Shown piece by piece: positions 1 through 64,000 of a stretch of 64,000 nucleotides of DNA; the first letter of the stretch is position 1; each line of letters opens with the position of its first letter. The translations under genes were made by a program, and so were the position numbers. The notes under the pieces were generated by a model. The model did not search any database, had not been told where the DNA came from, and saw nothing but the letters and a program-made list of their open reading frames with translations. The stretch lies in NCBI GenBank assembly GCA_022493055.1, contig CP092781.1:2046001-2110000 (forward strand). The letters are read 5' to 3'. This DNA is from Staphylococcus roterodami. GTDB taxonomy: Bacteria > Bacillota > Bacilli > Staphylococcales > Staphylococcaceae.

Positions 1-272
1 AACACAGTATTTTAAACATATACGACAAAGTACAATTTTTATCTATTAATGATGTTCATACAACGATTAAACTTATTGAAATGAATCAAGGTATATCGTT
101 CTTGCCAATTTATATAACAAAGAACAATGATTACCAAATATCTATAATTAACACGAAAGATTTGCAACCACCTGCATCCTTCACCTACATATACAGTAAA
201 AAAGATAGCGAAGAAATTTCGCAATTCAGTGAAGTATTTAAAAATTTCATTGCTACCGAACAATCGTTATAA
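1..272 (+). CDS. LysR-family transcriptional regulator, 3' part only
   Basis: The reading frame is open from base 3 and ends at 272, so the gene begins before the window. The visible part, about 89 residues, resembles the end of a LysR effector-binding domain: a run around LSINDVHTTIKLIEMNQG followed by ISFLPIYI, which matches the family pattern in which a dimerisation helix leads into a strand, and a closing helix FSEVFKNFI. A LysR gene facing clpB tail to tail is usual in S. aureus. The two genes share a bidirectional terminator. The effector and target genes cannot be inferred. The internal ATG at 81 should not be read as the start. Confidence 0.7.
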   Translation, partial: HSILNIYDKVQFLSINDVHTTIKLIEMNQGISFLPIYITKNNDYQISIINTKDLQPPASFTYIYSKKDSEEISQFSEVFKNFIATEQSL

Positions 273-285
273 ATTAAATTACACG

Positions 286-327
286 TAAAAAAACCAAGAA
301 TGCGAAATGTTATCACATTCTTGGTTT
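286..327. terminator. Bidirectional terminator between LysR gene and clpB
   Basis: AACCAAGAATG (293-303) pairs perfectly with CATTCTTGGTT (317-327). A run of A lies on its left and a T-rich stretch on its right, so it can end both convergent transcripts. Confidence 0.85.
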
Positions 328-331
328 ATTA

Positions 332-2941
332 TTAATCGTTTATTTTTTCGACATTAAAAGTTAAGTTATTTTCCCCTTCTAAATCTACTTTAATTGTAGT
401 ACCTTCTGGGAAACCTTCTTTTATCATCATACGTGCTAATGGTGTTTCAATTTGTCGTTGTACAAAACGTTTTAATGGTCTTGCACCAAATTGTGGCTCA
501 TAAGCTTCTTTACCTAACCATGCTTTAGCTTGATCAGAGACTTCAATTGAAATGCGTTGTTCTAACAATCTTATATTTAATTGTGTCAATATTTTATCTA
601 CAATCATACTCATATCATTAATTGATAATGGTCTGAATAAGACAATATCATCCATACGATTCAATATTTCAGGTTTGAAATATGCATTCAAACTAGTCAT
701 AACAGCTTTTTCAGTTGATTCAGTAATTTCACCAGTTTCTTTAACATTTTCTAATAATATTTGTGACCCAATATTACTAGTCATAATAATAATCGTATTT
801 TTAAAATCAACACTGCGTCCTTTGGAATCAGTTAAACGACCTTCGTCTAAAATTTGCAATAATACATTAAAGACGTCAGTATGTGCTTTTTCAACTTCAT
901 CTAATAATATAACTGAATATGGATTACGTCTTACAGCTTCTGTTAATTGTCCACCTTCATCATGTCCAACGTATCCAGGAGGTGCACCAATTAAACGTGA
1001 TACTGCATGTTTTTCCATATATTCACTCATATCAATACGAATCATATGTTTTTCAGAATCAAATAATGATGCAGCTAATGATTTAGCTAATTCTGTTTTA
1101 CCTACCCCAGTTGGACCTAGGAATAAGAAACTACCAATAGGTCTATTTGGATCTTTTATACCTGCTCTTGCTCTTACAACAGCATCTGAAACAAGATCTA
1201 CTGCTTTATCTTGTCCTACAACTCTTTTGTGCAAGATGTCACTTAAGTGAAGTAATTTTTCACGTTCAGTTTCAACTAATTTTGATACAGGTATACCTGT
1301 CCATTGACTTACAATATCTCCAATTTCTTCGTCAGTAACAACTTCACGAATCATTCGATCTGTATCTTCACCTTGTTCATCTTGGAAATTGTCTTCTAAT
1401 TCTCTAAGTTCTTTTTCTAATTGAGGAATTGTTCCATATTGTAATTCCGCAGCTTTTTCTAGATTGTTATTTGTTTGTGCATCTTCTAGCGACTGTCTAC
1501 TTTCATCTAATTGCGCACGTTTTTCTTGTAACTTAGCAATTTTCTCTTTTTCAGATTCTACGCGTGATTGAAGTGCCGCTTGTTTTTCTTTTTCATTTGC
1601 AAGCTCTTCTTGTAGTTCTTGTAATCGTTGTTTACTAGCATTATCAGATTCGTTTTTAAGGGCACTTTCTTCAATTTCAAGTTGCATTACACGTCTATTA
1701 ACTTGATCCAATTCAGTTGGGTTTGACCCCATTTCCGTACGAATTGTTGCGCATGCTTGGTCTACTAAATCAATCGCTTTATCTGGTAAAAAACGATCAG
1801 TAATATAACGATCAGATAATTCAGCTGCAGCAACTAAGGCTCTGTCTTGAATTCTTACACCATGATATACTTCATAACGTTCTTTTAAACCACGTAAAAT
1901 AGAGATTGTATCCTCTACATCAGGTTCACTTACTGCTACTTTTTGGAAACGACGTTCTAAAGCAGAATCTTTCTCAATATATTCTCTATATTCATTTAAA
2001 GTTGTTGCTCCAATACAATGCAACTCACCTCTTGCTAGCATTGGTTTCAACATGTTGCCAGCATCCATTGCACCATCAGTTTTACCAGCGCCAACTAACA
2101 TATGAATTTCATCAATAAATAGAATAATTCTTCCATCTGAATCTTTCACTTCTTTAAGTACAGCTTTTAATCGCTCTTCAAATTCACCACGATATTTCGC
2201 TCCAGCAACTAATGCACTTAAATCTAATTCAAAAACAGTTTTATCTAATAATGATTCTGGAACGTCTTTCTTAACGATACGTTGTGCTAATCCTTCTACA
2301 ATTGCAGTTTTACCAACACCTGGTTCTCCAATGAGCACTGGATTATTCTTAGTTTTACGACTTAAAATACGAATCGTATTACGTATCTCTTCATCTCTAC
2401 CAATAACAGGATCCATTTTTCCTTGTCGTACTTCTTCAACTAAGTCACGACCATATTTAGCTAATGCTTCATAATTAACTTCAGGATTTTGTGTAGTCAC
2501 GTGATTTCCCCCTCTAACTTTTTTGATAATTTCTTTTATAACTTCTACTTTATTATTTATAAAATGTTTCGTTGTTTGATCAATATCCATTGCAGCACGT
2601 AAAATATGCTCCATAGAAATAAATTCATCTTGGTATTCTTTCATGTATGACTCAGCTTTAGTCAATAATTGGTTTGACTGATTGCTTATATACTGGCCAT
2701 ATTGAATATTGTCACCTTCTACAGATGCATAGGATCTTAGTTTATTTTCGTATGCTTTATTTAATTGATCAACATCAAGGTTAGCGCGTTCTAATATACT
2801 TTTATATAAACTATCATTTTCATTTAATGCAGCACTTAAAATTGCTTCAATTTCTATATTTTGTAATTTATGTTGCTGACTCAGTTCAACAGCCTGTTGT
2901 AAGGTACTTTGTACAGCATAAGTCATTTTATTTATATCCAT
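332..2941 (-). CDS. clpB: ATP-dependent disaggregase ClpB
   Basis: This is an 869-residue Hsp100 chaperone that works with DnaK to pull proteins out of aggregates after heat stress, in the cytoplasm. It has the Clp N-domain, two AAA+ modules with Walker A motifs GEPGVGKT (about residue 205) and GPTGVGKT (about residue 605), and between them the long coiled-coil middle domain typical of ClpB (charged [18 protein letters not shown] region). It lacks the ClpP-docking tripeptide expected of ClpC-type partners. The start chosen is the ATG at 2941 (MDINKMTY), preceded by AGAGGTG; the frame is open upstream to 3034, but this overlaps the promoter. It stands alone with a CtsR operator and a strong promoter, so heat-shock control is expected. 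Confidence 0.97.
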
Positions 2942-2982
2942 ATTTTTCACCTCTAAATTGTAGAGTTGGTCAAAACATCTTT

Positions 2983-3005
2983 TTTGACTTTGACTTTCTT
3001 TGACC
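2983..3005 (-). promoter_or_regulatory. CtsR operator upstream of clpB
   Basis: On the minus strand GGTCAAA-N3-AGTCAAA is the direct heptad repeat recognised by the class III heat-shock repressor CtsR. A third overlapping AGTCAAA follows directly (2983-2989 on the plus strand as TTTGACT). The operator lies just downstream of the -10 box, where a bound repressor would block transcription. Confidence 0.9.
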
Positions 3006-3013
3006 TTAAATCT

Positions 3014-3042
3014 ATTATAGTACCTATATAACAATTTATCAA
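3014..3042 (-). promoter_or_regulatory. SigA-type promoter of clpB
   Basis: On the minus strand TTGATA (3037-3042) and TATAAT (3014-3019) are separated by exactly 17 bp, close to the vegetative consensus. The CtsR heptads begin 8 bp downstream. Confidence 0.85.
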
Positions 3043-3092
3043 CATATTCACATTGTTTTTTTCAAATTTTTGTAAATAATTTTTCACTCGTG

Positions 3093-3135
3093 AAAAAAGC
3101 CTAGTTAATGTTACAGTTTTATACATTAACTAGAC
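3093..3135 (-). terminator. Terminator of the OatA-like gene
   Basis: On the minus strand GTCTAGTTAATGT and ACATTAACTAGGC form a 13-bp stem with a G-T pair, followed by TTTTTT. It lies between the acyltransferase stop and the clpB promoter. Confidence 0.85.
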
Positions 3136-3149
3136 CTTTTAAATTTAAA

Positions 3150-4964
3150 TTATTTCTTTTTAAGTGCCTTTAAAATTTCATCTTTCAAAGCTAAAACACC
3201 CTTATATTCTAAATGTACACCATCAGGTGCAAAGTATTCGCTATGACCTTGAGAACGTTTATGCCAATCAATTAAAGTAACATTTCCTTTTCTTTTGGCG
3301 GCATCAGCTAATAATCTATTTACATTAGCTTCGTATATTCGTGGCACCCGTGTGTTAACTAAATAAATTTTTGCTTTACCAAAATGATTAAGTAAATCAT
3401 CTAATTGTTTTACGGTAAAATCACCATTTGTCCCTAATTCTAAGACAACTTGATCTGATGGCTTGTTATATTGCGTATAGTTAGCTTTAACTAATGGTAA
3501 CGTTTGATATAATTGACGCCCAACTTTGCCATCGATTCTAGATTTTGGTACAGAATCTTTGAATGATTCTCCAATATCAACCATAACTGAATCACCGATT
3601 AAAAGCGGTTTAATATTATGATAGACATCTGAAGAAGGTTTTTTCTTTTCATCAATTAAACCATCAATATGAATATTTTCAACAGGTGCTATTCTAGCTT
3701 GATAATTATCTTCTATAGATGTATCAAAACTATTTGCTTTTTCACCAATGATGTCTTTTCCGTATTGATTAAAAGCACCAACCAATATGAGCATAAAAGG
3801 TATCAATAAAGTAACAATCAGAACTGTTCTAATAAACTGCGGTATAAAAGTTGGTCGCCAATTCAATGAGTGTAAACCTTCTTTTCTAAATGGTGTTTCA
3901 ATATAGCGATAAGAAAGTTCTGCTAATAATACAGTTAATAATATATCTATACCATAAACATATTTTGGTATTTGACCATCAACGTAATAACTATGTATAA
4001 AACTAATTACGGGAAAATGCCATAAGTATAAGCTATAAGATCTTTTACCAATGTATACCAAAACCGGATTTGAAAATGCCTTTGCCACCCACGTTGTCGG
4101 ATGTACCACACTAGCAATAAATAATAACGTAACTATCGAAATTAAATAGAAACCACCATCGTAAATCCAATCGCTCTCATCATTTACAATGATAAATAAG
4201 CACATTAAAGTTATAAATGCCAAAATACCAATAGCGTCTATTGTATACTTTACAACTTTAGGTGGATTATTTTTCAACTTAAATGGCGGCCATAGAAATG
4301 CTAATATAACACCCAATAATAATGTTTGTAATCTTGTGTCTGTTCCAAAATAAACTCTCGAATGATTAACATTAAAACTTGAAATATAAATCATTAATCC
4401 CAGAGATAACAAAGAGACAAACCAGAATATCAATCCTACCTTATAACGTTTTTTAATCAATAATAATAATATGATTAATATTACAGGAAAAAATAAGTAA
4501 AACTGTTCTTCGATTGCAAGTGACCATAAATGCTTTAATGGCATAAATGAAAATTGTTCAAAATAATTGACATCTTTTGCAATATACCACCAATTTGAGA
4601 CGTAAAAAATGGCAGCAATTATATCATGTTTGACTCTAATAATATTGTCTGATTTTAATAATAATGTAGCTGTTCCTACAACCATTAATAGTACAACAAC
4701 TGCAGGTAATAATCGTTTTAAACGTCGAATCCAAAAGCTCTTCAGTTTAATAATTCCAGTATCTTCAAATTCTTTGAGTAATAAACTTGTTATTAAATAA
4801 CCTGATATTACAAAAAATGTGTCGACTCCTAAAAATCCACCCGTCAACCATTGTTTGTTTAAATGATAAATAATAATGCCTAAAACTGCGACAGCTCTTA
4901 AGCCATCTAATCCAGGCATATACCTTATCTTCTTATGCTGTGTATAATCCTTTGTTTTATTCAT
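3150..4964 (-). CDS. OatA-like membrane O-acyltransferase (acyltransferase 3 plus SGNH domain)
   Basis: The 604-residue protein starts with MNKTKDYTQHKKIRYMPGL and the DGLRAVAVLGIIIYH motif of acyltransferase family 3. About ten membrane helices follow up to roughly residue 400. The C-terminal part is an extracytoplasmic SGNH hydrolase-type domain with GDSV (block I serine), an asparagine in ELGTNGDF and DGVHL (D-x-x-H). This layout is that of OatA, which O-acetylates peptidoglycan muramic acid and gives lysozyme resistance. In S. aureus oatA proper sits elsewhere and this locus carries a paralogue, so I do not use the symbol; wall teichoic acid or another surface glycan could be its substrate. 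It is monocistronic, with its own terminator. Confidence 0.85.
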   Translation of the reverse strand: MNKTKDYTQHKKIRYMPGLDGLRAVAVLGIIIYHLNKQWLTGGFLGVDTFFVISGYLITSLLLKEFEDTGIIKLKSFWIRRLKRLLPAVVVLLMVVGTATLLLKSDNIIRVKHDIIAAIFYVSNWWYIAKDVNYFEQFSFMPLKHLWSLAIEEQFYLFFPVILIILLLLIKKRYKVGLIFWFVSLLSLGLMIYISSFNVNHSRVYFGTDTRLQTLLLGVILAFLWPPFKLKNNPPKVVKYTIDAIGILAFITLMCLFIIVNDESDWIYDGGFYLISIVTLLFIASVVHPTTWVAKAFSNPVLVYIGKRSYSLYLWHFPVISFIHSYYVDGQIPKYVYGIDILLTVLLAELSYRYIETPFRKEGLHSLNWRPTFIPQFIRTVLIVTLLIPFMLILVGAFNQYGKDIIGEKANSFDTSIEDNYQARIAPVENIHIDGLIDEKKKPSSDVYHNIKPLLIGDSVMVDIGESFKDSVPKSRIDGKVGRQLYQTLPLVKANYTQYNKPSDQVVLELGTNGDFTVKQLDDLLNHFGKAKIYLVNTRVPRIYEANVNRLLADAAKRKGNVTLIDWHKRSQGHSEYFAPDGVHLEYKGVLALKDEILKALKKK

Positions 4965-5444
4965 TTTGCATTCTTCCCTTTTAAAACTGTTATTCTTAGA
5001 TGCTTGATAAAAATATTATGTGTCGTTTAAAAGAATAATGAAATGCATATATCATTTATCGAATCACGTATAAAAAATTGTTTAGTAGTAAATTGAGCAG
5101 ACTTAAAATGCTTGAACACTTACTTTACACATTTAATTTCGATTTAGTAATGCAACTCGTCACTTAAAAACTATGAAGTATTATGTATTGTAATATAACT
5201 GTAATATAAATTCAATTTATTATCAGTTTTTTTTATTAAAAATTAGTTTCGCAAAAAAGTAGTTCGACATCTATTTTGTTGTTAATTATTTATGTTCAAC
5301 ACTTCTCGACCATAAATCTATAAGTTAAGTACATTTGATTAAAAATGAATCCGTTCAATAATACTACGTTAAGTATCTTAAAATAATTTTTAAGTTACAT
5401 TAAAAGATATCTTCACTTTATTCGACTAGCCTAAATATTTAAAT
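4965..5444. other. Long intergenic region upstream of the OatA-like gene
   Basis: This stretch of about 480 bp between the OatA-like gene and the sufT terminator is very AT-rich. I see no convincing ORF, RNA structure or repeat. It must hold the acyltransferase promoter, but no clear -35/-10 pair stands out. Confidence 0.4.
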
Positions 5445-5480
5445 TAAAAAACAGTTAAATGTATTTTCAACATCTAACTG
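5445..5480 (-). terminator. Terminator of sufT
   Basis: On the minus strand CAGTTAGATGT and ACATTTAACTG form an 11-bp stem with one G-T pair and a 7-base loop, followed by six T. Confidence 0.85.
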
Positions 5481-5498
5481 CTCTCATATTTTTAAATA

Positions 5499-5807
5499 TT
5501 AACTTACACCTAGTGCAATCTTTGCATAGCGTGACATCATATCTTTTGTCCAAGGTGGACTCCAGACGATGTTTACTTCTGTATCTTGAATTTCTGGAAG
5601 CTCTGCTAATACAGTTTTAACTTGGTCAATAATTTGAGGTCCCATTGGGCATCCCATCGACGTCAACGTCATGTCAACTGTACATACACCTTCATCATCA
5701 ACATTTACTTTGTATACTAAACCTAAATTAACGATATCAATACCTAATTCAGGGTCTATTACCATTTCTAATGCACCTAAAATGCTATCTTTTAATGCCT
5801 CTTCCAT
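5499..5807 (-). CDS. sufT: SufT/MIP18-family iron-sulfur maturation factor
   Basis: This 102-residue DUF59/MIP18 protein has the hallmark DPELGIDIVNLGLVY strand-turn region near the N terminus and the conserved TSMGCPMGP loop, whose cysteine can hold Fe or Fe-S. In S. aureus the protein at this locus, SufT, is an auxiliary Fe-S cluster assembly or carrier factor needed under high demand for Fe-S clusters. The ATG at 5807 (MEEALKD) has AGAGGTG six bases upstream; the GTG at 5816 lies within that Shine-Dalgarno sequence and is rejected. The gene is monocistronic, with a strong terminator and a cytoplasmic product. Confidence 0.9.
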   Translation of the reverse strand: MEEALKDSILGALEMVIDPELGIDIVNLGLVYKVNVDDEGVCTVDMTLTSMGCPMGPQIIDQVKTVLAELPEIQDTEVNIVWSPPWTKDMMSRYAKIALGVS

Positions 5808-5920
5808 CCATATCACCTCTTTATTGTCATATTATCCCTAATATATCAAATATCCGACAAAACGCCAATAAAATGCTATGATGTATCTATATGAACTAAG
5901 CAACTTATGAGGAGAGAGAT

Positions 5921-6745
5921 ATGCAACCACATTTAATATGTCTAGATTTAGACGGAACATTATTAAACGATAATAAAGAAATTTCATCATATACTAAACA
6001 AGTATTAAATGAATTACAACAACGTGGACACCAAATTATGATTGCGACTGGAAGACCATATCGTGCTAGTCAAATGTATTATCATGAATTAAATTTAACA
6101 ACGCCTATCGTTAACTTTAATGGTGCTTACGTACATCATCCAAAAGATAAAAACTTTAAAACTGTCCATGAAATATTAGATTTAGGAGTAGCACAAAATA
6201 TCATTCAAGGGTTACAGCAATATCAAGTGTCTAATATCATTGCGGAAGTAAAAGATTATGTTTTTATTAATAATCATGATCCAAGATTATTTGAAGGATT
6301 TTCAATGGGCAATCCTAAAATCCAAACAGGTAATCTTCTTGTCCATTTGAAAGAATCCCCTACCTCAATTTTAATTGAAGCTGAAGAATGTAAAATTCCT
6401 GAAATCAAAAATATGCTCACACATTTTTATGCAGACCATATTGAACATCGTCGTTGGGGCGCCCCATTCCCAGTCATTGAAATTGTTAAACTTGGTATTA
6501 ATAAAGCTAGAGGTATTGAACAAGTCAGACAATTTTTAAATATAGATCGCAATAATATTATCGCGTTTGGCGATGAAGATAATGACATTGAAATGATTGA
6601 ATATGCTCGACATGGGGTTGCAATGGAAAATGGTTTACAAGAACTTAAAGATGTGGCAAACAACATTACATTCAATAATAATGAAGATGGAATTGGTAGA
6701 TATTTAAATGATTTCTTTAACTTAAATATTAGATATTACTGTTAA
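5921..6745 (+). CDS. Cof-type HAD-IIB phosphatase
   Basis: This 274-residue haloacid-dehalogenase phosphatase carries the nucleophile motif DLDGTLL (Asp9 and Asp11), the IATGRPYRA motif II, a lysine in the C-terminal half and GDEDNDIEM as motif IV. The cap inserted between motifs II and III is the type IIB found in Cof/YkrA proteins. These act on sugar phosphates, FMN or PLP, and the substrate cannot be read from sequence. The start follows GAGGAGAGAT. It is followed 50 bp later by cdr on the same strand and may be cotranscribed, since no terminator is seen between them. Confidence 0.88.
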   Translation: MQPHLICLDLDGTLLNDNKEISSYTKQVLNELQQRGHQIMIATGRPYRASQMYYHELNLTTPIVNFNGAYVHHPKDKNFKTVHEILDLGVAQNIIQGLQQYQVSNIIAEVKDYVFINNHDPRLFEGFSMGNPKIQTGNLLVHLKESPTSILIEAEECKIPEIKNMLTHFYADHIEHRRWGAPFPVIEIVKLGINKARGIEQVRQFLNIDRNNIIAFGDEDNDIEMIEYARHGVAMENGLQELKDVANNITFNNNEDGIGRYLNDFFNLNIRYYC

Positions 6746-6795
6746 TTTATGTCTAAACATTTTATAATATTTTTAAAAAACAGGAGGTCATTAAA

Positions 6796-8112
6796 ATGCC
6801 CAAAATCGTTGTTGTCGGAGCAGTCGCTGGTGGTGCAACATGTGCCAGTCAAATTCGACGTTTAGATAAAGAGAGTGACATTATTATTTTTGAAAAAGAT
6901 AGAGATATGAGTTTTGCAAATTGTGCTTTACCATATGTGATAGGTGAAGTTGTTGAAGATAGACGTTTAGCATTAGCTTATACTCCTGAAAAATTTTATG
7001 ATCGTAAGCAAATTACAGTTAAAACATATCATGAAGTCGTTGCAATCAATGACGAAAAGCAATCTGTGACTGTTTTAAATAGAAAAACAAATGAACAGTT
7101 TGAAGAATCATATGATAAATTAATTCTTAGTCCTGGCACTAGTGCAAATCACTTAGGATTCAAGAGTGACATAACTTTTACACTTAGAAATTTAGAAGAT
7201 ACTGATGCAATTGATCAGTTCATCAAATCAAATCAAGTGGATAAAGTATTAGTTGTTGGAGCTGGCTATGTTTCATTAGAAGTTCTTGAAAATCTTTATG
7301 AACGTGGTTTACACCCTACATTAATTCATCGCTCTGATAAAATAAACAAACTAATGGATTCAGATATGAATCAACCTATTCTTGATGAATTAGATAAACG
7401 TGAGATTCCTTATCGCTTAAATGAAGAAATTGAAACTATCAATGGTAATGAAATTACATTTAAATCCGGTAAAGTCGAACACTACGATATGATTATTGAA
7501 GGTGTTGGTACACATCCTAATTCAAAATTTATCGAAAGTTCAAATATAGAACTTGATCGAAAAGGATTCATACCAGTTACAGATAAGTTTGAAACAAATA
7601 TTCCTAATATATATGCAATTGGTGATATAGCAACATCACGTTATCGTCATGTTGATTTATCAGCTAATGTGCCACTTGCATGGGGTGCTCATCGTGCTGC
7701 AAGTATTGTTGCTGAACAAATTGCTGGAGATACTACAGTAGAGTTTAAAGGATTTTTAGGTAATAATATTGTAAAATTCTTTGATTATACATTTGCTAGT
7801 GTAGGTGTTAAACCTAATGAATTACAACAATTTGACTATAAAATGGTCGAAGTGACTCAAGGGGCGCATGCGAATTATTACCCAGGAAATTCCCCTTTAC
7901 ACTTAAGAGTATATTATGACACTGCGAGTCGTCAGATTTTAAGAGCTGCTGCAGTTGGAAAAGAAGGTGCCGATAAGCGTATAGATGTATTATCAATGGC
8001 AATGATGAACCAATTAACTGTCGATGAATTAACTGAATTTGAAGTGGCTTACGCACCGCCGTATAGTCATCCTAAAGATTTAATCAACATGATTGGTTAT
8101 AAAGCTAAATAA
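6796..8112 (+). CDS. cdr: Coenzyme A disulfide reductase
   Basis: This 438-residue FAD/NAD(P)H-dependent flavoprotein keeps coenzyme A, a main low-molecular-weight thiol of staphylococci, in the reduced state. The N-terminal [12 protein letters not shown] loop binds FAD and a second Rossmann motif [10 protein letters not shown] binds the pyridine nucleotide. SFANCALPY places the single active-site cysteine at residue 43, as in the characterised S. aureus enzyme, which forms a mixed disulfide with CoA instead of using a CxxxxC pair. AIGDIA near residue 275 is the second FAD contact. CAGGAGGTCATTAAA precedes the ATG. A paralogous NADH oxidase is less likely, given the full-length match. Confidence 0.95.
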
Positions 8113-8164
8113 ATGAATCATTTAATTCGATTTAACGAATTAAAATAATAAGAGCTTGGGACAT

Positions 8165-8222
8165 AAATCCCTAAAAAACAGCAGTAAGATAATTTCCAAT
8201 TAGAAAATATCTTACTGCTGTT
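8165..8222. terminator. Hairpin downstream of cdr
   Basis: ACAGCAGTAAGATA pairs with TATCTTACTGCTGT around a loop of about 20 bases. A closely related hairpin separates glpQ and gudB (about 25510-25557), so this is a recurring staphylococcal terminator/repeat sequence. Confidence 0.7.
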
Positions 8223-8329
8223 CTATATTTATACAATACTTCGTATTGAATGGCTTCGCTATGCCCGTCTGGCACATAATTGTAAAATTCTATAAATAGA
8301 ATTTTTGATGACGGGTCCCTTCCTAGGGT

Positions 8330-8415
8330 GCCGTCTCAGCCACCCCAACCGGCACATTGTTGTAAGCTGACTATATGTCAGCTTCTGTGTTGGGGCCCCT
8401 GTCTTCGACTGGCAC
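8330..8415. repeat. STAR-like GC-rich repeat
   Basis: Two copies of a CACCCCAAC/GTTGGGGCCC type core in inverted arrangement surround a hairpin (AGCTGACTATATGTCAGCT). The pattern fits the S. aureus STAR element, an intergenic GC-rich repeat. Related units occur at 53.79-53.91 kb. Confidence 0.65.
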
Positions 8416-8529
8416 TGCTCCCTCAGGAGTCTCGCCATTAATACTACGTATTAACAAGTAATTTTACTTTTAAATACTTTAAAAAATAAGACACTTTGCC
8501 CAACTTGCACATAAATGTAAAATTCAATG

Positions 8530-8885
8530 AGGCAACAATGCATGAAGCCAAATTCGAAATCCAATAAGAAAATCATGAAGAATTATAATTGGGAATACTA
8601 TAAAGCCCAAATTAATCAAAAGCTTTTTGAACCAGAAGCGAAAAAATCTATAGTCAATGAAAAATTGATGTAGAGCCTGTTTTTGGATTTATGAAGACTA
8701 TTTTGGGTTTCACTCGAATGTCAGTTCGATGAATAAATAAAGTTAAACGAGAGCTAGGTTTTGTATTAATGGCACTTAATATAAGGAAAATAGTAGCTCA
8801 ACGAGCTGTATATTATCAAATACATTTGAAAAAAGCTGATTTCTATCAAATAATTAATAGAAATCAGCTTTTTTACATTGCCTAG
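8530..8885 (+). pseudogene. IS1182-family transposase, degenerate C-terminal fragment
   Basis: From 8667 the frame reads DVEPVFGFMKTILGF, TRMSVR, a stop, INKVKRELGFVLMALNIRK and a tail ending at a stop at 8883-8885. This is the C-terminal end of an IS1182/IS1272-type transposase, including the catalytic glutamate region (VEPVFG). Upstream, NWEYYKAQINQKL is recognisable in another frame, so it has at least one stop and one frameshift. The N-terminal two thirds are gone. It cannot be active. Confidence 0.75.
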
Positions 8886-8938
8886 AACTTATTGTCCCAA
8901 GCTCATTTTTTTAAATTATATTTTTCCGATAATTATAA

Positions 8939-8990
8939 AAGACATAAGGTTTTAGAGAGTACATCAAATACACCCTAACCCTATGTCTTT
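8939..8990 (-). terminator. Terminator of yisL-like gene
   Basis: On the minus strand AAGACATAGGGTTAGGG pairs imperfectly with the CTCTAAAACCTTATGTCTT arm, then TTTTATAAT follows. Confidence 0.7.
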
Positions 8991-8995
8991 ATCAA

Positions 8996-9385
8996 TTAGC
9001 TTATGCCAAACATTTTTGAAAGAGGTCCTAATGGTAAGATAATACCCAGTACCATTGTGACAATAATTAATGCAATTGTTATCCAAAACATTTTGTGACT
9101 TTGTTCATGTCTTTTTCTTTTAGCAATCGATACTTCCATCAATCCAACAACTGCAACACCACATAGCATTTTTAATGTTAAAAGCATGTGATTTGCACCA
9201 CCACTCATAAATGACTGAATTAATATCCAAAAACCTGAGACTAATGTTAAAAGCATAAATAAGCGTAATACCATGTGTAGCGGTTTGAAAAATGGTGACC
9301 CGCCTTGATTTTTTGAAATGTTTAAGTATGTAGCGATAAATAAAATAATCGCTAATACCCAACTTAATATATGTAAATGTAACAT
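8996..9385 (-). CDS. YisL-family (DUF1516) membrane protein
   Basis: This 129-residue protein consists of four predicted membrane helices ([72 protein letters not shown]). It matches the small YisL/DUF1516 family of Bacilli, whose function is unknown. The start at 9385 (MLHLHILSW) has GGGGGGA in front; the GTG at 9400 would overlap that Shine-Dalgarno sequence. It stands alone between the decayed IS element and the FAH-family gene. Confidence 0.75.
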
Positions 9386-9585
9386 ACTGATTCCCCCCAC
9401 TTTAATAATTTATATTATTAAATTAAAGCTTCTTGGGATTAATACCCACTTGCTTGTAATTTAATCATGATTTAATTATACACAGATATATATTCTACCA
9501 CATTTATATCTCTGGATGTATGAACATAGTATTTTAATACTTGTACCTCATTTTTCATAATCTTTCTTAATAATCAAAGTGCACG

Positions 9586-9620
9586 AAAAAAACTAACCAA
9601 TCCAAATTAGGACTGATTAG
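9586..9620 (-). terminator. Terminator of FAH-family hydrolase gene
   Basis: On the minus strand CTAATCAGTCC and GGATTGGTTAG form a stem with two G-T pairs, followed by seven T. Confidence 0.8.
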
Positions 9621-9636
9621 CTTTAGTCAAATATAT

Positions 9637-10539
9637 TTATTTAGCAATATATGTTGTTAAAGTTCCAATATTATCAATAGTTACTTTAACTTCATCACCA
9701 GGTTGTAAAAATTTAGGTGGTTGCATACCAGCACCAACGCCAGCTGGTGTACCAGTCGCAATTATATCACCTGGGTGTAATGCAACATATTTTGAAATTT
9801 CTTCAATTAATTCATCAATTTTAAGAATCATTTCACTTGTATTACCATCTTGACGAATTTCATTGTTCACTTTTGTAACGATATTTACATTTTCAGGTAG
9901 TGGTAACTCATCTTTTGTCACAATATATGGACCCATTGGGCAACCGCCAGTTAAGCTTTTTGATAAAAATGCTTGATCCTGTTCATTTTGCGCCTTACGG
10001 TCAGTAATATCATTGATAATTGTATAACCATATACATAGTCTAAAGCAAGCGCTTTTGGAATCTTTTCACCAGACTTACCAATTACGATACCTAATTCGC
10101 CTTCATAATCTAATTGATCTGTAATATCTTTATGATTTGGAATTGTCGCATTATCACCAGTTAAAGATGATGCCGCTTTTGTAAATACATATAATCGTTC
10201 CACTTCATGGTTTAATTCATTTGCATGATCTTTATAATTTCTACCAAAAGCAATCACGTTGTTTGGCGGTGTAACTGGTGGTAAAAATTCTATGTCATTA
10301 AATGAAATTTTATAATCTTCAGCTCTGCCGCTATCTTCTGCTGCTACAACTGCTTTTCTTACTTGTTCTTGAAAATCTAAAGTATGATTTTGTTGTAAAC
10401 CAGCTAACAATGTTTTAGGATGAAAATCTCCTTCTGCAAAGTCAGCAAATACTAATGTTAAATCCCAAACAGCATCTTCACGTTTTACTTTAACGCCATA
10501 TGAAGTTCTGTCATTATACTTGAATGATAAGAATTTCAT
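9637..10539 (-). CDS. Fumarylacetoacetate hydrolase-family protein
   Basis: The 300-residue protein has the FAH fold signature: [15 protein letters not shown], the metal-binding acidic set in [12 protein letters not shown], and the C-terminal [16 protein letters not shown]. Members are Mg-dependent hydrolases or decarboxylases acting on acylpyruvates or catechol-degradation intermediates, or oxaloacetate decarboxylases. The N-terminal domain of about 80 residues is also of the family type. No aromatic degradation genes lie nearby, so acylpyruvase or oxaloacetate decarboxylase activity is more plausible than ring catabolism. This is inference. The start follows GAGGAGTTGAGA. Confidence 0.85.
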
Positions 10540-10703
10540 TCATTCTCAACTCCTCATCTTTATCTTAATTCACATTATAACTTTTTTCGTTATCAAATAA
10601 CAAATAAATAAGTAAGACAATTTTGAAAATGAACTGATATGGTTTTAGCTATAGGATTTTATACATTATACAAAAACTTTTTTATTATTTTTAAAATTAA
10701 AAA

Positions 10704-13700
10704 CTATAGCTGTAATGTTCCAAATTTGAAGAAATATAAATATCCTTTAACTTCTGTTTTTAAAATCGTTTGCAATGTGTTTTGGTAATATTTCATTTGG
10801 ATTTTATATTTATTTTTTAATTGTGTACCAATTTCTTCATCTGTCATACCACGGCGACGATTAAATGCGTCTGTTTTATAGTCTACAAAGAAATACAATC
10901 CATTTTTAACAAATATTAAGTCAATCATACCTTGAATAATAGATGCATCTTCATCTGACTGTGGCAATTGATCTACTAATGCTTGATTAACAACAAATGG
11001 CAACTCTCTGTATACTTGATCAGCCTGAGCAATAGATAAATACAAGTCACTATTAATAAATGACATAATTTCATTGACTCGTATATCCTTTTTCGCATCT
11101 TGTTCAATAATATGCTTATCGATTAAATTATCAATATAATCATTTAACTCATCTTCTGATAAACGTCCCTTATTAAACGGTAAATGTTGCATAACAGTGT
11201 GCATTAAAGTTCCTATTTCATTTGCTTTTCTTTTACCTTGTTCACTTAAAAATTTAGGACGTTCATATGTAGAAAAGCCTATGCGATATTGTCTTACACG
11301 TTCATAACTAGTTCCACTTTCTTCTGTTTCCAATTGTCGTTTTAATTCAGATACAGATTGCTTTGAAGGCTTTAAAGTATCTTGTTCATAGGGATATTGA
11401 TATGACAGCTGATATTTAATTTTAGCTTGGGTGTCTTCATTTCCTTTTGTCATTTCATTTAATTGAGCTACAGAATGATATTCATCGTTTTCTAAAACCG
11501 CTTCAGTAGATATGTCTTCAAAATATTCGATAGTTATTTTTACATTTGGGCGACTACTATCTTCTACCTGAATGATATCTTTTTCAAATTTTAAATCATC
11601 AGGAAGTGAAGTAGATTGATGTTTCGCTAGAATACCATATATCAGTTGAAACGGATTTGGAGATGTTAGTCGCTCATTTACAGAAATGTATTCACCAGAA
11701 ATCGATAATTGCTCTAATTCTTGTAAAGTTTTATCATTTTTCACTCTTCCTATTAAGTAAAGCTGCTCTTTAGCACGTGTTAATGCTACATAAATTAAAC
11801 GCATTTCTTCTGATACAAGTTCTTTTTCGGCAACAGCTTTATATGCAACTGATGCTAAAGATGGAAATGCCATTTCTTTTTCAACATCAAAATAATCCAT
11901 GCCAAGACCATATTGTTGATTTAAAATAACAGGTTGTTTCAAATCACGTTTATTGAAATCTTTGGAAAGTCCAGAATAAATAACAAATGGAAATTCTAGA
12001 CCTTTACTACTATGAATCGTCATCATTCGCACAACATTATCATTTGGTCCTACAACATTTTCTTCACCAAAATCTTTACCTCTATCGATAAGTTCATCAA
12101 TAAATCGAATAAATTGATATAAACCTCTAAAACTAGAATTTTCAAATTCAATCGCTTTATTAAATAGTCCATATAGATTCGCACGACGTCCACGACCACC
12201 AATTAACCCACTAAAATATTGAATAACATAATGATCGTTATAAAATAGATCAATTAACTGATATACAGGATGGTCTTGACTATATTGCTGATAGCGCTGA
12301 ATGTCTTTTAAAAATAATTTTAATTTTTCAACTAAAGATTTATCAGCTTCTTCATCTTTAATATAATTCACTATCGATTGATAAAAATAATCATCATTCG
12401 GACTTAATATTCTAATTTGTGCTAATTCATCTTCTTTAAATTGATAAATAACGGAACGCATTAAACCCACTAAATAAATATCTTGCAGTGGATTATCTAT
12501 CGCTCTTAAAAATGACAATACTAAGCGTACTTCTGTTTGTTCAAAGTACCCTTCACGACTATTTACATGAAACGGAATATCTTCATTTTTAAAGGCTTGC
12601 TGTAAATTACGAGCTTGTCCAAAACTACGTTCTAAAATGACGATATCTTTATAAGTCGCACTTCGATAACTTTGAGATTTCATATCATAAACCTTTTGAT
12701 GCTCTAAAATATCTTTAACTTGTTCTACAATAAAGTGCGCTTCTTGTTCACTGCCAGTTAAGTCACTATGTTCTTGATTCGCTTCAACTAATACTTTTAA
12801 GTTAACCGGATGGTTCGTTTCATCAAATGGTGCACCATAATATAATTGCGTCGCTGCATCATAATTCACTTCACCTACTTGTTCATCCATCATGTGCTTA
12901 AACAAATAGTTCGTTGTCGCTAATACTTCTTTTCGAGAGCGGAAATTTTGCGATAAATCAATTCGACGTCCACTATTTTCGCCGTCTATGGTAAATCGTT
13001 GATATTTTTCAATAAATAGACTTGGATCTGCTTGTCTAAATTTATAAATGGATTGCTTAACATCACCCACCATAAATAAATTACCGTCATGTTCATCTCC
13101 AGTTTTGATACAAGATAATATTTTCTCCTGCACTCTGTTTGTATCTTGGTATTCATCAACTAAGATTTCATCAAAATGCTGACGATATGATTCTGCAATT
13201 TCTGATGGCGTACCATCTTCATTTGTTAAAATTTGTAGTGCAAAATGTTCATAATCGGAAAAGTCTAAAATATTTTTACTCCGTTTTTTACGGTTGAATT
13301 CTGACATCACATCTTTAACAATACGTGCAAGATATTTTACACGTGGTGCCAATTGTTGCATGTCTTCTTTTAAATCATCAGCTTCTCTTGAAAAGTAATC
13401 ATTTTTAACTTTATCAATTAATGATTTGTATTTTTTATAATGAAGTTTAGCATCCTCTAATGCATCTACCATCATGTCATTCGCTTCTTTAATTTTCGCT
13501 GTTATATTAGGTAAACGCGCACCGAAGTCATGCCCTGTTAAATAAGATATATCAATAAATCCACCTTCAAGAACACGCGCCATTAAACGTCTTTCATCTT
13601 CTATAATTGCTAAGTGCTTTTCAACTCCATCCATCATACTAAATAAGTCATATGATTTATCTAGAGCATCATTTGCCGCTGTTAAGAATACTTTCGATAA

Positions 13701-14357
13701 ATCTGTTAATAATTGAATGAGTTGTGCTTGTTGCTCTTCATTTTGATAAGGCTGTACTAATTGATCTAACCATTGTGAAGGATTTGGATTTGCTACACTA
13801 AAGAAATACAGTTGCTTGATAATTGCCCGAAATTGATCATCACTTCTATCTGATGATAATTGTTCTGTTAATTCTATAAATGCAGGGTCCAGGATATCAT
13901 AGTGTTGTTCAATCACTTCATCAATTGTTTGCTCCAATAGTAAAATATTTTCCGCTTCGCTACTAGTTCTAAAATTCGGATCAATATTTAACACATCATA
14001 ATGTTGCTGAATTAATTTTAAACAAAAACTATGTAGCGTAGATATTTGCGCTTGATGAATTTTAATGCGTTGATTTTTCAAATGAGCGTTCATAGGATCA
14101 GCAATAGAAGCCTCTTGAATACGTTGATCAACACGATGTTTCATCTCACGTGCACTCAAGTTTGTAAAAGTTACAACTAAGAGTCGATCAACATCTACAC
14201 TATCACGTAAAATCTTTTGAATGATCCGCTCGACTAGTACAGCGGTTTTACCCGACCCAGCTGCTGCAGCAACTAGTACATCTTGTCCTGAAGCATAGAT
14301 ACTTTGCCACTGCGCATCTGTCCAAATCACGCCTTGTGGTTTCTCTGGAATTGTCAT
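10704..14357 (-). CDS. addA: ATP-dependent helicase/nuclease subunit A
   Basis: This 1217-residue UvrD/Rep-type superfamily 1 helicase is fused to a C-terminal RecB-like nuclease. The Walker A motif [15 protein letters not shown] is near residue 32, the DEYQDTN helicase motif II near residue 400, and the motif VI region [13 protein letters not shown] further on. The nuclease signature is GMIDLIF plus FVDYKTD close to the C terminus. With AddB it forms the RexAB/AddAB complex that resects double-strand breaks and handles Chi recognition for RecA-dependent repair, and helps survival in the host. The ATG immediately follows the addB stop, so the two are translationally coupled, with addB first. 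Confidence 0.96.
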
Positions 14358-17300
14358 TTATTGCTCACCCCCAAATTTATCAATGTTTATATTTTGAATC
14401 GCCTCTATTGGATTAATTGTTTCATCAACTGAACGGTATCGTTTACTATCTATCATGCCATCAACATGACATACCGATTGATAACTACAAAATGCACACG
14501 GTAATTTTTGTTTATATTTTAATGGTGCAACTTCTGTATGCCCATCCATAATATTTGAAGCAGTTTCAATAAAATTCTCTTTATTATGTTGGATAAATTT
14601 ATAGATTGTTTCTTCATCTGCAACTTGACTACCTCGTTTACTTAACGAACCATCTTTATTCAAGCCAACAGGAACTATATCTGAAGTAAATTTAGGTTCT
14701 AAACGGATGTCCAATGCATCAATAACTGCTTGGTCCGCATTCACTAAACCACTGAGCTTAAATTTTTTAATTAAGTCTTGTTCTAATTTATCTTCATCAA
14801 TATCTGCCCATGATTTAAATTTAATTCTAGGTTCATGAACATGGAAATATAATAATCCCCCTGGTTTCACGATATCTGTTAATCCAAGACGCTGTTTATT
14901 TTGTAAAACGATATCCATATATGTCATCATTTGCATTTGCATTCCATAATATACTTTCGTTAAGTCGAGTGTCGCACTTCCTTCAGATGATTTATAGTCA
15001 ATAATATTAACAAAACTTGTATCATCTTTTGTATACGTATCGATGCGGTCAATTTGTCCTCTAATATTGATTGGAATTCCTTGTGATGTCGTTAATGTTT
15101 GTGCTATTAACTCATCGTTTGCTCTTGGTTTCCTTCTAAAACTCGTTTCAAAATATTTGGGCATAAATTTAGAATAGGTACCTTGATATTTTAAAGCACT
15201 GAGCGTCGTTTCTACTATTGCGCCAATACGTCTTGATAAATAACGATAATATGCCGAAGAATTTAACAAATTAAACTGAACTTTAGGTAAAATTTCTTCC
15301 AAAGCTTCATTCGTTAATTGTCTAATTTTTTTAAGGTCTAGCTGTTTAAAATCACCATTAATACGTTCAGAAATATATTTTAAAACAGAGTGGAAAATGT
15401 CACCTAAATCAAAGTTTTGAAGTTCATATTTTGTTCGTTCATTTAATTTCAAACCATGTGAAGCATAATGTTTAAATGGACATTGTTGATAACCTTCAAA
15501 ACGGGAGACACTGGCATTGATTTCTTTACCATATAAATCTTTTGAAAGTGTTTCGCCTAATTGTACAGTTTCATTATCAAAAGTTAACGCTGACATTAAA
15601 TAATTTAGTCCTTGATTTAAATCATCATTATCGCGAATCACTTGGTATGCATCTAGCCAACTATCAGCGACAATCTCATCATCTAACCATGATCGTAACG
15701 CTTCAAATAATGCAATTTTCGTTTGCTTAACATGTTGCATTAACGATAGCGGTGCTACTTCGTGATAACGAGGAATGTTAGTAATTTCAAGTTGATTGAA
15801 TAACGCTTGAATTTGAGTTAAAAACGGACTAATCTCTTTATCATCGCCACTTGATCCCATTAAACTATATGAAAATGTTACATCTTGTCGCGCTCTTGTC
15901 ATAGCAATATAGCAAACAAATGCTTCATCCATCTGTAAAATATCTGATGTAGGACTCAACTCTACATTTGCTTGTTGTTCAAAATATTTCTTTTCTTCAT
16001 CAGTAATTAAACTTGATGCAGTTACTGGTTGTGGCATGGTGCCGTCGTTCATACCTACTAAGTAAACATGTTGCTTATTGTCGACTTTAGCCAAATCCAT
16101 CGTACCAATACTTACTTGATCTAATGTTTGTGGAATCATGACAAATTCTAATTGTTCTAGACCAATATCAAATACTTCTAAGAAACGATCCATCGACATT
16201 GGTTCATCGCCAAATACTAGAACTAAGTCGTCAAGAATTTGAATCAATCCATTCCAAATTTGATCAATTTCTTCTGCTTTTTCATGGTTACCATTTAAGT
16301 CAAGTTCATCTCGCTCTGTCATCAGGTGATTAGGTAACTCAAAATATTCCATACTTTCATAAAATGCAGTTGCAAAGCTTCTTACTGTATCTGCTTGCGA
16401 CATCTGCTTTTCAAAATGCAAAATTTTATCAATTACATCTTGTTTTAATTTAACAACTTGTTCAAATGTGTTACGTTCATCCTCTGTCAATTTATGGGCT
16501 TTTCGTCCCATTTTACTAAAATGTTCAACATTAAATAAATCATCATCTAACCAACGCTTACCATATATACCTCTTTCCAATACAAAGTTTTCAAGCAAAT
16601 CTACTAAATAAGCGCTATTTTTAATTTGAGAAGTTAATATATCCGTTTTAAGCAAGCGTAACATTGGATTAACATGCCAATTTGATTGAATAACTTCAAT
16701 AAGAGAACGAATCATTTCCATGACTGGATGGTGTGTCATCGAACGCTTCGTATCAATGTTAAATGGAATATCATAGAGCGGTAATATTGACTCAAATAAA
16801 TATGCATATGATTCATCGCGATATAAAATTGCAATATCTTGAAACCTTAAGTGCTTATCTCTAATATCTATAATAATACGTCTCGCAATTTCATTAATTT
16901 CTTCTCTCATTGTGGCAGATTCTAAGATATCAATATGACCTTGGCATGCCTCTTGATTAATTTGTAGTGCATCAAATTGCAGTTCAAGATGTTTTAAATC
17001 TTGATTAGTAAATCGGTATTGTTGATTAAAATGTTGACGTTCTAATGGTATATTTAATTCATTTGAAATTTCCTCAATATGTCGTAATACTTCTGAAGGC
17101 TTTCTAAACATACTAAATTGGTCTTGGTTACCGTCTGTTGTCAATATAATAGTTACACTTTTCGCATGCTCTATTAATCCTTTAATAATTAAATATTCAA
17201 TCGTTGAAAAGTTATGAAAGCCATCAATATAAATGTCTGCTTTTTTAAGCCATTCCGACTTTGACATACAATCAATAAATTTTTGCAAAGCATCTTCGCC

Positions 17301-17831
17301 AGTAATAAATTCATTTTGAATGCGTTGTTCGAAATCTCGATATATTAATGCAATATCTTCTAATTTATGTTTCGTTCGAGTCTGTACATGATTGTCAGTT
17401 ATAAACTGATCTAAATGATCAGGCGTTACAGCATATTTTTTAAAGTCTTGAATTTGTTCGGCTAATTTTTCACTAAACCCATAATATTTTGCTTGTGATT
17501 TGTACAACTTTAAATGTTGTTGCTGTTCTTGAACGATATTATAAATCATCATTTCCATAGCAGCTTTAGATAGTTTTTGTTCACTATAACTACCAACTTC
17601 TTGGAAAATACGGTGACTTAAGCGCTCAAAATGCAGTACTTCTGTTCTTAAGCTACCATTTAATTCTGAATCGTTAACAAAGGCTTGTTCTAATTGAAAT
17701 GTACTTTGTGTTGGAGCAATTAAAATGATTGGATCGCCGAGTGGATCCTGTTTCATTTTTTGTTTTATTTCAGTTAACATTTTCGTAGACTTACCTGTTC
17801 CTGCTCTTCCTAAATAAGCATGTAATGTCAT
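14358..17831 (-). CDS. addB: ATP-dependent helicase/nuclease subunit B
   Basis: This 1157-residue partner of AddA opens with the P-loop [12 protein letters not shown]. It carries an inactivated helicase core, as is usual for AddB, whose helicase fold is thought to scan for Chi. Near the C terminus is a second RecB-type nuclease with GQIDRID and NIIDYKSS. A cysteine in [12 protein letters not shown] (about residue 790) together with [10 protein letters not shown] near the C terminus supplies the four ligands of the AddB 4Fe-4S staple. It is the first gene of addBA, located downstream of spsB on the same strand but separated from it by a terminator. Confidence 0.95.
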
Positions 17832-17937
17832 GACAAACCCTCACTTCCTTTGACACATATTTTAACATAAAGTGATTGTGTTTGATTTATTAATTGTTTT
17901 CGTTACATGGAGGCTTTCTTTTTACAATTCTCCTTAA

Positions 17938-17985
17938 AAATAAAACATCGTTTATCAGATTTGAAACCGATAAACGATGTTTTAT
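17938..17985 (-). terminator. Terminator of spsB
   Basis: AAACATCGTTTATC (17943-17956) pairs perfectly with GATAAACGATGTTT (17969-17982). On the minus strand it runs into TTTTATTTTT. It separates the spsAB transcript from addBA. Confidence 0.85.
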
Positions 17986-17995
17986 TTACTAGGTA

Positions 17996-18571
17996 TTAAT
18001 TTTTAGTGTTTTCAGGATTAAAATTATATTTAAATTCGCTGAATGGCCAGAATCTAAATGAAACTTTACCAACGATTTGATCTTCGTCAATAAGACCAAA
18101 TGCACGACTATCTTTACTTACTTCTCTATTGTCTCCTAAAACTAAATACTTTCCTTTTGGAATAACATTTGATTTAGGATTTGCATTCGGTAAATTTTTC
18201 ACTTGGAAAGTTCCAGTTATATAATCACCTTGTTTACGTTTTAAATTGTAGTTTAAGTAAGGTTCATCTTGCTTTTTACCATTGACATATAAAGTATCAT
18301 TTTTATATTCAACTTTATCACCAGGAACACCGATGACACGTTTTACATAATCATCTTTTTGATTTGCATGGAAGACAACTACGTTACCCTTTTCCAAACC
18401 ACCCGTTTTATAGCCGATGATGTTTACAGCAACACGCTCGCCATCTTTCAAAGTCGGATCCATTGATTCACCTTTAATCGTATATGGAGTAACGATAAAT
18501 TTACCAACTATACATAAAATAACCAAGGCTACTGCAATAGAAATAATCCATTCCAATATTTCTTTTTTCAA
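17996..18571 (-). CDS. spsB: Type I signal peptidase SpsB
   Basis: This is the essential 191-residue leader peptidase that removes signal peptides from Sec and Tat substrates outside the membrane. One N-terminal helix (WIISIAVALVILCIVGKFIV) anchors it. The catalytic serine is in GESMDPTL (residue 36) and the general-base lysine in DYVKRVIGVPGD (residue 77); box E GDNREVSKDSRAFG follows. The chosen start is a TTG at 18571 with AGAGGTG six bases upstream. The GTG at 18580 is inside that ribosome site, and the TTG start gives the length known for S. aureus SpsB. It is also known to process the AgrD leader, which links it to agr at the right end of this window. Confidence 0.95.
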   Translation of the reverse strand: MKKEILEWIISIAVALVILCIVGKFIVTPYTIKGESMDPTLKDGERVAVNIIGYKTGGLEKGNVVVFHANQKDDYVKRVIGVPGDKVEYKNDTLYVNGKKQDEPYLNYNLKRKQGDYITGTFQVKNLPNANPKSNVIPKGKYLVLGDNREVSKDSRAFGLIDEDQIVGKVSFRFWPFSEFKYNFNPENTKN

Positions 18572-18586
18572 TTTTGACACCTCTTT

Positions 18587-19111
18587 TTAAGATTTGAACT
18601 GAACAGTCCATTTTGAAAAAGGATAGTATCGTAAACTAACATTACCAATAATATCCTTTTTATCGATTAAACCAAATTGTCTTGAATCGTGCTTGTTATT
18701 ATCTTGATCATTTAGCACAACAAAATTGTTTGGTGGAATAATATCACCATCTAATTCTTTAAAATTGCGCAAATTAAAGTCTTTTATTTTTCTGTTTTTG
18801 GCATAAGATGCATCTACTGGTCGATCATCACGGTATAATTGTCCGTTACGAAATGCCATTGATTGACCAGGTTTGGCAATAATTCTACTTGTATATATCG
18901 TGTTACCACGTCTATATGTAATGATATCACCATTATTTAATTGATTAAATGTGACTTTAATTTTATTTACGATAACACGATCCCCTTTGTCAAGCGTTGG
19001 TGACATTTCATTATTTGGAATGACATGACCAACTATTACAAAAGTTTGTATGAACAGTACAATGATAATAGCAAGTATAACTGAAATCAAACATTTAACA
19101 ACTTTTTTCAC
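18587..19111 (-). CDS. spsA: Catalytically inactive signal peptidase homologue SpsA
   Basis: The 174-residue protein has the same fold and single N-terminal anchor as SpsB. At the catalytic serine position the sequence is [12 protein letters not shown], so serine is replaced by glutamate. At the lysine position it is [12 protein letters not shown], so lysine is replaced by serine. It cannot be a normal signal peptidase, in line with the known non-catalytic SpsA. It is cotranscribed just upstream of spsB (15 bp gap). A chaperone, inhibitor or regulatory role for SpsB is inference. Confidence 0.9.
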
Positions 19112-19115
19112 CTTG

Positions 19116-19691
19116 TCACTCCTTTTTCGAACCCATAAAATGCTGTTCTAGCTTTTTTCCGACAATCCAAAATACAACTAATATGGCTAACATCAGTAAT
19201 CCTCGTAAAGGATGGGTAAATATTGTAGTAATTTCTTTTCCTAAATACCCTAAAATAATAGTTGAAATTAATTTAGATGATGCTAAAACAAAAAAATAAT
19301 ATTTAGGTCTTATATGAGAAAGACTCGCTACAAAATTAATTAATGTATTTGGTGTAAAAGGAAAACAAAGTAAAATAAATAATGGTATTAATCCTTGTCG
19401 ATCAATAAAACTAATTAATCGTTGAACAGCAGTCTTTTGTTTAATACGCTGCATCTTTTCAGTATTTACTAATCGTTTACATATTAAATAGACAGTGAAT
19501 GTACCAGCAATTAAGCCTAGCCAACTAATCAATATGCCTAAAATAGGTCCATAAGCATGAATATTAATTAAAATATAAAGTGCTAGTGGAAATACTGGGA
19601 CAATTGCTCTAATATATAGCAAAATAAATCCTGGTATATAGCCAAACTGTCGAAATATCTCAAACCATTCTTCTATTTGATGAAATGACAA
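19116..19691 (-). CDS. TVP38/TMEM64 (DedA-like) membrane protein
   Basis: This 191-residue polytopic protein has about five hydrophobic helices, including [20 protein letters not shown], the [20 protein letters not shown] helix and [20 protein letters not shown]. The pattern [18 protein letters not shown] matches the re-entrant loop region of VTT/SNARE-associated (DedA superfamily) proteins, some of which flip undecaprenyl phosphate or phosphatidylethanolamine. Its stop is 4 bp from spsA, so the three genes form one transcription unit. The link to export or envelope upkeep is contextual only. Confidence 0.85.
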
Positions 19692-19894
19692 ATCATCAAT
19701 CCCTTTCTTTGGCTAAAGATAATTATTCTTTCATTATAAAGATATTTGCAAAGTAAAGAAACATTAACATGTAATCATGCTAATAAATCAGTCTCTAGTA
19801 GTATAACAATATTGTTGTATGACAGATGTTATTTTTTCTTTAATTTTCTCTTAACATCTTGTCACATTAGCTAGTAACCTAGTTGTTGCTTAAA
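19692..19894. other. Intergenic region upstream of the TVP38-spsA-spsB operon
   Basis: It holds the operon promoter and the downstream flank of the pgi terminator. No other structure is evident. Confidence 0.4.
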
Positions 19895-19944
19895 AATAAA
19901 AACGAGGTTGTCATTACATTTTTACATTTGTAATGACAACCTCG
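19895..19944 (-). terminator. Terminator of pgi
   Basis: CGAGGTTGTCATTACA (19903-19918) pairs perfectly over 16 bp with TGTAATGACAACCTCG (19929-19944). On the minus strand it ends in TTTTTATTTTTA. It is among the strongest hairpins in the window. Confidence 0.9.
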
Positions 19945-20015
19945 GAAATATTCTTTAAATAGTTAACGTCTAATCCTATCTTTTCAAACTTCACTAATCT
20001 TTGAAGTAATGTTTT

Positions 20016-21347
20016 TTATAAACGTTCTTCTAATTCTTTTTTCAAGTCTTCAAATCCAGGTTTACCTAATAATGCGAACATATTTTGTTTATATGCTTCT
20101 ACACCTGGTTGGTTAAATGGATTCACACCTAGTTGGTATCCACTCATTGCACATGCTAATTCGAAGAAGTATACAACATAGCCAAAAGTTTCTTCATCCA
20201 ATTGTGGAATATTTACTACCATATTAGGAACGCCACCATCAGTATGTGCTAATAATGTACCTTCAAATGCTTTAGTATTTACTTCATCTATTGTCTTACC
20301 AGCTAAATAGTTTAATCCATCTAAATCATCGCTATCATTTTCAATTGTAATATCATATTTAGGATGATTTACTTTAACAACTGTTTCGAATAAGAAGCGA
20401 CGGCCTTCTTGTACATATTGACCTAATGAATGTAAGTCAGTTGTGTAGTTGGCACTTGAAGGGTAGATACCTTTGAAGTCTTTACCTTCTGATTCACCAA
20501 ACAATTGTTTCCACCATTCATTGAAGTATTGCATTGATGGTTCATAGTTAATCAACATTTCTGTTGTATAACCTTTTGCATATAAAATATTTCGAATTGT
20601 CGCATATTGATATGCAATGTTTTCTTCTAATTTATCTGAAGATAGTTCTTCACGTGCTTTTGCTGCACCAATCATCATAGCTTCGATATTAATACCAGCT
20701 GTTGCAATTGGTAATAAACCTACTGCTGTTAAAACAGAATATCTTCCACCTACATCATCAGGTACGATAAACGTTTCATAGCCTTCATTTGTAGCTAACT
20801 GTTTTAATGCACCTTTTTCTTTATCAGTTGTTGCAAAAATACGTTTCTTCGCTTCTTCTTTACCGTATCTTTCTTCAACTAATTGTTTGAACAATCTAAA
20901 TGCAACTGCAGGTTCTGTTGTTGTACCTGATTTAGAAATAACGTTAACAGAGAAATCTTTGTCTGCTAAATAATCAACTAACTCTTTAGTGTATGTTGAT
21001 GATAAGTGATTACCAACAAAAACAATTTCAGGGTATTCATTGCTGTTTCTAAATGATGACGTTAACATTTCAATTGCTGCACGTGCACCTAAATAAGAAC
21101 CACCAATACCGATGACTACTAAAACATCAGAATTTTCTTTAATGCGTTTTGATGCTTCTACAATTCTTGAAAATTCTTCTTTATCGTAATCAACTGGTAA
21201 ATCAACCCAGCCTAAGAAGTCGCTTCCAGCACCTGTACCTTCATGAATTGTTTTGTGAATTGATTTTACAATTTCTTGTTGCTGTTTTAATTCGTGTTCT
21301 CCGAAAAATTCTAACGTTTTACTAAAATCTAATTGAATATGAGTCAT
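20016..21347 (-). CDS. pgi: Glucose-6-phosphate isomerase
   Basis: This 443-residue cytosolic enzyme interconverts glucose 6-phosphate and fructose 6-phosphate at the entry of glycolysis. The phosphosugar-binding SIS domain is clear in [19 protein letters not shown] and the [10 protein letters not shown] loop. [15 protein letters not shown] contains the catalytic glutamate region and [14 protein letters not shown] holds the conserved lysine of the C-terminal signature. The length equals that of other Firmicute enzymes. The start follows AGGAGGCTTTTATAG. It is monocistronic. Confidence 0.97.
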
Positions 21348-21695
21348 CTATAAAAGCCTCCTGTTTCATTTAATACCTTAATTTTACTAAGTTTACGTTT
21401 GCGATTCAATTCACAAGTTTGAATTAAAGAAATAAAATTGATATTTATGTGACTTTCCACACATATTTTCGAGTTATTCTTAAATCCCCCACTTCCTCTT
21501 AAACACTTTTTATACAAATTGCATGTATTAATAAAACTTTTCAAACATTGTTATATCAATACATCAAAGGATAATCACAAAGAAGCTAATCTAATTTTAT
21601 GAATAAATATGTAAAATAATGGTTTTATTTTCATAAAAAGTTTGCTATCATGTGTTCATACGAAATATTCAGATAACTACAATGAGGTGAATTTT
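21348..21695. other. Divergent pgi/argG promoter region with possible ARG box
   Basis: The region of about 350 bp must hold both promoters. ATGAATAAATATGTAA at 21599-21614 resembles the ArgR/AhrC operator consensus, in a suitable place upstream of argG. This is a weak match by eye in AT-rich DNA. A 66-codon frame overlapping the pgi leader is not convincing as a gene. Confidence 0.35.
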
Positions 21696-22901
21696 ATGAA
21701 AGAGAAAATTGTTTTAGCATATTCAGGAGGACTAGATACAAGTGTTGCCGTACAATGGCTCATCGACAAAGGATACGACGTTGTAGCATGTTGCCTTGAT
21801 GTTGGTGAAGGTAAAGATTTAGATATCGTTTATCAAAAAGCTTTAGATATGGGTGCTATCGAATGTCACATCATTGATGCGACTAAAGAATTTAGTGATG
21901 ATTATGTAAGTTATGCAATCAAAGGAAATTTAATGTATGAAAATGCATATCCATTAGTTTCTGCATTATCTAGACCACTAATTGCCAAAAAATTAGTAGA
22001 AATTGCTGAAAAAACAAATTCAGTAGGTATTGCACATGGATGTACTGGTAAAGGGAATGACCAAGTACGTTTTGAAGTTGCAATCAAAGCTTTAAATCCT
22101 TCATTAAAAGCATTTGCACCAGTACGTGAGTGGGCTTGGAGTCGTGAAGAAGAAATTGATTATGCAATTAAGCACAATATTCCAGTATCAATCAACCATG
22201 ATTCACCTTATTCTATTGACCAAAATTTATGGGGTAGAGCCAATGAATGTGGTATTTTAGAAGATCCTTATGCTGCACCACCAGAAGATGCTTTCGATTT
22301 AACAAATGCATTAGAAGATACTCCAGATACGGCTGATGAAATCATTATAACGTTTGAAAAAGGTATTCCAGTTCAAATTGATGGTAAATCTTATCAGTTA
22401 GATGATTTGATTTTAACGTTAAATGCATTAGCTGGTAAGCATGGAATCGGTAGAATTGATCATGTTGAAAATAGACTTGTAGGTATTAAATCAAGAGAGA
22501 TTTATGAAGCACCTGCTGCTGAAGTCATTTTAAAAGCGCATAAAGCATTAGAAACTATTACATTGACAAAAGATGTTGCACACTTTAAACCGGTCATTGA
22601 GAAACAATTTGCTGAACAACTATACAACGGTTTATGGTTCTCACCTTTAACTGATAGCTTAAAATTATTTATTGATAGTACTCAGCAATACGTGACTGGT
22701 GATGTCAGAATTAAATTATTCAAAGGGAATGCCATCGTAAATGGTAGAAAGTCACCTTACACTTTATATGATGAAAAATTAGCTACTTATACAAAAGAAG
22801 ATGCATTTAATCAAGACGCTGCTGTTGGCTTTATCGATATCTATGGTTTACCTACTCAAGTAAATGCAATGTTACATGGAGGCTATAGTAATGAGCAATA
22901 A
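21696..22901 (+). CDS. argG: Argininosuccinate synthase
   Basis: This 401-residue enzyme joins citrulline and aspartate with ATP, the penultimate step of arginine synthesis. The N-terminal [15 protein letters not shown] is the PP-motif of the ATP pyrophosphatase family. [13 protein letters not shown] and the later [15 protein letters not shown] are family signatures. The ATG at 21696 is preceded by GAGGTGA; the in-frame ATG at 21642 has no ribosome site. The 3' end overlaps argH by 11 bases. Confidence 0.97.
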
Positions 22902-24270
22902 AGCTTGGGGAGGTAGATTTGAAGTACAACCTGAAGAATGGGTAGATGACTTCAACGCTTCCATTACCTTTGACCAAACGCTCATAGATCAAGATATCGA
23001 AGGCAGTATCGCACATGCAACGATGCTTGCTAATCAAGGCATTATAAGCCAACAAGACAGCGAACAAATAATAAAAGGATTAAAATCTATTCAAAATGAT
23101 TATCATCAAGACCAAATTCAATTTAGTGCATCATTGGAAGATATCCATTTAAATATTGAACATGAATTAATTAAACGTATCGGTGATGCCGGTGGTAAAT
23201 TGCATACTGGACGTAGTAGAAATGATCAAGTCGCAACAGACATGCACTTATACACTAAGAAACAAGTTCAAGATATCATCGCATTAATTAAGTCATTACA
23301 AGGTGTTATTGTCGACATCGCTTCTAATAATATCGATACAATTATGCCGGGATATACTCATTTACAACGTGCACAGCCCATTTCTTTTGCGCACCATATT
23401 ATGACTTATTTTTGGATGTTACAACGAGATCAACAACGATTTGAAGATAGTTTAAAACGAATTGATATTAATCCTTTAGGTGCAGCAGCATTAAGTGGTA
23501 CCACATACCCTATCGATAGACATGAGACAACAGCATTGTTGAACTTTGGCAGTCTATACGAAAACAGTTTAGATGCGGTCAGTGATAGAGACTATATTAT
23601 TGAAACATTACACAATATTTCTTTAACAATGGTTCACCTATCTCGTTTTGCAGAAGAAATCATTTTTTGGTCTACAGATGAGGCTAAATTTATTACATTA
23701 TCAGATGCTTTTTCAACTGGTTCATCTATCATGCCTCAGAAGAAAAATCCTGATATGGCCGAATTAATTAGAGGTAAAGTTGGACGTACAACTGGTCATT
23801 TAATGAGCATGCTTATGACTTTAAAAGGCCTACCTTTAGCATATAATAAAGACATGCAGGAAGATAAAGAAGGATTATTCGATGCAGTTCATACAATTAA
23901 AGGTTCTTTACGTATCTTTGAAGGTATGATTAAAACGATGACAATTAATAAAGATCGACTAAATCAAACTGTTAAAGAAGATTTTTCAAACGCAACGGAA
24001 CTTGCAGACTATTTAGTGACTAAAAACATTCCATTTAGAACTGCACATGAAATTGTTGGAAAAATCGTTTTAGAATGTATTCAACAAGGTCATTATTTAT
24101 TAGATGTGCCTTTAGAAACATACCAACAACATCATTCAAGTATTGAAGCAGATATTTATGATTATTTACAACCTGAAAATTGTTTGAAACGACGTCAAAG
24201 TTATGGCTCAACGGGACAAGATGCTGTAAAACAGCAAATTGAGGTTGCGAAACAATTATTAATAGATTAA
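22891..24270 (+). CDS. argH: Argininosuccinate lyase
   Basis: This 459-residue fumarase/aspartase superfamily enzyme cleaves argininosuccinate to arginine and fumarate. It starts [26 protein letters not shown] and [20 protein letters not shown] (the mobile loop with the catalytic serine) are unmistakable. The ATG at 22891 has GGAGG within the argG 3' end and overlaps the argG stop, so translation is coupled. Arginine can then feed the rocD-gudB pathway encoded 3 kb away. Confidence 0.97.
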
Positions 24271-24288
24271 TTACGGTTTTAATATATT

Positions 24289-24327
24289 TACCCACTTTGT
24301 CATTTTAAAAGGCAAGTGGGTATTTTT
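24289..24327 (+). terminator. Terminator of argGH
   Basis: TACCCACTT and AAGTGGGTA form a 9-bp stem, followed by TTTTT. Confidence 0.85.
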
Positions 24328-24431
24328 CTGTATTGATTTATGAATTGTGGATTATTTTTTTTAATACCTAAAATATTTGATAATTCTTTTAAATTTATAT
24401 TACAGTCATGTTATAAATTGTAAAATAAATG

Positions 24432-24446
24432 TGTAAAGCGTTTTCA
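24432..24446. promoter_or_regulatory. Possible catabolite-responsive (cre-like) site upstream of glpQ
   Basis: TGTAAAGCGTTTTCA is an imperfect palindrome resembling CcpA sites, with mismatches in the left half. It lies about 70 bp upstream of glpQ. CcpA control is plausible but rests on this motif alone. Confidence 0.4.
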
Positions 24447-24512
24447 TAAAGAAAGTTTTATAGTATTTTTAAATTGTCATACTAAAAAAATAGAGATGAA
24501 AGGACAATGACT

Positions 24513-25442
24513 ATGACAAATTCTTCGAAAAGCTTCACTAAATTTATGGCTGCTTCTGCTGTTTTTACAATGGGATTTTTATCAGTACCTACTGCTGGTG
24601 CAGAACAAATGAATCATATCACAAACAAATCACAAGCAATAAAATGGCATACAAACCTAACGAATGAACGTTTCACAACAATTGCACATCGTGGAGCTAG
24701 TGGTTATGCGCCTGAACATACCTTCCAATCATATGATAAGAGTCATAATGAATTAAAAGCTTCTTACATTGAAATTGACTTACAACGTACAAAGGATGGG
24801 CACTTAGTTGCCATGCATGATGAAACTGTTAATCGAACGACTAACGGTCATGGTAGAGTTGAGGATTATACTCTTGATGAATTAAAACAATTAGATGCTG
24901 GTAGTTGGTTCAATAAAAAATATCCAAAATATGCAAAGGCAAGTTATAAAAATGCCAAAGTGCCGACTTTAGATGAAATTTTAGAACGTTATGGTCCGAA
25001 TGCAAATTACTATATTGAAACAAAATCACCTGAAGTATATCCAGGTATGGAAGAACAATTATTGGAATCATTGAAAAAACATCACCTTTTAAATAACAGT
25101 AAATTAAAAAAAGGACATGTCATGATTCAATCATTTTCTGATGCAAGTTTGAAGAAAATTCATAAACAAAATAAGCACGTTCCACTTGTAAAATTAGTTG
25201 ATAAAGGTGAACTACAACAATTTAACGAACAGCGTTTGAAAGAGATACGTTCTTATGCTATTGGTATAGGCCCTGACTATACTGATTTAAACGAACAAAA
25301 TACGCATCATTTAAAAGATTTAGGTTTTTTAGTACATCCATATACTGTAAATGAAAAAGCTGATATGCAACGTTTGAATGGTTATGGTGTTGATGGTGTA
25401 TTTACAAATTTTGCTGATAAATATAAAGAAGTCATTAAGTAG
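24513..25442 (+). CDS. glpQ: Secreted glycerophosphodiester phosphodiesterase
   Basis: This 309-residue exported enzyme releases glycerol 3-phosphate from glycerophosphodiesters, including deacylated phospholipid and wall teichoic acid fragments. The signal peptide (FMAASAVFTMGFLSVP, cleavage after AGA) is clear. Metal and catalytic residues sit in TIAHRGASGYAPEHT, EIDLQRTKDG and AMHDETVNRTT; the C-terminal DGVFTNFAD is a family mark. The second ATG (24513) is 8 bases from AAAGGA, whereas the first (24507) is only 2 bases away, so the later one is chosen. It is monocistronic and ends at a shared terminator with gudB. Confidence 0.95.
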   Translation: MTNSSKSFTKFMAASAVFTMGFLSVPTAGAEQMNHITNKSQAIKWHTNLTNERFTTIAHRGASGYAPEHTFQSYDKSHNELKASYIEIDLQRTKDGHLVAMHDETVNRTTNGHGRVEDYTLDELKQLDAGSWFNKKYPKYAKASYKNAKVPTLDEILERYGPNANYYIETKSPEVYPGMEEQLLESLKKHHLLNNSKLKKGHVMIQSFSDASLKKIHKQNKHVPLVKLVDKGELQQFNEQRLKEIRSYAIGIGPDYTDLNEQNTHHLKDLGFLVHPYTVNEKADMQRLNGYGVDGVFTNFADKYKEVIK

Positions 25443-25506
25443 GATTATTAATATTCAAATAGTTGTTTAAATGATAATTCTAGATAATATTTTAGTTATT
25501 ACAACA

Positions 25507-25560
25507 TAAAAAAGCAGTAAGTTTATTTTTCCGTAGAAAATATCTTACTGCTTTTTTCGA
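25507..25560. terminator. Bidirectional terminator between glpQ and gudB
   Basis: AAAAAAGCAGTAAG and CTTACTGCTTTTTT form the stem. It is related to the hairpin after cdr at 8.17 kb and serves both convergent genes. Confidence 0.85.
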
Positions 25561-25582
25561 ATTCATAATTCAATATATTTAA

Positions 25583-26827
25583 TTATGCCCAGCCACGATA
25601 TCTTGCCGCTTCTGCTGTACGCTTAATACCAATAATATATGCTGCCAGTCTCATATCAATTTTTCTATTTTGAGACAATTCGTAAATTGTGTCGAATGCC
25701 GCTTCTAGTTTTTCACGTAATTTTTCGTTAACTTCTTCTTCTGACCAGTAATAACCTTGGTTATTCTGTACCCATTCGAAGTAAGAAACGGTTACACCAC
25801 CAGCACTTGCTAACACGTCTGGTACTAGTAAAATACCACGTTCAGTTAAAATACGCGTTGCTTCTGGTGTTGTTGGACCATTAGCTGCTTCAACAACAAT
25901 GCTAGCTTTAATATCATGTGCATTGTCTTCTGTAATTTGGTTTGAAATAGCTGCTGGCACTAAAATATCACAATCTAGTTCAAACAATTCTTTATTTGAA
26001 ATTGTTTCTTCGAATAGATTTGTTACTGTACCGAAACTATCACGACGATCTAATAAATAATCTATGTCTAAGCCGTTTGGATCGTGTAATGCACCATATG
26101 CATCAGAAATACCTACAATTTTTGCACCTAAATCATATAAGAATTTAGCTAAGAAACTTCCGGCATTACCGAAACCTTGTATGACAACTTTGGCACCTTC
26201 AATTTGCATATTACGACGCTTTGCAGCCTGTTCAATCGCAATAACTACACCAAGTGCTGTTGATCTATCACGTCCGTGTGAACCACCTAAAACAATTGGT
26301 TTACCTGTAATGAAACCTGGAGAATTAAATTTATCTAATGCACTATATTCGTCCATCATCCAAGCCATAATTTGTGAGTTTGTAAATACATCTGGTGCTG
26401 GAATGTCTTTGTTTGGACCAACGAATTGTGAAATCGCTCTTACATAACCGCGTGATAAACGTTCAACTTCATGAATGCTCATTTGTCGTGGATCACAAAC
26501 GATTCCACCTTTACCACCACCATATGGTAAGTTTACAATGCCGCACTTCAATGTCATCCACATTGATAATGCTTTTACTTCTTCTTCATCTACGTCTGGG
26601 TGGAAACGCACACCACCTTTTGTTGGTCCAACAGCATCATTATGTTGTGCACGGTAACCAGTGAATGTTTTAACAGTACCATCATCCATACGAACTGGAA
26701 TACGTACTTGCAACATTCTTAATGGTTCTTTAATCAAATCATACATACCTTCGTCAAATCCCAATTTATGCAATGCTTCTTTAATAATTCCTTGAGTAGA
26801 AGTTACTAAATTATTGTTCTCAGTCAT
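25583..26827 (-). CDS. gudB: NAD-dependent glutamate dehydrogenase, catabolic
   Basis: This 414-residue enzyme oxidises glutamate to 2-oxoglutarate and ammonia. The substrate-binding lysine is in LPYGGGKGGIVCDPR, the catalytic region in GPNKDIPAPDV, and the coenzyme Rossmann loop in VIQGFGNAGSFLAKF. MTENNNLVTSTQG at 26827 follows AAAAGGATC; the longer frame to 26869 has no ribosome site. With rocD upstream it completes conversion of ornithine and proline to 2-oxoglutarate, the main amino-acid carbon route of S. aureus when glucose is absent. The gap to rocD is about 110 bp with no clear terminator. Confidence 0.95.
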   Translation of the reverse strand: MTENNNLVTSTQGIIKEALHKLGFDEGMYDLIKEPLRMLQVRIPVRMDDGTVKTFTGYRAQHNDAVGPTKGGVRFHPDVDEEEVKALSMWMTLKCGIVNLPYGGGKGGIVCDPRQMSIHEVERLSRGYVRAISQFVGPNKDIPAPDVFTNSQIMAWMMDEYSALDKFNSPGFITGKPIVLGGSHGRDRSTALGVVIAIEQAAKRRNMQIEGAKVVIQGFGNAGSFLAKFLYDLGAKIVGISDAYGALHDPNGLDIDYLLDRRDSFGTVTNLFEETISNKELFELDCDILVPAAISNQITEDNAHDIKASIVVEAANGPTTPEATRILTERGILLVPDVLASAGGVTVSYFEWVQNNQGYYWSEEEVNEKLREKLEAAFDTIYELSQNRKIDMRLAAYIIGIKRTAEAARYRGWA

Positions 26828-26935
26828 GATCCTTTTCGCCTCTTCTTTACCTAATGATTTCGCTTTCAAACATATTGTAACATAACGTATTTCTTTTTAA
26901 AGCCCTTACAAACTGATTGTTACAACTTTTTGACA

Positions 26936-28126
26936 TTATTGAAATACATGTCTAATTTTTTCAAGTGCAAGATCTAATTCTTCTTTCGTAATAACTAATG
27001 GTGGTGCAAAACGAATGACCGTATCATGCGTTTCTTTACATAATAAACCTTCTTCTTTCAAAGCTTCACAGTATGGTCTAGCACTTTCATTCAGTTCAAC
27101 ACCAATGAATAATCCACGTCCACGAACTTCTTTAATTGATGGATGATCAATTTGCTTTAATTGTTCTTTAAAATACTCTCCTAATTCTAAAGAGCGTCCT
27201 GGTAAATCTTCATCAACAATTACATCCAATGCAGCAATAGATGCAGCACAAGCGAGTGGGTTACCACCAAATGTAGACCCATGTGAACCTGGAGTAAAGA
27301 CATCTAATACTTCTTTATCCGCTAATACAACTGATATTGGGAATACGCCACCACCAAGTGCTTTACCTAAAATATATACATCCGGTTTCACATTATCCCA
27401 ATCCGTAGCAAACAATTTTCCTGAACGTCCCAATCCTGCTTGAATTTCATCAGCAATAAATAATACATTGTGTTCATCACATAATTCTCTTATTGCTTTT
27501 AAATATCCTTCTGGTGGAATATTAATACCTGCTTCACCTTGAATTGGCTCAACTAAAATCGCTGCAGTATTTTCATTTATTGCTGCCTTCAATGCGTCTA
27601 CATCACCAAAGTCTACTTTTCTAAATCCATCTAATAACGGACCATATCCACGTTGATATTCTGCTTCGGATGATAACGACACTGGTGCCATCGTACGACC
27701 ATGGAAATTACCATTGAACGCAATAATTTCTGCTTTATTTGGTTCAATACCCTTAACATCGTATGCCCAGCGACGTGCTGCTTTTAAAGCTGTTTCTACT
27801 GCTTCAGCGCCTGTATTCATTGGTAAAGCTTTATCTTTACCTGCTAGTTTACAAATTTTTTCGTACCATTCACCTAAATTATCACTGTGAAAAGCACGTG
27901 AAACTAGAGTCACTTTATCAGCTTGATCTTTTAATGCTTGAATAATTTTCGGATGTCTATGACCTTGGTTAACAGCGGAATATGCAGATAACATATCCAT
28001 ATATTTATTGCCTTCAGGATCTTTAACCCATACCCCTTCAGCTTCTGAAATGACAATTGGCAATGGTAAATAATTATGTGCTCCGTAATGATTTGTTAAC
28101 TCAATAATTTTTTCAGATTTAGTCAT
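26936..28126 (-). CDS. rocD: Ornithine aminotransferase
   Basis: This is a 396-residue class III PLP aminotransferase. [16 protein letters not shown] has the PLP-lysine, [15 protein letters not shown] the cofactor phosphate cup, and [14 protein letters not shown] the PLP aspartate. It moves the delta-amino group of ornithine to 2-oxoglutarate, giving glutamate semialdehyde. GGGGAG precedes the ATG at 28126, and three further in-frame starts upstream are less well spaced. S. aureus has two rocD-type genes; this one, next to gudB, is the catabolic copy. Confidence 0.95.
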
Positions 28127-28261
28127 CATATCTCCCCTTTTCATCATTTATAACTATTATACATGAAACATTATCCAAATAATTACATTAGTTTTCAAAG
28201 CAGATACTTTTTCACCAATAAAGATGAATTAATAACTAAGCTTCATTAAATTTGTCTATTT

Positions 28262-28275
28262 TGAAAACCCTTACA
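28262..28275. promoter_or_regulatory. Possible cre site upstream of rocD
   Basis: TGAAAACCCTTACA differs at one core position from the CcpA consensus and lies about 140 bp before rocD. Glucose repression of rocD-gudB by CcpA is reported for S. aureus; the assignment of this site is mine. Confidence 0.4.
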
Positions 28276-28379
28276 TTTATAATGACATAATTGCTTTAAT
28301 GATTACAAGCAAAAGAATTGATAATTTTACACTTAATCAAAAGTATATTTTACTAAGATATTTTTATTTATAAATATTG

Positions 28380-28420
28380 AAAACCACTAACAAATTGCAT
28401 ACACAATATCATTAGTGGTA
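28380..28420 (-). terminator. Terminator of the flavin oxidoreductase gene
   Basis: CCACTAA and TTAGTGG form the stem; on the minus strand TTTTC follows. Confidence 0.65.
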
Positions 28421-28432
28421 AGTTCGAAATGC

Positions 28433-29560
28433 TTATTTATCTTTATTAGGTAATGGGTAAAACCCTTGATTAAATTGGTTCCATAAGTTAGGCGTCAAAT
28501 GATGTTTATCTTCTCTTTCTGGATCAAAATAATTTATAATTTCATCTTCTCGTCCATCTTTAATTTTCTCAATAAATTGATAATCTAAAAGTAATTCACG
28601 ACCAATTGCTACTAATTCCACACCAACATTTTCAACAGCATCTAATGCTTCATCAGCAGTAAAAATAGACCCAATGCCAATAAGTGGCATACGTCCGTTT
28701 ATCCATTTATGAATTAGTGGTAACCTTTCTTGACCCGCATATTTCCCTTCACGTGTCGTTGCATGAGTATCGATCATCGATACATGAATATAGTCAATAG
28801 ACATTTGGCTAATTGTTGTAACTAATTCTTCAGTAATTTCCATTGTAATACCTGGAGATTCCGCTTCTTCTGGAGACAATCTATATCCAACAATAAAGTC
28901 TTTTTTACCAAATTGTTCTTTCGCTTTAAGTACTTCTTCAATAACAGCCACTGGGAATTTATATTGATTTGCCCAGATATCGTTTCTTCTATTGTAATAT
29001 GGGGATACAAATTGATGAATTAAGTAATGATTTGCACCATGAATTTCAACTCCATCAAACCCTGCTTCAATTGCTCGTCGTGTTGCCTCTCCAAAATCTT
29101 TTATCGCTTGTTCAATTTCTTGAGCCGTCATTTCTCTTGCACTATGCTCTTGTTTTTGCCCAAAACTTTTTAAAGAAATCGGACTTGGAGCAATCACATC
29201 TCCATCAGGTGTTAATTCAGGTAATGCTTGTGCGCCACCATGATGAATTTGAACTAATGCTTTAGCTCCATTTTTCTTCATAACTTTTGCTAATCGTTTT
29301 AATCCTTCAATATCACTATCATGTGCAATTGATGGCTGCCCTGGAAATGCTTTTCCAACATCACTAACATTACTTGCTGCGTTAATAGATAGGCCAACGT
29401 CTTGTGAACGTTTTTCAATATAAGGAAGTTCTACTTCTGAAATTGTACCGTCATCATTTGAAGAAATATGTGTTAAAGGGGCTAACACAAAACGATTTCT
29501 TAACACTACGCCATTTGGTAATTCTACTTTATCAAACAATGGTTCATATTTACTTTTCAT
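28433..29560 (-). CDS. Old-yellow-enzyme family NADH:flavin oxidoreductase
   Basis: This 375-residue FMN-binding TIM barrel has the OYE landmarks: RNRFVLAPLTHISS near the N terminus (position of the FMN-contacting Thr/Ser), VQIHHGGAQALPEL, FDGVEIHGANHYLIHQF with the active-site His/Asn pair, and SPYYNRRNDIWA. Such enzymes reduce activated alkenes or quinones; the physiological substrate is unknown. AAGGAGG precedes the start. In standard S. aureus order this gene follows rocD and is followed by further core genes on the far side, but here its upstream flank runs into the ICE. Confidence 0.88.
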   Translation of the reverse strand: MKSKYEPLFDKVELPNGVVLRNRFVLAPLTHISSNDDGTISEVELPYIEKRSQDVGLSINAASNVSDVGKAFPGQPSIAHDSDIEGLKRLAKVMKKNGAKALVQIHHGGAQALPELTPDGDVIAPSPISLKSFGQKQEHSAREMTAQEIEQAIKDFGEATRRAIEAGFDGVEIHGANHYLIHQFVSPYYNRRNDIWANQYKFPVAVIEEVLKAKEQFGKKDFIVGYRLSPEEAESPGITMEITEELVTTISQMSIDYIHVSMIDTHATTREGKYAGQERLPLIHKWINGRMPLIGIGSIFTADEALDAVENVGVELVAIGRELLLDYQFIEKIKDGREDEIINYFDPEREDKHHLTPNLWNQFNQGFYPLPNKDK

Positions 29561-30018
29561 TACTTAATTCCTCCTTAAAAATATTGAATTGACTATAACA
29601 TGATTTTTTATCGTTCTCCAATTATCTGTTTATAGATTGAATCATTATGGTAATATTCTTTTTAATTATCGAGCTTGTATTTAAAATCTGTTAAAAAAAT
29701 TAAACGTAACTTTATTTTAAGATGCAGTGTGTCAAGAGGTTTCGAAAAATTTTTTAAATAAATTTTTATGGTTATAAAGAAAGAGTATAAATAGAAGATA
29801 TATAAGTTGATTGTTATTACTAACATTATATCACAAAACCGCTATACAAGAAAAGAATTACAATTATAATGTTTATATACATTTCTTATGCATTATGCCA
29901 ACGCCTTTTCACTTCCGCACTCGCGCTTAAACGCTCGCTTAGACCACCTTATTTTTAGTGATAGGTTCTTACAGAACACAATCACTAAAAAGTAAGGTCA
30001 TTAGGGTTATGTGCGTCT
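29561..30018. other. Intergenic stretch holding the left end of the ICE
   Basis: There is no gene here. The host-to-ICE boundary must be in this stretch. A candidate is GTGTCAAG at 29729-29736, matching the rightmost ICE motif read inward (GTGTAAAC) at six of eight bases. A strong hairpin (about 29951-29996) made of AGTGAT and ATCACT arms lies just beyond the transposase stop and may end its transcript. Confidence 0.5.
29951..29996. terminator. Hairpin downstream of the ICE transposase
   Basis: TTTTTAGTGAT pairs with ATCACTAAAAA, extended by CCTTA and TAAGG; a smaller GTTCT/AGAAC hairpin lies in the loop. It sits right after the transposase stop on its strand and also reads as a barrier to transcription entering from outside. 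Confidence 0.6.
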
Positions 30019-31003
30019 CTAATTATATTCTAACATTCTCATATACTCACTTGTCTTATAATTTTGCTTCATTCTTGGACGCTGATTAATTTGTAGCACG
30101 GCTATTTCTACATCTATATCAGAAACATTTACAAAATCTGTATCTTTAGGAAAATATTGACGTAATAATCCATTTACTTGTTCTATAGAACCACGTTGAT
30201 ATGGACAACCCGGATCGCTAAAATAAACAGAACAATTCAACTCACGTTCAATTAACTCAAATTTCGCAAATTCCTTACCTCTATCAATCGTAATCGTTTT
30301 AATATTTTCTTGTTTCAATATTTCTACAATCGTTGAACATACAACATCAGAACGTCTTGTAGGTAAAATTTTCGCATATAAAAATCTCGTTTTACGTTCT
30401 AAAATCGTTAATAAACAATATCGAGAGGGACGTTTACTCCAAATAGTATCTATTTCATAATGTCCAAATTCTTCACGTTTTACGACTTCTATTGGACCGA
30501 CTACTTATTGAACGATGCTGACCTATTTTAATTTTGCCACGTTCTTCAGTTGTTTTTGTATACTTTTTTCCACCTCGGCGCATATCTTTCACTTTATTTA
30601 CTCTAATTTGTCCAGTATTAATATATCTATATATAGTAGAAAAGCTAACATAATAGCCAATATCTTTTTCCATTTCTGAAGAAATCTGTCTAGGTGACCA
30701 CTTTAAAGACAATTTCTGTTCAATATACTTCTTTATAGTAGGATTTAATGCACGCATCTCTTCCTTCTTTTTTTCTGGCATTTTCTTAGTTTCTTTAGCC
30801 ATTTGATGCGCTTTTACAGGGTCATATGTTCCATCTTCTTGAGAACGATGATTTAACTCATAATAAATCACATTATGATGTCTACCTAATATATTCGCAA
30901 TTTGTAATATGGATAACCCGTCATCAAGATATTTCGCTATTGCTAAACGTGTATCCAAATCAACTGCAACCCTTCTCTTTCGTTGTGTATTCTTTTCAGT
31001 CAT
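30019..31003 (-). pseudogene. IS30-like DDE transposase of the ICE, frameshifted
   Basis: The N-terminal frame (start MTEKNTQRKRRVAVDL near 31003) carries the HTH domain with ILQIANILGRHHNVIYYEL, then meets a stop at 30473-30475. The continuation is open in another frame from about 30495 and ends at 30019: PIEVVKREEFGHYEIDTIW with the first catalytic Asp, TIDRGKEF with the second, and SIEQVNGLLRQYF with the Glu. Removing one base near the GG at 30497-30498 would restore a single protein of about 325 residues, normal for IS30. Because all catalytic residues lie in the second frame, this copy should be unable to excise the ICE by itself unless frameshifting occurs. Confidence 0.85.
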
Positions 31004-31068
31004 TTTCATCTTCTCCTTTACATTTTTAAACATCGTTTATAAAATATAATAGAAGAAGATGTTAAAAG

Positions 31069-31112
31069 AAAGCAACTCCCAAACTTATCAATCGCTTTAG
31101 GGAGTTGCTTTT
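31069..31112 (-). terminator. Terminator at the end of the ICE transfer operon
   Basis: GCAACTCCC and GGGAGTTGC flank a loop of about 19 bases; on the minus strand a T-rich run follows. It separates the lipoprotein gene from the transposase. Confidence 0.85.
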
Positions 31113-31114
31113 AT

Positions 31115-31474
31115 CTATTCTTTTAAATTCTCTTCTTTATAATCTGGTTTATTTTCTTTCATGAACTTTTCAGGTTTTGCATTATAAACTTTTTCATATT
31201 TCTCTGTTGTCTCGTTTTTTCCATATAAACTAGTCCATAATTTAGTACTATCATTATCCCATTTATAAGATAAAGTAATAAATTTCCCATCATTATAAAC
31301 ATTTATATTACTTTTTTTACGTTCAAATTTATTAAAATCACCACTAGTATCACTAGTTCTTTTTTCTTCTAATTTAGAAACTTCCTCAATTTCTTTATCA
31401 TACTTTTTACCGCATGCAATTAAAGCTGTAGATATTACTAAAATCAATGTTATCAATAAAAATCGCTTTGTCAT
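31115..31474 (-). CDS. Putative lipoprotein of the ICE
   Basis: The 119-residue protein has a typical lipoprotein signal peptide: KRFLLITLILVISTALIACGKK, lipobox ALIAC with the cysteine at residue 21. The mature part is highly charged and hydrophilic, with no domain I recognise. Last gene of the transfer operon, just before its terminator. Surface lipoproteins of conjugative elements can act in exclusion or mating-pair contact; that role here is only inferred. Confidence 0.7.
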   Translation of the reverse strand: MTKRFLLITLILVISTALIACGKKYDKEIEEVSKLEEKRTSDTSGDFNKFERKKSNINVYNDGKFITLSYKWDNDSTKLWTSLYGKNETTEKYEKVYNAKPEKFMKENKPDYKEENLKE

Positions 31475-31520
31475 GATATAATCATCTCCTTTTTATTGAA
31501 TTATATCATTATTTTATAAA

Positions 31521-32114
31521 TTATCCACGCCCATTTTTTTGTAAATTAAAACGCTGTACATCATTAATTAACCATTTATCATTTGTACGTACCATATCAA
31601 GTTGTACAGATGTTTTACGGTTCTCAACTTCCTTTTGCCCCTCAGTATCAATACGCTCATTAAACTGCACAAATACTTTATAGTTATCATGCTTAGGGTC
31701 ATACTGATCAAAATATACATGAATATCACTCACTGTTACATCGTCGAAAATACTAAACTTCTCTCTATTATCACTAAACAATACATCATAATATTTTTCT
31801 GTTACTAATGTCTTAAGTGGTTTAGCTTTTTGTTTAAATGATGACCCTTTTTTTAACGTAAATAGCTCTGTTGTAAATGCTTGTGCTGTCTCACGTATTT
31901 GTTTTTCTTCCTCCGCAATCACTGTTTTAGATTGGCGTTTTACACGTTGATGTAATGCCTTATTCGTATCTTTTTTTTGTTGTAATGATTGTTTTAATTC
32001 ACTCACATGATTCTTTTCTTTTTGAACTTGTTGCTTCGTTGTTTGTGTACCTAAAAAATAAGCACTCACTGTTAAAACTGTCACAATCACAAAGCCAATA
32101 ATCTTTAATTTCAT
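31521..32114 (-). CDS. Single-pass membrane protein with VirB8/NTF2-like outer domain
   Basis: This 197-residue protein has one N-terminal membrane helix (KIIGFVIVTVLTVSAYFLG), a coiled-coil stretch rich in K, E and Q (residues about 25-70), then an alpha+beta domain ending DMVRTNDKWLINDVQRF, the strand-turn-strand typical of NTF2-like or VirB8/TcpC-like folds. Such proteins scaffold Gram-positive type IV secretion channels. It lies 6 bp after the cell-wall hydrolase gene, in the transfer operon. No close family name can be given with certainty. Confidence 0.65.
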   Translation of the reverse strand: MKLKIIGFVIVTVLTVSAYFLGTQTTKQQVQKEKNHVSELKQSLQQKKDTNKALHQRVKRQSKTVIAEEEKQIRETAQAFTTELFTLKKGSSFKQKAKPLKTLVTEKYYDVLFSDNREKFSIFDDVTVSDIHVYFDQYDPKHDNYKVFVQFNERIDTEGQKEVENRKTSVQLDMVRTNDKWLINDVQRFNLQKNGRG

Positions 32115-32120
32115 CGTTAT

Positions 32121-33158
32121 CTACTCCTTATCATGAATAAAACTAATGCCAGATTCTACTTTCATTTCTCTTTGCGATACGATATAAGGTCCTTTAATAT
32201 TCATTTCTGTCACAGTAAATGTTTTATCATCTTTCACATCAATCACAACAGCTACATGTCCTGTTACTGGCGGTGCACCACCAGCACCAGGCTCGGCAAT
32301 CATTAACGCACCTACAGCGGGTTTACTATTCACTTTATAACCTTCCTCTTTCGCTCTATCATTCCAAAATTGCGCATGGAACCAATACGTCGATATCGGT
32401 TTTCCCATTTTTTGACGAATACCATAGGCATACCATGTACATTGACCCGCTGTATATAAATTACCTTTACCTGCATCTGAATTACTCCATTTTGGCAATT
32501 TACCACTAAACTTAATATCTTTACCACCAGTAGACTTACATACAGCGCCATCACCATCACTTAATTTTTTCATCATTGATTTTACCGTTGGTATCCATTG
32601 CTTATTCATATTATTCGGGTCATTTGAAGCACCTACAGGCGCATATTTTGGCCCAATTTTCTCTGGTGTCGTTAATCCTTCTTTAATATAAACATCATAT
32701 AAATTCTTTGCGCCTGCCTCAAGTCCAGCTTCAATTGTTGGATACGTAGAATCATGAATCGACTTTGTACCCATCACAGACAATGGATTCTTTTGACGCG
32801 TCGCATTTTCTCCTTTACCCCAACCGGATTCACTCGCAATAATTGCCATAAATAAATTCTCTGGTATTTTATGCTTTTTCGCAATTTTTACAATCACTTT
32901 TCCTTTACCTTCTAATGCGCCACCTTTCGCATTTTGTTCAAATACCGCAATACCTTTATCTTTAACATCACCACCCACACACGACATGTCACCATCTGTT
33001 TGTTTGTCTTCCTCTGGACTAAATACAAACATCAATATCACAGGAAACAAGAAAAACAAAACACAAAACAATATCAGACCAATTTTTAATAATCTAAATT
33101 TAATGCCAATCGGCGTTTGTTTCATCACTTCTTTTACAACAGTCTTTTTATTTACCAT
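32121..33158 (-). CDS. Conjugation cell-wall hydrolase, CwlT/TcpG-like (lysozyme-like plus CHAP)
   Basis: This 345-residue protein is bitopic with one membrane helix (LLKIGLILFCVLFFLFPVIL). It is followed by a lysozyme-like muramidase or glucosaminidase domain with FMAIIASESGWGKGENA (glutamate in SESGWG). A C-terminal CHAP amidase/endopeptidase domain has the cysteine in GQCTWYAYG and the histidine in VTGHVAVVID. This two-domain design matches CwlT of ICEBs1 and Orf14 of Tn916, which open peptidoglycan for the mating channel. It overlaps the 3' end of the VirB6-like gene by 11 bases. Confidence 0.88.
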   Translation of the reverse strand: MVNKKTVVKEVMKQTPIGIKFRLLKIGLILFCVLFFLFPVILMFVFSPEEDKQTDGDMSCVGGDVKDKGIAVFEQNAKGGALEGKGKVIVKIAKKHKIPENLFMAIIASESGWGKGENATRQKNPLSVMGTKSIHDSTYPTIEAGLEAGAKNLYDVYIKEGLTTPEKIGPKYAPVGASNDPNNMNKQWIPTVKSMMKKLSDGDGAVCKSTGGKDIKFSGKLPKWSNSDAGKGNLYTAGQCTWYAYGIRQKMGKPISTYWFHAQFWNDRAKEEGYKVNSKPAVGALMIAEPGAGGAPPVTGHVAVVIDVKDDKTFTVTEMNIKGPYIVSQREMKVESGISFIHDKE

Positions 33159-35061
33159 GTTTATTAATATCCTTTTGATTTTTCAATCGATCATAAACAT
33201 GTTTTGTTTGTGAATTTCGTTTAAATGTCGCCTCATTTGTATGTGAACGTGGTTGATATGGTTTATCTTCTCCAGTTTGTATACGGCGTTTTTCAATATC
33301 TTTATCATAAGAAGATTGAACGTCTTTATTAAACGATTGACTACGTCTTGATACTTCTTTTGGCGGTTGAGACGAATAAGTAGGGCTAAATGATTCTGTT
33401 TGCGGGTTACGTTTAATTTCTTTTTTATGTTTTACATCACGATGCATACCATCATCTTGTGCGATTCGTTTTGATTTCGTATAACCTGACGGTTTTGAAT
33501 AAGATGGTTTCGAATAACTAACTAAACCTACATTAGGAGCGCCATGCATCTCTTCTTGTTGATTACGTCGTTTAATTTCTTTCGAATTATTGATTGAAAT
33601 AGGCGTATCTGGTTGTTGATTTCGCTTTAGATTATTATCATTGTTATTTATCATCGGTGGTTCTGGATTATCACGTTGACCATCACGTTTATTCTTTTTA
33701 TCTTCTGCTCGTTTTTGACGACGTTTATTAAATTCATCTTGTCCTTTGCGCATTACATCAGCACCTAATTTTTGAGGCGATAAACTTAAATTGCCACGTG
33801 TCACAAAATCAATGATTTCACTACGTTTTTTATACAGTACAAACAAAATAATCATTAAGAATATCACATTTAAAAAATAAGCTTGTTGGCTTTCTGGTTT
33901 CACAAATGCATTCGCAATATCAATTGAAAAACCAATCACCACAAATAAAAATGTCATACAGGCACTTAAAATAATATACCCTAATGTACGTGCTAATGCT
34001 TTAAATACTGATATTTCAAAACCAGGGATAAAGCTAATAAGCCAACTAAACGCTAAAAATAAGAATAAAATGAGCGCAAAAGCTGAAAAGATGACTTTCG
34101 CAAAACTAATCGAAAGAAATATAATAGATAAAGCAATCGTAATAATTAATGTAAACATCGCAATACCTAATTGCCCAAATACATGTGTTTGTTTCATAGC
34201 TGTATTATTATATTTATCTACTTCATCTTTAACTTTACTTTCTATTTTTTCTTGTTCATCTTTTGAATTAACTTTTATATCTAAAATATTATCAATTCTG
34301 TTTTTACCTTTTTTCTTGATTTCATCTTCATTTACAGTACCATAATTCATAATCAGATAAGGCTTATATAACGCCATATCAAAATATTGATTACGTATCT
34401 TGTTAATGCCTGAATTTTCATTTACATAATCAATATCACCATTAATAGAACTTGTACTATTCATAATGACATTATTTAAACCTTTACCAACATTATTTGT
34501 ACCTTTAATCACAAAGCTGGCATTCGCAAGGACTCCCACACCAAAACCAATTAAACAAAAGATTAAAAAACCACGTTTTAATGCTTCATGCATATTACCT
34601 TTAACTGAAAAAACAATAAACGCATTTAAACAAATCACAATAAACAACGTCATCACAATATTACTTAACAATTTTTGATAAATATCACCGACAAATTGAC
34701 CGACTTTATCCGCAAAATCGTTTAATACATCAAGCTGATATAAATTCTCTATCGCATAATCAGTAATACTTACAATCAACTTGTCAATTTCAAAAAAGAA
34801 ATTGGTTACATTATTAACTGTTTCTGCGACCTCATCTTTACCAAATGGATTCCAATCTTCATCTTTTTGAAACCATACACGATAACGTTCTAAATCTATA
34901 TCACCATCAGCTTTATCATCTACTTTATACTTTTCAATCTTCGCATCTACCGCATTCGTTGGTTTTCCTACTGGATTAGCGACGGCATCAGCCGTTGCCC
35001 CTGTTATTAAAAACAAGGGCAAAATTAAAAAGCATAAAAGATATAAACTTTTACGCTTCAT
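33148..35061 (-). CDS. VirB6-like polytopic channel protein (ConG/TcpH type)
   Basis: The 637-residue protein has a signal-like N-terminal helix (LYLLCFLILPLFLITGATA), an extracytoplasmic segment, then about seven membrane helices (for example IVMTLFIVICLNAFIVFSV and LIITIALSIIFLSISFAKVIF). A long hydrophilic, basic and Q/N/P-rich tail of about 200 residues follows (KRRQKRAEDKKNKRDGQRDN). The layout is that of ConG of ICEBs1 and Orf15 of Tn916, the VirB6 equivalent in the inner-membrane channel. The tail probably stays in the cytoplasm. Confidence 0.8.
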   Translation of the reverse strand: MKRKSLYLLCFLILPLFLITGATADAVANPVGKPTNAVDAKIEKYKVDDKADGDIDLERYRVWFQKDEDWNPFGKDEVAETVNNVTNFFFEIDKLIVSITDYAIENLYQLDVLNDFADKVGQFVGDIYQKLLSNIVMTLFIVICLNAFIVFSVKGNMHEALKRGFLIFCLIGFGVGVLANASFVIKGTNNVGKGLNNVIMNSTSSINGDIDYVNENSGINKIRNQYFDMALYKPYLIMNYGTVNEDEIKKKGKNRIDNILDIKVNSKDEQEKIESKVKDEVDKYNNTAMKQTHVFGQLGIAMFTLIITIALSIIFLSISFAKVIFSAFALILFLFLAFSWLISFIPGFEISVFKALARTLGYIILSACMTFLFVVIGFSIDIANAFVKPESQQAYFLNVIFLMIILFVLYKKRSEIIDFVTRGNLSLSPQKLGADVMRKGQDEFNKRRQKRAEDKKNKRDGQRDNPEPPMINNNDNNLKRNQQPDTPISINNSKEIKRRNQQEEMHGAPNVGLVSYSKPSYSKPSGYTKSKRIAQDDGMHRDVKHKKEIKRNPQTESFSPTYSSQPPKEVSRRSQSFNKDVQSSYDKDIEKRRIQTGEDKPYQPRSHTNEATFKRNSQTKHVYDRLKNQKDINKHGK

Positions 35062-35076
35062 TTAATCACTCCTTAT

Positions 35077-35319
35077 TTAATTTGTTAAAACTTGAACAGA
35101 ACCTCTAAAAACAAACGCACAACTACCCATCTCAGCTTCTAAGTCAAATAAAGTTACTTTCTCTAAAGGTTTAAATGTTAAATTTTGTTTTGATAAAACA
35201 ATAATTTCTGAACCTAAATCAGCCGAAGCTAATCGATAGGCATAACAATCAAAATCTCGTCTCACATCGTCTTTTCGTAAAAAATAAAAATCTCCATTTT
35301 CATTAAAATCAATTTTCAT
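35077..35319 (-). CDS. Small DUF961/HelP-like protein inside the transfer operon
   Basis: The 80-residue soluble protein shares a pattern with the two DUF961-type proteins of the same ICE: a strand with DFYFL, then YAYRLASADLGSEIIV, compared with YAYKLASTGQGEQVTV in the protein at 43.0-43.4 kb. I read it as a shortened paralogue. HelP of ICEBs1 helps the helicase during rolling-circle replication; whether this short copy does so is unknown. It lies between the coupling protein and VirB6-like genes, an unusual location for the family. Confidence 0.55.
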   Translation of the reverse strand: MKIDFNENGDFYFLRKDDVRRDFDCYAYRLASADLGSEIIVLSKQNLTFKPLEKVTLFDLEAEMGSCAFVFRGSVQVLTN

Positions 35320-35326
35320 TACATGC

Positions 35327-36685
35327 TCACTCCTTATTTAATATTTGTTTGACATCCGCCACAAAGTCATATTGTTCCATGAGAGGCGCATCAAATAAAA
35401 TCGGTTCATTATATTGTCCAAGTATTGAAATATAACCACGTCCAATATCTGATTCATGAATCGGTTGAAAGTCTTTATCTGTTTGACCAAAGGTCATACG
35501 ATAACCGTCAACTGACAAATTACCCATCGACACACGTAAGCCCAATTGGTCACGCACGTTACCTTTAATCACATCTGCATCAGGTCGCTGTGCTGTTAAA
35601 AACATAAATACACCAGCTTGACGACCTTTCATAATGATGTTAATTAAATAATCATTCATTTCTTGAAGTTCTTTTTTATCTAAAGTAGACGTGAACGCTG
35701 TCACTTCATCAAAAATCACAAAATAGGGTGGTAAATCAAAGTTTCTAAAATTACTGCCTAATTGATAATGTTCGCTTTCACTCATCATTCTAAAGCGATG
35801 TTCCATTTCTTCATTGGCTTCTCTCAATTGTTTAAAAATTTGACCTTTCGTATCTGCCACTTTTTCAGCACCGATCACATTTTTCATAAATGATAAATCA
35901 GATACTTTCGGGTCTAATAACCGTACTTCTGCATCACGCTTAAATAATTCTCTAATCATATAGAATAAAAAGTACGTTTTACCGCCACCGGTCACACCAG
36001 TAATTAAAGCATGTGGTGCTTTCACAAAATCCCAAAGGATTTGATGTGTAATATAAATCTTCGTATCATAATAAGTTGTCTCTGGTGCTTCTGTACCTTC
36101 CATAACGATACGTTTTTTATATTTAAGAGGCATAAACTCATATCTCAAATAACGTCCAATATGACGCTTCTCAACAAGCTCACAATTAAACATCGGTTCA
36201 ATGATTGATTCTAATTCTAAATAGTCGTCTTGAAAACGTGAACCATCTTTTTTGACATGTATCACAAATGTTTTACGTCTACGTTTATAAAACAATGTTG
36301 GATAATAATCATATTCTGTTTTCTTATAATCAATATCTAAATACTCTATTGTTTTCTTAATCACTGTGCGATTATGAAAGCCTTGTGTTTCAATCATTTC
36401 AGCCAAATCTTTTTCACGAAATCTTAAAACAAGTTGCGCAAATAATTTTGCGATAATAAAAATAACCAAGGTACCAATCACAAGATATAAAAAATGTGGC
36501 TTAAAGTACTGATAGACTTCAACCACATCTAAAGCTTTTTGTTGACCAATATAACCTTGCCATAACATTAATATTCGATAGGCTAAAAAGATAAATGCGA
36601 ACACACCCGCAAAAATAAAATCAATATATTTAAAATAAGGTTGAATACGTACACCTTTAAATAAAGCAATTTCATTCATTGCCAT
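35327..36685 (-). CDS. FtsK/SpoIIIE-type coupling protein (ConQ/TcpA)
   Basis: This 452-residue protein has two N-terminal membrane helices (FIFAGVFAFIFLAYRILML; FLYLVIGTLVIFIIAKLFA) and a cytosolic FtsK-like motor with Walker A TGVTGGGKTYF and Walker B PPYFVIFDEV. It couples the relaxase-DNA complex to the secretion channel. The ATG at 36685 (MAMNEIALFKG) has AAGGAGTGA upstream; the longer frame to 36709 overlaps the upstream gene. ConQ of ICEBs1 and Orf21 of Tn916 are the analogues; there the gene sits beside the relaxase, here it lies downstream of the VirB4 gene. Confidence 0.88.
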   Translation of the reverse strand: MAMNEIALFKGVRIQPYFKYIDFIFAGVFAFIFLAYRILMLWQGYIGQQKALDVVEVYQYFKPHFLYLVIGTLVIFIIAKLFAQLVLRFREKDLAEMIETQGFHNRTVIKKTIEYLDIDYKKTEYDYYPTLFYKRRRKTFVIHVKKDGSRFQDDYLELESIIEPMFNCELVEKRHIGRYLRYEFMPLKYKKRIVMEGTEAPETTYYDTKIYITHQILWDFVKAPHALITGVTGGGKTYFLFYMIRELFKRDAEVRLLDPKVSDLSFMKNVIGAEKVADTKGQIFKQLREANEEMEHRFRMMSESEHYQLGSNFRNFDLPPYFVIFDEVTAFTSTLDKKELQEMNDYLINIIMKGRQAGVFMFLTAQRPDADVIKGNVRDQLGLRVSMGNLSVDGYRMTFGQTDKDFQPIHESDIGRGYISILGQYNEPILFDAPLMEQYDFVADVKQILNKE

Positions 36686-36689
36686 TAAA

Positions 36690-36914
36690 TCACTCCTTGC
36701 CATGTTCATAACGCTTCATTGCTTCAATAACGATATTAACTTGTTCTTCTCTACGTGCTAATTTATAACCTTCATACCAACCAAATAACTCCTTAGTCTT
36801 TCTTTGATGTCCTTCATAAGCAGCTTTTTTATATTTTTCATAACGTGGTTTTAAAACAATTAAAGAAATTATTGCAGTAACAACAATCATCAAAGGAATC
36901 AAGTAACTTATCAA
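36690..36914 (-). CDS. Small membrane protein of the ICE, 74 residues
   Basis: One N-terminal membrane helix (MISYLIPLMIVVTAIISLIVL) is followed by a charged helical tail (RREEQVNIVIEAMKRYE). It overlaps the preceding gene by 4 bases, which supports translation in the operon. The family is unknown; a small accessory subunit of the channel is possible. Confidence 0.6.
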   Translation of the reverse strand: MISYLIPLMIVVTAIISLIVLKPRYEKYKKAAYEGHQRKTKELFGWYEGYKLARREEQVNIVIEAMKRYEHGKE

Positions 36915-37156
36915 TTTCTTTTCACATCCTTAAAACAATCATCTAAAGCTGAATCATAAGACCGTAATTCAATTGAATTACTTAAATACTTAACAATTGA
37001 GACATCTACATTTAATTCTTTACAAAGCATCTTAAATGTAGAACTTTCAAAATCAACATACCGATTTATGATTCTAATTAAAGAAAAATAATATATCGCA
37101 AAAACAAACAAAATAGTAAAAATAATTATAATTAACAATTTTAAAAATATTAGCAT
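36911..37156 (-). CDS. Small membrane protein of the ICE, 81 residues
   Basis: One long hydrophobic helix (LKLLIIIIFTILFVFAIYYF) is followed by a soluble tail of about 50 residues. It lies 11 bp downstream of the VirB4 gene and overlaps the next gene by 4 bases. No family recognised. Confidence 0.6.
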   Translation of the reverse strand: MLIFLKLLIIIIFTILFVFAIYYFSLIRIINRYVDFESSTFKMLCKELNVDVSIVKYLSNSIELRSYDSALDDCFKDVKRN

Positions 37157-37167
37157 AAAATCATTCC

Positions 37168-39663
37168 TTATATCGCAAATTTTTCTTCTGCTTTTGAACT
37201 TGCTGAATCTTCTTGTGTTCTAAATGCTTCCGTCATTTCTTCAAAAGGACAATGTACGACCATTTTGCCCACACGTCCGTAGAAATCACTGAAAATGCAT
37301 TGACCTTTCTTCAAGTCTTTCAACATTTCCATATTCTCAGGACTTTCTTTTGAATATTCTAAACCAAGCGATTTTAAAATATCCTCTCGTTCATCTTTTT
37401 CATCAAATGCGAAATGACAACCAAAGTTACCGCCGTCTTCATCGGCTTTATCTTTAACAGATTGGGTAATAAAAACTAGCGAATTATTTTCAGATCGACC
37501 CATACGTTTAATACCTTTAGCTACTTTTTTACCTTGTCGTGAGGCACTAAATGCCCAACCTTCATCAATAAAGAGTGTTGTTTGTATCTGTCTACGTGAA
37601 CCAAATTTCTGTAAAAATTTACCGATTAAAAGCATTAAAGTAATCCCATTTTTCTCACCAGTTGAATAACCCGATGGGTCATCACCAGCCTTCGGCATAT
37701 CTAAACCTTGAACTTGTAATATCGTTGCTTTTTCTTGAATATTCAAAGCCGGATTACTACCATCACTAAACACAAGTTTTAATATATTATTTTGTGTTTT
37801 TTCAAAAAGTAAATCACCAGCTTGACTTACATGTTCATCTTCATCATTTTGAAGCTTTTTAATTACATCTAATGACCCAACTTGTTGACCTTTTTCACGT
37901 TCCTCAACTGTTTCAGTAATAGCCCTATAAATTGCTGTTTCAACACGATGTTCATTTTCAAAGGATTTAATTTCATCAAATACTGATTTCAACATTTCAT
38001 TAGCTTCAATACCATCAAGAAAAACAATCGGGTCTAAACAACCATAATTACTAGGCTTTTTATAATCCAATGTCACATACTTAAATGTTTTTAAATGATT
38101 AACAAATAGGGGATATTTACGTTGCATGTCTTCACTTTCTGTAATTTTATTAAACCAATCTGCAAATTCACTTTTCGGGTCCCAATAAATCATTTGACCT
38201 TTAAAGAATGATGTATATATCCAAAGTAACTTAGCTAAAAATGATTTACCTTTACCTGTTTGACCTGTGATTAATACGTGTGGGCTATCACTGACTGCTC
38301 CTGATATACCTTTGGCTGCTAATAATAAACTAAATAAAATAATATCTCTTGAACTTGCAACGGCTTCCTCACGTGAAACAGAACGTATAAACTTATCAAT
38401 ACGTCCGATATAAAAACCAGTTTTTGTACCTAAACTTTGCGACACGCCAAATAAATTTTCTGCAATCCCAGTTGCTGTCGTACGTTGCACCCAATATTTA
38501 TTAATAAACAATGGATTGCCATGTAAAATTTGATAATAAAGTTGTAATTGGTCAGCTAATGGATTAACCGCATAAATATTTGTTTCTTTTAAACGTTTAA
38601 TTAAACGTTTCGCTTTACGCTTACAATCCTTTAAATTATCGCTCTTAATCACAAATGAACAAGACCACTCTATAAATACACCTGAACCTGTCACTTCTTT
38701 TTCCATTTGTTCTAATACGAATAAATTATCTTGAATATCTTCAGATGCATTATCACCAGCTGATTGTTTTTCTCTTGCTTGTGCTTTATGATTAATTTTT
38801 GCACGATCAAATTTCTTTTTTACTTTATCATTCTCAACAATTTTTGCTTTTACATGACATTCCACAGGGAACGGCATATTTTGTGCTTTTTCATAAATAT
38901 GTGTAAATTCCATATCAAGTGGAAAGTCGTCAACAACAATTGTTGTTGTATAGAATGTTTCATTTTCATTTGTCACTTTCAATACACGCATATTTGTAGG
39001 GTCAATCACCACATTACATACATCTGTTACGGCACGTCTTGATGATTCCTCTTGTACATCATGCGTCGCATTTGAAATAAATGGCTTACGCACGATATAA
39101 GCAAGCTCATTTTCAGTTAAGCGTTCACCCTCAATACTTAAAAAACTATCCGCAAGTTCTCGTTCAAACACTTCATAACGACTTAATACTTTTTCATCTA
39201 ATGAAACATTAAAACCAAAATTCGAAATCATTCGTTCCGCTGTATCTGATAATGTACTCTTAAGCATTTCTTTAATCGAAATCGCATCATCACTTAATTC
39301 TCGAAGTTTCACACCCATGACAAACGAGTTACGTGTAATCATTTGTAATTCTTGTTCTAACACATCAATCGTTTCTTGGGCATAATAATTAGCCACATCA
39401 AACGCTGAATCATCAAAGTCTTGACTAATTTCTTTAAATTTATTACGTAAATCTAAATCATGCTCATACATTTCAAAATGAAAATCCTGATAACCTTTAA
39501 TCGATTCAAGAAAATATTTCATACGTTTTTTTGAAGCTTCTTTTTTATCGTAATTGGCTGTTGAAATAGATTCAGAACGAATACGATAATACGCCCAAAC
39601 TTCACCGCTTTTCGTTAATAACAAATTATTTTTCATCCCTGCATAGGGGGCTTTTAACTCCAT
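37168..39663 (-). CDS. VirB4-family ATPase of the conjugation machinery (ConE/TcpF)
   Basis: This 831-residue cytosolic or peripheral ATPase powers the type IV secretion channel. Walker A is VLITGQTGKGKSFLAKL (about residue 460) and Walker B is TTLFIDEGWAFS (about residue 700), followed by VFITQSVKDK. The N-terminal half is the usual VirB4 interaction region. Start MELKAPYAGM with GGAGGGATGAC upstream. It corresponds to ConE of ICEBs1 and Orf16 of Tn916, an essential conjugation gene. Confidence 0.92.
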   Translation of the reverse strand: MELKAPYAGMKNNLLLTKSGEVWAYYRIRSESISTANYDKKEASKKRMKYFLESIKGYQDFHFEMYEHDLDLRNKFKEISQDFDDSAFDVANYYAQETIDVLEQELQMITRNSFVMGVKLRELSDDAISIKEMLKSTLSDTAERMISNFGFNVSLDEKVLSRYEVFERELADSFLSIEGERLTENELAYIVRKPFISNATHDVQEESSRRAVTDVCNVVIDPTNMRVLKVTNENETFYTTTIVVDDFPLDMEFTHIYEKAQNMPFPVECHVKAKIVENDKVKKKFDRAKINHKAQAREKQSAGDNASEDIQDNLFVLEQMEKEVTGSGVFIEWSCSFVIKSDNLKDCKRKAKRLIKRLKETNIYAVNPLADQLQLYYQILHGNPLFINKYWVQRTTATGIAENLFGVSQSLGTKTGFYIGRIDKFIRSVSREEAVASSRDIILFSLLLAAKGISGAVSDSPHVLITGQTGKGKSFLAKLLWIYTSFFKGQMIYWDPKSEFADWFNKITESEDMQRKYPLFVNHLKTFKYVTLDYKKPSNYGCLDPIVFLDGIEANEMLKSVFDEIKSFENEHRVETAIYRAITETVEEREKGQQVGSLDVIKKLQNDEDEHVSQAGDLLFEKTQNNILKLVFSDGSNPALNIQEKATILQVQGLDMPKAGDDPSGYSTGEKNGITLMLLIGKFLQKFGSRRQIQTTLFIDEGWAFSASRQGKKVAKGIKRMGRSENNSLVFITQSVKDKADEDGGNFGCHFAFDEKDEREDILKSLGLEYSKESPENMEMLKDLKKGQCIFSDFYGRVGKMVVHCPFEEMTEAFRTQEDSASSKAEEKFAI

Positions 39664-39697
39664 GTCATCCCTCCATTAAAAATAGCCCCGTTAGGGA

Positions 39698-40087
39698 CTA
39701 TTTCAATTTAATTATTTTCTTGTCATGATATTTCACTTCTTCATCATATGCATAATGTACATTGCGCATTTGAATGTTAAACACATACATCATAAAATCC
39801 CAAAGAAAGAATATCAGTTTCTTACCATCTTGTTTTAATTTTACTAATTGCTTCGTCATATAATAGGGGAGTACTGTAAAATAAATAATCGTTAAACCTG
39901 GTACTAAAGACGTTAATGTATTAAATCCAGCCTTAAGATATAATAATATTAAAATCAATTCAATCACAAACAACGTACCGACCCAGTCTAAACGAATACC
40001 TTTTGACCACCGGTAACTTCCTGTAAATTCATACATCACAATCGGCTGTTCAAATGTTCGTTTCAAATTGTAAGCTTTTTTATCCAT
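39698..40087 (-). CDS. TcpE-family conjugation membrane protein
   Basis: The 129-residue protein begins MDKKAYNLKRTFEQP, has two membrane helices in the middle (TLFVIELILILLYLKAGF and the following LVPGLTIIYFTVLPYY) and a basic C terminus. Length, helix positions and place before VirB4 match TcpE/ConD (Orf17 of Tn916). The ATG at 40087 follows GGGAG, which itself contains the end of the upstream gene; the longer frame is rejected. Confidence 0.75.
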   Translation of the reverse strand: MDKKAYNLKRTFEQPIVMYEFTGSYRWSKGIRLDWVGTLFVIELILILLYLKAGFNTLTSLVPGLTIIYFTVLPYYMTKQLVKLKQDGKKLIFFLWDFMMYVFNIQMRNVHYAYDEEVKYHDKKIIKLK

Positions 40088-40092
40088 ATCGA

Positions 40093-40353
40093 TCAGCTCC
40101 CAAAAATCAACTTCCAAAGCCCTGATACTGAATTAAACACTGTTTCAGGACCTTTGGAAATCAAGAACATCAAACCACCAATCACAAACAATGCAAGCAT
40201 ATGACCATATTTACCCGTTGCCCATTTTACAATACCAACAACCAATACAATAATACCAATCGCAGTACCAACCTCTTTATTAACCCATTGACCAAGTGGA
40301 TTAATGGAAGGTGCATCACCTAGTACAAACATTAAATTAAATAAATGTTCCAT
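40093..40353 (-). CDS. TcpD-like small membrane protein
   Basis: This 86-residue protein has two hydrophobic helices (TAIGIIVLVVGIVKWATG and GHMLALFVIGGLMFLISKG) and starts MEHLFNLMF after GGAGGTTAAAGTG. Its 3' end abuts the TcpE-like gene. The arrangement TcpC-TcpD-TcpE-TcpF is that of clostridial pCW3 and ICEBs1/Tn916-type systems. It probably forms part of the channel. Confidence 0.7.
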   Translation of the reverse strand: MEHLFNLMFVLGDAPSINPLGQWVNKEVGTAIGIIVLVVGIVKWATGKYGHMLALFVIGGLMFLISKGPETVFNSVSGLWKLIFGS

Positions 40354-40357
40354 CACT

Positions 40358-41464
40358 TTAACCTCCAATTGTTGTTGTTAATTTTTTAACATAATACTTA
40401 CCGTCTTTTTTCGTAATATCTAAGGTGTAATGTTCTAAGTTTTCAAGTGGTGACCCTTTATCTTTCATTAAAACCTCTGCTTTAACAACATAATCGTCAC
40501 CATTAGGATAAATACGTAAATCACTGATTTTAGACACTTCACGTGTATCTTCTAACCCTTCGGGGTTATCCATTAAATAAGCCATATCATCCGATTTACT
40601 TTTACAATATTTATCAAAAAACTCTTCAACAAATGCTTTTAGTTTCGGATTATCTTCACGCTTTTCATTCTCCAAACTATCTTTAACAAGTGTTGCTTTT
40701 TTCAATTGATTACTTGGAATCGTAGAAAAATGAGGGTATTCAATCACCACGTACTTATTATTTTCACTTTTAACTGGAATGTTTAATAATGCCTTCTTAG
40801 TTTCTGTTCGTTCTTTTTCTTCTGTCTTTGTTTCATATTCATCCTTTTTATCTTTGTCCTTTTTATCCTTTTCCTTTTTAACTTTAACCTCCTTTTTCTC
40901 TGTAATTTTTAAATCGTAACTTACAATATACTGAATGATTGTTTGTTTATCTTTACGTTTAATATTAAAAAATTCTTTTTCATTCAGCTTACGCTCAACA
41001 TTTTCAGTATTTTCTGTAGGTGTCTTATAATCAGAGGGATAAAAATCCGCTAACGCTTTTTGTCGCTCTTCTTTTGCCTTACCATCTTTAGGAATAGTCA
41101 TATATGCATCAATATACTTATCAGCATATAACTTTAAATTAGGATTATACTGAACTGTTTCAGCGTTATCTTCATATTTCTTTTGAATTTCTTGCGTTTT
41201 ATTAACTGCTTCTTTACTTTCGTTGTTCGCTTTAGAAGCTCTAATGAAAGAGGCAATCAACAAAATGGTTAACAACACTAAAATCATATAAAAAACAATC
41301 ACAATCTTTTTTCTGTGATTGCGATACTTCGGTAATGATTTACGTTCTTCTTCAGGAACATCAAAACGCTTGCCTTTTTTTGAAAATCTTGATAATATCA
41401 ACTTGTTGATGATACTCAAAAAAGCTTTACGTATATTACTTAGAAAAGCTTTGATAGGAATCAT
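40358..41464 (-). CDS. VirB8-like conjugation protein (TcpC/ConC family)
   Basis: The 368-residue protein has a cytosolic basic N terminus, one membrane helix (IVIVFYMILVLLTILLIASF), a lysine/glutamate-rich linker around KEKDKKDKDKKDEYETK and two NTF2-like outer domains, the last ending GDDYVVKAEVLMKDK and YTLDITKKDGKYYVKKL. This matches TcpC of pCW3 and Orf13/ConC, the VirB8-like scaffold of Gram-positive channels. It overlaps the relaxase gene by 29 bases. Confidence 0.8.
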   Translation of the reverse strand: MIPIKAFLSNIRKAFLSIINKLILSRFSKKGKRFDVPEEERKSLPKYRNHRKKIVIVFYMILVLLTILLIASFIRASKANNESKEAVNKTQEIQKKYEDNAETVQYNPNLKLYADKYIDAYMTIPKDGKAKEERQKALADFYPSDYKTPTENTENVERKLNEKEFFNIKRKDKQTIIQYIVSYDLKITEKKEVKVKKEKDKKDKDKKDEYETKTEEKERTETKKALLNIPVKSENNKYVVIEYPHFSTIPSNQLKKATLVKDSLENEKREDNPKLKAFVEEFFDKYCKSKSDDMAYLMDNPEGLEDTREVSKISDLRIYPNGDDYVVKAEVLMKDKGSPLENLEHYTLDITKKDGKYYVKKLTTTIGG

Positions 41465-42536
41465 CTCCTTTCTTTTTACGCTTTAGATTTTCTAAATAAT
41501 GATTAATTCTATCGGTGTGTTCATCATTAAATGATGAATGCGCCAATATTTTATTCAGAAAATCTGTATCCCCAAGTAATCCTTCGGATTGTGCCATTGC
41601 TTCAGCTGTTAAAACCGTATCTAACGTGGTAGCTACTTGTTTACATAACCAATCAATATTATCCTCAATTGACTTTAAACTCGGTTTTATACTTAAACTA
41701 ATTTTATCAGCACCTTTAATAAAACGTGACCATTCTTGATATACTGGCCACCTTGATTTTCGACTATCTGATACATCTTTCGGCTCAGTTACAAAACGCA
41801 TACTATTATTTAAAACACCTTTAACAATATCTGATATGCTTGATGTTTCTGTTAAAATATTTGCGCAATTTTCCGCATTACTTCGTCGCATTTGTATTTC
41901 ATAACGATTCCATAATCCAAAATCTTCAACAGGTGTTTTTAATTTATACGCCATTTCATAGTTCTTTTCATAAAAGCGACAGTACATATCACTTTTTTTA
42001 GAGCCGATATAAAAAGTTGAACCTTTAGACTGTCCGTTGGACAATTTAAAACCAGCAATTGAACTCGCTGTTCTAAATTTTGAAATACATTCACCATGCT
42101 CAGCCTTTTTAATTAATCGTGGTATTTTTAAATATGTTTTTGTATCATCAATCGCAATATCAATTCTTGTAAAACGCGCCTTTTTAGCCGCACAGCGCTT
42201 AAAAAAGTCTTGCCACGTTTCATTGCGGTTGATTAAATAATGTTCAAATTCTCGACAACCAGAACCAGTTAACTGTAGATGAAAGCCCATACCCTCATCT
42301 TTATCCGAATAAAAGATTTGAATATTACCAAACGTATAACCACGATTGTAAAAGTACAAGCCACTATTACGATGTTTAAACACTGCCCGAGGCAGTTTCA
42401 AAACATCCTCCATAATGGTGAAAATAGAGGGCACCTGAAAAGTCACTTGAACCCAGTCAACAACTGCCTCCAAGCCACATTTTTCTGGCTTCGCTACCCC
42501 CCTATTAGTAAGGGGGGTAGAAGCTTGATTTTCCAT
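41436..42536 (-). CDS. NicK/Orf20-type relaxase (Rep_trans family)
   Basis: The 366-residue protein belongs to the rolling-circle initiator-relaxase family of ICEBs1 NicK and Tn916 Orf20. WVQVTFQVPSIFTI opens the family domain and RFTRIDIAIDD holds the metal-binding core motif. Tyrosines in YCRFYEKNYEMAYKL are the candidate nicking residues. It nicks oriT to start both transfer and plasmid-like replication of the excised element. The ATG at 42536 has AGGAGG seven bases upstream, so the TTG at 42554 is rejected. Its first codons encode the oriT hairpin. Confidence 0.85.
   Translation of the reverse strand: MENQASTPLTNRGVAKPEKCGLEAVVDWVQVTFQVPSIFTIMEDVLKLPRAVFKHRNSGLYFYNRGYTFGNIQIFYSDKDEGMGFHLQLTGSGCREFEHYLINRNETWQDFFKRCAAKKARFTRIDIAIDDTKTYLKIPRLIKKAEHGECISKFRTASSIAGFKLSNGQSKGSTFYIGSKKSDMYCRFYEKNYEMAYKLKTPVEDFGLWNRYEIQMRRSNAENCANILTETSSISDIVKGVLNNSMRFVTEPKDVSDSRKSRWPVYQEWSRFIKGADKISLSIKPSLKSIEDNIDWLCKQVATTLDTVLTAEAMAQSEGLLGDTDFLNKILAHSSFNDEHTDRINHYLENLKRKKKGDDSYQSFSK
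42494..42520. other. oriT: Probable oriT nick-site hairpin of the ICE
   Basis: CTACCCCCC and GGGGGGTAG form a perfect 9-bp inverted repeat around a 9-base loop. Read on the minus strand the loop and right arm are CTAATAGGGGGGT. This nearly equals the ICEBs1/Tn916 oriT core as I remember it (CTAACAGGGGGGT). It lies inside the 5' end of the relaxase gene, close to the oriT-nicK arrangement of ICEBs1. Confidence 0.8.
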
Positions 42537-42549
42537 GAAAAAACCTCCT

Positions 42550-42571
42550 ATCAAATCGCAAGCGATTTGAT
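42550..42571. repeat. Perfect 10-bp inverted repeat before the relaxase start
   Basis: ATCAAATCGC and GCGATTTGAT are separated by AA. It lies 14 bp upstream of the relaxase ATG and covers the ribosome-site side, so it could act as an operator or control translation. Confidence 0.6.
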
Positions 42572-42696
42572 AACTTAAGGCTGTCGCTTCCCTTTCTTAA
42601 CGCGCCTTTGTCGCAGGCTCCGCCCAAATGCTTAACGCCGTCCCGGCTTGCATTTCTGCGCCTGCAGGCGCTAAAAGTCCAGCTCGCCTTAAGTTA
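42571..42696. other. GC-rich structured region upstream of the relaxase
   Basis: TAACTTAAGGC (42571-42581) and GCCTTAAGTTA (42686-42696) form an 11-bp closing stem. The enclosed 104 bp are far richer in G+C than the rest of the ICE and contain a 14-bp perfect palindrome, GCGCCTGCAGGCGC, and other short inverted arms. It encodes no protein. A single-strand origin, an extended oriT or a structured leader RNA are possible; see findings. Confidence 0.6.
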
Positions 42697-42715
42697 AACA
42701 ATACAAATGATATAT

Positions 42716-43018
42716 TTAACTATCTACATCACCAATATAGATACAATCCTTCAAATCAATTTGTAGTAATCGCCCGTGTCCTGCTTCTTTCAAACTAAAA
42801 CACAATAAGCAGACGTCAGTGTATATCCTCGGTCTGCCTGATGGTAAACGACTTTTAACATAGTCACCATTAAATTTTTCTTGTATTTCCTTTGCGATAA
42901 GCATTAATGATAATGCTTCACCTGTATTAATTCTAGATGCAATATATGACAACATGCCTTCAGATAATTTTAAAGTACGTGCATAAGGCGCTAAGTTGTC
43001 AGCTGTATAAAATTCCAT
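42716..43018 (-). CDS. Conserved ICE protein of unknown function, 100 residues
   Basis: Start MEFYTADNL; soluble, mixed alpha/beta, no motif recognised. The SRLPSGRPRIYTD segment is basic. It follows the DUF961 gene by 3 bases and precedes the structured region, so it belongs to the replication/processing module. No function can be given. Confidence 0.6.
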   Translation of the reverse strand: MEFYTADNLAPYARTLKLSEGMLSYIASRINTGEALSLMLIAKEIQEKFNGDYVKSRLPSGRPRIYTDVCLLCFSLKEAGHGRLLQIDLKDCIYIGDVDS

Positions 43019-43021
43019 ACA

Positions 43022-43357
43022 CTAACCTTGTTGTGCACCTTTTTTATGTTGAATTGTCGCAATTTGTCTAATATCTTCTGCCTTAATACTCGGTTGAATT
43101 GAATGGAAATCACCTGAAGATTGTACATATTGTTTTGCTTCTACACCTACAAGTTCACAAACTGACATAATATCAAGTTTTACTTCTTTAGGTACTTTTA
43201 CTGTTACTTGTTCACCTTGTCCAGTTGACGCTAATTTGTATGCATATAATTTTTGATCGGTTTTTTCTCCATCTTCATATTTGTATTTCTCATCAACACC
43301 CATGAAATATAAATCTCCAAACGTTTCTTTTAAATCAAATTTCGGACTCCATGCCAT
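43022..43357 (-). CDS. HelP-like (DUF961) protein
   Basis: The 111-residue soluble protein has the DUF961 pattern of ICEBs1 HelP and Tn916 Orf22/Orf23: N-terminal KFDLKETFGDLYFMG, central KLYAYKLASTGQGEQVTV and C-terminal SIQPSIKAEDIRQIA. HelP works with the host helicase PcrA to unwind the nicked element. GAGGAATTTATT precedes the ATG. Confidence 0.75.
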   Translation of the reverse strand: MAWSPKFDLKETFGDLYFMGVDEKYKYEDGEKTDQKLYAYKLASTGQGEQVTVKVPKEVKLDIMSVCELVGVEAKQYVQSSGDFHSIQPSIKAEDIRQIATIQHKKGAQQG

Positions 43358-43399
43358 AATAAATTCCTCATTTCTTTTTATAATTTTTATTTATACGCT

Positions 43400-43702
43400 T
43401 TATGCTTTTGTTTCTAAACTATAAATATCATCAGCTGAAAAGCTTGTATATAAATTACAATAACCTGTATTCATATCTTGATATACTCTAGGTTTGATTG
43501 TTAAATTATCAAAATCAACACGTTCTAAAGAATCAAAGTATTTTTCATTTGACAGTCTAACTTTAACTTGTTCACCAATATCAACACATATAATCGTATA
43601 CAGATAATAAGCTTCATCAAACCGCGATATTTTTTCAACATGGGACAAATAACGAAACTCTTTCCCCATAGTTGCTTCAATATCAATGACTGGTTCTATC
43701 AT
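43400..43702 (-). CDS. Second HelP-like (DUF961) protein
   Basis: The 100-residue protein starts MIEPVIDIEATMGKEF at 43702, with GAGGTGA five bases upstream. The frame is open further upstream to 43789 but has no second ribosome site. LSHVEKISRFDEAYYLY, then GEQVKVRLSN and YCNLYTSFSADDIYS follow the order of the neighbouring DUF961 protein. Paired DUF961 genes are also found in Tn916 (orf22, orf23). Confidence 0.7.
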   Translation of the reverse strand: MIEPVIDIEATMGKEFRYLSHVEKISRFDEAYYLYTIICVDIGEQVKVRLSNEKYFDSLERVDFDNLTIKPRVYQDMNTGYCNLYTSFSADDIYSLETKA

Positions 43703-43842
43703 AAAAGTCACCTCGGCAGACTCATACAAATCAGAGTTTTTTAGGGTCGCACGAATAGGAATAACTCCCGCAAATCCGTACCACTGCATTTTTGATAATG
43801 GAGTGTCTATGCTTCTCCTGACCTATTCAATTTTTTTGAAAC

Positions 43843-44127
43843 CTATCGGTTCATCACCTCAAAGAATTCTAGGTCTAATTTATCAATATGATACATCTTG
43901 CATATAAATGCGTTAGACACACCATACTTTTTTAAATATACATAATCCTTATAAGTGAATTGATAGTCATTATTTTTCGCTTTATTACACACATCTAATA
44001 TACAAAAATATGCAATTTTATACATCTTACAAATATGACGTTTTGAAATACCATGAAATCTTAAAATAACAAAATTTCTATAATCTAAACGCTTAAAATC
44101 ATAAAAATAAGGTGTAAACTCTGTCAT
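43843..44127 (-). CDS. Small two-repeat helix-turn-helix protein at the ICE right end
   Basis: This 94-residue protein begins MTEFTPYFYDF after AAAGGAATTGATCGTT. It has two similar halves: YRNFVILRFHGISKRHICKMYKI and YKDYVYLKKYGVSNAFICKMYHI patterns, spaced by about 42 residues. Each half resembles a helix-turn-helix with the Gly in the turn and the shared ICKMY recognition part. As the outermost gene, reading into the transfer operon, it may regulate the element. It is not a family I recognise. Confidence 0.6.
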   Translation of the reverse strand: MTEFTPYFYDFKRLDYRNFVILRFHGISKRHICKMYKIAYFCILDVCNKAKNNDYQFTYKDYVYLKKYGVSNAFICKMYHIDKLDLEFFEVMNR

Positions 44128-44176
44128 AACGATCAATTCCTTTCTTAAGAATTTGTTGTTAATTAGAGTTTACACC
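44111..44176. repeat. 12-bp inverted repeat at the ICE right end
   Basis: GGTGTAAACTCT (44111-44122) and AGAGTTTACACC (44165-44176) are exact inverted copies 42 bp apart. The outer copy ends at the host junction, so it is part of the terminal repeat. The inner copy is within the first codons of the HTH gene. Confidence 0.7.
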
Positions 44177-45407
44177 ACACTTTCGCATTTAAATCTTTAT
44201 AACTAATATTTTTTTTGTTTGAAAGTTTTAATTCAGATAATGTTGGTGTAGATGCGCCATTTACTGCAATTGTATAGGGTACATAACTTTCAGCTTTTGC
44301 TTTAGATCCTGTTTTAACAGTAATTTCAATTTTTTTAACATCTTTCGCATGAACTAGATTTGCTGAATAGTCCTTTGAATTTAAATATACAACTCTCTTA
44401 CCACCATTTTTAAAGTAAACAGTGTAGTATGCTTTTTTTGCATGTTTCAAATCACGATCACTAACGCCTCTATCATATTTCAATACTGATTTAACTTTTG
44501 CTGTTAAATTTTTGTAATTTGTCCAAGGTTTATTTGAAAATGAAAGATTCGATAAAATGTTTGTAGATGTACCATTTAAATTAATTGAATATGGAACTTG
44601 ATAATTTACTTTAGCTTTATCTTTCACATGTTTTTTAATATCTACATTAATATTGATACTTTTAATATTACTTGTATTGATTAAATTCGCTGTGTAAACA
44701 CCTGATTTTAAATCAATTACTCTCTTTGTCCCATTTTTAAAATGAACTGTATATTTTGCTTGCTTCGAAAGTCTCAAATCAATATCACTAATTCCTCGAT
44801 TTGATTTTAAAACTGATTTTACTTTATTCTCCAAATCTTTATAGCTAATATTTTGGTTCTTATTAAATGTTAAACTTGATAATATGTTTGTAGATGTACC
44901 ATTCACAGTAATTGTATATGGTACTTGATAATTTGTTTTAACTTTATTGTTATCTTTCACATGCTTTTTAGTATCTACGTTTACACTAATTGCTTTAATA
45001 TCACTTGTATTGATTAAGTTCGCTGTGTAAACACCTGATTTTAAATCAATTACTTTCTTTGTCCCATTTTTAAAATGAACTGTATATTTTGCTTGTTTTG
45101 ATAGTCTTAAATCAATATCACTAATACCTCGATTGGATTTTAAGACTGATTTCACTTTATTCTCCAAATCTTTGTAACTTATATTTTGGTTCTTATTTAA
45201 AGTTAAACTTGATAATATGTTTGTAGATGTACCGTTCACAGTAATTGTATACGGTACATTAATTTTAGAATATCCGTGATGTAACGAACTTGATGATTTA
45301 TCCAATTGCTTAGCTGCGGCAGATGCTTCGTTAGTATTAAAGTTTGCTCCTGTTGATGCTATAACACCTAATGCTAATGTTGTTGTAATCAATGACTTAA
45401 ATTTCAT
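44163..45407 (-). pseudogene. map: Map/Eap extracellular adherence protein, truncated by the ICE
   Basis: The 414-residue frame has a signal peptide (SLITTTLALGVIASTGANF, cleavage near ASA) and MAP domains of about 110 residues. Repeats 1 and 2 (from VPYTITVNGTSTNILSS) are almost identical; repeat 3 is divergent (NLSFSNKPWTNYKNL). Repeat 4 breaks off after NKKNISYKDLNAKV, and the final WCKL is encoded by the ICE end. Map/Eap is secreted and binds host plasma and matrix proteins and inhibits neutrophil proteases. The three whole domains may still be made and function. The missing part is not on the other side of the ICE. Confidence 0.9.
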
Positions 45408-45794
45408 AAATTATCTCTCCTTTTTTATGTAATTCGTGATTGCAACTTTATTATAGCCAGATTCTCTTTATTTTTTGAATTAACTGAATATTAATAATAA
45501 ATTATCTTTTGCAACAATTCTTTAATTCAGTTAAAAATTCAATTAAACTTGCTTAACTGATTAATTTAGTACGTATAAAAAGTTGTTTGTTTATATGTAG
45601 ACGATTACTTAAACTTACAAATCAAAAACACACTGTTCTCTCAATTACAACTGCATCAATCAATTATATTCACTTATCTTTATATGTATAAATCATTTGA
45701 TTAAAAATATAAATTCGATTTAATAATTAATTTAAAATCAGTTAATCAATTTTGTAGCTATTTTGTTGTAAGCTATTAATAAGGAGTGATACTG
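45408..45794. other. Divergent map/hlb promoter region
   Basis: The region of about 385 bp is AT-rich and contains several GTTAA/TTAAC half-sites, including CAGTTAA and TTAACTG in inverted arrangement at about 45527-45558. SaeR binds GTTAA-N6-GTTAA and controls both map and hlb in S. aureus. No copy here fits the exact spacing, so no site is claimed. Confidence 0.4.
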
Positions 45795-46787
45795 ATGATA
45801 AAAAAAATAAAATCTAATACTTTAAAAAAAGCTGCAACACTTGCATTAGCGAATTTGATTTTAGTTGGTGCGCTTAGCGAAAACAATGCAAAAGCCGAGA
45901 CTAAGAAAGATGATACTGATTTAAAATTAGTCAGTCATAATGTTTATATGTTATCGACCGTCCTTTATCCGAATTGGGGACAATATAAACGTGCTGATTT
46001 GATTGGACAATCTTCTTACATCAAAAATAATGATGTCGTAATATTTAATGAAGCATTTGATAATGGAGCATCAGACAAATTGTTAAGTAATGTAAAAAAA
46101 GAATATCCATATCAAACACCTGTATTAGGACGTTCAAAGTCAGGTTGGGATAAAACTGAAGGTAGCTATTCATCAACAGTTGCTGAAGATGGTGGCGTAG
46201 CAATTGTAAGTAAATATCCTATTAAAGAAAAAATCCAACATGTTTTCAAGAGTGGTTGTGGATTTGATAATGATAGTAACAAAGGATTTGTTTATACTAA
46301 AATTGAAAAAAATGGTAAAAATGTTCATGTCATTGGAACACATACACAATCAGAAGATACACGTTGTGGTGCTGGTCACGATAGAAAAATTAGAGCTGAA
46401 CAAATGAAAGAAATCAGCGACTTTGTTAAAAAGAAAAATATTCCTAAAGACGAAACTGTATATATCGGTGGCGACTTGAATGTCAATAAAGGTACACCTG
46501 AGTTCAAAGAAATGCTAAAAAACTTAAATGTTAATGACGTTTTATATGCAGGTCACAACAGTACATGGGACCCGCAATCAAATTCTATAGCGAAATACAA
46601 TTATCCAAATGGTAAACCAGAACATTTAGACTATATATTTACAGATAAAGATCATAAACAACCAAAACAATTAGTCAATGAAGTTGTTACTGAAAAACCA
46701 AAACCATGGGATGTATATGCGTTCCCTTACTATTATGTATACAATGATTTTTCAGATCATTACCCAATCAAAGCCTATAGTAAATAG
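45795..46787 (+). CDS. hlb: Beta-haemolysin (sphingomyelinase C), intact
   Basis: The 330-residue secreted Mg-dependent sphingomyelinase C cleaves host sphingomyelin and also has biofilm ligase activity. Signal peptide: KKAATLALANLILVGALS, cleavage after KAEA-type AKAE. The DNase I-like fold residues are in place: NEAFDNGASD (metal Glu), GTHTQSEDTR, GGDLNVN and the C-terminal DFSDHYPI with the catalytic His. ATG at 45795 follows AAGGAG; the GTG at 45786 overlaps that site. In many human S. aureus isolates the gene is split by a Sa3int prophage; here it is whole. Confidence 0.97.
   Translation: MIKKIKSNTLKKAATLALANLILVGALSENNAKAETKKDDTDLKLVSHNVYMLSTVLYPNWGQYKRADLIGQSSYIKNNDVVIFNEAFDNGASDKLLSNVKKEYPYQTPVLGRSKSGWDKTEGSYSSTVAEDGGVAIVSKYPIKEKIQHVFKSGCGFDNDSNKGFVYTKIEKNGKNVHVIGTHTQSEDTRCGAGHDRKIRAEQMKEISDFVKKKNIPKDETVYIGGDLNVNKGTPEFKEMLKNLNVNDVLYAGHNSTWDPQSNSIAKYNYPNGKPEHLDYIFTDKDHKQPKQLVNEVVTEKPKPWDVYAFPYYYVYNDFSDHYPIKAYSK
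45964..45977 (+). other. attB: Empty Sa3int prophage attachment site within hlb, variant sequence
   Basis: TTTATCCGAATTGG lies where the Sa3int core (TGTATCCAAACTGG as I recall) is expected and differs at three positions. No prophage is present. Confidence 0.7.
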
Positions 46788-46802
46788 TGCTCAACTAAAT
46801 CT

Positions 46803-46837
46803 ATCGCTTCGTTCAATAAGTTCGAAGCGATTTTTTA
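46803..46837 (+). terminator. Terminator of hlb
   Basis: ATCGCTTCG and CGAAGCGAT form a perfect 9-bp stem, followed by TTTTTT. Confidence 0.9.
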
Positions 46838-47011
46838 TGTCTTTAAGTTAAATTAAACTCGTTAGTCCAAATTTATGTAAAATAATTATAAATATATAAA
46901 AACTTAATCTATTACATTCTATTTTTACTAGTTTCTTCATTAATATAATAGATTCTTCATTTTCAAATCATATGCTTGTTCCAATATAATCTATATTCCT
47001 TTTAAAATTAG

Positions 47012-47047
47012 ATAAAAGAAACCTGCTACGTTTTTGTTCGCAGCAGG
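47012..47047 (-). terminator. Terminator of lukGH
   Basis: On the minus strand CCTGCT-GCG and CGT-AGCAGG arms pair around AACAAAAA, then TTTCTTTT follows. Confidence 0.75.
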
Positions 47048-47061
47048 CAACTTTTCAAAGC

Positions 47062-49581
<2,520 letters not shown>

Positions 49582-50805
49582 ATGACAATTTTTAGTGAAA
49601 AAGAAAAAGTTCAATTATTAGCAGATATTGTTGAACTACAAACTGAAAATAATAATGAAATTGACGTTTGTAATTATTTTAAAAATTTATTCGACAAGTA
49701 CGATATTAAATCTGAAATTTTGAAAGTTAATGAACACCGCGCCAATATCGTTGCAGAAATCGGTTCCGGCTCACCTATACTTGCATTGAGTGGTCATATG
49801 GATGTTGTTGATGCAGGAAATCACGATAATTGGTCATATCCCCCTTTTCAACTGACAGAAAAAGATGGCAAATTATATGGCCGAGGCACTACAGATATGA
49901 AAGGTGGTCTAATGGCTTTGGTCGTATCTCTAATCGAATTAAAAGAACAAAATGAATTGCCTCATGGAACGATTAGATTACTGGCTACTGCTGGCGAAGA
50001 GAAAGAACAAGAAGGTGCCAAATTATTAGCTGATAAAGGCTATTTAGACGATGTCGATGGCTTAATTATTGCTGAACCAACTGGATCTGGAATTTATTAT
50101 GCACATAAGGGGTCTATGTCATGTAAAGTAACTGCAACTGGTAAAGCTGTCCATAGCTCAGTTCCATTTATTGGTGACAATGCAATTGATACACTGCTTG
50201 AATTTTATAATCTATTTAAAGAAAAATATTCAGAGCTTAAAAAACAAGATACTAAACATGAATTAGATGTTGCGCCTATGTTCAAATCATTGATTGGAAA
50301 AGAAATTTCTGAAGAGGATGCAAATTATGCATCTGGTCTTACAGCTGTATGTTCGATTATAAATGGCGGCAAACAATTTAACTCTGTACCAGATGAAGCT
50401 TCACTTGAATTTAACGTAAGACCAGTTCCTGAGTATGATAACGACTTTATAGAATCGTTTTTTCAAAATATCATTAATGATGTGGATAGCAATAAGCTTT
50501 CACTCAATATTCCAAGCAATCACCGACCTGTAACAAGCGATAAAAATAGCAAATTAATTACTACGATTAAAGATGTAGCTTCTAGTTATGTAGAACAAGA
50601 CGAAATATTTGTTTCAGCGCTTGTAGGTGCAACGGATGCTTCCAGCTTCTTAGGAGATAATAAGGACAATGTTGATTTAGCCATTTTTGGACCAGGTAAT
50701 CCATTAATGGCACATCAAATCGATGAATATATTGAAAAAGATATGTACCTGAAATATATTGATATTTTTAAAGAGGCTTCCATTAAATATTTAAAAGAGA
50801 AATAA
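49582..50805 (+). CDS. M20 family metallo-deacylase (ArgE/DapE-like)
   Basis: The 407-residue cytosolic enzyme has the M20 zinc pattern: LSGHMDVVDAG (His and Asp), GRGTTDMKGGL (bridging Asp), TAGEEKEQEGA (catalytic Glu and metal Glu), and a C-terminal His in NPLMAHQIDEY. A dimerisation (lid) domain is inserted between residues about 180-290. It is often annotated as succinyl-diaminopimelate desuccinylase, but staphylococci make diaminopimelate by the acetylase route, so another N-acyl amino acid or dipeptide is likelier. Ribosome site AAAGGTG. It is a stable marker to the left of the groEL-linked island. Confidence 0.85.
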   Translation: MTIFSEKEKVQLLADIVELQTENNNEIDVCNYFKNLFDKYDIKSEILKVNEHRANIVAEIGSGSPILALSGHMDVVDAGNHDNWSYPPFQLTEKDGKLYGRGTTDMKGGLMALVVSLIELKEQNELPHGTIRLLATAGEEKEQEGAKLLADKGYLDDVDGLIIAEPTGSGIYYAHKGSMSCKVTATGKAVHSSVPFIGDNAIDTLLEFYNLFKEKYSELKKQDTKHELDVAPMFKSLIGKEISEEDANYASGLTAVCSIINGGKQFNSVPDEASLEFNVRPVPEYDNDFIESFFQNIINDVDSNKLSLNIPSNHRPVTSDKNSKLITTIKDVASSYVEQDEIFVSALVGATDASSFLGDNKDNVDLAIFGPGNPLMAHQIDEYIEKDMYLKYIDIFKEASIKYLKEK

Positions 50806-50812
50806 GAAAGAT

Positions 50813-50850
50813 ACTGTCAGCAATGTTTTTGTCTTGTTGACAGTTTTTTA
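50813..50850 (+). terminator. Terminator of the M20 peptidase gene
   Basis: CTGTCAGCAA and TTGTTGACAG form a 10-bp stem with one G-T pair, followed by TTTTTT. Confidence 0.85.
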
Positions 50851-50943
50851 ATGCGAGTTTTAAGTTAATAGAAATAGCGATGAATATTGTTTGAATGTAA
50901 ATGAACTACAAGGATTAAGAACATTTTCATTGATTAAGTGATG

Positions 50944-50984
50944 TAAAACTGAAATTATGGTGCTGATTTGTTATACATATATTG
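50944..50984. repeat. 41-bp direct repeat, copy 1
   Basis: It differs from copy 2 at 53708-53748 by a single base (G at 50959, A at 53723). It begins TAAAACTGAAATTAT and ends ACATATATTG. The two copies frame the ALA-synthase/EamA cassette and the groEL-end remnant. Confidence 0.85.
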
Positions 50985-51000
50985 ACTAATGGTCATAAAG

Positions 51001-51165
51001 AAAGACGCCTTCCAATAGTTTAGTCGACTAATGGAAAACGTGTCATAATAAAATATATTTTCGTGTATTCTAATATTTTCTTGTAATGAATCATAATCGT
51101 CCAAAACCTAACTTTTTAGTTAATAAAAACTAGAAAATGAGATTATATTATTCCTACCATGCCAT
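51001..51165. other. Degenerate second copy of the groEL 3' end and terminator
   Basis: From 51001 the sequence follows that at 57109-57280 with scattered changes: the terminator hairpin (AAAGACGCCTTCC compared with AAAGACGCCTCCC), AAATATATTTTCGTGTATTC compared with its counterpart, GAATCATAATCGT and, at about 51143-51160, ATTCCTACCATGCC compared with ATTCCTGGCATGCC, which is the groEL stop-side coding sequence. It marks the left boundary of a decayed island at the groEL attachment site. Confidence 0.75.
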
Positions 51166-51302
51166 CATATTCTGTTAGTCATTTAAAGGTTTAATTTTCT
51201 ATTAAATTTAAATATACACAACTTCTTATAAAGTAAATTTTCACCTAATAATTGAACTATTTGATTCACATAGCCTATAAATCCACAAATATAGTTATGT
51301 TA

Positions 51303-52173
51303 TTAACTAGGTTTTGGTTTATATAATGCTAAATATGCACCCATACATGCTAATATAATCCCGACTACTAAATTTATACTTAAATGAGTTTCTCCCATAA
51401 TAACACTTGCTATACCACCAATTGCAGGAAACATAGCAACCATGTAACCACTTTCAGTTTGCTCCAATATTATTAATTAATTTCAGATAGAAAAACCAGG
51501 CTAAAAATGAAGCTAGAATAGATAAATATAATAAACCAAACCAAAAATTTAATTCTAATGGAAATGAATACCTATATCCTTTGAAACTAGTATAAATAAG
51601 TAAAAATATCACTGCTGATAACATACCAATTGTATTTGACAAAACAGGATGAACTTTACTTTCACTGTTATATAAAGATAAAACATCACCAATTGACGTT
51701 ATGATAGTACCTAAAAGAGCAAATGCTACACCAATTATAAATTCATTTGTTAAGCTGTTTAAATCAGGATATAAGATTACAACTACACTTACAACTCCTA
51801 GTCCTCCCCCTATATATATTCTGTTAGAAATTTTCCTCTTGAATACCATACTAATAAATATAGGTGTTAATATGGCTTTCATTGAAAAAATCAATGTAAC
51901 TATAGCAGCTGAACTATAGAAAGTACCGTAATAAAGAAGCAAATAACTTATAGTAAAGTTACATAGTCCAAAACCAATTATCGTAAACCAATTTGTATTA
52001 TTTAATTTCAGTTTTTTAAAAATAAATATGAACATTACACCGAATAGCGAAAAAGCAATTAAAGATCTATACAATAAAGCAACTTCTAAAGGCAAACTAT
52101 CTCCTTGTATCTTTACCGCTATAAAGTTTAATCCCCATATAAACATGCAAAACAGGTACATTAAATAATTCAT
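51303..52173 (-). pseudogene. EamA/DMT-family exporter, frameshifted near its C terminus
   Basis: The first 239 residues hold eight to nine membrane helices and two EamA halves (MFIWGLNFIAVKIQGDSLP at the start; FALLGTIITSIGDVLSLY in the second half). The frame then stops at 51454 after KLINNIGAN. Deleting one A at 51458-51460 lets it continue as ATESGYMVAMFPAIGG, GETHLSINLVVGIILACMG and AYLALYKPKPS to a stop at 51303, giving a normal length of about 290 residues and the last helices. It starts 2 bp after the ALA-synthase-like stop, so the two were expressed together. Its substrate could be the enzyme's product. Confidence 0.85.
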
Positions 52174-52175
52174 AA

Positions 52176-53378
52176 TTACACACTTCTCCTAATGTTCAAA
52201 AAATCAAAAACATAAACAATTGAAGAAACCAATAAATCCATTTGTTCTTTTGTGTGATTTGGCGTTACATTAATTCTAAATCTTTCAGTACCAATTTCTA
52301 CAGTAGGTGAATTAATTGCTTGAACATAAATATTAAATTTATCTAGAAGTAACTTAGCTGCTTCCTCACATTTTTTTGAATCTCCAATTATAACTGGGAG
52401 TATATGTGTCTTACTTTGTTTCAAAACTTCAATACCATTTTCTTTAAATTTTTCTCTTAAGTATTTCGTTTTATCTTGCAATTCTTCTCTTAATTTATCA
52501 TTACTTCTGACTATTTTTATACTAGTTAAACAACCCGCAGCAATAACCGGAGGTAATGCAGTAGTAAATATAAAACCTGAAGAATATGATCTGATTACAT
52601 CTATGAGTAGTTGATCTCCGGTTATATATCCTCCTATTATTCCGATTCCTTTTGCCATTGTAGATTGTATGATGTCTATATCTTCCTGAACACCAACAAC
52701 ATCAGAGTATCCTCTTCCTTCTTCACCATACATGCCAATTGCATGTACTTCATCTAAAAAAGTTAAAGAATTATATTCTTTTGCTAATTCGACTATCTCT
52801 ACTATCGGCGCAATGTCTCCATCCATTGAATATACAGACTCAAATACTATTAACTTTGGTATATTAATATCATATTGATTCAGTAATTCATTTAAATGTT
52901 TAACATTATTATGTTCAAAAATTTCAATCTTATTTTTAACACTTCTCAAAGCATTTATTATAGACGCATGATTTTTAGAATCAGAAAATACAATCATTTC
53001 TGGGAATATTCTTAATAAACCTTGCAAAGACGCATCATTTGAAGAGTATCCTGTTGGAAAAACTAAAGCTGAGTCCTTTTTATGCCATTTTGCTATCTCA
53101 TTTTCTAATAGTTTAAAATATTTATGGCTTCCACCAATATTCCTTGAACCACCTGCCCCTGCACCATATTCTTTTAAAGCATCACTCATTACATTTATTA
53201 CTTCTTGATTTTGAGACATACCTAAATAATCGTTACTACAAAACACAACAACTTCTTTACCGTCTTCCCCTTTGGCTAATGGATATTTGTTTGCAATCCT
53301 GTTAATCTCAGTAAATATTCTATAACTTCCTTTTTCTTTTAATTCAGCAATTTTGTCAAAAAATAAAGTTTTATACAT
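52176..53378 (-). CDS. 5-aminolevulinate synthase-like alpha-oxoamine synthase
   Basis: This 400-residue PLP enzyme condenses an amino acid with an acyl-CoA. Of the family (ALAS, BioF, Kbl, CqsA) it looks closest to ALAS: VVVFCSNDYLGMSQNQEV, YGAGAGGSRNIGGSHKYF, FPTGYSSNDASLQGLL, NHASIINALRSV, FESVYSMDGDIAPIVEI, FLDEVHAIGMYGEEGRG, then STMAKGIGIIGGY with the PLP lysine, and SGFIFTTALPPVIAAG. The pair YSMDGDIAP and FIFTTALPP is typical of ALAS. Staphylococci make ALA from glutamyl-tRNA, so this is unlikely to serve haem synthesis. A ribosome site AAAGGAG precedes the start. A biosynthetic role making an exported aminoketone is inferred from the coupled EamA gene. Confidence 0.85.
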   Translation of the reverse strand: MYKTLFFDKIAELKEKGSYRIFTEINRIANKYPLAKGEDGKEVVVFCSNDYLGMSQNQEVINVMSDALKEYGAGAGGSRNIGGSHKYFKLLENEIAKWHKKDSALVFPTGYSSNDASLQGLLRIFPEMIVFSDSKNHASIINALRSVKNKIEIFEHNNVKHLNELLNQYDINIPKLIVFESVYSMDGDIAPIVEIVELAKEYNSLTFLDEVHAIGMYGEEGRGYSDVVGVQEDIDIIQSTMAKGIGIIGGYITGDQLLIDVIRSYSSGFIFTTALPPVIAAGCLTSIKIVRSNDKLREELQDKTKYLREKFKENGIEVLKQSKTHILPVIIGDSKKCEEAAKLLLDKFNIYVQAINSPTVEIGTERFRINVTPNHTKEQMDLLVSSIVYVFDFLNIRRSV

Positions 53379-53707
53379 TTTTATCTCCTTTTTTTACCAA
53401 ATTTTATGTTAAAAATATTACCAATGATAAACAGATTCATCCCTTTTTTATTATTTATTTCATTATAAAACAAATTAAATCTTCAATCAATTGAAAATTA
53501 ACAATTTTCAGATTTTAATAAAATGTATTTTCTGATATTTTAATAATAAATTAATAAAATATTATATAATTTGTCTTATTCGAGAATTTTATTATGTCAT
53601 ATGAGTATAAATTTGAAAAGTTTTCTCAAATATCTTATGAATATTTTGTTAGTATAAATAATGTGTAATGTAACATTATTAAGTATTATTTATTAAAGTG
53701 AAAAATA

Positions 53708-53748
53708 TAAAACTGAAATTATAGTGCTGATTTGTTATACATATATTG
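53708..53748. repeat. 41-bp direct repeat, copy 2
   Basis: Second copy of the sequence at 50944-50984, with one mismatch, same orientation. Confidence 0.85.
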
Positions 53749-53784
53749 CATTGTCTGTTGAAATTGGGAATCCAATTTTTCTTT

Positions 53785-53910
53785 GTTGAGGCCCACCCCA
53801 ACTTGCATTGTTTGTAGAATTTCTTTTCGAAATTCTCTGTGTTGGGGCCCCACCCCAACTTAAATTGTTTGTAGAATTTCTTTTCGAAATTCTCTGTGTT
53901 GGGGCCCCTG
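53785..53910. repeat. STAR element array
   Basis: Two tandem 57-bp units (53791-53847 and 53848-53904) each run from a CACCCCAAC start through AGAATTTCTTTTCGAAATTCT, which can fold back on itself, to CTGTGTTGGGG. They differ at a few positions (TTGCATTG compared with TTAAATTG). The GTTGGGGCCC junctions match the S. aureus STAR repeat. Confidence 0.8.
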
Positions 53911-54008
53911 ACTAGAATTGAAAAGTAATACACATTAGTAACATTTCTATTTTCATTTATGATATTATCTAATTATTAATTTATAATATAAAGGAGTATG
54001 CAATTAAA

Positions 54009-55315
54009 ATGAACAAAGTCCACAAACCTTTATATTTTTATTTAATGCTATTCTTCTCTACAACTATCATAGGTGCACTTTTATTGTATTTACCTTTCAC
54101 TGGTAAAAAGCCAATATCTTTTTTAGATGCCCTATTTATAGCTTCAAGTGCTTTTACAGTTACTGGCCTATCTCCAGTTGATATAGGGTCACAGTTTAAT
54201 ATACTTGGTGAAATAGTAATACTATTATTAATTCAAATAGGTGGTCTGGGTATCGTAACCGTAACCCTATTGACACTAGTATTTTTAAATAGAAAGATAT
54301 CAATGAAAAATAGATTTTTGATTATGGTTACATGGAATATTGACGAACCTGGTGGTGTTATTAAGCTAATTAAACACTTGGCTATTTATAGTTTAGTCAC
54401 TGAATTAATTGGTATGATTTGTTTGTGTTTATCTTTTATACCAAAATTTGGTATAGGCAAAGGATTATTTTTAAGTTTATTCACATCAGTATCAGCTTTT
54501 AATAATGCCGGATTTGCCCTTTTTAAGAATAACTTAATAGATTATTCTAGTGATCCAATTGTCATTATTACAATCTCAATACTCATAATATTTGGAGGTA
54601 TTGGACATTTTGTCGTAATAGACTTTATTAATTGTAAAAAATTGAGTAAATTATCTTTACATTCTAAATTAGTCTTAACTACAACTAGTATTCTAATAAT
54701 TATAGGAGCTATTACATTCTTTTTATTAGAACAGTTTAATACTATGCAACATATGGGACTAATTGAAAAATCGGAAATTCTTTTTTCCAATCAGTAACAA
54801 CACGAACAGCGGGTTTTAACAGTATTGATATAGCAAGCATAAACAAATCTACCGCCTTAATGTTAATGCTACTTATGTTTATTGGTGGTGCCCCTCTTAG
54901 TGCAGCTGGAGGAATTAAAATAACTACTTTTGCAGTGGCGTTTATATTTGTTCTAAATTATATACGTAAAGAAAATAATGTTTCAGTATTCAATAAAGAA
55001 ATATCTGACAAACATATAAAACTATCTATTGTTACCATTAATATTTCATTTCTATTTATCAGTATCATTACTTTTATATTATCGATAATTAATCCAAACA
55101 TATCATTAATCAAGTTATTATTCGAAGTGGTTTCTGCATTTGGAACAGTAGGGTTAAGTATGAACCTTACCACAGAATATCATGGTATTACTAAAATAAT
55201 TATTATATTCGTTATGCTTTGCGGTAAAGTAGGACTATTAACTTTATTAAGAACATTTATACCACCAAAAAGTCCTAAAAATTACCGCTACACTAAAGGA
55301 CAAATTTATCTATAA
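54009..55315 (+). pseudogene. KtrB/TrkH-family potassium channel subunit, frameshifted at a poly-T tract
   Basis: The first frame, 262 residues, stops at 54797; the remainder is open in another frame to 55315. Adding one T to the six-T run at 54781-54786 restores a single protein of about 435 residues that reads ILFFQSVTTRTAGFNSIDI across the joint. All four selectivity-filter loops then follow in order: TVTGLSPVD, FNNAGFALF, TRTAGFNSI and FGTVGLSMN. These subunits take up K+ with a KtrA/KtrC-type regulator encoded elsewhere. The island copy is probably a spare, non-functional or phase-variable one. Confidence 0.85.
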
Positions 55316-55645
55316 AATAACTATCCATCTTTAACAAGAAATGAACTAGTGTTTTAATCTATTAAATTTAAAAAACTACCTAAACAGGTAGTTTTTTTAT
55401 TTATTTTAGGCCGATTAAATGTCTTATGTCTTTAATTAAGTAAAATGCACAAGTACACCTTTAAAAAGATCTACTCAAAACTAAACTATACAATGATTTA
55501 AATATTTAAAACTTATTTTTTACTAAGTTAACCTCAATTGTTGAAAAGATGAATGGAAATGATAATTTAATAATATACACTTTTGATTGTTTAAACATGT
55601 ACATTTTCTAAAATTCTAGAGATAATTTTATTGCTGTGAATAACA
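55316..55645. other. Intergenic region after the ktrB-like gene
   Basis: A terminator at 55371-55398 (AAAAACTACCT and AGGTAGTTTTT) ends the ktrB-like transcript. The rest is AT-rich, with nothing recognised. Confidence 0.5.
55371..55398 (+). terminator. Terminator of the ktrB-like gene
   Basis: AAAAACTACCT and AGGTAGTTTTT form an 11-bp stem around AAAC, followed by TT. Confidence 0.9.
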
Positions 55646-55867
55646 ATGATATTATCTTCAGACATAAATACGGATTTTGAAGTTACTGCTCTTTCATATT
55701 TACAAAAATTAATAATTGTTATGATGAACTTAAACATGAAAATAAGCAAAAGTGAAATAGCAAGACACATGGGTATTGATAGAAGAGCTGTTGATAAATA
55801 TTCAAATGTCTTTGACCTTTATTTTATAAATTCCGCCATAAAAATAACCACACTTCTAAATCAATAG
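55646..55867 (+). CDS. Orphan helix-turn-helix fragment, 73 residues
   Basis: The short frame contains KISKSEIARHMGIDRRAVDKY, a clear helix-turn-helix of the sort at the N terminus of transposases (for example IS21 IstA) and some regulators. Nothing follows it: the rest is a short hydrophobic tail. No strong ribosome site is seen. It may be a transposase or regulator remnant, or a small DNA-binding protein. It ends at a hairpin shared with the GNAT gene. Confidence 0.4.
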   Translation: MILSSDINTDFEVTALSYLQKLIIVMMNLNMKISKSEIARHMGIDRRAVDKYSNVFDLYFINSAIKITTLLNQ

Positions 55868-55885
55868 GTGGGTGTGGTTTTGTGA
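55849..55885. terminator. Hairpin between the HTH fragment and the GNAT gene
   Basis: ACCACAC and GTGTGGT form the stem, with TTTTG on the plus side and an A-rich stretch on the other, so it can serve both convergent transcripts. Confidence 0.65.
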
Positions 55886-55886
55886 C

Positions 55887-56513
55887 TTATATTTTAAGAA
55901 TAGCCATCTTCAAATTATTTTCACTTGTATAATCTTTGATTTCTGTAAATCCAAATTTTCTATAAAATTCTCTTAATCTATCTACATCTTCATACTCTAT
56001 CCAAATATATGAACCGCCAAATATATTCGCACCTTCTAAAACTTTCTCATATGCTAAAGTTAACAAATCGTTTCCATTTATAGATTTTGTAGCCAATGCT
56101 TCTTCAGAATAATTTTTTCCTATTTGAGCAATTAAGTATCCTTGTATGATTAAATTGTCGTTTCCACTGTGAGTTTCACCCTTTTGGTATAACTTCTTCT
56201 TTAACGTGTTTGATATTTTATCTAACATACGTTTTGTAAAAACTAAAGGTTTATTACTAATTGTAAAATAACCAACTAGTATTTGTTTGCTTTTGAATTG
56301 TGAAAAAACTAAATGAGTTCTAGACAGGTTTTGTCTATCAAATGCTATAGACTTATTTTTCAAAAATAAATCAACATCGTGCGCTGATTCACTTCCTGAA
56401 ATTGATATTGTCTCAAATGAATTTAGTATATTTAAAACTGAAGGTATCTTTCGCTTAACCTCTTGCTTATCACCTGTTAACAATTCTGAAAGTGATATTA
56501 CTTTTACAGTCAA
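55887..56513 (-). CDS. GNAT-family acetyltransferase, possible toxin of a two-gene module
   Basis: The 208-residue protein has a GNAT-like C-terminal half: LVGYFTISNKPLVF (strand beta4-like), IIQGYLIAQIGKNYSEEA (acetyl-CoA loop region), DLLTLAYEKVLEGANIFGG (helix after the loop) and DRLREFYRKFGFTEI (the C-terminal N-x-x-S-x-x-FY-x-K-x-GF pattern of GNATs). The only plausible start is a TTG that overlaps the stop of the upstream small gene (TTGA), so translation is coupled. Coupled small gene plus GNAT is the layout of TacAT-type toxin-antitoxin pairs. The toxin role is inference. Confidence 0.7.
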   Translation of the reverse strand: MTVKVISLSELLTGDKQEVKRKIPSVLNILNSFETISISGSESAHDVDLFLKNKSIAFDRQNLSRTHLVFSQFKSKQILVGYFTISNKPLVFTKRMLDKISNTLKKKLYQKGETHSGNDNLIIQGYLIAQIGKNYSEEALATKSINGNDLLTLAYEKVLEGANIFGGSYIWIEYEDVDRLREFYRKFGFTEIKDYTSENNLKMAILKI

Positions 56514-56689
56514 TTACTTCGATAGTCCTTCAATAGATTTTCAATCTCACAAGTTGATTTTATTTTAGTCGCTTTTATGTTTGTTTTGTTCACATTACTA
56601 TTATTTTCGTTAATCTCCATCGCATCTATTAGTTTTTGCGCTGATTTTTTTGTGAATTTATAATCTGTAGTAATACTTATTGTAGCCAT
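56510..56689 (-). CDS. Small protein coupled to the GNAT gene, possible antitoxin
   Basis: The 59-residue protein starts MATISITTDYKFTKKSA at 56689, with AAGGAAG eight bases upstream; the earlier GTG is rejected. It begins with a beta strand followed by a helix (SAQKLIDAMEI), as ribbon-helix-helix proteins do, and has a polar, lysine-rich linker and a short C-terminal helix (ENLLKDYRSN). The stop overlaps the GNAT start. The palindrome in front of it would suit autoregulation. No firm family assignment. Confidence 0.6.
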   Translation of the reverse strand: MATISITTDYKFTKKSAQKLIDAMEINENNSNVNKTNIKATKIKSTCEIENLLKDYRSN

Positions 56690-56729
56690 ACTACTCACTT
56701 CCTTATTTTACTTCATTTGACAACCAAGT

Positions 56730-56766
56730 ATACATTGTCTACGTTGTATTCTTGTTTACAATGTAT
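56730..56766. promoter_or_regulatory. Palindromic operator-like site before the GNAT module
   Basis: ATACATTGT (56730-56738) and ACAATGTAT (56758-56766) are exact inverted copies. A third related half-site, ACGTTGTAT, lies between them (56741-56749). The site is about 40 bp before the small gene start, where a self-regulating antitoxin would bind. Confidence 0.65.
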
Positions 56767-57103
56767 CATGAAAGCATCTTTTCGACAATAGATTCAATAA
56801 ATTTCTTTAGTGTACATGATTTTACACTTAAACCAATTTGTTTCTTAGCATAAAAACACCCATACTGTAACTAGTGTGGGTGTTTTCAACATGCAGACAG
56901 CTTCTTACTGCAATACGAAAGTGAGTCCTCTGCATAGCCGGATTGATTACCAGAAATCTAATTACATTACAACGTACTAAAAGAAACTCCTTATTTACTC
57001 AAAAGGTATACTAAACTTCTCTTTATAACCTATATGATTTTAACATTGCAAAAGACAAATCCCCTTATAAATATCTACGCTAAAATTACTAACTCTTATA
57101 ATA
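56767..57103. other. Intergenic region between the GNAT module and the groEL terminator
   Basis: It contains a hairpin near 56850-56885 (AAAACACCCA with TGGGTGTTTT) that looks like a bidirectional terminator. I see no gene. Confidence 0.5.
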
Positions 57104-57155
57104 AAGACGCCTCCCATAAGTTTAGTCACCTAATGGAAGACGTCTCGTAATTAAA
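57104..57155 (-). terminator. Terminator of groESL
   Basis: On the minus strand AGACGTCTTCCATTAG and CTTATGGGAGGCGTCT form a 16-bp stem with one mismatch, followed by TTTATT. A decayed duplicate lies at 51001-51050. Confidence 0.85.
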
Positions 57156-57241
57156 ATATATTTGCGTGCATTCTAATTTATACTTAGAATGAATCATACT
57201 CGTGCATAATGTAATTTTCTAATTAGTCAAAACTATAAACA

Positions 57242-58882
<1,641 letters not shown>

Positions 58883-58936
58883 TTAGTTGTGTTTCATTTT
58901 CGTTCTTTTTAATTTATTTATGAATTAAGTTCTGTA

Positions 58937-59233
<297 letters not shown>

Positions 59234-59250
59234 TTAAAAAAACCTAAAGT

Positions 59251-59277
59251 TTAGCACTTAACATTAAAGAGTGCTAA
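59251..59277 (-). promoter_or_regulatory. CIRCE operator of groESL
   Basis: TTAGCACTT-N9-GAGTGCTAA is the HrcA-bound inverted repeat with a single mismatch (T for C at the end of the left arm). It lies 30 bp before groES. I see no CtsR heptads here, although groESL is under dual HrcA/CtsR control in S. aureus. Confidence 0.92.
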
Positions 59278-59396
59278 CATACATTTATAATAATCAAATT
59301 TGGTCAAAATTTCAAGTCATAACCTTTTAATTAAGTTTTGTAACTTCAAGTTATTTAAGATAAAATAAATTATAAACAAATAATTGGAGGAAAATT

Positions 59397-60140
59397 ATGA
59401 CAAGACTATGGGCATCATTGCTAACTGTTATTATATATTTATTGTCGCAATTTTTACCGGCAGTCATTGTAAACACAACACAATTTGCACAATATAGTGA
59501 TTTGGAACAACTCAAAGCCGGCGTCTATATTCAACTCGTTCTATTTTTAATTGCGGCTACTACGATTATTTTTATTAATTTTAAAATCAAAGACCCTACA
59601 AGATTAGAATCTGAAGTAAAGGAACCTAATAAATACATTATTCCATGGGCATTACTTGGATTTGCACTTGTCATGGTTTATCAATTTATAGTGAGCATTG
59701 TATTAACACAAATATACGGTGGACAACAAGTAAGTCCAAATACAGAAAAGCTAATACTTATTGCTCGAAAAATACCTATATTTATCTTCTTTGTATCTAT
59801 TATCGGTCCTTTATTAGAAGAATACGTATTCAGAAAAGTAATCTTTGGAGAATTATTTAATGCGATTAAAGGTAATCGTATCGTGGCATTTATTATTGCT
59901 ACAACAGTAAGTTCATTAATATTTGCATTAGCACATAATGATTTCAAATTTATTCCAGTTTATTTTGGTATGGGTGTCATTTTTTCATTAGCATATGTAT
60001 GGACAAAACGGCTTGCTGTTCCAATTATTATCCATATGTTACAAAACGGATTTGTAGTCATATCCCAATTACTAATACCAGATACAATGAAAAAGGCAGC
60101 CGAACATGCAAGTTTTATTTATCATATTTTTATGCCATAA
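59397..60140 (+). CDS. mroQ: CPBP-family intramembrane protease MroQ
   Basis: The 247-residue protein has about seven membrane helices and the Abi/CaaX motifs: EEYVFRKVIFGEL (Glu-Glu and Arg), FALAHNDFKF (His) and IIIHMLQNGFVVI (His-x-x-x-Asn). In S. aureus the protease at this place, MroQ, is required for full Agr activity and acts with SdrH, the convergent next gene. TTGGAGGAAAATT precedes the ATG. Confidence 0.9.
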   Translation: MTRLWASLLTVIIYLLSQFLPAVIVNTTQFAQYSDLEQLKAGVYIQLVLFLIAATTIIFINFKIKDPTRLESEVKEPNKYIIPWALLGFALVMVYQFIVSIVLTQIYGGQQVSPNTEKLILIARKIPIFIFFVSIIGPLLEEYVFRKVIFGELFNAIKGNRIVAFIIATTVSSLIFALAHNDFKFIPVYFGMGVIFSLAYVWTKRLAVPIIIHMLQNGFVVISQLLIPDTMKKAAEHASFIYHIFMP

Positions 60141-60145
60141 CATAA

Positions 60146-60190
60146 CAAAACGAATCACTGACAGATTAAAGTCGTTGTGATTCGTTTTTA
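60146..60190. terminator. Bidirectional terminator between mroQ and sdrH
   Basis: AAAACGAATCAC and GTGATTCGTTTT flank a short loop with a T-run on the right and an A-run on the left. Confidence 0.85.
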
Positions 60191-61404
60191 TTTTGCTTTT
60201 TATTTCGCTTTACGAATAAGAATAGCATGATTGAAAATACCACAATCATAGAACATACAATTGCTATCCAACTTTTACTATACACTGTAGTTGCGCTTTT
60301 CTTATTTTCTTCTTGTTTTTTTACAACTGTAAAATCATCTTTTTCATGTGGCTCAAATGCACGATGTTTCGTGTCTGTCTTATCTTCTGGTTTCTTCAAA
60401 TCTGGCATTGATCCAATTTCACCAGTAATTAAAGCCAATACTTGTTCATCCAAATTACGATAGTATCTTTCTGATTTCAATGGGTTGAAATATTGGAATC
60501 TAAAGTAATTAGATTGCTGTTGTAATCCATTTAAATATGCATTTCCGCTGAAATTTTGTTTGCGAATAATATTATAAATGTCTTCATCAGTAACTTCTCC
60601 ATAATCTTTACCCAACTTATTAATTTGATTTAAAATATACGGATTATACTTGTAAGCCCCATTCGCCAAGGCTAAAAATCGTTGGGATACAAAATCATTA
60701 CTAGTAGGATTTGGTGAGTTCCCTTGATTTCCATTTGGTTGCCATTGACCTTGATTAGATCCATCTGAAGCATTTGGGTTCCTTGTTCCCCCATTTTTCG
60801 AGCCACCAGAATGATTGGAATCCCCAGGCTGATTGGGATTAGGTGACGGGTTAGGATTTGGCTTTGGTTTATCTGGGTCTGGTTTGGGATCCGGATTTGG
60901 TTTCGGGTTATCTGGATCTGGTTTGGGATCCGGATTTGGTTTCGGGTTATCTGGATCTGGTTTGGGATCCGGATTTGGTTTCGGGTTATCTGGATCTGGT
61001 TTTGGATCTGGATTTGGATCTGGATTTGGCTTTGGTTTATCTGTATCTGGTTTTGGATCCGGATTCGGCTTTGGTTTATCTGTATCTGGTTTTGGTTCAG
61101 GATTTGGTTTCGGGTTATCTGGATTCACTTGGTTTGAATCAGAATTTGCATCTCGATTATTAGAACCTGTTCCTCCATTATCAGCTGTATTTGGTTGATG
61201 AGGTGCTCCAGTCCCATTATTACTTTCATTTAGTTCATTGGATGGAGATGTTGAAGTTGAATCACCATTTATATTTGTAGCAGATGTTTCTTCATTTATA
61301 TTAGTTTTGGCTTCAACTGTGTGCGTTACAATACCGACTCCTGAACTACTCAAAACAAAGATACTTGTTGAAAGTAATATTTTCTTGACCCAATGATATG
61401 ACAT
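60166..61404 (-). CDS. sdrH: SdrH surface-associated protein
   Basis: The 412-residue protein has an N-terminal signal or anchor (ILLSTSIFVLSSSGVGIVT), a Ser/Asn/Thr-rich region, a long repeat of PNPDPKPDPD type (about residues 95-190), a Gly/Asn/Ser-rich stretch, a folded helical segment around YKYNPYILNQINKLGKDYGE and a C-terminal membrane helix (IAIVCSMIVVFSIMLFLFV) with a basic end. It lacks an LPxTG motif, as known for SdrH, so it is held by membrane helices. It is reported to work with MroQ in Agr signalling. The ATG at 61404 follows GGGAGGTG. Confidence 0.9.
   Translation of the reverse strand: MSYHWVKKILLSTSIFVLSSSGVGIVTHTVEAKTNINEETSATNINGDSTSTSPSNELNESNNGTGAPHQPNTADNGGTGSNNRDANSDSNQVNPDNPKPNPEPKPDTDKPKPNPDPKPDTDKPKPNPDPNPDPKPDPDNPKPNPDPKPDPDNPKPNPDPKPDPDNPKPNPDPKPDPDKPKPNPNPSPNPNQPGDSNHSGGSKNGGTRNPNASDGSNQGQWQPNGNQGNSPNPTSNDFVSQRFLALANGAYKYNPYILNQINKLGKDYGEVTDEDIYNIIRKQNFSGNAYLNGLQQQSNYFRFQYFNPLKSERYYRNLDEQVLALITGEIGSMPDLKKPEDKTDTKHRAFEPHEKDDFTVVKKQEENKKSATTVYSKSWIAIVCSMIVVFSIMLFLFVKRNKKQNKNESQRL
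60860..61130. repeat. Coding tandem repeat of sdrH (39-bp type units)
   Basis: Units encode variants of PNPDPKPDPDNPK (13 residues). The central copies are nearly identical at DNA level (each with GGATCCGGATTTGG); outer ones differ as DTDK instead of DPDN. Repeat number is expected to vary between strains. The plus-strand frames rich in Gly, Phe and Ser over this stretch are by-products. Confidence 0.85.
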
Positions 61405-61599
61405 TTCACGAGACACCTCCCTTTTTCATGTAAGTATTAATCTAAGTATAATAAATATGCGTTGAAAATGCATTTATATTTGAAATTTGAAAATGAATAT
61501 TAATATTCTTGAAACTTTCGTAAATATTGCTTTACAAGTTTAGGTATAAATTTTATACTTAGTTTATTAAATATTATTTACACAGAAGGAGCAATTATT

Positions 61600-62226
61600 A
61601 TGGGTTTATTTAAAAAAGATAAAACAGCAATGACTTTTAATGATGCAATGGAAGAAAGACGTTCAATATATAATTTAAAAGAAACTATTTCAATTAGTGA
61701 TGACGAATTAGAATCAATCATTGCACATGCAATTAAGCATGTTCCCTCATCATTTAATTCTCAATCGACAAGAATCTTATTACTTTTAAACGACAACAAT
61801 AATAAATTTTGGGATAACACAAAAGCTATTTTAAAAGAAGTAATGGGCGAAGATCGTGATTTTACCCCTACTGAACAAAAAATAAATAATTTTAAACACT
61901 CATATGGCACTATTTTGTTTTATGAAGATCAAGATGTTGTGAGTGGATTACAAGAGCAAATGCCAAATTACTATGATAACTTTGCTATTTGGTCTACACA
62001 AACAAATGCAATGCATCAATACGCTATTTGGACAGCGTTAGCAACTAAAGGTATTGGTGCTTCTTTACAACACTATAATCCATTAGTTGATGAAATGGCA
62101 GCAAACGAGTTTGATATTCCTAACAACTGGAAACTCTATGCTCAAATGCCATTCGGTGATGTTCGTGAAGCTGCCGGTGAGAAATCATTTAATCCTATCG
62201 AAGATCGTTTTGTAATTAAGAAGTAA
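61600..62226 (+). CDS. Nitroreductase-family protein
   Basis: This 208-residue FMN-dependent enzyme of the YodC/YdgI-like group starts with MGLFKKDKTAMTFNDAMEER and has RRSIYNL near the N terminus, HVPSSFNSQSTRILLL (FMN phosphate region) and the ALATKGIGASLQHYNPLVD loop. It reduces nitro compounds or quinones; the true substrate is unknown. AGAAGGAGCAATTATT precedes the ATG. It is divergent from sdrH and has its own terminator. Confidence 0.88.
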   Translation: MGLFKKDKTAMTFNDAMEERRSIYNLKETISISDDELESIIAHAIKHVPSSFNSQSTRILLLLNDNNNKFWDNTKAILKEVMGEDRDFTPTEQKINNFKHSYGTILFYEDQDVVSGLQEQMPNYYDNFAIWSTQTNAMHQYAIWTALATKGIGASLQHYNPLVDEMAANEFDIPNNWKLYAQMPFGDVREAAGEKSFNPIEDRFVIKK

Positions 62227-62237
62227 TATGTATTTTT

Positions 62238-62269
62238 GCTGACAAATTAATTTTTTGTCAGCTTTTTTT
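62238..62269 (+). terminator. Terminator of the nitroreductase gene
   Basis: GCTGACAAA and TTTGTCAGC form a perfect 9-bp stem, followed by seven T. Confidence 0.9.
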
Positions 62270-62326
62270 GCGTTTCTATATATCTTTTAGTAAGTTATAA
62301 ATAAGATTTATCAAGGATGTGATGTT

Positions 62327-63112
62327 ATGAAAGTTCAAATTTATCAAGTACCAATCATTTTAGGTGATAGTCACAAAAATGAGATACAATTAATGCAATG
62401 GTTTGAGGAACATGTAAATAAAGACATAGATGTAGTTGTCTTACCTGAAATGTGGAACAATGGTTATGATTTAGAACACTTAAATGACAAAGCAGATAAA
62501 AATTTAGATAGAAGCTTTTCGTTTATTAAAAAATTAGCTGAAAAATATGCTGTTGATATCATAGCTGGTTCTGTTTCTAATATTAAAAATAATAAAATAT
62601 ATAACACCGCTTTTAGTGTAAATCTCCATGGCCAGCTAACTAATGAATATGACAAAGTTCATTTGGTACCTATGTTAAGAGAGCATGAATTTTTAACAGC
62701 TGGTGAAAATGTAGCAGAACCATTCCATTTATCTAATGGTACTTTAGTGACTCAGCTTATATGTTATGACTTACGCTTTCCAGAATTATTAAGATATCCA
62801 GCTCGTTGTGGTGCAAAAATTGCATTTTATGTTGCACAATGGCCATTTTCAAGACTTAAACATTGGCAATCCTTATTAAAGGCACGTGCCATTGAAAATA
62901 ATATGTTTGTCATCGGAACTAATAGCACAGGATTTGATGGCAATACCGAATATGCAGGTCATTCAATGGTGATTAATCCAAACGGAGATGTAATTTCAGA
63001 ATTAAAAACTGAATCAGATGTTTTAACTGTAGATTTAAATTTAAACGAAGTAGATCAACAACGAGAAAACATTCCAGTGTTTAAAAGTATAAAATTAGAT
63101 TTATACAAGTAA
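62327..63112 (+). CDS. Nitrilase-superfamily (carbon-nitrogen) hydrolase
   Basis: The 261-residue enzyme has the catalytic triad of the superfamily: Glu in [11 protein letters not shown] (about residue 45), Lys in YDKVHLVPM (about residue 110) and Cys in [11 protein letters not shown] (about residue 146). Such amidases include omega-amidase, which deaminates 2-oxoglutaramate or 2-oxosuccinamate, and deaminated-glutathione amidase; both are plausible here. The start follows AAGGATGTGATGTT. It is the conserved left neighbour of agr. Confidence 0.9.
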
Positions 63113-63282
63113 GATGCATTAATTTAAAATTAAACTTTAAAGATACTTACAATAATACTTAGAATTATGATTCGCTTCTTCATAAGTCTATTTTTATGTA
63201 TAGACCTCCGCCATATCAAATAATTCATCTTTAAGTTCTTGATACTAGTTAAAACGTTTTAATCCCCTCTTTTATTGCATCA

Positions 63283-63801
63283 AAAAAGGCCACGAGCTTG
63301 GGAGGGGCTCACGACCATATACTTATTATTAAGGGAATGTTTTACAGTTATTTTTTCAATCTATTTTTGGGGATGTTATTAATTATGAAAAAAATTATAT
63401 TTATCAAATAATGATAAATCGATGTTGTTTACGATAGCTTACATGCTAGAAATAATTATCTGTAATGATAATTAAGAAAAATACATAGCACTGAGTCCAA
63501 GGAAACTAACTCTATTAGCAAATGTTACTCACTTGCTAAATTCACATGGTTATTAAGTTGGGATGGCTTAATAACTCATACTTTTAGTACTATACGAAGA
63601 TAACAAATTTACAATGAAAGTAATTAATTATTCGTCTTATTTTTTAGTGAATTTGTTCACAGTGTCGATAATCCATTTTACTAAGTCACTGATTGTTGAA
63701 ATGATATCTTGTGCCATTGAAATCACTCCTTCCTTAATTAAGATAAAAATTCTTAAAATTAAACAACTCATCAACTATTTTCCATCACATCTCTGTGATC
63801 T
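63283..63801 (-). ncRNA. rnaIII: RNAIII, effector RNA of the agr system
   Basis: On the minus strand the 5' end AGATCACAGAGATGTGATGG (starting at 63801) and the terminator hairpin (GGTCGTGAGCCCC pairing with the CAAGCTCGTGGCC arm, then TTTTTT at about 63283-63289) match S. aureus RNAIII, giving about 519 nt. The CCCCTCCCAAGC loop is the C-rich seed that blocks ribosome sites of targets such as spa and rot mRNA. It also encodes delta-toxin. It is transcribed from P3 under AgrA. Confidence 0.95.
63637..63717 (-). CDS. hld: Delta-haemolysin, encoded within RNAIII
   Basis: The 26-residue amphipathic peptide starts MAQDIISTISDLVKW and ends NKFTKK; ribosome site AAGGAAGGAGTG. It is secreted without a signal peptide, lyses membranes and is exported by the PSM transporter. 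Residue 10 is Ser where the commonest S. aureus form has Gly. Too short for ordinary ORF calling. Confidence 0.97.
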   Translation of the reverse strand: MAQDIISTISDLVKWIIDTVNKFTKK

Positions 63802-63874
63802 ATTTATATTAAAACATGCAAAAAGCATTTGTTTTCTATTTTTTCTTAACTAGTCATTTTTTATTCTTAACTGT
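63802..63874 (-). promoter_or_regulatory. agr P3 promoter with AgrA boxes
   Basis: On the minus strand ACAGTTAAG (63866-63874) and ACTAGTTAAG (63845-63854) are the paired AgrA repeats, and TATAAAT lies just before the RNAIII start. The second box is imperfect, as usual for P3, which binds AgrA more weakly than P2. Confidence 0.9.
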
Positions 63875-63915
63875 AAATTTTTTTATGTTAAAATATTAAA
63901 TACAAATTACATTCA

Positions 63916-63955
63916 ACAGTTAAGTATTTATTTTCGACAGTTAGGCAATATAATG
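63916..63955 (+). promoter_or_regulatory. agr P2 promoter with AgrA boxes
   Basis: ACAGTTAAG (63916-63924) and ACAGTTAGG (63937-63945) are direct repeats 21 bp apart, followed by TATAAT (63949-63954). It drives the agrBDCA transcript. The window ends at the agrB ribosome site (GAGGAGAGTGG), so agrB itself is not visible. Confidence 0.92.
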
Positions 63956-64000
63956 ATAAAAGATTGTACTAAATCGTATAATATGAGTGAGGAGAGTGGT

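What the first reader, a model, noticed from the sequence alone, without database searches (positions are those of the whole stretch)
29561..44180. Two distant core regions are joined through the ICE, consistent with a large chromosomal inversion
Left of the ICE the genes run clpB, cdr, addBA, spsAB, pgi, argGH, glpQ, gudB, rocD, OYE. Right of it they run map, hlb, lukGH, groESL, sdrH, agr. In reference S. aureus chromosomes, as I know them, these blocks lie near 0.9 and 2.1 Mb and both clpB and agrB point the same way. Here clpB is on the minus strand and agrB on the plus. An inversion of the segment between OYE and map, spanning the terminus, gives exactly this order and polarity. The ICE lies at the joint, so recombination between two oppositely oriented ICE copies is a simple mechanism. 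The distances from origin are similar on both sides, as is typical for tolerated symmetric inversions.
Basis: partly seen in the sequence, partly recalled or inferred. Interest (0 to 1): 0.9.

Follow-up and report, generated by a model that had tools for sequence, protein, structure and literature searches.

The report
Core block relocated between ICE6013-like copies
In this Staphylococcus a 69,000-base piece of core chromosome has left its usual place, flipped and moved about a million bases away, most likely because several copies of the same mobile element recombined with each other.

Summary
In detail: at window 29724-44178 a 14,455-bp ICE6013-like element joins two core regions about 1.1 Mb apart in relatives. 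The interpretation needs correcting. No net 1.1-Mb inversion was found: spots at 1.2 and 1.75 Mb keep relatives' order and strand, and the other joint is ppiB | ICE | yjcG, not map beside mnh. Instead a 68.9-kb block, symporter to OYE, has left 0.945 Mb and lies flipped at 2.007-2.076 Mb between two same-way ICE copies. Five ICE copies were found. One sits at each of the three joints, in the orientations that ICE-ICE recombination requires. The OYE and ppiB sides, now 1.13 Mb apart, carry the two halves of one target duplication (AGAT), and ICE ends are re-assorted relative to the two copies elsewhere. The genome matches S. roterodami Zoo-28, whose relocation was published in 2022 and seen in Nanopore data (PMC9132046). 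That text has no occurrence of 'ICE6013' or 'recombination'. The event is known; element identity and mechanism are additions.

The parts
29724..44178 (+). ICE copy D (14,455 bp), one of five copies; genome 2,075,724-2,090,178
1..29723 (-). right-hand 29.7 kb of the relocated 68.9-kb core block (clpB to OYE); the block as a whole is genome 2,006,799-2,075,723 and continues left of the window to the cut symporter gene
   Evidence: collinear and inverted against G020 and G043
28433..29560 (-). OYE (NADH:flavin oxidoreductase; namA in PMC9132046), last gene of the block
29720..29723 (+). AGAT, half of the target duplication of the original ppiB/OYE insertion; its partner abuts ICE copy B on the ppiB side, genome about 944.4 kb
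30022..31033 (-). IS30-type transposase, in two overlapping reading frames (30473-31033 and about 30022-30504)
32121..33158 (-). CHAP plus glucosaminidase cell-wall hydrolase of the ICE
33148..35061 (-). CD3337/EF1877-family mobilome membrane protein
35327..36709 (-). FtsK/SpoIIIE-type coupling ATPase (role inferred)
37168..39663 (-). conjugation ATPase (AAA_10; TcpF-like, below curated cut-off)
40358..41464 (-). TcpC conjugation protein
41436..42554 (-). Rep_trans-type relaxase (MobT-like, below curated cut-off)
44179..45407 (-). remaining part of map, cut at its 3' side by the ICE; right flank of the recipient site
   Evidence: PMC9132046 gives a map fragment at 2,090,178-2,091,407

Best explanation
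A 68.9-kb core block (symporter to OYE) was moved from about 0.945 Mb to about 2.0 Mb and flipped by homologous recombination among three resident ICE6013-like copies: I1 between ppiB and OYE, I2 between symporter and yjcG (both minus), and I3 in map (plus). The outcome is ppiB-ICE-yjcG at the old site and aminotransferase-ICE-block-ICE-map at the new one. Shown: the arrangement, an ICE at all three joints, orientations that fit, the AGAT halves at the two now separate sides of I1, re-assorted ICE ends and shared identical tracts between copies. Inferred: that RecA-type recombination did it, and the order of steps. Two successive inversions (I1 x I3, then the product x I2) keep every gene on the chromosome throughout, so I rate this route about 0.5; excision of a circle by I1 x I2 followed by insertion into I3 about 0.35.
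For: Five ICE copies, found by search and each delimited at both ends. Joints and gene order. Relatives lack an ICE at the three sites and keep the old adjacencies: ppiB-OYE 18 of 24; symporter within about 1.4 kb of yjcG in 6 of 8 relatives, the other two (G022, G023) giving no symporter match there; aminotransferase-map in 3 of 3. In G043 the OYE-side and ppiB-side flanks abut at one point (L042 13,644 and 13,642), and in this genome they end and begin with AGAT at ICE copies D and B. Ends: copies A and E, which are not at the joints, have left/right end types alpha-a and beta-b; B is alpha-b and D is beta-a, as an exchange between copies predicts. Identical tracts: C=D over 4,816 and 3,235 bp although C and D differ at 5.86% overall; B=D over 2,005 and 1,532 bp at 5.90%. 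The block reads the same way relative to its ICEs at both sites. No net inversion at the two places tested. Independent report of the same arrangement, in Nanopore data before Illumina polishing (PMC9132046).
Against: The flanks at the other two joints are not clean insertion sites. About 1.1 kb (symporter 3' end and nearly all of an esterase gene) between the C-right and B-left flanks is missing, and a search of the genome for it gave only a 34-base chance-level match. At map about 0.2 kb or more is missing between the flanks, the size being uncertain because of its repeats. Extra deletions must be assumed. The C-right flank has no duplication partner, and the B-left and D-right flanks share 5 bp although they should belong to different insertions. 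The copies are mosaics throughout, A and E included, so the crossovers cannot be assigned and the two routes not told apart. Mosaicism could partly come from short-read polishing of repeats.
Confidence: 0.82

Rival explanations
1. A single 1.1-Mb inversion between two opposite ICE copies.
For: The window joint alone fits it, and copy B at 0.944-0.959 Mb is opposite to copy D.
Against: The second joint is ppiB | ICE | yjcG, a third ICE bounds the block at 1.992-2.007 Mb, and spots at 1.2 and 1.75 Mb are not inverted.
Confidence: 0.03
2. Assembly error: the assembler crossed between 14-15 kb ICE copies, and the true order is that of the relatives with three ICE insertions.
For: Copies share identical tracts up to 4.8 kb, and PMC9132046 gives a Nanopore read N50 of about 13 kb, shorter than the ICE. 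No reads could be examined here.
Against: [quoted passage not shown] C and D differ through about 5 kb in their middle. Two wrong crossings would be needed.
Confidence: 0.1
3. Transposase-driven movement: the ICE ends, acting as IS30-type ends, moved the block as a composite unit or rearranged it, without homologous recombination.
For: An IS30-type transposase is present; missing DNA beside ICE ends at two joints looks like element-adjacent deletion.
Against: An ICE remains at the old site with one AGAT half, while the other half travelled with the block; re-assorted ends and long identical tracts point to recombination inside the element. The transposase is in two frames in all five copies, so activity is uncertain.
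Confidence: 0.07
4. The block was lost by deletion and regained from another cell by conjugation or transduction into the ICE at map.
For: ICE6013 has been proposed to drive core-genome transfer (PMC4036114, passages).
Against: The block contains fabI and, by recall, other essential genes, so loss should be lethal. Block divergence from G043 (pieces 87-94%) resembles other places (93% at 1.2 and 1.75 Mb), so no foreign source is visible; a donor of the same species is not excluded.
Confidence: 0.05

Closest known systems
Relocation reported for S. roterodami Zoo-28 (PMC9132046; section 18 read, other passages seen)
   Same: Same event: about 69 kb from namA to yrbD inverted and placed in map/eap, transposase genes at both sides and at the old site; the second map fragment coordinates 2,090,178-2,091,407 coincide with the ICE end and map ORF end found here.
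   Different: 'ICE6013' and 'recombination' do not occur in its held main text. Here the flanking elements are identified, counted, delimited and compared, and a mechanism is inferred. Their first map fragment (1,991,191-1,992,912) runs past the ICE left end that I place at 1,991,650.
IS256-mediated 1.04-Mb inversion in S. aureus OC8 (PMC5065196, passages)
   Same: Oppositely oriented mobile-element copies recombine; heterogeneous target duplications and adjacent deletions are used as traces.
   Different: There a short IS and one net inversion; here a 14-15 kb ICE and a net translocation with flip of 69 kb.
ICE6013 of S. aureus (PMC4036114, PMC7563843, PMC5320670 passages)
   Same: DDE-transposase ICE of similar size with a MobT-type relaxase and many insertion sites.
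   Different: Those passages concern insertion, core recombination near the element and mobilisation; none of the passages seen describes relocation of a core block between copies.
Unstable chromosome rearrangements in S. aureus small-colony variants (PMC6778178; listing only)
   Same: Large rearrangements of the S. aureus chromosome.
   Different: Not read; elements and reversibility not compared.

Membership tests
ICE6013 family | IS30-type DDE transposase at one end | tested here: inconclusive
   N-terminal half matches NCBIfam IS30 transposase at 64.9 bits, below its cut-off of 80; gene lies in two overlapping frames in all five copies
ICE6013 family | Rep_trans/MobT relaxase and Tn916-superfamily conjugation genes | tested here: met
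   Rep_trans, TcpC, AAA_10, FtsK and CHAP pass Pfam cut-offs; the MobT model hit is below its cut-off
ICE6013 family | short target duplication (3 bp, recalled) and many AT-rich sites | tested here: met
   copies A and E have matching flanks of at least 3 bp and the ppiB/OYE site AGAT; B, C and D do not pair as they stand
ICE6013 family | sequence identity to the reference element | not tested
   reference ICE6013 was not fetched; related conjugation ATPase at 80-83% in 5 other genomes of 84 searched
single replichore-spanning inversion | both joints reciprocal and interior reversed | tested here: not met
repeat-mediated homologous recombination | a long repeat at every joint in fitting orientation | tested here: met
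repeat-mediated homologous recombination | insertion duplications split between joints | tested here: inconclusive
   met at ppiB/OYE; not clean at the other two sites
repeat-mediated homologous recombination | dependence on RecA | not testable with these tools
   needs an experiment

The most novel reading that the evidence does not exclude
Two same-way ICE copies around 68.9 kb of core genes form a composite unit that can still leave as a circle or be mobilised with the ICE, so an ordinary stretch of core chromosome has become potentially mobile; this would give a concrete route for the core-genome transfer that has been inferred around ICE6013.
Probability: 0.15. Interest if true: 0.65.

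Novelty: new member of a known kind. Interest (0 to 1): 0.4.

Why it matters
Gene order is highly conserved in the S. aureus group. This case indicates that multi-copy ICEs can act as large portable repeats that move and flip a core block, break a host gene at the new site and lose DNA at the old one, while the block keeps its orientation relative to replication. It also warns that one joint seen in a 64-kb window can look like a megabase inversion when the net change is a translocation. If the block can still excise, it would link ICE copy number to core-genome mobility.

Tried and rejected
Rejected: a single large inversion (second joint and two interior spots). I tried to assign crossovers in order to choose between the two routes; all five copies are mosaic and the tracts conflict with any single simple scheme. 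I tried to pair all target duplications: A, E and ppiB/OYE pair, the other ends do not pair cleanly, and the 5-bp match between B-left and D-right remains unexplained. I looked for the missing 1.1 kb elsewhere in the genome without success. A third interior spot (1.45 Mb, L063) was fetched but not searched. A comparison with other S. roterodami strains was not possible: I found none in the collections searched. Literature: the searches listed no paper that, by title or abstract start, describes an ICE6013-mediated relocation; only PMC9132046 holds both 'Zoo-28' and 'roterodami'.
Full report
Where the window lies. The window is bases 2,046,001-2,110,000 of a single 2,850,917-bp contig. PMC9132046 (section 18 and passages seen) reports for S. 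roterodami Zoo-28 a map fragment at 2,090,178-2,091,407. These numbers are exactly the ICE right end and the end of the map ORF found here (window 44,178 and 45,407), so I take the genome to be Zoo-28.

The observation. An element of 14,455 bp occupies 29,724-44,178. Its genes include an IS30-like transposase, a Rep_trans relaxase, TcpC, conjugation ATPases and a CHAP hydrolase (the IS30 and MobT model hits are below their curated cut-offs). I call it ICE6013-like from these genes, its size, its many sites and its short target duplications; the reference ICE6013 sequence was not compared. In 18 of 24 same-genus relatives OYE lies within about 2.3 kb of ppiB; here they are 1.13 Mb apart. The joint is therefore real in the assembly.

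Five copies. A search of the whole genome finds copies A 573,254-588,562 (+), B 944,406-959,189 (-), C 1,991,650-2,006,798 (+), D 2,075,724-2,090,178 (+, the window's) and E 2,811,423-2,825,871 (+). In 84 genomes of the genus, 6 including this one have a related conjugation ATPase; the other 5 show one match each, with at most 3 candidates scored per genome, so this genome itself shows 3 there.

What is joined to what. Copy B lies between mnhA-kapB-ppiB and yjcG-ltaA-ugtP-murE (gene names partly recalled from sequence, ppiB and yjcG supported). Copy C lies between an aminotransferase gene and a cut symporter gene followed by fabI. Copy D lies between OYE and map. Between C and D lie 68,925 bp, which align end to end, inverted, with about 0.918-0.986 Mb of G020 and 0.899-0.964 Mb of G043. 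Relatives have symporter and yjcG within about 1.4 kb in 6 of 8 cases, with no symporter match at that place in G022 and G023, and aminotransferase next to map in 3 of 3. Six-kb spots at 1.2 and 1.75 Mb lie in the same order and strand in G020 and G043. The present chromosome thus has a flipped translocation of 68.9 kb, not a 1.1-Mb inversion.

Why ICE-ICE recombination. First, every joint bears an ICE, and the block has the same direction relative to its ICEs at the old and new sites: B is minus with the block's old direction, C and D are plus with the block flipped. Second, the OYE flank at D ends with AGAT and the ppiB flank at B begins with AGAT, and in G043 these two flanks abut at one point: one ICE once sat between ppiB and OYE, and its two sides are now 1.13 Mb apart. 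Third, the left ends fall in two types that differ by about a third over the first kb (alpha: A, B, C; beta: D, E) and the right ends in two types (a: A, C, D; b: B, E). A and E, which are not at the joints, are alpha-a and beta-b. Reading the ends at the joints back to the old sites gives I1 (ppiB/OYE) beta-b, I2 (symporter/yjcG) alpha-a and I3 (map) alpha-a, while the present B is alpha-b and D beta-a. Fourth, copies that differ at 3-7% overall share long identical tracts, C and D 4,816 and 3,235 bp, B and D 2,005 and 1,532 bp, as repeated exchange would leave. Such tracts are not confined to the joint copies: A and B share 3,294 bp, C and E 3,195 bp, A and E 2,600 bp.

What does not fit. 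The other two sites are not clean. About 1.1 kb between the symporter and yjcG flanks, present in G018, G020 and G043, has no match in this genome beyond 34 bases; the symporter is cut and the esterase gene nearly all gone. At map about 0.2 kb or more is missing between the flanks. The C-right flank has no duplication partner, and B-left and D-right share 5 bp although the model puts them in different insertions. Element-adjacent deletion, or a second ICE insertion followed by deletion, would explain the first two; the 5-bp match may be chance or target preference. The mosaics do not reveal single crossovers.

Route. Excision of a circle by I1 x I2 and insertion into I3 gives the same order. 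The first keeps all genes in the chromosome throughout; the second needs re-insertion before the circle, which carries fabI and by recall other essential genes, is lost. I prefer the first, weakly. dif lies at 1,351,808 (pattern recalled; one exact match, none for the reversed control). If base 1 is near the origin, which was not tested, the block now lies on the other replication arm at a similar distance from the origin, and the flip keeps its genes co-oriented with replication.

Artefact. No reads could be examined. [quoted passage not shown] Two bat isolates of the same species have the usual order according to the same paper, so the change is within the species.

Novelty. The relocation is in print. 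In the held main text of that paper 'ICE6013', 'inversion' and 'rearrangement' have 0 occurrences and 'recombination' 0. Of 29 papers holding 'ICE6013' none describes such a relocation by title or abstract start; I read passages of only some. Element-mediated inversions in S. aureus are known, for instance IS256 in OC8 (PMC5065196, passages).

Noticed in passing
window 30022-31033 and the left ends of all five ICE copies: The IS30-type transposase lies in two overlapping reading frames in all five copies, with a similar overlap in the two end types although these differ by about a third; programmed frameshifting or shared decay are both possible.
   Followed up: partly
G000:C1:2811423-2825871 (L028): ICE copy E interrupts a polysaccharide-deacetylase-like gene beside the his genes, icaB by recall; the family hit is weak.
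   Followed up: partly
G000:C1 about 959.2 kb and 2006.8 kb: Symporter 3' end and nearly all of the neighbouring esterase gene are missing from the genome.
   Followed up: yes
left flank of copy B and right flank of copy D: A 5-bp match between flanks that the model assigns to different insertions.
   Followed up: no
G043:C1:1685490-1687985: The taken-for S. argenteus genome has one related ICE conjugation ATPase (82%), at a different place.
   Followed up: no
G000:C1:1991191-1992912: The first map fragment given in PMC9132046 extends beyond the ICE left end placed here at 1,991,650.
   Followed up: no
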